Of a stretch of DNA of 34,446 bases, positions 1 through 34,446 are shown piece after piece. The first letter of the stretch is position 1; each line of letters starts with the position of its first letter. The stretch is from Proteobacteria bacterium TMED61 (GTDB lineage Bacteria; Pseudomonadota; Gammaproteobacteria; Arenicellales; UBA868): positions 9,475-43,920 of the forward strand of contig NHDO01000043.1 in the NCBI GenBank assembly GCA_002171735.1, written 5' to 3'. Under the pieces are notes generated by a model. That model did not search any database, was not told where the DNA came from, and saw only the letters and a program-made list of their open reading frames with translations. The position numbers were made by a program, and so were the translations under genes.

Positions 1-252
1 CACCAGATCAAGGTGGTGTTGCCCCGCCCGGACGATGCACCGCCCGTCCCAGAGGTCGTAGGCTGGGCTTGTCCCGATTGTGTCTCAACACCTCCAGCGG
101 GCACCCCTTTTGCCAGTATCGGTACCTTTATGCCGTTATCCTTCCGAGCTGTGCTTGAGAGTGCCCAATTGGCACCTTCGCATTTTATTTCTGCAGCAGG
201 GCCTGCTCTCCCGCCACGTGCACCGCCGTTAGCGGCGAATCTCAACTCGTAG
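1..252 (+). CDS. C-terminal part of a small hypothetical protein, possibly DUF2946-like (truncated at window start)
   Basis: Frame open from base 1 (HQIKVVLPRPDD...ACPDC...LPPRAPPLAANLNS*), directly upstream of PCuAC; CxxC plus Pro-rich tail resembles DUF2946. Confidence 0.4.
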   Translation, partial: HQIKVVLPRPDDAPPVPEVVGWACPDCVSTPPAGTPFASIGTFMPLSFRAVLESAQLAPSHFISAAGPALPPRAPPLAANLNS

Positions 253-332
253 TTGTTATCCCCAAAAGGGGTCATGGACCAGTGCCGGCAGTCAGAGCGG
301 CGACTGCCGTCCAACTGAACTGGGAGACCAAC

Positions 333-794
333 ATGACAAAAACAGTTTCTATTCTTCTCGCCATGGTGATGTGCATGGCAGGCGGACCGGTATGGGCCGG
401 TACTTTCGGTATCCACGCGCCCACGGTCCGGATGGTGCCGCCTGGCCAGAGCGTGAGCGCAGCCTTTATGATCCTGCACAATCACGGTATGAAAGACCGG
501 TCTGTCGTCGCGGCATATTCTGATGTGGCTGATGTAGTTGAACTGCACAACCACATCACAGAGGACGGTATGATGAAAATGCGCCGGGTAGATGCGATTG
601 TTGTACCTGGGCACGGTGAAGTAGTGCTGCAACCCGGCGGTTTTCACATGATGCTGATCGGCCTGACCCGCAGCCTAGAGATGGGTGAGAAGGTCGCTAT
701 TGAATTGGAGTTTGCCGACGGCAAACGCCTGTCTTTCGAAGCGCCAGTACAAATGGCGCCAGGGGGACATGATCACGCGAATCACGGCGACTGA
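333..794 (+). CDS. PCuAC-family periplasmic copper chaperone
   Basis: Signal peptide MTKTVSILLAMVMCMAGGPVWA; VELHNHITEDGMMKMRRV...FHMMLIGL metal-binding pattern; His-rich tail. ATG at 333 preferred over ORF-track start. Confidence 0.88.
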   Translation: MTKTVSILLAMVMCMAGGPVWAGTFGIHAPTVRMVPPGQSVSAAFMILHNHGMKDRSVVAAYSDVADVVELHNHITEDGMMKMRRVDAIVVPGHGEVVLQPGGFHMMLIGLTRSLEMGEKVAIELEFADGKRLSFEAPVQMAPGGHDHANHGD

Positions 795-830
795 TCCAGC
801 ACGCCACTGTTTATCTCGGGAGATTAGATC

Positions 831-1430
831 ATGCTGAAATCCTGGTATGTGCCCATACTAGCATTGGCCGCTGCTACCGCGGTCGGCCTCGGTGCCGGTT
901 TATGGTGGCATCAGCGTGGTGTCCAATCGGCCAACCCCTACGAACACCTCGGCGGGGATTTCACGCTGGCGTCGGCGGGCGGCCCGGTGTCGCTGGCGGA
1001 TTATCGGGGTAGGGCGGTAATGCTGTTTTTCGGCTATACCACCTGTCCGGATGTGTGCCCGATGGATCTTGCCAAGATCAGTGCTGTCATCAGTCAGTTA
1101 CCTGAAGAGGAAGCGCAGAAGGTAACGGGACTCTTCGTCAGTGTCGATACTGAACGGGATACACCCCAACGAACGGCGGAGTACGCCGCCTTCTTTCACC
1201 CCCAGATCACAGGGGTCAGCGGATCAGCGCAGGCAGTCGATGCCGTGGCCAAGCAGTATTATGTGTTGTACCAGAAGGTTGAAGACGCAGGTTCCGCTTT
1301 GGGCTACACCGTTGATCATTCCGCTACCACCTATCTCATTGGTCCAAAGGGAAAGGTCCGGAATCTGTTAAAGCACGATGCGACGGTTGCGGAGATGACC
1401 GAAGCGGTGCGTAAAGTGCTTGCCGGATAG
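831..1430 (+). CDS. SCO1/SenC family copper/thioredoxin-fold protein
   Basis: FFGYTTCPDVCPMDL (CxxxC) and later conserved His (VDHSATTYLIGP). Confidence 0.92.
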   Translation: MLKSWYVPILALAAATAVGLGAGLWWHQRGVQSANPYEHLGGDFTLASAGGPVSLADYRGRAVMLFFGYTTCPDVCPMDLAKISAVISQLPEEEAQKVTGLFVSVDTERDTPQRTAEYAAFFHPQITGVSGSAQAVDAVAKQYYVLYQKVEDAGSALGYTVDHSATTYLIGPKGKVRNLLKHDATVAEMTEAVRKVLAG

Positions 1431-1438
1431 AGCTTGCT

Positions 1439-2329
1439 GTGACTATTCGTCTAGAGCAGCAAATTGAGCAGGTAGCCAATGCCCTCGATGCGGCGGGTCT
1501 TTGCTTCGGTCATGGTACCGACAATGCCTTTGATGAGGCCGCCTGGTTGGTACTCGAAGCCTGTGAACTCGACCCCAGTGGTGATGAGGTCCCCTGGGAT
1601 CAGGCGCTGACCGCGGGCCAACAAGCGTCGGTCCAGGCCCTGCTTGAGCGACGGATACAGACCGGTGAGCCTCTGGCGTATCTGGTGAACCGCGCGTGGT
1701 TTGCCGGCCATGATTTCTTTATTGACCCCCGCGCGATCGTGCCCCGTTCTCATATCGGTGAATGGATCCCGGATCGGTTTTCTCCCTGGCGTGTGGAACG
1801 TCCGGCCGCGTTGATCCTTGATTTGTGTACCGGCAGCGGCTGTATCGCGGTAGCGCTCGCGCTGGCGTTTCCCGAGGCGCAGGTCGACGCCAGCGATATC
1901 AGTGCCAGCGCGCTTGAGGTGGCTCAAGCCAACGTAGCGCGCTATGAAGTACAGGAACGCGTGCGGCTACTGCAGGGCGACCTCTTCGACGGACTGGGTC
2001 AAGCCCGTTATGATCTCATCGTGTGTAACCCGCCTTATGTCAGTGACGAGATTATGAATACACTGCCGGGCGAGTATCGCCACGAGCCGGCACTTGCGTT
2101 TGCGGGCGGCAGCAGTGGCCTGGACTTTATCAACCGGTTGCTGGATCAGGCGGGAGACCACCTGACAAAGAGCGGTCTGCTGGTCGTTGAGGCGGGCAGC
2201 GCACGAGACGCGCTCGAAGCGGCGTGGCCGCGTACGCCCTTTACCTGGTTGATGTCGGAAAACGGCGAGGCCGTGGTGTTTGCGATCGAGGCCACAGAGC
2301 TGGTCTCATCGAATCACCCGACGACGTGA
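1439..2329 (+). CDS. prmB: 50S ribosomal protein L3 N5-glutamine methyltransferase
   Basis: ILDLCTGSGCIAVALA SAM motif and VCNPPYV (NPPY) motif; PrmB-like N-terminus; GTG start. Confidence 0.9.
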   Translation: MTIRLEQQIEQVANALDAAGLCFGHGTDNAFDEAAWLVLEACELDPSGDEVPWDQALTAGQQASVQALLERRIQTGEPLAYLVNRAWFAGHDFFIDPRAIVPRSHIGEWIPDRFSPWRVERPAALILDLCTGSGCIAVALALAFPEAQVDASDISASALEVAQANVARYEVQERVRLLQGDLFDGLGQARYDLIVCNPPYVSDEIMNTLPGEYRHEPALAFAGGSSGLDFINRLLDQAGDHLTKSGLLVVEAGSARDALEAAWPRTPFTWLMSENGEAVVFAIEATELVSSNHPTT

Positions 2330-2348
2330 TCCGGGGTTGCCATGCTGA

Positions 2349-2519
2349 TCAGATTTCGATCATCTCAAAGTCCGCTTTGGTGCCGTCGCAGTCGGGGCAC
2401 TTCCAGTCATCGGGAATGTCTTCCCAGCGGGTACCGGGGGCAATGCCTTCTTCGGGAAGTCCCTCGGATTCCTCGTAAACAAAACCACAGATAATGCACA
2501 TGAAGGTTCGATTGGCCAT
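2349..2519 (-). CDS. Rubredoxin, 56 aa
   Basis: Own translation: MANRTFMCIICGFVYEESEGLPEEGIAPGTRWEDIPDDWKCPDCDGTKADFEMIEI; two CxxC knuckles. Below the ORF-track length cut-off. Confidence 0.95.
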   Translation of the reverse strand: MANRTFMCIICGFVYEESEGLPEEGIAPGTRWEDIPDDWKCPDCDGTKADFEMIEI

Positions 2520-2635
2520 TACAAGATCTATAGGGATGCGATATCAGGATCGCGATTCTAGCCTAAGGGCCTCAATCCAGGTTGACGGCTACCCAGAACT
2601 TTCGATTTGCCCAACCTTAGATACGGAGTATTTGC

Positions 2636-3928
2636 ATGAGCAACGACGATCGTCTTTTTGAAAGCGCCTGCGCGGTGATACCGGGTGGAGTAAATTCTCC
2701 GGTTCGCGCGTTCAAATCCGTCGGCGGAACCCCGGTGTTTATCGATCATGCCAAGGGCCCGTTTCTGTACGGCGCGAACGGCCAGCGCTACATCGATTAT
2801 GTGGGTTCCTGGGGACCGATGATTCTCGGTCACGCTGACCCAGATGTTGTCGAGGCGGTGCAATCGGCTGCCGCGCAGGGGCTGAGTTTCGGCGCGCCAA
2901 CAGCGCTTGAGACAGAGCTTGCTAATCTTGTGTGTCAGGCGGTTCCGTCGATGGATCAGGTGCGCATGGTGAATTCTGGAACCGAGGCGACCATGAGCGC
3001 GATCCGACTCGCTCGTGGCTACACCGGTCGCGACACGCTGATCAAGTTCGAGGGTTGCTACCACGGACACGCCGACAGCCTCCTGGTCAAAGCAGGGTCG
3101 GGGGCGCTCACGCTGGGGATTCCGACCTCCCCGGGGGTCCCGCAAGATGCTGCCCGCCACACGTTGACCCTTCAGTTCAACAATATCGACGAGATCGAGC
3201 GGGTGTTTGCCGAGTCGGGTGAGGAGATTGCAGCGGTCATCGTCGAGCCCGTTACCGGAAACATGAATTGCATCGCACCTGCTCCGGGCTTTCTTGAGGC
3301 ACTGCGCACGGTCTGTGACCGAAGTGGTGCAGTGCTGATTTTCGACGAGGTGATGACGGGTTTTCGCGTTGGGTTGGGCGGGGCTCAGGGGCTTTACGGT
3401 ATCCAACCTGACCTTACTACGCTTGGCAAGGTGCTCGGCGGCGGATTACCGGTAGGCGCTTTTGGCGGGCGCGCTGAGATCATGGCGCGCCTTGCGCCAC
3501 TTGGGCCGGTGTATCAGGCCGGCACCCTGTCGGGCAACCCTCTGGCCATGACCGCCGGTATTGCGACATTACAAAAGGTTGCGGCACCAGGATTTTTCGA
3601 CAAGCTCACCGAGCGCACGCAGACATTGGTTGCCGGCCTTGCCCGGGTAGCAGCGGTTGCGGGCGTGCCGCTGGCAACAGAATCGGTCGGCGGCATGTTC
3701 GGCCTCTTTTTTACGGACAACGACCGCGTCAGTTCGTTTGCCGAAGTGATGGCATGTGACAGTGATCGCTTTTCAAGATTTTTTCACGGCATGCTGGAAC
3801 GAGGGGTATACCTTGCCCCATCCGCTTTTGAAGCAGGCTTTGTCTCCATTACTCACACAGATGCCGAGATCGATGAAACTCTCGCTGCCGCGGCCGAGGT
3901 GTTCGGTGAGCTCAGTTCAGAAAGTTGA
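2636..3928 (+). CDS. hemL: Glutamate-1-semialdehyde 2,1-aminomutase
   Basis: [49 protein letters not shown]. Confidence 0.97.
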
Positions 3929-4472
3929 TTGAAAGCGGGTAGTGCGCCGGGAGGTTGATTGAAGCGCGCCAGCCATTTCGTAGCAGCACGATGACGTGGA
4001 ACAAGGCGATGATGCAGAGCAATATAAATCCCACAAAGAAGAAGACCAGGATCAGGGCGCTGACGTAGAAGATACTGATCGTCAGGGCAAAGTTCAGGGC
4101 TGCCCGCCCGTTTACATCCAGCCCGTGTCCATGTCGTCGCCAGAGCAGCCACAGGATCCATGGCCCGAGCAGATGACCCAAGGGAGCGCCGGCGTACGCT
4201 GAGAGCCCGGAAAGGTGCAGTACGACGACCCGCCAGTCAGGAGAGGCGGTTTGCTGCAGCGGTTGCTCGACTGCAATCGGCGTTGATCTCGCCAGGCCGA
4301 TAATTCCCGTCATCGCCGCAAGTGATGCGAACGCCAGAGCAAGAATCACGGCGGAAAAGGATGCCACCGGCAGGCCTGGCACAGGCAGCACCACGGCAGC
4401 CAGCCCGGCGGCGGCGAGCAAAGCAAGCCCCGCACCCAGCGCTAAAAAGCTGATGCAGACGAACTTCAGCAT
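3912..4472 (-). CDS. DUF4870-like membrane protein
   Basis: C-terminal region [28 protein letters not shown]...[11 protein letters not shown] with hydrophobic helices. Confidence 0.7.
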
Positions 4473-4555
4473 GACACCGGCGAGTGCTCAGGACTCACGG
4501 GTATAACGAGAAGCGTTCTGTCTCAGGCTGCCTCGGGCAGCCAATCGACGCAAGA

Positions 4556-4768
4556 TTAATCGACGGGTGAAACGTCTTCCGCTGCGGGACCCTTGTCACG
4601 GGTCGTCAGAGTAAATTCAACACGCTGTCCTTCGTTCAGAGTTTTGAATCCTTCTCCTCGAATCTCACGGTAGTGAACAAATACATCGTCTCCACCTTCC
4701 TGCTCAATAAAGCCGAAGCCTTTTCTTTCATTGAACCACTTTACGGTTCCGGTATGTCGTTCCGACAT
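4556..4768 (-). CDS. Cold-shock domain protein (CspA family)
   Basis: [27 protein letters not shown]; Met at 4766-4768 fits family start. Confidence 0.95.
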
Positions 4769-4870
4769 GAACTCCTCCACTAAGGTGACTACAAACAATC
4801 CAGGGACTTTGTTTCATTAACTTTCATCCCCTACGCGCATTGTATCCGTGTTGTGGTCGGGTGCAACACC

Positions 4871-5857
4871 CTAAAAATTTTCAACCCCACTTTTTTGACA
4901 AAACCTGCGTAAGGTAAAAGGAAAGCGTGATTCCTGAGAGGAACAAGACGCGGCCTGATCAAACCAGTCCTCGATAAGTCTAAAAGAAATGGAAATGGAC
5001 GGCGGCGGTACAAAAAGACCCTGGTCCATGCGTATGGTAATTTCTTCACGGCTGAGCCAGAGTGCGTCTTCCAGTTCGTGATCATTTAGACTGATTCGAT
5101 CATTGCCGGCTTCTGCGTGGTAGCCCAGCATCAGGGAGCCGGGGAAGGGCCACGGTTGCGATGAGTGATAACGCGCAGCGGTCACATCGATGCCCGTTTC
5201 TTCAGCAACTTCTCGAACTACGGCCTGCTCAGCACTTTCACCCGGCTCCACGAACCCGGCGATCGTGGAATACCGATTCGAAGGCCATTCCGGTTTACGG
5301 CCAAAGAGTGCACGGTCTTCCCGTTGTACCAATACGATGATGGCAGGATCTGTGCGCGGATAGTGGGTCTCACCACACTGCGCTTCGCTACACAATCGAA
5401 TGTGACCGCCCTGGTCGATGTGTGTGGCACTGCCGCAGGAGCTGCAGAAGCGGTAGCGATGGTGCCAGGCAGCCATCGCCTGGGCATAGCTCAGCAGTGT
5501 CGCCTGGGCATTGCTGACTTCCCGCGCCAGCGTCCGTAAACCGGCGAAGCCTTCGGTCGTCTTGGGCAGGTTATGATCCAGGAGCAGCGCGAAATAGGAC
5601 GTGTTGTCCTCCTCGCCCAGATAAACAGATGCCTCACACTTCCCAAAACGATCCGTGACTTCCCGAGGTGTCAGCCAGGCTGGGCGCTGCGGATCGGCCT
5701 CATCCACGGCGATGCGCAGGTGATGAATCCCGATAAAGCGTGCGCGTTCGCCGGCTGCTCGTTCTGCAATCACGTCGGGATCCAGACGCAGCAGCGCGCT
5801 CCGATCCAGCATGTGACTGGTCAACAGGTTGAGCCGACTTCGTTGAAGATGGTCCAT
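4871..5857 (-). CDS. nudC: NADH pyrophosphatase / Nudix hydrolase
   Basis: Zn motif CSSCG...CSEAQC; Nudix box GFVEPGESAEQAVVREVAEETGI; SQPWPFPGSLMLGY. Start chosen at MDHLQRS. Confidence 0.93.
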   Translation of the reverse strand: MDHLQRSRLNLLTSHMLDRSALLRLDPDVIAERAAGERARFIGIHHLRIAVDEADPQRPAWLTPREVTDRFGKCEASVYLGEEDNTSYFALLLDHNLPKTTEGFAGLRTLAREVSNAQATLLSYAQAMAAWHHRYRFCSSCGSATHIDQGGHIRLCSEAQCGETHYPRTDPAIIVLVQREDRALFGRKPEWPSNRYSTIAGFVEPGESAEQAVVREVAEETGIDVTAARYHSSQPWPFPGSLMLGYHAEAGNDRISLNDHELEDALWLSREEITIRMDQGLFVPPPSISISFRLIEDWFDQAASCSSQESRFPFTLRRFCQKSGVENF

Positions 5858-6010
5858 AAAAGAACGCAGTAGTGATGTGACAGGCCAAAGGGTACTACAG
5901 TCGGCTTTGGTGGATGTGCGGCTTTGGTTAAAATCAGCCCCCGTCACAGGCTTCGTCTATGCGTGAACGCCGCATGGATGTCCTGCTTTATCCAACATCT
6001 GGTTCCCGTT

Positions 6011-7747
6011 ATGCGCAATGAGGTTTGTCAGCTGCTTAGTGATGCACTGGTGTCTCTGGTGGACGAAGGCGTATTGCCGGACACATTGGATACCGATGTC
6101 CAGGTCGAAAGATCACGCGGCCAGGAACACGGTGACTTTGCCAGCAACCTGGCGATGGTGCTGGCCAAGCGCGCAGGTCTGAAGCCACGTGACCTGGCTG
6201 AAAAAATCTGTGCCGCTTTGCCTGCGACTCAGTTGCTGTCGCGTGCCGAGGTCGCGGGTCCGGGCTTTATCAATTTGTTTCTGTCGCCGTCTTCTTACCA
6301 GGCTTTGCCCGACGAGATCCGTTTGCGTGGTGAGACCTATGGCACGAGCAACGCCGGTGCTGGTGAAAAAGTCATGGTCGAGTTTGTTTCGGCCAATCCG
6401 ACGGGGCCGCTGCACGTTGGGCACGGCCGAGGCGCGGCTTACGGTGATGCACTTGCACGGGTATTGCGCGCAGCGGGTTACGAAGCGTTCAGCGAGTATT
6501 ACATCAATGACGCCGGCCGGCAGATGGATATCCTCGCGCTCAGTGTCTGGTTGCGATACCTGGAACTGTGCGGAGAAACGCTGCCCTTCCCAAGATCTGC
6601 ATACCAGGGAGATTACATCTTCGATATCGCGGCCACCCTGCACCGTGAAGATGGGGCTCAGTACGGCACCGATGGCGAGGTGCTTTTCGCCGAATTGCCC
6701 GAAGAGGATGATTCGTTGCTGGATACGCTGATCTCGCGGGCGCAACTTGCCCTTGGTGATGATGGTTTCAGGCGTATCCACGGGCTTGCCCGCGATACAC
6801 TGGTCGAGGATATTCGTTCAGATCTTGAGAAATTTGGCGTGTCATACGAGAACTGGTTTTCGGAGCGGAGCCTGATTAACAGTGGTGCGGTTGGGGACGC
6901 CATTGCATCGCTCAAGGAAACTGGGTTTCTCTATGAGCGCGAAGGGGCATGGTGGTTTCGCAGCAGTGATTTTGGTGATGAAAAAGACCGGGTGGTGCTT
7001 CGTGCCAACGGCAACCACACCTACTTCGCCACCGACATCGCCTATCACCGCGACAAAATTCTGCGCGGCTTTTCGCACGTGATCAACATTTGGGGTGCCG
7101 ATCACCACGGGTACATCAAGCGGGTAAAGGGATCGATGTCGGCTTTAGGTCTTGATCCAGACGATCTCAGCGTACTGCTGGTGCAATTTGCTGTGCTGTA
7201 CCGGGGCGGCGCTAAGGTCTCGATGTCTACTCGCAGCGGCGAGTTCGTGACGCTGCGTGAACTGCGCGAAGAGGTTGGCTGCGATGCAGCACGCTTCTTC
7301 TATGCGCTGCGAAAACCCGACCAGCATATGGATTTTGATCTTGATCTCGCCAAGTCACAATCCAGTGATAACCCGGTTTACTACGTACAGTACGCCCACG
7401 CGCGTATCTGCAGCGTTTTTCGACAGTTGGCAGAAAAAAATATCGATGCAGATCTTGCCGCGGCTGACCACAGCCTGCTGACGGAACCCCGTGAGGCTGA
7501 CCTGCTGCAAAAGTTGTCGCGCTATCCGGAGGTCGTCGAGTCCGCAGCCGGCGCTTACGAGCCCCACCAAGTGGCCTACTACCTTCGCGAACTTGCCAAT
7601 GATTTTCATACCTACTACAACGCGCACCCGTTCATTGCTGCCGAGGCGGATCTTCGCCTTGCCCGGCTCTCGTTGATTGATGCCACGAGACAGGTTATTG
7701 CCAACGCGCTTGATCTGCTGGGCGTCACTTCGCCAGAGCGCATGTAG
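6011..7747 (+). CDS. argS: Arginyl-tRNA synthetase
   Basis: EFVSANPTGPLHVGHGRGAAYGDAL, MSTRSGEFVTL; ends ...GVTSPERM; start at MRNEVCQ. Confidence 0.97.
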   Translation: MRNEVCQLLSDALVSLVDEGVLPDTLDTDVQVERSRGQEHGDFASNLAMVLAKRAGLKPRDLAEKICAALPATQLLSRAEVAGPGFINLFLSPSSYQALPDEIRLRGETYGTSNAGAGEKVMVEFVSANPTGPLHVGHGRGAAYGDALARVLRAAGYEAFSEYYINDAGRQMDILALSVWLRYLELCGETLPFPRSAYQGDYIFDIAATLHREDGAQYGTDGEVLFAELPEEDDSLLDTLISRAQLALGDDGFRRIHGLARDTLVEDIRSDLEKFGVSYENWFSERSLINSGAVGDAIASLKETGFLYEREGAWWFRSSDFGDEKDRVVLRANGNHTYFATDIAYHRDKILRGFSHVINIWGADHHGYIKRVKGSMSALGLDPDDLSVLLVQFAVLYRGGAKVSMSTRSGEFVTLRELREEVGCDAARFFYALRKPDQHMDFDLDLAKSQSSDNPVYYVQYAHARICSVFRQLAEKNIDADLAAADHSLLTEPREADLLQKLSRYPEVVESAAGAYEPHQVAYYLRELANDFHTYYNAHPFIAAEADLRLARLSLIDATRQVIANALDLLGVTSPERM

Positions 7748-7750
7748 CCA

Positions 7751-8371
7751 ATGACTCGGAACATCCGCACCCGAAAAGCGGACGGGGACTCACGCCTGGG
7801 CTACGATGTGGTGCTGATGGTGCTGGGGATTGCGGTCGGCGTGGTCGGCGTGGCGCTCTATCAGGGCGCCACGAGTGGAGATCCCGACCGGATGGGGGCC
7901 GGCATCAGTGAGCTGCTGCGCTCGTCGGATACCCGGCACGTTGAGCTCGAGCCGGCAGCAGTGGTCAGCGCCGGTGTAGAAACTCCCGCTCGCGCCAGTT
8001 TCGATTTTTATACGGTATTGCCGGAGATCGAACACGTTATTCCGGAGGCTGATGCATCAGACCCATCGGAGCAAAAGACTGTAGCTGAGGATCCAACCGA
8101 AAAGCCAAAAGACACTGGGGCCTCGCAGAGTTTCTATATGCTGCAAGCCGCTTCTTACGATAACCGCCGTGAGGCGGAGCGTATGAAGGCGCGTCTTGCG
8201 ATCGCCGGTTTTGCTCCCAGTATCCAGCACATCTCTGTGCAGGGCCAGGGCGATTTCTTCCGGGTCCGTGTTGGCCCTTATCCGTCGATGGAGACCATGG
8301 AGAGTGCGAACCGCGTACTGGCAGATCTGAAAATTAGGGCGCTGCGCTTGAAGGTATCTCGCCAGCCCTAA
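7751..8371 (+). CDS. SPOR-domain membrane protein (FtsN-like)
   Basis: Single TM near N-terminus; C-terminal SFYMLQAASYDNRREAERMKARLAIAG...FFRVRVGPYPS. Confidence 0.85.
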   Translation: MTRNIRTRKADGDSRLGYDVVLMVLGIAVGVVGVALYQGATSGDPDRMGAGISELLRSSDTRHVELEPAAVVSAGVETPARASFDFYTVLPEIEHVIPEADASDPSEQKTVAEDPTEKPKDTGASQSFYMLQAASYDNRREAERMKARLAIAGFAPSIQHISVQGQGDFFRVRVGPYPSMETMESANRVLADLKIRALRLKVSRQP

Positions 8372-8384
8372 AGCTCAAACCTGT

Positions 8385-9437
8385 CTAGTGCCGTGCCTGT
8401 AGCCAGCCAGCGACTGCCGGCGGTACTTTCTCCTGTGCGCTGCGGCTGACATAGATCCCGATGTGACCCCCGTCGAACGTGAGCTCGCTGTAGTCTGTAC
8501 TGGCCACATGATCTGCCAGCACACTTGAGGCCGATGCTGGCACCAGGTGGTCCGCAAGAGCATATACGTTGAGCACCGGACAGCGGATGTCGCCAAGGTC
8601 GACGACTTTGTCATCGAGAATCAGCTCGCCGCGAACCAATGCATTGCGCTGGAAGAGTGCCCCCACGAATTCACAGAAAGCCCGTCCTGCCTGGTCAGGA
8701 CTGTCCGCGATCCAGCGTTCCATTCGGGCGAAGGTGCTAAGACCTTCAGGGTTGTCGGCGAGATCAGCCAGATCGAGGTACTTTTTTGATCCCAGGCGAA
8801 AGGGCTGCAGCGACACGAACAGGGCGTTTAGGAGAGATCCTGGCACGTTGCCGTAACAGCCGACCAGTCTGTCCAGATCCACTTTGCGCACCCAGCTGGA
8901 TAGCACGTTATCCTCAGTCTGAAAGTCGACCGGGGTGACCATGGTGACAAGGTTGCGTACTTTGTGACCATAAAGTGCCGTGTAGCACAGAGTGAAAGTC
9001 CCCCCCTGGCAGACACCCAGTAGGTTCACGGTACTTTCGTTGCGAAGACGACTGACGGTGTCGACGCACTCATCCAGCATGCGGCAGGCATAATCGGCGA
9101 AACTCCGGTTTTGGTCTTCCGCCAAAGGGTCCTCCCATTCGATGAGAAAGACATCCAGTCCCGCCGCAATAAGTTGTGCGATCGTAGAGCGGCCAGGTTC
9201 TAGATCGAGCACCCAGGGCCGGTTTACCAGCGCATAGACGATAAGAACCGCACATTGATTTTCTCGCACTGCCCCCGAGTTATAGCGCAGCAGTCGGAAG
9301 CCTTCTCCGGCGAGTACTGTTTCATGGGGACTGGCACCAATATCCGGCAGACCGATCTTGGCCAGTTGGCCGGCACTTTGCGTTAGCCGCTCCGTCAGCA
9401 GGGCAAGTTCCGGGCCAAATTTTTCCGGCAACTTCAT
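8385..9437 (-). CDS. phaC: Class III poly(3-hydroxyalkanoate) synthase subunit PhaC
   Basis: Lipase-like box LLGVCQGGTF, VYALVNRPWVLDLEPGRS, FDGGHIGIYVS; next to PhaE. Confidence 0.93.
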   Translation of the reverse strand: MKLPEKFGPELALLTERLTQSAGQLAKIGLPDIGASPHETVLAGEGFRLLRYNSGAVRENQCAVLIVYALVNRPWVLDLEPGRSTIAQLIAAGLDVFLIEWEDPLAEDQNRSFADYACRMLDECVDTVSRLRNESTVNLLGVCQGGTFTLCYTALYGHKVRNLVTMVTPVDFQTEDNVLSSWVRKVDLDRLVGCYGNVPGSLLNALFVSLQPFRLGSKKYLDLADLADNPEGLSTFARMERWIADSPDQAGRAFCEFVGALFQRNALVRGELILDDKVVDLGDIRCPVLNVYALADHLVPASASSVLADHVASTDYSELTFDGGHIGIYVSRSAQEKVPPAVAGWLQARH

Positions 9438-10222
9438 AGCTTGGGCTGACGTTGCCTGTTAGTGGAAGCAGCTTTCTTGCGACTCGCTTTTTTACGTTTG
9501 CCCGAAGCGCGCACCGCCTCAGTCTTTTGTCTATCTGGAGTGCTTGCGCGAGGCGGGGTCTTGGCCTTTGTGCTCGATTGCTTTTTCTTTCCGACCTTGG
9601 CGGTGCGTTTTTTGGGCGGAGCTGTATGCGCACCCTCGGCCTTGCGCAGTGTTTCAAGATCAGCACGCAGCCTGGCCTCGCGGGCTTGCGCGGCAGCAAG
9701 CTCGTCCTTGAGCACCGCGGAGTCTTGGAGTGGCGGTGCCGAACCGGTGCCACAGGCGAGCAGCAGAGATACCTGGGCGTTAATGAGTTCGCTGACGAGA
9801 TCTGCGTAGCGTTCGCTAGCGCCTTGTTGGGCAAAGGCTTGTTCACCACAGCTTACCCAAAGATCGTAGATTCCGCGAAGATCCTGAGGCGCAGAGTCGT
9901 CACTGAGGGCCTGGCGCAGGGCGTTCAAGGTATCGGACCCGATCTCAAGCCAGGCAGCGTGTAGAGCAGAAGTTGCAGCGCGGCAGCGCTGCGCAGCCGA
10001 TTCCCAAGGCGCGTCGCGCTCCAAGTGAGTTGGCAAACCCTCCAGCCCGAGCGGTGAGGCGATACCAGGGGGCGCTGTCCCTGCCATGGCCTGCAGCCAG
10101 TCTACGGGATCGGGTAGCTTGACCTGCGGCATGCCCAGCTGGGCTTTTTGCAAATGGTCACAAAGCAGTTGATGCAGTCCGAGGATGGCGGATGCCCAAT
10201 CGGTCGATGCATCTGGATTCAT
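9434..10222 (-). CDS. phaE: Class III PHA synthase subunit PhaE, Lys/Arg/Ala-rich C-terminus
   Basis: Upstream of and overlapping phaC by 4 bp; WLQAMAGTAPPGI... and basic tail. Confidence 0.8.
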   Translation of the reverse strand: MNPDASTDWASAILGLHQLLCDHLQKAQLGMPQVKLPDPVDWLQAMAGTAPPGIASPLGLEGLPTHLERDAPWESAAQRCRAATSALHAAWLEIGSDTLNALRQALSDDSAPQDLRGIYDLWVSCGEQAFAQQGASERYADLVSELINAQVSLLLACGTGSAPPLQDSAVLKDELAAAQAREARLRADLETLRKAEGAHTAPPKKRTAKVGKKKQSSTKAKTPPRASTPDRQKTEAVRASGKRKKASRKKAASTNRQRQPKL

Positions 10223-10397
10223 TCAGTGATTCTAGTTCAGCAGGCCCGGTTTTCCCGACGGGAATTTTCAACTGACTTTCGGTATATGTTGCCCTGCACC
10301 TTAAACTTCTGAAAAAATCCAGTTATATGAGAGAGATATACTAGGATATAGAATATTTAAGATACTGAAAAATATAGTAAAACTAAAAATATAACAA

Positions 10398-10441
10398 TTG
10401 TTGCACTGCAACAAATTTTCTGGTATTGTGCACTGCAACAA
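10398..10441. promoter_or_regulatory. Two tandem palindromic operators, candidate PhaR sites
   Basis: Perfect 17-bp palindrome TTGTTGCACTGCAACAA (10398-10414) and TTGTGCACTGCAACAA (10426-10441), upstream of the phasin gene. Confidence 0.75.
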
Positions 10442-10477
10442 AGTATTTTTCGCCCGTAAATTGACGAGGACAAACAG

Positions 10478-10849
10478 ATGAATGCAAACATTACCGAGAC
10501 CTATGAAACTGCTGCAAAGGCTGCCAACAGCGCCGGCCAGTTGGTGGTAAAAAACATTGAAAGGATGATTGAATTGCAAATGGGGTCTGCCAAGATCTAC
10601 GCCGAGGCACTTTTGAACAACGCCCGCGAAGCCCTTGAAGTAAAAGACGCGCAGTCCGCGCGGTCCTATTTCGAAAAGCAGCCTGAAGTGGTTCGTGGCA
10701 TCGTTCAGAGAATGACCAAAGACTCTGGCGAGATCATGGAACTTGGCCGGGCCTACGCGGACGAAGCCCAGACCTTGTTCACGAAGTCGGCTACCGACCT
10801 CGGCGCCGTAGTTCAGGACGATATCAAAGCTGCCAAAAAAGGCGCTTAA
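10478..10849 (+). CDS. Phasin family protein
   Basis: Helical, ...KNIERMIELQMGSAKIYAEALLNNAREALEVKDAQSARSYFEKQPE...; within PHA locus. Confidence 0.85.
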   Translation: MNANITETYETAAKAANSAGQLVVKNIERMIELQMGSAKIYAEALLNNAREALEVKDAQSARSYFEKQPEVVRGIVQRMTKDSGEIMELGRAYADEAQTLFTKSATDLGAVVQDDIKAAKKGA

Positions 10850-11093
10850 GCGTCCAAGTGTCCCAAGGCGCGATCACAAGTAAGAGATCATCTTAGGTAG
10901 CGAAGACCGACTGTTATGGGTCTTCCCTGTTTTGAGTTTGGGCTGGTCAGGGCTGCAAGACCTGTCCGGGGACAGTCCGTTGTCTTGGTGCTGTGACACA
11001 ATCATCTGACCGGATCCACTTGCCCGAGATTTTCGGCGCTTCCAGGTGTAAACCGCGCGGTTTCTAAAAACGCAAAGACGAGGAAGACCTCTC

Positions 11094-12278
11094 ATGACAT
11101 CCCCGACAGACGTAGTAATTGCAAGTGCAGCCCGAACCCCTGTGGGCGCCTTCAACGGTGCGCTCAGTGCCCTGCCGGCGAGCGAACTCGGTACAGCGGC
11201 GATCCGTGCCGCCCTTGGGCGCGCTGGGGTTTCGCCCAACGAGGTGAGCGAAGTCGTGATGGGCCAGATTCTCACCGCAGGCACTGGGCAGAATCCTGCG
11301 CGCCAGGCAGCGGTCGGCGCCGGAATTCCGTTCGAAAGAACCGCGCTGGTGCTCAACCAGTTGTGTGGGTCAGGCCTTCGTGCTGTGGCCGCGGGCTATC
11401 AGGCCATCCGCAGCGGGGATGCCGATATCGTAGTTGCTGGTGGCCAAGAGAGCATGAGCCGAGCGCCGCACTGTGCACACCTTCGGGACGGGCAGAAAAT
11501 CGGCTCCCTGGAGATGATCGACAGCATGCTGACTGACGGCCTGCTCGATGTCTTTCATGGCTATCACATGGGCAACACGGCAGAGAACGTCGCGACGCAG
11601 TTTGGCATCTCCCGCGAGATGCAAGATGCCTTTGCCGCCGGTTCTCAGCAAAAGGCTGAGGCGGCGCACAAGGCTGGCCGCTTTAACGAAGAGATCACAC
11701 CCGTGACGGTTAAAGGCCGCAAAGGCGACACCGTGGTGGATACCGATGAGCATCCTCGCCACGGCACCACGGTCGAGAGCCTTTCCGGCTTGCGCCCGGC
11801 CTTTGATAAAGCGGGCAGTGTGACTGCCGGCAATGCCTCGGGTCTCAACGATGGTGCAGCAGTAACCGTTTTAATGAGCGCCGCTGATGCTGCCGATCGC
11901 GGCATCACGCCGCTTGCCCGCATTGTTTCCTGGGCCACTGTCGGTGTAGATCCCAGCATTATGGGGACCGGTCCGATCCCGGCCAGTACGGCAGCGCTTG
12001 AGAAGGCGGGCTGGACCATTGATTCTCTTGGGCTTGTAGAGGCGAACGAGGCTTTTGCCGCCCAGGCATGCGCGGTTAATCAGGAGATGGCCTGGAATCC
12101 CGAGATCATCAACGTCAACGGCGGTGCCATTGCGCTGGGTCATCCGATTGGTGCGTCGGGTGCTCGTGTACTAACGACGCTGCTCTACGAGATGAAGCGC
12201 CGTGAGGTACACCGGGGTCTTGCGACGTTGTGTATCGGGGGCGGCATGGGTATCGCGATGTGCGTCGAGCGTGCCTGA
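11094..12278 (+). CDS. phaA: Acetyl-CoA acetyltransferase (beta-ketothiolase)
   Basis: LNQLCGSGLRAV, GGQESMSRAPH, NVNGGAIALGHPIGASGAR, CIGGGMG. Confidence 0.95.
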   Translation: MTSPTDVVIASAARTPVGAFNGALSALPASELGTAAIRAALGRAGVSPNEVSEVVMGQILTAGTGQNPARQAAVGAGIPFERTALVLNQLCGSGLRAVAAGYQAIRSGDADIVVAGGQESMSRAPHCAHLRDGQKIGSLEMIDSMLTDGLLDVFHGYHMGNTAENVATQFGISREMQDAFAAGSQQKAEAAHKAGRFNEEITPVTVKGRKGDTVVDTDEHPRHGTTVESLSGLRPAFDKAGSVTAGNASGLNDGAAVTVLMSAADAADRGITPLARIVSWATVGVDPSIMGTGPIPASTAALEKAGWTIDSLGLVEANEAFAAQACAVNQEMAWNPEIINVNGGAIALGHPIGASGARVLTTLLYEMKRREVHRGLATLCIGGGMGIAMCVERA

Positions 12279-12343
12279 TCTCCTATTGAATCTGATTTAA
12301 GACACCACACAATCACAGTAAAGAGTAAAAGAGGACAAAACAG

Positions 12344-13066
12344 ATGTCACACACAGCAATCGTGACCGGCGGAACCCGCGGCATCGGTGCCGCGATTTCA
12401 GTGGCCCTGAGCGAAGATGGCCATAAGGTCGCGGCGACCTATGCCGGCAATGACGAAGCTGCCGAGGCATTCAAGACCGAAACGGGGATCAGCGTGTATC
12501 GCTTTGACGTTGCAGATTTTGATCAGTGCGCCGAAAGTGTTGCAAAGATCGAGACGGATCTTGGTCCAATTAACATTCTGGTCAACAATGCGGGTATCAC
12601 GCGGGACGGCACACTGCACCGCATGAACTTTGAGCAGTGGAACGCCGTCCTCCAGACTAACCTCTCGTCCTGCTACAACATGTGCCGCAACGTGATCGAC
12701 GGTATGCGTGAGCGTGGTTTTGGTCGCATCGTCAACATCGGGTCGATCAACGGTCAGGCAGGCCAGTACGGTCAGGTGAACTATGCCGCTGCCAAGTCTG
12801 GTATCCACGGCTTCACTAAGGCTCTTGCTTTGGAAGGGGCAGCCAAGGGCATAACGGTTAACGCGATTGCACCCGGATACGTCGATACTGATATGGTGCG
12901 GGCAGTTCCCGAAAAGGTCCTGGAAAAGATTATCGCCACCATTCCGGTCGGCAGGCTGGGCTATGCAAGTGATATCGCCCGGGCAGTGCAGTTTCTGGTA
13001 GCCGATGATGCCACCTTTATTACCGGCTCCACTCTGTCGATCAACGGCGGTCAGCATATGTACTGA
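12344..13066 (+). CDS. phaB: Acetoacetyl-CoA reductase (SDR)
   Basis: VTGGTRGIGAAIS, NNAGITRDGTLHRM, INGQAGQYGQVNYAAAKSG. Confidence 0.95.
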   Translation: MSHTAIVTGGTRGIGAAISVALSEDGHKVAATYAGNDEAAEAFKTETGISVYRFDVADFDQCAESVAKIETDLGPINILVNNAGITRDGTLHRMNFEQWNAVLQTNLSSCYNMCRNVIDGMRERGFGRIVNIGSINGQAGQYGQVNYAAAKSGIHGFTKALALEGAAKGITVNAIAPGYVDTDMVRAVPEKVLEKIIATIPVGRLGYASDIARAVQFLVADDATFITGSTLSINGGQHMY

Positions 13067-13102
13067 TGCGTGCCGGCCGCGGCATCGTGCCTCGAGGTGT
13101 TA

Positions 13103-13118
13103 TTATTGCACCGCACAA
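13103..13118. promoter_or_regulatory. Candidate PhaR autoregulatory operator
   Basis: TTATTGCACCGCACAA, close to the two phasin-promoter palindromes, just upstream of phaR. Confidence 0.55.
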
Positions 13119-13139
13119 TCGTGGGGATAGACAGCCACC

Positions 13140-13643
13140 ATGCGCACCATCAAAAAGTACCCTAATCGGCGGCTTTACGATACGGAAGTCAGCCGCTACA
13201 TCACGGTCTCGGACCTGCGTCAGCTCATCATAGAGGGCGAAGAGTTTGAGGTGGTCGATGTCGCCAGTGGTGATGACCTCACCCGGATGGTTCTGCTGCA
13301 GATCATCAATGAGCAGGAAAGCGGCGGCCAACCGCTTTTCACCACGGAGATCCTCACGCATCTGATCCGCTTTTACGGCGGCAGTACGCAGAAGATGTTT
13401 ACCGATTACCTCAACCGCAGTCTCGAACTTTTTGTCGAGCAGCAGCAGGTGTATCAGGACCGCCTCACCGAGTTTCTCGGCCAGACTTCTGTGGGCATGA
13501 TGTCAGAGATGGCCAAGCGCAATCTCGAAGCCTGGCAGGATGTGCAGCAGAGTTTTATGCGCTCTGCGGGTCTCGTGAAGGATGCCCCAGACAGTTCATC
13601 GGCCCGCACCGACAAACCTGCCAAGAAACCTACCAAGGACTGA
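13140..13643 (+). CDS. phaR: Polyhydroxyalkanoate synthesis repressor
   Basis: RTIKKYPNRRLYDTEVSRYITVSDLRQLI...GEEFEVVDVASGDDLTRMVLLQII. Confidence 0.96.
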   Translation: MRTIKKYPNRRLYDTEVSRYITVSDLRQLIIEGEEFEVVDVASGDDLTRMVLLQIINEQESGGQPLFTTEILTHLIRFYGGSTQKMFTDYLNRSLELFVEQQQVYQDRLTEFLGQTSVGMMSEMAKRNLEAWQDVQQSFMRSAGLVKDAPDSSSARTDKPAKKPTKD

Positions 13644-13645
13644 AC

Positions 13646-15325
13646 ATGCCTTCCCCGAACCGATCTGCTAGCCGCAGTGGAGGCCAGATCCTGGTCGATG
13701 CGCTTTGCGCGCAGGAAGTAAAGCACGTCTTTTGTGTCCCCGGTGAAAGTTATCTTGCAGCGCTTGATGCGTTGCAGGACGCGCCAGGGATCCGAACCGT
13801 GGTCTGTCGCCAGGAAGGCGGTGCCGCCATGATGGCCGAGGCCAGCGCCAAACTGATGGGCCGGCCGGGCGTCTGTTTTGTAACACGCGGCCCCGGGGCA
13901 ACCAACGCGGCCTCGGGTATTCATGTTGCCGCGCAGGATTCGACCCCGGTCGTGCTGCTGATTGGCCAGGCCAGCCGCGACACGCTTTGCCGCGAGGCCT
14001 TTCAGGAAATCGATTACACCCACTTTTACGGCCCGCTCGCCAAGCACGTCGAGCAGGTCCACGACGCCACCCGTCTGCCCGAGGCGATGAGCCGGGCCTT
14101 TCACATGGCCTGCAACGGCCGGCCGGGCCCGGTCGTGGTGGTTCTGCCAGAGGATATGCTTCAGGAATCTGCTGACGTTGAGGATCTTCCGGTACGCCAG
14201 CCACTTCAGTTGTCGCCCGATGTTTCGGACATGGGGCGTTTTGCCCAGTTACTGACACAAGCAAAACGTCCGATGCTGCTTGTCGGCGGGCGCAACTGGG
14301 ATGCACCCTCGCGTGCTGCACTGCACGAATTTTCTGAGCGCTGGCAACTTCCGGTGGCGGCCGCCTGGCGTTATCAGGACGTATTTGATCATGCCGATCC
14401 GCACTACATTGGTGATGTGGGTATCGGCATCAATCCGGAACTGTTGGACGCGCTGATAAACGCGGATTTGGTGATTGCCCTGGGGGTACGCCTTGGTGAA
14501 GTCACCACACAGCATTACAGCCGGTTCAAGGTCCCGATGCCGGATCAGCAACTGGTGCATATCTATCCTGGCGCGGAAGAACTTGGGCGTGTCTACTACC
14601 CGACGCTCGCGATCGCGGCGCTGGCTCCTGCGTTTGCGCTCGCACTTTCGGATATTGCGGCGCCCACCGTACTGCCGTGGGCAAAAGAAACCGGGCGTTT
14701 GCACGAGGAATATCTTCGCTGGAGCACCCCGGGAGATGCGTCGGGCGAGATCGATCTGGCGTCGGTGGTGAGCGAACTCAGCGACACCGTCGATGACGAT
14801 GCCATCATCTGTAACGGCGCTGGTAACAATACCGGCTGGCTGCATCGTTTCTTTAGGTTTCGTGAGGGCGGACGCCAGCTCGCCTCTACCAGCGGCTCTA
14901 TGGGTTACGGAATCCCGGCGGCCGTGGCGGCAGCCCTTGAGTACCCCGACCGTCAAGTCATTGCCATGACGGGTGATGGCGATATCCAGATGACGAGTCA
15001 GGAGTTGGCCACGGTGGTACAGGAAGGTTTATCGATCGTTGTGATCGTGGTTAATAATGGGATGCTCGGCACCATCCGGATGCACCAGGAGATGCATTAC
15101 CCTGGCCGGACCGAAAACACCGATCTGCACAATCCGGACTTCGTGGCACTCGCCGGGGCTCATGGTTTTGCTGCTGAGCGCATAACTCAGACTGCTGAAT
15201 TTGGCCCGGCCCTGCGACGGGCGTTGGACGTTTCCGGCAGCACGCTGATTGAGCTCGTTACCGACGCAGAAGCGATTGCCCACACCGCCACATTGAGCGA
15301 GATCCGGGCCCGATCAACGTCGTAA
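13646..15325 (+). CDS. Thiamine-pyrophosphate-dependent enzyme, acetolactate-synthase-like
   Basis: CRQEGGAAMMAEASAKLMGRPGVCFVTRGPGATNA; TPP motif TGDGDIQMTSQELATVVQEGLSIVVIVVNN. Confidence 0.88.
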   Translation: MPSPNRSASRSGGQILVDALCAQEVKHVFCVPGESYLAALDALQDAPGIRTVVCRQEGGAAMMAEASAKLMGRPGVCFVTRGPGATNAASGIHVAAQDSTPVVLLIGQASRDTLCREAFQEIDYTHFYGPLAKHVEQVHDATRLPEAMSRAFHMACNGRPGPVVVVLPEDMLQESADVEDLPVRQPLQLSPDVSDMGRFAQLLTQAKRPMLLVGGRNWDAPSRAALHEFSERWQLPVAAAWRYQDVFDHADPHYIGDVGIGINPELLDALINADLVIALGVRLGEVTTQHYSRFKVPMPDQQLVHIYPGAEELGRVYYPTLAIAALAPAFALALSDIAAPTVLPWAKETGRLHEEYLRWSTPGDASGEIDLASVVSELSDTVDDDAIICNGAGNNTGWLHRFFRFREGGRQLASTSGSMGYGIPAAVAAALEYPDRQVIAMTGDGDIQMTSQELATVVQEGLSIVVIVVNNGMLGTIRMHQEMHYPGRTENTDLHNPDFVALAGAHGFAAERITQTAEFGPALRRALDVSGSTLIELVTDAEAIAHTATLSEIRARSTS

Positions 15326-15354
15326 CCGGCCGAGCCAGGTTCAGGGACACCGAG

Positions 15355-15708
15355 ATGAGTGAAACGTTTACAAAGGCGCTGAGCGACGCTGTTGATGACT
15401 TTGCCGAAGAGCGTGACTGGGAGCAGTTTCATTCTCCCAAGAATCTCTCGATGGCGCTGATGGTCGAGGCGGCTGAACTGGCCGAACACTTTCAGTGGCT
15501 GACCGCGCGTCAGAGCGGGGAACTTTCGCCCGAGCGTCTCGACGAGGTCGCAGAGGAAATTGCCGATGTGCTTATTTATACGCTGCGTCTTGCATCGCGG
15601 TTGGATGTGGATATCGAGACGGCAGCATGGGCTAAGTTGGAAAAGAACCGACGTAAATACCCAGTGGAGAAAGCCCGAGGTACCGCCAAAAAATACACCG
15701 AGCTCTAG
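15355..15708 (+). CDS. MazG-like nucleotide pyrophosphohydrolase
   Basis: ERDWEQFHSPKNLSMALMVEAAELAEHFQW...EEIADVLIYTLRLASRLDVD. Confidence 0.9.
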   Translation: MSETFTKALSDAVDDFAEERDWEQFHSPKNLSMALMVEAAELAEHFQWLTARQSGELSPERLDEVAEEIADVLIYTLRLASRLDVDIETAAWAKLEKNRRKYPVEKARGTAKKYTEL

Positions 15709-15717
15709 TTCGCCCGC

Positions 15718-17232
15718 CTAAGAATCGAAGGCTTGCGCGTAGCGCTCGCGCAGCACATTTTTCTGCACTTTCCCCATCGCGTTACGCGGCAGGGAATCCA
15801 CGGTAAAAATCCGTCTAGGCACCTTGAATCCCGCCAGTTGAGTCTTGAGTTGGGCGATCACAGCATCAGGATTGACAACAGCGCCCGGCAGTGGACAGAT
15901 CACCGCCACCAGCCCCTCGCCGAGGTCTGCATGGGGTACCCCGATCACGGCGGTCTCGTTGACGCCGTCAAACACATCCATCGCATCTTCAATTTCTTTA
16001 GGGTAGACATTCAAGCCGCCGCTGATCACAAGGTCTTTTTCCCGCCCGACAATCCGGACCCGCCCTTGTGCATCCATCGTCGCCATGTCGCCGGAGATGA
16101 AAAACCCGTCATCGGTAAATTCGCTGGCGGTTTTTTCCGGCATCTGCCAGTAGCCTTTGAAGACATTCGGACCGCGCATCTGCAGGACCCCGGTCTCGCC
16201 GGTCACCACGGTGCGGTGCTCGGCATCGCAGACCCGCAGGGTGACCCCGGGCAGAGCGAAGCCCACAGTTCCGGCGATCCTTTCTCCCTCAAGCGGGTTC
16301 GAGGCGATCATACTGGCCTCGCTCATCCCATATCGTTCCAGTATTCGGCGTCCCGTGTGAGCAAAGAAAGCCTCGAAAGTTTGCGCCAGCAACGGCGCCG
16401 AGCCGCTGATAAATAGCCGCATGTGTTGGCAAAGGTCGCGGGTGAATTTTGGTGCGTCCATTAGCCGCGTGTAAAAGGTAGGCACCCCCATCATTACGGT
16501 GACCGAGGACAGTTGCCGGATTACTTCATCGGAATCAAAACGGGGTAAAAAGCGCATCGGAATACCGCGCAGCATCGCGCAATGGACGGCGACATACAAG
16601 CCGTGCACATGATAGATCGGCAGGGCATGCAGCAGCACATCGTTTTCAGTGAAACCCCAAAGGTCGATCAGCGTGAGTGCATTGCTGGAGAGATTGCCGT
16701 GGCTCAGCATGGCACCCTTGGAGCGCCCGGTGGTCCCCGAGGTATAAATGATCGAAGCAATATCGTCCGCACCAAGGTCGGCAACAGAAGTGTACGGATC
16801 CGCCTCAGCGACTGCATCGATCAAAGTGCCCTCGCCGTTATTTCCCAGCGTTAGCAGGGTGGCCCCAACTGCCGAAGCGCTTTTCTTCAGCACCGATGCG
16901 TTCCTAGGTTCCACCACAAAAATTCTGGGCGTGGCGTCATTTAGAAAATAGGCAAGTTCGGTCGGGGTATACGCCGTGTTCAGCGGGACAAAAATCGCGC
17001 CGAGCCGAAGCGTCGCAAGATACAACAGCAGAACTTCGGGGGACTTATCGACCTGGGCGAGGAGTCGCTCGCCCGCCTGCAGGCCGAGGCTCCGTAAAAC
17101 CCCCGCGTAATGGGCAGTGACATCGTCGATCTCACTGTAATACCGGGTATCCCCCTCTGGCGTCACCAGCCAAGGGGCTTTGGGGTCAGCGGGGAAATGT
17201 CGGCGTAGCAGCTCGTAAAGATTGTCGTTCAA
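15718..17232 (-). CDS. AMP-forming acyl-CoA synthetase, malonyl-CoA synthase (MatB)-like
   Basis: IIYTSGTTGRSKGAMLSHGNL; LPIYHVHGLYVAVHCAMLRGIPMRFLPRF; ERYGMSEASMIASNPLEGERIAGTVG. Confidence 0.88.
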   Translation of the reverse strand: MNDNLYELLRRHFPADPKAPWLVTPEGDTRYYSEIDDVTAHYAGVLRSLGLQAGERLLAQVDKSPEVLLLYLATLRLGAIFVPLNTAYTPTELAYFLNDATPRIFVVEPRNASVLKKSASAVGATLLTLGNNGEGTLIDAVAEADPYTSVADLGADDIASIIYTSGTTGRSKGAMLSHGNLSSNALTLIDLWGFTENDVLLHALPIYHVHGLYVAVHCAMLRGIPMRFLPRFDSDEVIRQLSSVTVMMGVPTFYTRLMDAPKFTRDLCQHMRLFISGSAPLLAQTFEAFFAHTGRRILERYGMSEASMIASNPLEGERIAGTVGFALPGVTLRVCDAEHRTVVTGETGVLQMRGPNVFKGYWQMPEKTASEFTDDGFFISGDMATMDAQGRVRIVGREKDLVISGGLNVYPKEIEDAMDVFDGVNETAVIGVPHADLGEGLVAVICPLPGAVVNPDAVIAQLKTQLAGFKVPRRIFTVDSLPRNAMGKVQKNVLRERYAQAFDS

Positions 17233-17359
17233 ACGTCACTCTGTGAGGTTTTGTCAAAGCGCAATTTTAGCCGGATCAGTCAAAAACCGCTGCCGACCGG
17301 TACACTTGATCAACATCTGGGATAACGGCGGTGGCCGGAAGATCTTTGGAAAACCACGG

Positions 17360-18184
17360 ATGAAAAAAGAACTCGCGTGTCTGGTGATTCACGGGATTGG
17401 TCGGCAGAAGCCTGACTTTGCCGACGGCCTCGTTGCGGGGGTTTCAGCCCAGCTGCATGCGTTTGGTTATGACCCCGAAGTGGTGGCGTGGCAGTCGGTT
17501 TATTGGGATGACATTCTGCGTCCGGCGCAGGATGCCTACCTGAAAGCGGCCTATCAGAGCGCTGATCTCAATGCCCGGGCCGTTCGAACACTTCTGCTGC
17601 ACGCATTGGGTGATGCCGCCGGTTACCGGCAGCTGCCGTCGGGTAAAAGCCGCGGCGGCGAAGAGACCATCAGCTATCGACGTATCCATGAACGTGTAAG
17701 AGATGCAGTACGTTCTTTGTATCGTGAGCCGCTGGCCGGCCGGCCGGTGCCACTCGTGGTCGTCGCCCACTCTTTCGGCGGACACATTCTTTCGAACTAC
17801 ATCTGGGATCGTCAGCGGCGGCCAGACAAGCGCTTGTCGTCTTTTGAGCGCATGAATTGGTTGAGCGGCTTCATCACTTTTGGTTGCAATATTCCGCTGT
17901 TCACTTTTGCCTGCACGGAAGTGGTGCCGATCCGCTTTCCCCCACCCCGGTTGCCGGCGCACCTCAAGCGCAATGCACGCTGGCTGAATTTTTTTGACCC
18001 CGATGATGTTCTTGCCTGGCCGCTGAAATCAATCAATGCTGCTTATGCTGATGTGGTGCATAGCGACGAACGCATTCACGTGGGCGGCCCGGTGACTGGC
18101 CGGACGCCGGCAGCCCATCTTGCCTACTGGGATGACAGAAAGTTCGCCCGGCAGGTCGCAAAGTTTTTGGATACCCTGCTTTAA
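17360..18184 (+). CDS. Alpha/beta-hydrolase-like protein
   Basis: LVIHGIGRQ and VVVAHSFGGHILSNYIW; start at MKKELACLV. Confidence 0.65.
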   Translation: MKKELACLVIHGIGRQKPDFADGLVAGVSAQLHAFGYDPEVVAWQSVYWDDILRPAQDAYLKAAYQSADLNARAVRTLLLHALGDAAGYRQLPSGKSRGGEETISYRRIHERVRDAVRSLYREPLAGRPVPLVVVAHSFGGHILSNYIWDRQRRPDKRLSSFERMNWLSGFITFGCNIPLFTFACTEVVPIRFPPPRLPAHLKRNARWLNFFDPDDVLAWPLKSINAAYADVVHSDERIHVGGPVTGRTPAAHLAYWDDRKFARQVAKFLDTLL

Positions 18185-18332
18185 TCTGGAAGCTCTCATC
18201 GTGCATCAGGGAAGGTGTATCGGACGGCCCAATTTCCCATGTTTCGTGTGATGACCGTCACTGATGAAACGCCCGCGCTTTAGCATGATGCTACTCACGA
18301 TATGCAGATAACCGTGAGTGAGGGATTAGAAA

Positions 18333-18509
18333 ATGGAAATCATGGAACACCAGAGATTAGACGCAGAGAATACGTTTGCGATGATTACGGAACTGATCGA
18401 GATCGGTGTGCCGGTACAAAAGCTGCATCAGCAGGGTCTTACCGACTTTGACTTTGAGTATGTCGAGATGCACCCAGAGGATGGCCTGTGGTCGAATCCT
18501 TTTGACTGA
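18333..18509 (+). CDS. Small hypothetical protein, 58 aa
   Basis: Own translation: MEIMEHQRLDAENTFAMITELIEIGVPVQKLHQQGLTDFDFEYVEMHPEDGLWSNPFD; below ORF-track cut-off. Confidence 0.5.
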   Translation: MEIMEHQRLDAENTFAMITELIEIGVPVQKLHQQGLTDFDFEYVEMHPEDGLWSNPFD

Positions 18510-18637
18510 GCCGGTCATGCCGCCGGGTGTGACCGAGGCATCTCAGTGTTTCCTTTAAATTCGGGGATTTGCCTGTCATTTATGCCCCACCTTGATGCAA
18601 AATGGCGCCAGTTGATGCCAGCGAGGCACGAGGAGAT

Positions 18638-19828
18638 ATGACGACAGAATTGCTTGAACAGGCGCAGTCCCTACAGGAGCGCACAGTGGCCCTGCGCCGA
18701 GAAATCCACCAGCATCCCGAACTCGGCCTGCACTTGCCTAGAACCCAAAAGGCAGTGCTTGATTCGTTGCAAGGCCTGGATCTTGACATCCAGTTATCGA
18801 AAAACACCAGCGGCATCGTTGCGACACTGCACGGCGCAAACCCGGGTCCGGCGGTCCTGCTGCGCGGCGACATGGATGCGTTGCCCATGCCAGAAGAGAC
18901 CGGTCTGCCTTTTGCATCGGTGGAGCAGGGCTGCATGCATGCCTGCGGGCATGACGCTCATACCGCCATGCTGGCGAGCGCAGCCCATTTGCTCTATCAA
19001 CACAGGGAGCGGATCAGTGGCAGCGTGCGGTTTATGTTTCAGCCAGGTGAAGAGGGGCCGGGTGGGGCCAAGCCGATGCTCGACGAAGGCCTTCTCGATG
19101 CCGACGGCGCGCCGCAAGCTATCTTTGCTTTGCATGTTGAGCCGGAGCTGTCAGCCGGCACCATCGCTTGTCGTACGGGGCCAATACTCGCGGCGGTTGA
19201 TACCGTGTTTGCCCGTCTCACCGGAAAAGGGGGCCACGGTTCAATGCCGCACAACGCACTTGACCCGACGCCTGTCGCCTGTGAAGTCGTGCAGGCGATC
19301 CAGACGATGGTCACAAGACGTTTTGATGTGTTTGATCCAGTGGTGGCAACCGTCGGCCGAATCCAGTCGGGCACCACCAACAACGTGATTCCCGAATTCG
19401 CAGAGATGGAGATCACTCTGCGTTCACTGTCAGTACAAGCGCGTGAGCGCTTGGCAAAAGGGGTGGAGCAGTTGGTACGCCAGATCCCTGCCGCACATGA
19501 CCTTGAGGTCACCTTTGAAATTGAAAAGGGTTACCCCCCGACGGTGAACCATGACAGCGGAGCGCAGGCAGTCGCGCGGGCGGCAAAAGCCGTGCTCGGT
19601 GAGGAGCAGTATCTGCAGATGCCCACACCCTGGATGGGGGCCGAGGATTTTTCCTACCTGCTCGAACGCTTTCCCGGCGCTTTTGTTTTTCTCGGCGCGG
19701 CGCCGCTGGACGGTGAACCCCAGGCCTGTCATTCGTCAAGAATGCGTCTTAACGAGGCGGCATTTCCCGCGGGTGTGGCGATGTATGCCGCCCTCGCACT
19801 GCAGGAACTTGCCGACAAGCCAATCTGA
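18638..19828 (+). CDS. M20D-family amidohydrolase (hippurate hydrolase-like)
   Basis: LRREIHQHPELGLHLPRTQ, HACGHDAHTAMLASAAHLL, FMFQPGEEGPGGAKPML, WMGAEDFSYLLERFPGAFVFLG. Confidence 0.92.
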   Translation: MTTELLEQAQSLQERTVALRREIHQHPELGLHLPRTQKAVLDSLQGLDLDIQLSKNTSGIVATLHGANPGPAVLLRGDMDALPMPEETGLPFASVEQGCMHACGHDAHTAMLASAAHLLYQHRERISGSVRFMFQPGEEGPGGAKPMLDEGLLDADGAPQAIFALHVEPELSAGTIACRTGPILAAVDTVFARLTGKGGHGSMPHNALDPTPVACEVVQAIQTMVTRRFDVFDPVVATVGRIQSGTTNNVIPEFAEMEITLRSLSVQARERLAKGVEQLVRQIPAAHDLEVTFEIEKGYPPTVNHDSGAQAVARAAKAVLGEEQYLQMPTPWMGAEDFSYLLERFPGAFVFLGAAPLDGEPQACHSSRMRLNEAAFPAGVAMYAALALQELADKPI

Positions 19829-20036
19829 GACCGCTTGGGTTTTGTCCCGAGCTCGGGCCGAGACCCGCCGGGGACATGACATTTCCATGAAGGATTGTTG
19901 ACTGTTGCTCCAAGGCGCGCTGTAATGACCCAAGGCTGAAAATGCAGAGCACCTAGAGTTTAGAAGACCAAAGACGGATGCTTGAAATGTAATGAGCGTG
20001 AATCGCTTAAGCCACAACATAAACCGGGCATAGTCG

Positions 20037-20639
20037 ATGCGGTCTCCCAGAATCGATGCTCTGATCCTTGCTGCAGGGCGCTCGCTTCGAGCAGGAGGCC
20101 CCAATAAACTTTTACTCCCCTGGCAGGATAAAGCGGTTGTTGCGCACGCCGTCGATGCCGCGCTGGCGTCGCGGGTCAGCGCTGTTCATGTGGTGACGGG
20201 CCACGAACCTGCCCCCCTGCAGGAGGTGCTGAAGGGGCGGGACGTCAACTGGATTCACAATCCGAAATACCACAGCGGCATCAGCACCTCCATCAGCGCA
20301 GGTGTGACTCAGTTGCCTGATCAACTCGATGGCATGGTGCTCTGTCTTGGCGACATGCCGTGGGTGAGCGACCGACAGATCAACCGCTTGATCGATGGCT
20401 TCCGTCCGGACGCGGTCCGCGTTGCCTGCTTTGGCAAGCGCCGGGGACACCCAGCGCTCTTCCCCCGCGCCTGGTTTGGCAAACTGCTTGCCTTAACGGG
20501 AGACGATCTCGCGCGATGCCTTTTTGATCATCTTGCCTCAGCCGTTGTCGAAGTGCCCATGGCAAATGATGCGGTCCTGCGGGATGTTGATTACGAAGAG
20601 GACCTGATGCCAACGCCAGTTGGTATGATTGCGCAATAA
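20037..20639 (+). CDS. MobA-like/MocA-type NTP transferase
   Basis: ALILAAGRSLRAGGPNKLLLPW; MVLCLGDMPWVS; RRGHPALFPRAWF. Confidence 0.85.
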   Translation: MRSPRIDALILAAGRSLRAGGPNKLLLPWQDKAVVAHAVDAALASRVSAVHVVTGHEPAPLQEVLKGRDVNWIHNPKYHSGISTSISAGVTQLPDQLDGMVLCLGDMPWVSDRQINRLIDGFRPDAVRVACFGKRRGHPALFPRAWFGKLLALTGDDLARCLFDHLASAVVEVPMANDAVLRDVDYEEDLMPTPVGMIAQ

Positions 20640-20681
20640 TCAATTACGTGGCGGTGTTGATCGCCGACGGCCTATTTCAAG

Positions 20682-21125
20682 ATGAAGGACCTCAAACTCA
20701 TATTCAAGAACTTCGAAAAGACCTTAAGAAACTCTGTCTGGTTCGATGACGGTTGGGAAATCTATAACCGGGGCGTCTATCTCCAGCTTTACAAAAGTAA
20801 CTGGTACAACCAGAACCAAGGGGGAGTGCATTTCGAAACCTATATCGAAGCACCCCAGATAAAGAAAAAAAGTTTCCCGATCTGTTTCCATGCTGAGGAA
20901 GAGTGCCCCGCTCAGCAGACCTTTATCAGCCGATTCCTTGATTCCCATGGCGACGAGATCAGGGGTTGGAAGGGCTATCGGGTACAGGGGGACGGTTACC
21001 GTGTCTGCCAGCGCGAGCTGCCGCTCAACACCAAGAATTTGGAACAGCGTCTCGTTGAAGAGTTCAACCGGCTACGCCAGCTCGAGACTGGTATAGATCA
21101 AGCCCTGCAGGACATCCAGGGCTGA
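20682..21125 (+). CDS. Hypothetical protein
   Basis: 147-aa ORF with plausible composition; no family recognised. Confidence 0.6.
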   Translation: MKDLKLIFKNFEKTLRNSVWFDDGWEIYNRGVYLQLYKSNWYNQNQGGVHFETYIEAPQIKKKSFPICFHAEEECPAQQTFISRFLDSHGDEIRGWKGYRVQGDGYRVCQRELPLNTKNLEQRLVEEFNRLRQLETGIDQALQDIQG

Positions 21126-21171
21126 GCTATCCCCAAGTTTCCCCTTAAATTAAACGCTTTTCGGACATTAC

Positions 21172-21357
21172 GTGGGATCCCCTAAGAGCCCCTGTATCGA
21201 TATTTGTGATTTCCGCGGCCCGAAAGGGTGGTGTTTGGGCTGCGCACGCACCCGTGAGGAATGCCGAAAGTGGAAGGCGATGAAGCCCTACGCTCAGACT
21301 TTGCTGATTAAGGAACTCGGGAGAAGAAAAAAGAAATTGGCGATTCAACAGCGCTAA
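21172..21357 (+). CDS. DUF1289 family Cys-rich small protein
   Basis: SPCIDICDFRGPKGWCLGCARTREECRKW; GTG start. Confidence 0.9.
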   Translation: MGSPKSPCIDICDFRGPKGWCLGCARTREECRKWKAMKPYAQTLLIKELGRRKKKLAIQQR

Positions 21358-21466
21358 TCCCCAATTTCGCTGACGGAGGCGGCAGTTTGCAGAAAATAAA
21401 GCTATCTTTAGCCGGAATCAAACTGAAAACGCAAAAATCTCACTGTAATTCATTGAAATTATCCCT

Positions 21467-21494
21467 TTGACAATATGTTATAATATAACATTAT
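21467..21494 (+). promoter_or_regulatory. Putative scn promoter with overlapping palindromic operator
   Basis: TTGACA (21467-21472), 16 bp, CATTAT (21489-21494); extended -10 TGtTATAAT (21476-21484); perfect palindrome ATGTTATAATATAACAT (21475-21491). Confidence 0.6.
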
Positions 21495-21511
21495 CAGGGG
21501 ATTGATTTTTC

Positions 21512-21538
21512 TTATCCATGGGATAACGAGATAGTCTT
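21512..21538 (+). promoter_or_regulatory. LTTR-like box and shared motif, copy 1
   Basis: TTATCC-ATG-GGATAA dyad (T-N11-A) running into GGATAACGAGATAGTCTT (21521-21538). Confidence 0.55.
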
Positions 21539-21598
21539 GGAGAAATCATTTCTCCGCGGTATGTTGTTTCTACTTACTAATTTGGAGGCGTATTTCTA

Positions 21599-22066
21599 AT
21601 GTCTAACCGCGAAAATATCATGCGGCACCTCAATATTGTCGGCCAGTTGCAGCCGGCGCTACACCAGCCGCAGCACGCTCCAACTGGCGACATGATCGAT
21701 AACGCCCACTTTCGGGCGTATACGCGCGCTTCTCACGATGTTGGAGGTGAGGCGGACATTCCGATTACTTGGGAAGAGAAAGAAGAGGAGATCTGGGAGC
21801 ACAACACTTTTGTCACCTGTGAAGTCCTTGCCTGGCGTGGCGTCTGGAACGCTGAAGAGCGTAGGCGCCGCCAGAACGTCGATGTTGGACAGACGATATA
21901 TCTTGGCTTGCCCTACTACGGACGTTGGTTGATGACAATCGCGCTGATCCTTGTCGATAAGCAACATGTGAAACTGACAGAACTGATAGATAAGGTCGAG
22001 GAAGTTAAGCAGCGCGCAAGGAAACAGGACGGTCAACTTTATGATGCGAAGGGGCACGATTTATGA
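21599..22066 (+). CDS. scnB: Thiocyanate hydrolase beta subunit
   Basis: NHase-superfamily sequence resembling SCNase beta; SD GGAGG at 21584; gene order B-A-C. Confidence 0.88.
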   Translation: MSNRENIMRHLNIVGQLQPALHQPQHAPTGDMIDNAHFRAYTRASHDVGGEADIPITWEEKEEEIWEHNTFVTCEVLAWRGVWNAEERRRRQNVDVGQTIYLGLPYYGRWLMTIALILVDKQHVKLTELIDKVEEVKQRARKQDGQLYDAKGHDL

Positions 22067-22416
22067 GCAAGAGTCACCACGTAGAAAAGGCCACTGGGGT
22101 CGGTGATCCACAGTGCTTCAAAGGGGAAGCGCCCCCACCGAAGTTCAATGTGGGCGACAAGGTACGGATCCGTAACCTGCCGGATATCTTTTATACACGT
22201 TCTCAGATGTACCTACGAGAAGCCGAGGCCACGGTCGTGAAGCTGGTCTACGAAAGTCCGCCGGCAGAAGACGAAGCCTGGGATAACACCGATAGCCCAG
22301 AGTGGTTCTATAGCCTTCTTTTCAAGCAGACCGATCTTTGGCCGGATTACCCGAAGAGATTCGAGGCGGATACTCTGGAGACAGAACTTTCCGAGCGATG
22401 GCTGGAAGGACTCTAA
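22063..22416 (+). CDS. scnA: Thiocyanate hydrolase alpha subunit
   Basis: NHase-beta C-terminal-like FNVGDKVRIRNLPDIFYTRSQMYLR; ATGA overlap with scnB. Confidence 0.88.
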   Translation: MSKSHHVEKATGVGDPQCFKGEAPPPKFNVGDKVRIRNLPDIFYTRSQMYLREAEATVVKLVYESPPAEDEAWDNTDSPEWFYSLLFKQTDLWPDYPKRFEADTLETELSERWLEGL

Positions 22417-22466
22417 GGTCGATAACAAGACAATTAATTATCAGGAAGTGAAACGAGGAAAACGGC

Positions 22467-23174
22467 ATGTCAAATTCAGATAACCACGACCATAAAGCCG
22501 CTCCTATGGTGGATGAGATCAGTGACTTCGAGGCGCTGGAAGTTGCGGTCCGCGAACTCTGTATAGAAAAAGGACTGTTCACCCAAGATGACCATAACGA
22601 GTGGACGGAGTATATGCATACACTGGGTCCGCTCCCAGCAGCAAGGCTGGTTGCGAAAGCATGGCTAGATGACGATTACAAACAGTTGTGCATCGATGAC
22701 CCAGTCAAGGCGAGCCTGGAAGTCGGCATTGACTGGATCACCAGTATGCCCTCCAACTTTGGTACCCCAAGCGATTATTGCAACCCGAGAATTCTGGTTG
22801 ATGCTCCGAAACTGAAACACGTAGTGGTTTGCACGCTGTGTTCGTGTTACCCAAGACCGATTTTGGGTCAGTCGCCGGAATGGTATCGGACACCGAACTA
22901 CCGCCGCAGAATGGTACGGTGGCCCCGGCAGGTCTTGTCAGAGTTCGGTCTGCAGCTACCCGAAGATGTTGAGATCCGGGTTGCAGACTCCAATCAGAAA
23001 ACTCGCTACGTGGTTATGCCCGTGCGGCCTGAAGGGACCGACGGCTGGAGTGAGGATCAGTTGGCAGAAATCGTCACCAGGGATTGCCTGATTGGCGTTG
23101 CACAGCCACATCCTGACCGGAAGGTTGACGACAAACGACCTGTCATCCCCGCAATTCACCCCTACGGCCACTAG
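22467..23174 (+). CDS. scnC: Thiocyanate hydrolase gamma (cobalt-binding) subunit
   Basis: Claw motif VVCTLCSCYPRPILGQSPEWYRTPNYRRRMVRWPR. Confidence 0.95.
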   Translation: MSNSDNHDHKAAPMVDEISDFEALEVAVRELCIEKGLFTQDDHNEWTEYMHTLGPLPAARLVAKAWLDDDYKQLCIDDPVKASLEVGIDWITSMPSNFGTPSDYCNPRILVDAPKLKHVVVCTLCSCYPRPILGQSPEWYRTPNYRRRMVRWPRQVLSEFGLQLPEDVEIRVADSNQKTRYVVMPVRPEGTDGWSEDQLAEIVTRDCLIGVAQPHPDRKVDDKRPVIPAIHPYGH

Positions 23175-23183
23175 AGATTACCA

Positions 23184-23519
23184 ATGACCAAACCTATCCC
23201 TTTACTGGAGAAGATCGGGAAGGAAGGCCGGGTCTGGGGAGACCTTTGTGATCAATATGGAGTGGATAACCCAGATCCACCGTGGCGTGTCCTATTGGAG
23301 AGTACGTGTGAGGTGCTGAACGAAGGATCATGTGTGCTGCCTTCACTTGAGAGAAGAGACGAGGAAGACGACTTGGTCGATTCGCACTACCAACACATTC
23401 CACACCCTGAACGGCAGTTGCTGGCACTTGCTCACTCAATGATTCTCCGGGGAGTCATTACGGAAGAGGATCTTGAAAAACACGTGAAGACTGTGACAGC
23501 ACGACTGAATGCAGCGTAG
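23184..23519 (+). CDS. SCNase activator / nitrile hydratase accessory protein (P15K-like)
   Basis: EKIGKEGRVWGDLCDQYGVDNPDPPWRVLLESTCEVLNE; directly follows scnC. Confidence 0.75.
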   Translation: MTKPIPLLEKIGKEGRVWGDLCDQYGVDNPDPPWRVLLESTCEVLNEGSCVLPSLERRDEEDDLVDSHYQHIPHPERQLLALAHSMILRGVITEEDLEKHVKTVTARLNAA

Positions 23520-23633
23520 CAAATGTCGAATATGAATGCGATGTAGCGGCGATAAAGAGACAACGAGTTGTAGGGAGATTTTTATAAGCACTTAGCTTTA
23601 AGTACTAAGACTATATTTAACGGAGGAGCAAGC

Positions 23634-25049
23634 GTGGACATGAAAAAACAGTTATCGCAGGAAGGCAAGTTTCTCGCCGCGAAGGCAAAATCGCAGGCGA
23701 TTGAAAATGACATTTTGGACGAGGAAGAGGCCCAGTTTGTAGACGGCGGACCCGTTGATGAAAACGGACTCCCGTTGAATGCCAAGAATTTTGGAGACGT
23801 CATTGATGATCCGTTCCTTAAAATAAATTCGGATCCGCTGTTTGGTGGTTTTCTTGGGACGGGAATTAGTCGACGCTCGGTGCTTCAGACTGGTGCTGCA
23901 CTGGCAGGTGCTGGCCTTGGCCTCGGCAGCATGCCCGCTTTCGGCAAAAAGGCATTCGACCCTGTCGTCAACATCTGCTACATCCCGATCACGGATGCGG
24001 CAGCGCTCTTGGTCGCGCATGAACTGGGCTTCTTCAAAGAAGAGGGAATCGAGTCCAAGCGCCCAACCCTGATAAGAGGATGGTCTCCGCTTGTTGAGGC
24101 GTTCGCGGCCCACAAGTTCAACCTGACCCATATGCTCATCCCGATTCCGGTCTGGATGCGGTACAACAACAAGTTTCCTGTGAAGATTACGGCCTGGGAC
24201 CACAGCAACGGTTCGGCAATTGTGGTCAATCCGGAAATCAAGACACCCGCAGACTTCGGGGGTAAGCAGTTTGCCGTTCCTTACTGGTATTCGATTCATA
24301 ACATCGTTTCCCAGAAGATCATGAAGGAAGCAGGGATCACACCTGTGATCCGGGCGCAGGATGCGGCCTTGGCACCTAATGAATGTAACTTCCAGGTGCT
24401 GGCGCCGCCCGATATGCCACCCGCACTGGCTGCCAAGAAGATCGACGGATACTGTGTTGCCGAGCCGTTCAACGCGCTCGGTGAGATCAAAGCCGGCGGT
24501 AAGGTGTTGAGATTTACCGGTGACGTATGGAAAGGGCATCCCTGCTGTGTCGTGGTCATGCATGAAGATGATGCAATGGATCCCGACCGCGCGGCATGGG
24601 CGCAAGGTGTGCACAATGCTGTGGTTAAGGCCCAGCTTTACACCGGGTCAAACCGCAAGGAAATCGCACAGCTGCTGTCACGCGAGGGTAAGAAGTACTA
24701 TCCCTTCCCAAGCAAGGTAGTGGAGCGTGCGATGATGTTCTACGATCCGGCGTACTACAACAATCCAGCAGCGATTCGTCATACTGATTGGGGACAGAAC
24801 AGGATCGATTTCCAGGCGTGGCCTTATCCGTCTGCAACGAGGCTGGTCGTTAATGAGCTTAAAAACGAAACACTGGTTACAGGTGATCGAACCTTCCTTG
24901 ACACCCTGGATCCGGAGTTTGTCATCAACGATTTGGTGCAGTACGAATATGTAAGAAACGCGCTACTGGCCAATCCGACATGGAAAAACGATCCGAGCGT
25001 GCCGCAAGGAGATAACCCCTTCGAGCGCGAAGAGATTCTGGAGATTTAA
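23634..25049 (+). CDS. NMT1/SsuA/NrtA-like ABC substrate-binding protein, Tat signal after ~78-aa N-terminal extension
   Basis: SRRSVLQTGAALAGAGLGLG; VNICYIPITDAAALLVAHELGFFKEEGIE; SD ggagg at 23622; in line with scn operon. Confidence 0.85.
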   Translation: MDMKKQLSQEGKFLAAKAKSQAIENDILDEEEAQFVDGGPVDENGLPLNAKNFGDVIDDPFLKINSDPLFGGFLGTGISRRSVLQTGAALAGAGLGLGSMPAFGKKAFDPVVNICYIPITDAAALLVAHELGFFKEEGIESKRPTLIRGWSPLVEAFAAHKFNLTHMLIPIPVWMRYNNKFPVKITAWDHSNGSAIVVNPEIKTPADFGGKQFAVPYWYSIHNIVSQKIMKEAGITPVIRAQDAALAPNECNFQVLAPPDMPPALAAKKIDGYCVAEPFNALGEIKAGGKVLRFTGDVWKGHPCCVVVMHEDDAMDPDRAAWAQGVHNAVVKAQLYTGSNRKEIAQLLSREGKKYYPFPSKVVERAMMFYDPAYYNNPAAIRHTDWGQNRIDFQAWPYPSATRLVVNELKNETLVTGDRTFLDTLDPEFVINDLVQYEYVRNALLANPTWKNDPSVPQGDNPFEREEILEI

Positions 25050-25064
25050 CCTATTGCAACGGCA

Positions 25065-25088
25065 AGCCCCCGGAAGACTCCGGGGGCT
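25065..25088 (+). terminator. Intrinsic-terminator-like hairpin at end of the scn/SBP operon
   Basis: Perfect 10-bp arms AGCCCCCGGA-agac-TCCGGGGGCT, T-run at about 25097 (not immediately adjacent). Confidence 0.75.
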
Positions 25089-25526
25089 CCATCGCATTTT
25101 TCACCGCGCACTCGTTCGGTATCTTGCCTCAACTTCCTGGGGTAGCCGGTGTGACACTTGAGTCCCGGCAGTTGGACTAGTTTGGCTCTGCATAACGTCC
25201 TGTCGCGAGAGATTTAGAGGGGATCAGATTTGCTACAGCTCAGATGCCCACAAAACCTACTTTTCGAGCTTACAGCACTAAATTTTGGCTCGAGTGTTCG
25301 GTCTGATATTAGAGAAATGTTCAAAGTGTGCGTTTGCGATTGATTTTTCCTATAAAGCTCATCCGTTTTTCATCTCGTAATCGACCACTACAAACCATCC
25401 TTGTCTCGTAGACTCTTCGTGTCGAGATGCGCTTCATGTTTTGGACGATTTTTGGTAGAGAGATATGAAGTACAAGAATTTCACCGACCCAACGTATCCT
25501 TTCGGATGCACTGATCAGGTAGCGTG

Positions 25527-25919
25527 ATGACAAATAAACTTTCAATTGTTTGTGTTTCTGGGACACTAGAGAAACTGCAGATGGCCTCAATGGTTGCGTC
25601 GGTTGCTGCAGCAAGCGGTGACGAGGTCACTGTGTTTTTCTCGATGAACGCGTTGCAGTATTTCACAAAGGACAACGCTGAATTGGCGGCGCCAGAGGAA
25701 GGTGAGTTTGGCCGGCTAATTGAAACAGAGGGTGTGCCCGCTTTTCGTAAACTGTTTGAGCAGGCGGCGGACCTGGGGGATGCCAGACTGCTGGCGTGTT
25801 CGATGGCGCTGGATCTCATGAAAATCACTCCGGAAGACCTGACCCTTGAGTTCGGTCCAGCTACCGGGCTTACCGCTTTTCTGTCTGACGCAGAAGACGG
25901 CAGACTTCTTTCTTTTTAA
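25527..25919 (+). CDS. DsrE/DsrF-like family protein
   Basis: MTNKLSIVCVSGTLEKLQMASMVASVAAASGDEVTVFFSMNAL...LLACSMALDLM with conserved Cys codon at 25797-25799. Confidence 0.82.
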   Translation: MTNKLSIVCVSGTLEKLQMASMVASVAAASGDEVTVFFSMNALQYFTKDNAELAAPEEGEFGRLIETEGVPAFRKLFEQAADLGDARLLACSMALDLMKITPEDLTLEFGPATGLTAFLSDAEDGRLLSF

Positions 25920-25957
25920 CCCTATTGAGGCCGAGTCCACTAGTCAGGAGATAAATT

Positions 25958-26188
25958 ATGTCGGAAACCAAAGTCGTTGATGCGCGAAATACCTTTTGCC
26001 CGGGGCCTTTGATGGAGTTGATTTCCTTCATGAAGCGCGCAGAGGTCGGTGATCAGCTGGAGTTACTCTCGACTGATGAAGGTTCGGCGAATGATGTGCC
26101 CCAGTGGATAGCTAAGGTGGGCCATGAACTTGTCAGCAGCGAAAAAGTCGAGGATATATGGCACATTACCGTAAAGAAGATAAAGTAA
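25958..26188 (+). CDS. TusA-like sulfurtransferase
   Basis: VVDARNTFCPGPLMELISFMKRAEVGDQLELLSTD (CPxP motif). Confidence 0.92.
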   Translation: MSETKVVDARNTFCPGPLMELISFMKRAEVGDQLELLSTDEGSANDVPQWIAKVGHELVSSEKVEDIWHITVKKIK

Positions 26189-26230
26189 GCTAGAACAGGG
26201 TTTAATGTTCGTGATTCTGGAGTCAGGTCA

Positions 26231-27364
26231 ATGAAGATTTTATTTGTCGGCGGGGGCATGGGCGGCACTATCGCTGCCAATAACGTGGCAAGGCGACTCT
26301 CCCGGGAAATGAGAGAAGGGAAGGTCGAGATCACCATGCTGTCTGCGACTGATCAGCACTGGTACCAACCCGGTTTGTTGTATGTTGCCTTCGGGAAAAT
26401 GGGAATGAACGATATCGTCCGGGAGCAGTCCAGCCTGCTTGAACCCGGTATTCAGTTTTTTGTGGATCCCGTCGAAGAATTTGAACTGGCGCATAATAAG
26501 GTCAGAACTAAAGGTGGCGTGGTCCACGACTACGACATGCTGGTGATCGCTACAGGCTGTGAAGCCGTCTATGACGAGGTGCCTGGTCTCGAGGAAGTTT
26601 CGGAGACCCCGTATACCCGAGAGGGCGCGACTCGTATGTTCAAGCGCCTGCGCGATTTCGAAGGCGGCAAAGTCGCGGTGGTAGTTGGTGTCCCGCACAA
26701 GTGCCCGATCGCCCCAATCGAAATTACCTTCATGCTTCATGAGTTTTTCGAAAAGCGCGGTATCCGAGACAAGGTCGAACTGCAATACACCTACCCGATC
26801 GCTCGGATCCATAATATTGAGAACATTGCAAAGTGGGCGGTTCCTGAGTTCGAAAGAATGGAGGTCGACTACGAAACTTTCTTCAATATGAAGGAGGTCG
26901 ACGTCGAGAACAGGATCGTGCATAGCGAAGAAGGGACTGAAAAAGAGTTTGACCTTCTGGTCGCCGTTCCTCCGCATCGGGGCATGAAGGTGATCGAGGA
27001 AAATAATCTTGGAGAAGGCGGCTGGATCCCAACAGATCGCTATTCGCTGCAGATGGACGGCCAGGATAATGTTTTTGTGCTGGGTGATACCAGTAATCTT
27101 CCCATCAGTAAAACCGGCTCCACTGCGCACTTTCAGAGCGAAGTCATTGGTGAGAATATTGCTTCGATTTTCCGCACGGGCTCGGCGACTCGTGAGTACG
27201 ACGGGAAGGTCTATTGCTTTATCGAGGCCGATCAGAATCGTGCAACAAATGCTTGTTTCAACTACATCGATCCCCCTGAGATCAAGGCGCCAACCAAGTC
27301 CATGCACATGCTGAAGATGTCCTACAACCAGTGGTACTGGTCTTCCGCTCGCGGTCTGCTCTGA
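26231..27364 (+). CDS. Sulfide:quinone oxidoreductase-like FAD-dependent oxidoreductase
   Basis: FVGGGMGGTIAANNVARRL, YQPGLLYVAFG, VPHKCPIAPIE, FVLGDTSNLPISKTGSTAHFQ, YCFIEA. Confidence 0.88.
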   Translation: MKILFVGGGMGGTIAANNVARRLSREMREGKVEITMLSATDQHWYQPGLLYVAFGKMGMNDIVREQSSLLEPGIQFFVDPVEEFELAHNKVRTKGGVVHDYDMLVIATGCEAVYDEVPGLEEVSETPYTREGATRMFKRLRDFEGGKVAVVVGVPHKCPIAPIEITFMLHEFFEKRGIRDKVELQYTYPIARIHNIENIAKWAVPEFERMEVDYETFFNMKEVDVENRIVHSEEGTEKEFDLLVAVPPHRGMKVIEENNLGEGGWIPTDRYSLQMDGQDNVFVLGDTSNLPISKTGSTAHFQSEVIGENIASIFRTGSATREYDGKVYCFIEADQNRATNACFNYIDPPEIKAPTKSMHMLKMSYNQWYWSSARGLL

Positions 27365-27408
27365 TCATTGCTTGAGCCCCATGCCCGTACCCCAGATCTG
27401 AAATTACG

Positions 27409-27822
27409 ATGACTAACCCAGATACTCCAGCTTCCTCGAGCCAACCCCAGGACCTCGCCAAACTTATCGAACTGGCTGCAGCCATCTCGTCTGCGCAGGA
27501 TGCGATGACCGATGATATTGTCACCCGTCTCGCCAGTGCTATGGGGGAAGGCATGATTCTGATGGATCGGCTTACTCGAAATCAGGGCCTGATGTCGCTG
27601 CTGCAGGCGCTCAATCAACCCGCTGTTCAGGATAGCCTTGAGTGTCTTGCCGAGGCGCTGCGTTCGGGATCGGTAATGGAGGCGGTAAGTGCGAAGACAC
27701 CGAAAACTGGCGGCTATGGCGGACTATTGCGGATGGCAAAAGATCCCGACGTCCAGGATGCTATTTATACGCTGGCGAGAGTAGTTAAGGGAATGAACCC
27801 AGGCGGCGATCCGAAGAACTGA
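27409..27822 (+). CDS. DUF1641-like protein
   Basis: Helical ORF after SQR-like gene; LLQALNQPAVQDSLECLAEALRSGSVMEAV...GGLLRMAKDPDVQDAIYTLARVVKGM. Confidence 0.72.
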   Translation: MTNPDTPASSSQPQDLAKLIELAAAISSAQDAMTDDIVTRLASAMGEGMILMDRLTRNQGLMSLLQALNQPAVQDSLECLAEALRSGSVMEAVSAKTPKTGGYGGLLRMAKDPDVQDAIYTLARVVKGMNPGGDPKN

Positions 27823-27850
27823 TACCCGCTTTGGGCTGTCGGTGCTTTGC

Positions 27851-28321
27851 CTATTCCGGAGTTGGAATCAATCCGGGATGATCTTCAGGCCTGTGTCCCG
27901 GAGCACTCCAGAGAAATCTCCGATCAACCTCGCGGATACTGATGTCATTGATGCTGGCCTCGCGTCTTCGCATCAGGCCTTCATCAGAGAACTCCCAGAG
28001 CTCATTGCCATATGACCGGTACCAATTGCCATCTTCATCATGCCACTCATACTGGAAGCGGACCCCGATTCGATTGTCCGAAAATGCCCAGAGTTCTTTT
28101 ATGAGTCGGTAATCAAGCTCCCGTTGCCACTTGCGAGTTAAAAATTCGACGATCGCACCTCGCCCTTGAAAATGGTCCGAACGGTTTCTCCACACGCTGT
28201 CTTCCGTGTACGCAAGACTGACTTTTTCAGGGTCACGGGTGTTCCAGGCATTCTCTGCCATGCGCACCTTCTGGGCTGCAATAGATCGATCAAAAGGTGG
28301 CTTTAGGTCGGTCGGTTTCAT
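27851..28321 (-). CDS. DUF1348 (SnoaL/NTF2-like fold) family protein
   Basis: [59 protein letters not shown]...[11 protein letters not shown]; start [10 protein letters not shown]. Confidence 0.9.
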
Positions 28322-28487
28322 GGCTGGTTTTCCTCGAAATTCAGGAATCGTCTTTAAAGTCAGAGTATCATGAAGCGGCCAGATAAACGCGTCAAAGGAA
28401 GCCCCATCCAAGATGATTTGATTATCGACAGGGTAAGAAGATCGGATCCAAAGCTTGCATGACCGTAAATGACCATGTTCTGGGCGT

Positions 28488-28700
28488 GTGTTCTCGGTTG
28501 AATCGGCAGGGTCTGAAAGTGGCGTACACCAAAGCCGGTTCGAACGGGCAGCGCAGATATTGCACCGTCTCGGAGAGCTCCATCTGGAGGGCGTCAGCCC
28601 GTATCTGGACAGCGCTTTCCCGAACATTATCTTCTCAGAAGATTCTTTTGACGCAACGAAACTACAATCGCTTGGAGAAGAAATAAGAAGTATCTGCTAG
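28488..28700 (+). CDS. Possible small ORF or decayed gene fragment, 70 aa
   Basis: [61 protein letters not shown] start, no homology recognised. Confidence 0.25.
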
Positions 28701-28723
28701 CGGGCATTTAGTGAGAATCTGGA

Positions 28724-28852
28724 ATGGCACCTGAACATCTTCGGGAATCAGTGCCTAATCCAGTGATTCACATAACGGGCGATGCGTTTTATCTAGTGTC
28801 CCAGGTATTTGATGAATTCGAAAATCAGTTACCGCTTGTTCGAACCTATTGA
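28724..28852 (+). CDS. Possible small ORF upstream of cynS, 42 aa
   Basis: MAPEHLRESVPNPVIHITGDAFYLVSQVFDEFENQLPLVRTY; bounded by stops; weak SD. Confidence 0.22.
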   Translation: MAPEHLRESVPNPVIHITGDAFYLVSQVFDEFENQLPLVRTY

Positions 28853-28873
28853 TGACCACCCAAGGAGAAACCA

Positions 28874-29314
28874 ATGAATAAAGAAGCAATGAAAGATCAA
28901 ATAAAAGAAGCCAAACTGGAAAAGCAGTTGTCGTGGCAGCAGATTGCTGAGACGACATCGATGTCAACCGAGTTTGTAGTTTCGGCATGTCTCGGTATGA
29001 ATCATCTGGAAAAAGCGGATGCCGATGCGGTGGCCGCATGTCTTGGACTGCCGAACGAAGTATCGATTGCTCTGCAGCAATATCCCAACAAGAAGTGGGA
29101 GCAGACAGTGCCGACAGACCCCGCAATTTATCGGCTTTATGAAATTGTCGGGGTCTACGGTGAAACGATAAAAGAGTTAATTCACGAAGAATTCGGAGAT
29201 GGGATAATGTCTGCTGTCGATTTCAACATGACGTTGTCCCGGGAGAAGAGTGAAAAAGGAGATCGCGTTCACTTGAGCTTGAGCGGCAAGTATCTGCAAT
29301 ACAGTTCTTGGTGA
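28874..29314 (+). CDS. cynS: Cyanate hydratase (cyanase)
   Basis: YRLYEIVGVYGETIKELIHEEFGDGIMSAVDF retains catalytic Arg/Glu/Ser; SD aaggag upstream. Confidence 0.97.
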   Translation: MNKEAMKDQIKEAKLEKQLSWQQIAETTSMSTEFVVSACLGMNHLEKADADAVAACLGLPNEVSIALQQYPNKKWEQTVPTDPAIYRLYEIVGVYGETIKELIHEEFGDGIMSAVDFNMTLSREKSEKGDRVHLSLSGKYLQYSSW

Positions 29315-29373
29315 AAGCGCTTAGTCAAACGGATTTTCAAGAATATCCTTGACATCGATTACCCTTGCGCACC

Positions 29374-30624
29374 ATGGATGCAAAAACCAAAAGCGTCTTC
29401 CTGGATTCAATTTTGTATGTAGTGGTTGGCGCCACAATTGGATCAGTGATGGCGCTTGCGGCTGGGTCGTTTCTTTATGTTGCAGAATTCTTGAGTGCGT
29501 TTTCTGATCCTTCGGAAAACCTAATAAGTGATCAGTGGTCGCGCTTCGTACCGCTGGTCTTTATGGTGGTTGCCGCATGCTTGATTCTGGTGCTGAGACG
29601 AACGCTGGGCCTCAAGCGGTTTCACTCGCCGGGTGAGACCATTGCAGCAGTACAGTCGGAACGACCCATTGATATCAAGGCGGGCCTTGCCTCCACTCTT
29701 GCAGCCTTGATCTCGGTCGGCGGCGGTGCATCGGTCGGACAATACGGGCCCCTAATGCATTTTGGCGGTACCGTGGGTGCTGCCGTTGCGAAAACTATCA
29801 AAACCAGAATTCCCCGTGAGATCTGGATTAGTTGCGGCGTAGCAGGGGCAATTGCTGCGGGCTTTGGAGTGCCCCTCGCGGCGATTGTCTTCAGTCATGA
29901 GGTCGTCCTGAGACGTTTTTCGGTGTCGGCGATCACGCCGATCTCAATTTGCGCCATCACTGCGGCGATATTATCGGATCAGTTTAATTTCGGCGGTAGA
30001 CCCTACTTCGATGGACTGGTTGATGATCTCACGATTGAGTTTTTGCCATTGATCATACTGAGTGCACCAGTTTTCGCGATTACAGCTGTGGTGTTCATGA
30101 GCCTGCTGGGAAAGACAATGGATAAGGTTGACCAACTGGCTAATGCGCCGGCGTGGCCCTTGATGCTTGCTGCACTTTTCTGCGGAGTTGTGGGACTTTG
30201 GGTACCGGGGGCGCTAGGTCTTGGACTCGATGTCATCCCGGATTTTCTCACCAATAATCTGCCGATTGCTGCGGTGGTCATTCTGGTGATTACCAAACTG
30301 GTACTTACCATTGCCTGTGTGGGTACTGGGATACACGGGGGAATCTATCTGCCCTCGCTCTTTATGGGTGCGGGCGTAGGAAGTCTCCTGGGTAAGCTTG
30401 CGGCCACTATGGGGATGGCGAGTGGAGCGGGCCTTAGTCTCGCAGGAATGGCGGCTGTCGCGGCTGCTGTCTTTGGCGCGCCGATTTCCACGGTACTGAT
30501 CATTTTTGAGTTCACACGTTCATACGAGGCAGCACTGCTCTCAATCGTCGCGGTCACGATCTGTACCTTGATCTCGCATCAACTCTATGCTCCGTCTTTT
30601 TTCGACAGACCTAGTAAAGACTGA
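29374..30624 (+). CDS. CLC-family anion channel/transporter lacking canonical gating and internal glutamates
   Basis: SVGGGASVGQYGPLMHFGG; FGVPLAAIVFSHEVVLRRF; HGGIYLPSLFMGAGVG; FEFTRSYEAALLSIVAV. Confidence 0.9.
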   Translation: MDAKTKSVFLDSILYVVVGATIGSVMALAAGSFLYVAEFLSAFSDPSENLISDQWSRFVPLVFMVVAACLILVLRRTLGLKRFHSPGETIAAVQSERPIDIKAGLASTLAALISVGGGASVGQYGPLMHFGGTVGAAVAKTIKTRIPREIWISCGVAGAIAAGFGVPLAAIVFSHEVVLRRFSVSAITPISICAITAAILSDQFNFGGRPYFDGLVDDLTIEFLPLIILSAPVFAITAVVFMSLLGKTMDKVDQLANAPAWPLMLAALFCGVVGLWVPGALGLGLDVIPDFLTNNLPIAAVVILVITKLVLTIACVGTGIHGGIYLPSLFMGAGVGSLLGKLAATMGMASGAGLSLAGMAAVAAAVFGAPISTVLIIFEFTRSYEAALLSIVAVTICTLISHQLYAPSFFDRPSKD

Positions 30625-30649
30625 GTCTGATCGGGCCCTCGTCTAGGGG

Positions 30650-31588
30650 TCAGTGTTTGCGGTCTGGCGTGAACGCGTCCGGGAGTTTCCAAAGCAGGGC
30701 GAGCCGGAGAAAAGCATCAGTTGCCCGGCTCCGGTACGCCGCCTTCCGGATAATGATCGTAGCCGTGTGGGTGGGCAGCGCGGGCTCGACCGGGATTGCA
30801 ACCAGGTCATCCACGGAGGCGACGATCGAGCCCGGTAAAATAGTCCTGAAGCCTCCACGCTTGACCATCTCGATGAGAAAACCCAGCGAGTTCGCTTCCA
30901 GGGTGACCCTTGGGCTCAGACCGTGGGACGCGAAGTAGGCATCAATCTGCCTGCGCATCTCAAAGTGGGTTTCCAGTAAAGCCAACGGGTGTTTTGTCAA
31001 CTCGATCAGTGGGTCCTGATGAGGGCTTTCTTCGTTCGTGTTCACGGCCTTGCTTGATGCCAGAACGAGAGAATCCTTGCTCAGCGTCATCGTCTCAAGT
31101 TCGTCACGCCCTGTTGTCAGCGACGTCTGGTTGCTGAACATGACGCCCACGTTGGCATTATCCTGGAGTACGGCCTCCTCGACTTGGTGCTGCGTCATCT
31201 CTTTAATGTCGAGAGAAATGTTGGGATGCTGACTGACAAACTCCTGAATCAGGCTTACTGTGAGATAGTCTGTAATGGGCGTCAGCGCAAGGGAGACACT
31301 GCCACGTGAAAGATCGCTTAGGTCATCCAGCGCGTCGGAGGCCGCATTGATTTCAGCTAGCGCCCGCTCCACATGGCGGACATAAAGTTCCCCGGCGTCT
31401 GTCAGGTGCACATTTCGTCCCGAGCGTTCCAAGAGTTGCACCCCAACCTGCTCTTCCAGCTGTTTGATCTGCTGAGACAGGGCGGGTTGGGAGACAAAGA
31501 GGGATTCCGCAGCCCGCGTAAAACTCGAGCACTCCGCAACTGCCAGAAGGTACTTCAACGATCTTGGAAAAATAGCGGTACGGTTCAT
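30650..31588 (-). CDS. LysR-family transcriptional regulator (CynR/CysB-like group)
   Basis: N-terminal HTH SLKYLLAVAECSSFTRAAESLFVSQPALSQQIKQLEEQVGVQLLERSGRNVHLTDAGE. Confidence 0.95.
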   Translation of the reverse strand: MNRTAIFPRSLKYLLAVAECSSFTRAAESLFVSQPALSQQIKQLEEQVGVQLLERSGRNVHLTDAGELYVRHVERALAEINAASDALDDLSDLSRGSVSLALTPITDYLTVSLIQEFVSQHPNISLDIKEMTQHQVEEAVLQDNANVGVMFSNQTSLTTGRDELETMTLSKDSLVLASSKAVNTNEESPHQDPLIELTKHPLALLETHFEMRRQIDAYFASHGLSPRVTLEANSLGFLIEMVKRGGFRTILPGSIVASVDDLVAIPVEPALPTHTATIIIRKAAYRSRATDAFLRLALLWKLPDAFTPDRKH

Positions 31589-31644
31589 CTTTTATATAAT
31601 TAATTTAGGCTGGTTTCTTGATCAATCGACCCTACCGATAATCG

Positions 31645-31682
31645 ATAGGAAATTCCTATTCCGTGGATAACGAGATCGTCTT
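31645..31682. promoter_or_regulatory. LTTR-like palindrome and shared motif, copy 2
   Basis: Perfect dyad ATAGGAAATTCCTAT (31645-31659, T-N11-A) followed by GGATAACGAGATCGTCTT (31665-31682). Confidence 0.55.
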
Positions 31683-31926
31683 CACCGGAATCAGAAGATC
31701 GTTTAATGTGCGAGTATCTTATTAAATGTGGCAAGTATGTCAGTTACTTCTTATACTAGATTCAAATAAAAATAAAACGTCTTATAAGAAAACGTTATTT
31801 AAAATATTTTTTGTATAAGGTTTACTTTTATAAAAAATAAAAACTGAAGTAGTTTTAGCTTTCGTTGCGTCCGTCTAGCCGGGGCGTACGATCGTTTTTC
31901 ACAGAAAAAGCAGAACAGGAGGAAGG

Positions 31927-32694
31927 ATGAGCAGAAGTGGCGTACAGATCTCTGTTCAGGATTTAACCCATCGGTATTCGTCCCGCGGGCCGGTGACGTT
32001 TGATCAGGTCAATCTGGAGTCCACACCGGGAGAGGTTCTCGCCATCATTGGCCGGTCAGGCTGCGGCAAGTCCACGCTGCTCCACATTATGGCCGGATTG
32101 TTGGCGCCGAGCTCTGGCAGCATTCGACTGAACGATGTCGAGATTAAAGAGCCCTCTCCGAAATGGGTCATGATGTTCCAGGCGCCGCATCTTTTTCCGT
32201 GGATGCAGGTCAGTCAGAACGTCGGGATCGGACTGAAGTTTGCCAGTTTTGCAGAGGACAAGATTCGCGAGCGGGTAGAAAAAACCATTAAGCTTGTCGA
32301 CCTAGAAGAGTTTGCCGAGTCGAATGTGCAAGATCTTTCAGGAGGACAGCAGCAGCGTGTCGCGCTGGCACGCTCGCTTGTCATGGAGCCGGAAATGCTG
32401 CTGCTTGATGAACCGTTCTCTGCCCTAGATGCGTTCACTCGTGCTTCCCTGCAAAAAGACGTGCGTTCTATCGCCAAGAGCATGGGTATCAATCTGGTGA
32501 TTGTTACCCACAGTATCGATGAGGCAGTTTTGATGGCGGATCGGGCGGTGATCATGGCGGGCTCTCCCGGCAAGATCAAGGAAGAGATTCTGGTCGAGTT
32601 GCCAGAGGAGAGGACTGCACAGGATCCAGAAGTTCAGAGGATCCGGGCACATCTCATGGAGACCTTCCGCCAGGCCTCCACCGAGACCCACTGA
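31927..32694 (+). CDS. ABC transporter ATPase, nitrate/sulfonate/taurine type (SsuB/TauB-like)
   Basis: Walker A GRSGCGKST, signature LSGGQQQRVALARSL, Walker B MLLLDEPFSALD. Confidence 0.95.
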   Translation: MSRSGVQISVQDLTHRYSSRGPVTFDQVNLESTPGEVLAIIGRSGCGKSTLLHIMAGLLAPSSGSIRLNDVEIKEPSPKWVMMFQAPHLFPWMQVSQNVGIGLKFASFAEDKIRERVEKTIKLVDLEEFAESNVQDLSGGQQQRVALARSLVMEPEMLLLDEPFSALDAFTRASLQKDVRSIAKSMGINLVIVTHSIDEAVLMADRAVIMAGSPGKIKEEILVELPEERTAQDPEVQRIRAHLMETFRQASTETH

Positions 32695-32813
32695 CCGCAG
32701 CGGGTTTTCCTCGTTCATCCCCGGATCAGGATCAGAAACGTGTCAGGTGTAATGGCTCCGAGCAGGCACAAACACAGATCAAACCGTTTGACTAAGGCAT
32801 CGTTTATCTAGAT

Positions 32814-33632
32814 ATGGCCGCTGAGATCAATCCCAATCAGGCACCTGCAGCAGCCTACGAAGTGCTCGTGATGCTGTTGCGCCGGGTGTTGTTCAGCGCG
32901 CTGGGTCTTGGGGTTCTCTTTGCCCTTTGGTGGTTTGGCGGCTGGTTGCTCGAAAGCAACCCCGCGACCATGAGTTTTGCAGATTTTGGGCCGTTCCCAA
33001 CTTTCGACGCAGTGCCTTACATGGTTCAGTCCGGGACATTGCTGGACGCAAGTCAGGCGAGTGGATATCGCCTCGGCATAGGTCTGTTGCTTGCCATTAT
33101 CACGGGAGTTCCTATTGGCATCCTCATGGGCAGAAGTAACGTTTTTCGCAAACTGAGCAACACGCCCTTTCAGTTTCTGCGGATGGTCAGCCCTTTGTCT
33201 TGGGAGCCGATCGCAGTGATCGCCATGCCCACGTGGGACCAGGCCATTATCTTCCTGATCTCGATGGCTGCGGTGTGGCCGGTGGCATTTGCCACTGCGG
33301 CTGGACTCGCCAAGTTGGATCCCGCGTGGTTCAAAGTCGCCCGCAACCTCGGTGCCAGTTGGTGGAACATCCTGAAGGAGATTATTCTTCCCGCCATTGC
33401 CTTTGACGTGTTGACGGGTATCAGGCTCGCGCTGGGTGTCGCCTGGATTGTTATTGTTCCCGCAGAGTTTCTGGGGATCACATCGGGCCTGGGTTACACG
33501 ATCCAGGACTCTCGTGAGAACCTGATGTATGCCGACCTTGCGGTCACGATTCTCGTGATCGGATTTATTGGATTTATTATGGATGGCATATGCCTAGCCT
33601 TCATCAAACGATTCAGTTGGCACCGTGGCTAG
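32814..33632 (+). CDS. ABC transporter permease (SsuC/TauC/NrtB-like), first paralogue
   Basis: SGYRLGIGLLLAIITGVPIGILMGRS; multiple TMs; EFLGITSGLGYTIQDSRE. Confidence 0.92.
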   Translation: MAAEINPNQAPAAAYEVLVMLLRRVLFSALGLGVLFALWWFGGWLLESNPATMSFADFGPFPTFDAVPYMVQSGTLLDASQASGYRLGIGLLLAIITGVPIGILMGRSNVFRKLSNTPFQFLRMVSPLSWEPIAVIAMPTWDQAIIFLISMAAVWPVAFATAAGLAKLDPAWFKVARNLGASWWNILKEIILPAIAFDVLTGIRLALGVAWIVIVPAEFLGITSGLGYTIQDSRENLMYADLAVTILVIGFIGFIMDGICLAFIKRFSWHRG

Positions 33633-33650
33633 CGAACCCTAAGCGATACG

Positions 33651-34446
33651 ATGATCAATAAAGCACAAGAGTCCGGATTCGTCGCCAGAACATGGCTGAT
33701 CGATCATATCGCGTACCCTGCGGTTGGCTTTGCGATTCTGATAGGCCTTTGGGCCATTGGTGGCTGGTTTCTAGAGAATAACCCCGCGACCAGCAGTTTT
33801 GTGAAGTTCGGTTTAGTGCCGACGATGCAGGCGGTACCCGGCCTGGTTTCTTCTGGATACGTTACCGAGCACGTGATTGCAAGCGGATATCGTCTTGCGA
33901 TTGGTCTTTTTCTCGCAATCCTGATCGGTGTCCCGATCGGGATTTCGCTCGGCCTCAGCAAGATTACCGAGCAGATTACCAATGAACCATTCCAGTTGCT
34001 AAGGATGGTCAGCCCTCTGTCCTGGATGCCAGTGGTGGTGTTCGTGTTTCCCAAGTGGGATCAGGCCATAATCTTTCTCATCGCTGTGGCAGCAATCTGG
34101 CCGGTAATTTATGCGACAGCGGCGGGGCTCAAGAAGGTGGATCCGGCGTGGTTCAAGGTTTCCAGGAACCTTGGAGCGAATTTCTACAAGATGCTCGCAC
34201 AGGTAATTTTTCCTGCGATTGCTTTTGATATCTTTACCGGAATCCGCCTGGCGCTTGGTATCGCTTGGGTAGTGCTTGTGCCTGCAGAACTGCTGGGGGT
34301 AAGTTCTGGCCTTGGATACGCGATCAAGGACGCGCGCGAAACCCTTGCTTATGACCACCTGACAGCGATCGTTGTCGTTATCGGCATTATGGGGTTCACC
34401 CTGGACGCCATAATTGGTGTTCTGGTGAGAAAGTACAGCTGGCAAA
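33651..34446 (+). CDS. ABC transporter permease, second paralogue (incomplete at window end)
   Basis: Own translation MINKAQESGFVARTWLIDHIAYPAVGF...NPATSSFVKFGLVPTMQAVPGLV...SGYRLAIGLFLAILIGVPIGISLGLS...VRKYSWQ with no stop; missing from ORF track. Confidence 0.92.
   Translation, partial: MINKAQESGFVARTWLIDHIAYPAVGFAILIGLWAIGGWFLENNPATSSFVKFGLVPTMQAVPGLVSSGYVTEHVIASGYRLAIGLFLAILIGVPIGISLGLSKITEQITNEPFQLLRMVSPLSWMPVVVFVFPKWDQAIIFLIAVAAIWPVIYATAAGLKKVDPAWFKVSRNLGANFYKMLAQVIFPAIAFDIFTGIRLALGIAWVVLVPAELLGVSSGLGYAIKDARETLAYDHLTAIVVVIGIMGFTLDAIIGVLVRKYSWQ

Follow-up and report, generated by a model that had tools for sequence, protein, structure and literature searches.

Gene content of the locus

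The window, as we call the whole stretch of 34,446 nucleotides that was analyzed, holds at its right-hand end an island built around genes for a thiocyanate hydrolase (SCNase). Searches of Pfam, NCBIfam and the PDB found every gene named in the original prediction, which had placed an integrated thiocyanate/cyanate utilization island at 21467-34446. Those genes do lie there, but the island runs from near 20645 to near 34866, and the gene list had passed over a DUF1348 gene and a MurB-like remnant. The features are as follows:

20645..34446, no strand: SCN island, present or absent as a whole (extends past the window end to about 34866)
20682..21125, +: 147-aa protein of no family at the left end of the island (adjoins scnB in L004, L007 and L008)
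21599..22066, +: scnB, SCNase beta subunit, matching the N-terminal half of NHase beta (PF21006, 64 bits; 68% to L063)
22063..22416, +: scnA, SCNase alpha subunit, matching the C-terminal half of NHase beta (PF02211, 68.5 bits; 63% to L063)
22467..23174, +: scnC, catalytic cobalt-binding gamma subunit, CTLCSC (TIGR03887; PDB 2dd4)
23184..23519, +: P15K-like SCNase activator (about 54% to the Thiobacillus thioparus DSM 505 (L063) ORF in the same place)
23634..25049, +: ABC substrate-binding protein (SBP) with a twin-arginine signal, SRRSVLQ (NMT1_2, 116 bits)
25524..25919, +: DsrE-like sulfur carrier (PF13686/PF02635)
25958..26188, +: TusA-like sulfurtransferase, CPGP motif (PF01206, 69.5 bits; alignment)
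26231..27364, +: SQR-like flavoprotein; among named models, type III SQR comes closest (NF049943; PDB 8dhk)
27409..27822, +: DUF1641 protein, partner in the SQR module (PF07849; adjacent in SCN and non-SCN loci)
27851..28321, −: DUF1348/SnoaL-like protein (PF07080, 217 bits)
28476..28748, +: decayed MurB-like gene remnant (44% over 91 aa, in-frame stop)
28874..29314, +: cynS, cyanase (PRK02866, 188 bits, cutoff 150; PDB cyanases)
29365..30624, +: CLC-family anion channel/transporter, GQYGP for GREGP (PF00654, 220 bits; alignments)
30650..31588, −: LysR regulator of CynR type (PRK11242 CynR equivalog, 311 bits, cutoff 277)
31927..32694, +: ABC ATPase, nitrate/taurine type (PF00005; TIGR01184, 198.6 bits, below cutoff)
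32814..33632, +: ABC permease 1 (PF00528; ntrB/SaoP models, below cutoff)
33651..34446, +: ABC permease 2 (PF00528; ntrB model, below cutoff; ends at 34457, read in L096)

The scnB-scnA-scnC genes are predicted to encode a cobalt-type thiocyanate hydrolase, an enzyme that converts SCN− to COS and NH3; cyanate is not a product. ScnC scores 362 bits against TIGR03887, above the curated family cutoff of 291, and keeps the CxxCxC metal motif intact, while the beta-like subunits are split between scnB and scnA. Nitrile hydratase was rejected as an identity for ScnC, which matches T. thioparus SCNase (2dd4) with 420 bits and the best nitrile hydratase in the PDB with 177 bits. The P15K-like protein is shorter than its T. 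thioparus counterpart, lacking a stretch at the N-terminus and a further segment of 12 residues, and its gene adjoins scnC in nearly all SCNase loci compared.

SQR oxidizes sulfide, and TusA/DsrE proteins relay sulfane sulfur. The TusA-like gene was missing from the ORF list, for which the minimum length was 80 aa; the CPxP of TusA is conserved in the alignment. The best model for the SQR-like protein is NF049943 (type III, selenoprotein exception), at 306 bits against a model cutoff of 525; it matches PDB 8dhk with 118 bits, and two of its cysteines align with the catalytic cysteine pair of human SQR. We rejected the idea that the SQR module is specific to thiocyanate, since an SQR homolog occurs without SCNase in 13 of 274 Gammaproteobacteria, and the same four-gene module surrounds this homolog in all six of the loci examined among those 13.

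The best fold match of the SBP is NrtA (2g29), and its residues R80 and R81 are invariant across 28 sequences. It is about 16 to 20% identical to NrtA/CmpA and alike in fold, which points to a family of small-inorganic-anion binders. The ATPase and permease genes are displaced from the SBP gene by about 7 kb and lie behind cyanase-CLC-CynR, an order common to G016, G017 and G002 (the last read across L004 and L153). The cyanase aligns its active-site R, E and S with those of PDB cyanases, and the CynR-type LysR gene is divergent from the ABC ATPase gene.

In the CLC protein the gating glutamate (E148 of ClC-ec1) is absent, the GQYGP motif recurring in L004, L008 and L009, and the position of E203 of ClC-ec1 reads V in the alignments. 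E148Q abolishes H+ pumping and E203A does not (PMC7253180). The protein lacks this mark of a Cl−/H+ antiporter, the gating glutamate. In L004 and L008 the MurB-like gene left here as a remnant encodes about 300 aa.

A discrete island in a marine sulfur oxidizer

The extent of the island was read from empty sites. In the congener G014 (L147), sequences matching the window contig at 92% DNA identity over 15992-20644 and 34867-40514 (window numbering continued beyond the window end) are 1.2 kb apart, as against 14.2 kb in the window contig, giving an island of about 14.2 kb with its left end near 20645. The uninterrupted site is also present in four further congeners, making five without the island, and the right junction is identical in three carriers (G002, G016 and G017). 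GC content is about 49-54% within the island versus 54-59% outside. The predicted gene set for thiocyanate import and breakdown is a single discrete block in this marine sulfur-oxidizing bacterium, and the presence or absence of the whole set, transporter included, as one block supports a common function.

The 147-aa protein matches nothing in Pfam, nor anything in L147 and L148, which lack the island. No tRNA gene was found in the window or in L096, so tRNA-associated integration is unsupported, and no integrase or transposase was noticed on going through the ORFs. Nor was there support for the island having been exchanged recently with the sister species in L004/L007: fourfold-site identity is 19-49% for the island and 42-50% for the flanks, about equally low and near saturation.

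Conservation across SCNase loci and comparison with known systems

We compared 80 SCN loci, in most of which the set recurs, and took core counts from the 45 non-mycobacterial ones whose flanks are complete. P15K occurs in all 45, LysR in 43, ABC genes in 42, DsrE/TusA/SQR in 41 and cynS in 33. Most island genes neighbor SCNase in dozens of loci from other genera, which argues that the island is more than a chance assembly. This co-conservation supports the original view of an integrated SCNase-based island with ABC transporter, sulfur-relay/SQR module, cyanase and regulator, and the gene-neighborhood check suggested with that view left it unrefuted. The CLC, DUF1348 and 147-aa genes are patchy or lineage-specific, and cbtA/cbtB occur in 28 of the 80 loci, with no match in the window. 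The island's parts are separable: Mycobacterium has SCNase without sulfur or ABC genes, sulfur oxidizers carry the SQR module without SCNase, and the nearest ABC relatives from elsewhere lie mostly near cyanase.

A conserved scn operon was reportedly described by Kantor in 2015. The combination of genes is not new, a near-identical set having been published for T. thioparus and Thioalkalivibrio thiocyanodenitrificans (Berben 2017; PMC5328954). Like the window locus, T. thioparus DSM 505 (L063) has scnB-scnA-scnC, P15K, four NitT/TauT-type ABC genes, DsrE, TusA, SQR, DUF1641, cyanase and a CynR-like LysR, and the island proteins are about 40-76% identical to their counterparts there. Thus scnABC, the four ABC genes, DsrE, TusA, SQR and cyanase are all found in the window locus, but the contiguous order P15K-ATPase-SBP-permeases-DsrE is not kept. 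In T. thioparus DSM 505 an unbroken ATPase-SBP-permease-permease series follows P15K, with cynS/LysR upstream, whereas in the window island the SBP gene alone follows P15K and the ATPase and permease genes stand behind cynS-CLC-LysR. CLC and DUF1348 were not found at L063, which in turn has a methylase and a cobalt-transport gene that the window island lacks.

T. thiocyanodenitrificans ARhD1 has a layout similar to that of T. thioparus (PMC5328954) but, from the published description, no cyanase directly before SCNase and another cobalt uptake system. The CynFABDS system of Pseudomonas pseudoalcaligenes CECT5344, known here by description, resembles the island in joining an ABC transporter to cyanase (PMC6627978), but has the sigma-54 regulator CynF in place of a LysR/CynR type and no SCNase. 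The island is a variant of the system described from Thiobacillus, with rearranged order and a CLC gene added, rather than a new system. What the locus adds is a discrete unit, separated ATPase and permease genes, no cobalt transporter, and a lineage-specific CLC gene that lacks the gating glutamate.

Genomic context

The MAG is 84% complete, which makes absences weak. Within it we found no COSase-like enzyme or dedicated COS hydrolase, no CbtA cobalt transporter, unlike in relatives, and no RuBisCO; the last makes autotrophic growth on thiocyanate doubtful. There is one beta-carbonic anhydrase, nearest to canonical enzymes, and dsrA with a dsrB-like neighbor lies outside the island. The host is a marine gammaproteobacterium related to MAGs labeled Acidiferrobacteraceae, and the record titles of close relatives (TaraRedSea, SI039 and similar) point to marine plankton samples. 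We found no literature report of SCNase in Acidiferrobacter; both thiocyanate hydrolase and cyanase have been reported from one symbiont of a deep-sea clam (PMC11171427).

Proposed function

The locus is probably a thiocyanate-utilization island of the COS pathway. The Tat-exported SBP and its ABC transporter would import thiocyanate and perhaps cyanate as well, and the P15K-assisted cobalt SCNase would hydrolyze the thiocyanate to COS and NH3. COS may then yield CO2 and sulfide through an enzyme outside the identified set, or through slow hydrolysis by carbonic anhydrase. This sulfide would be oxidized by the SQR-like protein, and sulfane sulfur could pass via TusA/DsrE to the reverse Dsr system elsewhere in the genome, while the CynR-type LysR may regulate the block. 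The original reading, in which the locus couples SCN− import, hydrolysis, sulfide capture and cyanate detoxification, agrees with the enzymes and their co-conservation except in its last step: given that SCNase does not release cyanate, detoxification does not follow, and cyanase might instead turn co-imported cyanate into ammonium.

No thiocyanate importer is named in the cited literature, and the transporter may carry thiocyanate, cyanate or both. SBPs of at least 65% identity occur in four of 274 Gammaproteobacteria, all four SCNase-bearing; in the three genomes besides the window's, scnC is no more than about 2 kb away; in a fifth SCNase genome of the set scnC is at a contig end. Of the nine ABC relatives that come closest outside SCNase loci, six share their stretch with cynS, so the main substrate may be something other than thiocyanate. 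It is imaginable, if unlikely, that SCNase has been joined by a unit for cyanate acquisition made up of the ABC transporter, cyanase and CynR, the transporter importing cyanate and thiocyanate entering otherwise (e.g. by CLC or leakage); the assignment of LysR as a CynR equivalog divergent from the ATPase gene and the resemblance of the SBP to nitrate/bicarbonate binders would fit, cyanate transporters of the NrtA/CmpA-related ABC class being known (PMC6627978). Against this, the ABC genes come straight after P15K in most loci, whereas cynS lies upstream and is absent from 12 of the 45, and L108 and L111 hold, besides the cyanase-linked relative, a second SBP (22-23% identical to the window SBP) and an ABC ATPase near cynS, which suggests that another transporter serves for cyanate in these two organisms. 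We give little credence to a broader proposal, that the ABC system represents a dedicated family of linear-pseudohalide (SCN−/OCN−) importers in SCNase islands and in a separate cyanase-linked OsmC/acyl-CoA-dehydrogenase-like/rubredoxin-reductase cluster, and that the CLC protein, without its gating glutamate, lets SCN−, OCN− or Cl− through passively in these marine bacteria.

Another hypothesis is that the cell uses the island to scavenge nitrogen, drawing ammonium from thiocyanate and cyanate, with the sulfur module only removing toxic sulfide. The lack of a detected RuBisCO, the bare SCNase of Mycobacterium and the CynR-type regulator are consistent with this, but the retention of DsrE-TusA-SQR in nearly all core loci and the reverse-Dsr genes in the genome speak against it, and we consider it rather doubtful. 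A chance neighborhood of functionally unlinked genes, to which the patchy accessory genes might point, is highly improbable given the recurrence of the core across many genera and the presence or absence of the block as a unit.

With thiocyanate utilization as the preferred reading, the locus narrows thiocyanate import down to a few genes that can be tested, and would place a pathway that forms COS and releases ammonium in a lineage whose close relatives seem to come from marine plankton.

Gene identities and conservation of the SCNase neighborhood

In a PDB search, the scnC product scored 420 bits against the thiocyanate hydrolase (SCNase) of T. thioparus (PDB ID: 2dd4) versus 177 bits against the best nitrile hydratase, and it exceeds the curated TIGR03887 cut-off; its sequence unambiguously predicts a cobalt-type SCNase catalytic subunit. 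The original prediction's gene calls were borne out. The LysR protein exceeds the curated CynR cut-off, TusA retains a CPxP motif, and two cysteines of the SQR-like protein align with those of human SQR. No family model matched the P15K-like protein, a putative SCNase activator, which is ∼54% identical to the ORF at the same position in T. thioparus DSM 505. Two parts of the T. thioparus and Thiohalophilus versions, an N-terminal stretch and a 12-residue segment containing one cysteine, are missing from this protein (window 23184-23519). A MurB-like gene remnant with an in-frame stop lies at 28476-28748; its versions in two compared loci, L004 and L008, are about 300 aa long. Two more NHase beta C-terminal domain proteins are encoded on contigs C47 and C91 of genome G000, and C91 also holds an NHase-alpha-like match, 43% identical to scnC.

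Using the scnC protein as query, 80 loci were retrieved from GTDB genomes and every window gene was sought in each. The neighborhood search proposed with the original prediction showed that most island genes recur near scnC in the 45 non-mycobacterial loci that lie outside the window's lineage and extend at least 7 kb before and at least 9 kb after scnC. P15K was present in all 45, LysR in 43, all four ABC genes in 42, DsrE, TusA, SQR and DUF1641 in 41, cyanase in 33, and DUF1348 in 14. CLC was found in none of these 45 and in all four full-flank loci of the window's lineage. The two mycobacterial full-flank loci contained SCNase and P15K only.

The original prediction was unsure whether this combination had been described. 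It has: for Tb. thioparus DSM 505, Berben et al. 2017 (PMC5328954) report scnABC with cyanase, a methylase and a cobalt transporter on its upstream side; downstream come a hypothetical gene, four NitT/TauT ABC genes, DsrE/F, TusA, SQR and another hypothetical gene. They describe Tv. thiocyanodenitrificans as similarly arranged. Rahman et al. (PMC5458468) cite Kantor et al. 2015 for the description of a conserved scn operon. Proposed cobalt transporter genes cbtA/cbtB, missing from the window, occupy the site matching 25049-25524 in L004 and L008.

Modules that also occur apart

Three loci (L050, L057, L061) have SCNase followed by DsrE-TusA-SQR-DUF1641, with ABC genes not found there, and several (e.g. 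L074) have SCNase and ABC genes without the sulfur module, which argues that the two modules join SCNase separately. The SQR homolog occurs without SCNase in 13 genomes, and was accompanied by DsrE, TusA and DUF1641 in six of six such loci examined (L138, L140, L143-L146). Substrate-binding proteins (SBPs) of at least 65% identity occur in 4 of 274 Gammaproteobacteria, all with SCNase. A second tier, 49 to 59% identical, has no SCNase near it; cynS is present in six of nine of these loci, and most encode an ABC ATPase, permease, sigma-54 regulator, OsmC, an acyl-CoA-dehydrogenase-like protein, DUF302 and a rubredoxin-fused reductase. Genome G095 holds both SBP kinds, its SCNase lying away from its second-tier locus. 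The island is therefore a combination of modules that also live separately.

A cluster of the second-tier type was seen in the gammaproteobacterial loci L108, L109, L110, L111, L112 and L114 (L113 in part), where SCNase was not seen. Its SBP shares 52 to 55% identity with that of the window across the aligned length, its regulator is of the sigma-54/GAF type and cyanase is mostly nearby, with a rhodanese in L114. Such clusters possibly encode a pathway for cyanate, cyanide or thiocyanate that is as yet undescribed.

Transport proteins and genome context

The AlphaFold model of the SBP has a mean pLDDT of 80, with residues 31-103 not confident. Its best fold match is NrtA; an S. aureus binding protein and the CmpA family come next, with SsuA and TauA behind them. 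Twin arginines are invariant across 28 aligned proteins. The model favors a small inorganic anion as ligand, with no choice between SCN- and OCN-.

The CLC protein, like those of L004, L008 and L009, has GQYGP where E. coli ClC-ec1 has GREGP, a site confirmed in a separate alignment; in the window's protein the residue at the position of E203 is presumably V. In ClC-ec1, proton pumping is abolished by E148Q and partly kept by E203A (PMC7253180); by analogy, these changes make a putative uncoupled anion pathway plausible.

The window covers bases 9475-43920 of a 60.7-kb contig in a 2.6-Mb MAG, in which dsrA exceeds its cut-off and has a dsrB-like neighbor. RuBisCO and CbtA were not found in the MAG, and its only beta-carbonic anhydrase has its matches among canonical enzymes; because the MAG is 84% complete, these absences are weak evidence. 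Support is weakest for COS hydrolysis, and with it for the connection between SCNase and the sulfur module.

Boundaries and empty site

G014, a congener without the island, matches window positions 15992-20644 and 34867-40514 (numbering continued past the window end) at 92% DNA identity, and the gap between these blocks is 1.2 kb in G014 versus 14.2 kb in the window. The shorter gap contains a 309-aa ORF (locus L147, 4799-5728), which we take from its sequence alone to be HPP-like; 59% homologs are found at this position in L150, L151 and L152, and a fragment in L148. The right junction, permease 2, an RNA-binding protein gene and MsrP-MsrQ, has identical order in G002, G016 and G017. Counting the window's genome, scnC occurs at 90% identity or more in 6 of 20 congeners. 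GC content is about 49 to 54% inside the island versus mostly 56 to 59% outside. Synonymous divergence from L004 and L007 is near saturation both inside and outside, which argues against recent exchange of the island with those lineages.

Overall, the locus is a variant of a published cluster, with its genes rearranged and a CLC gene present. Its empty site is unusually clear, and the relatives of its lineage carry marine record titles.
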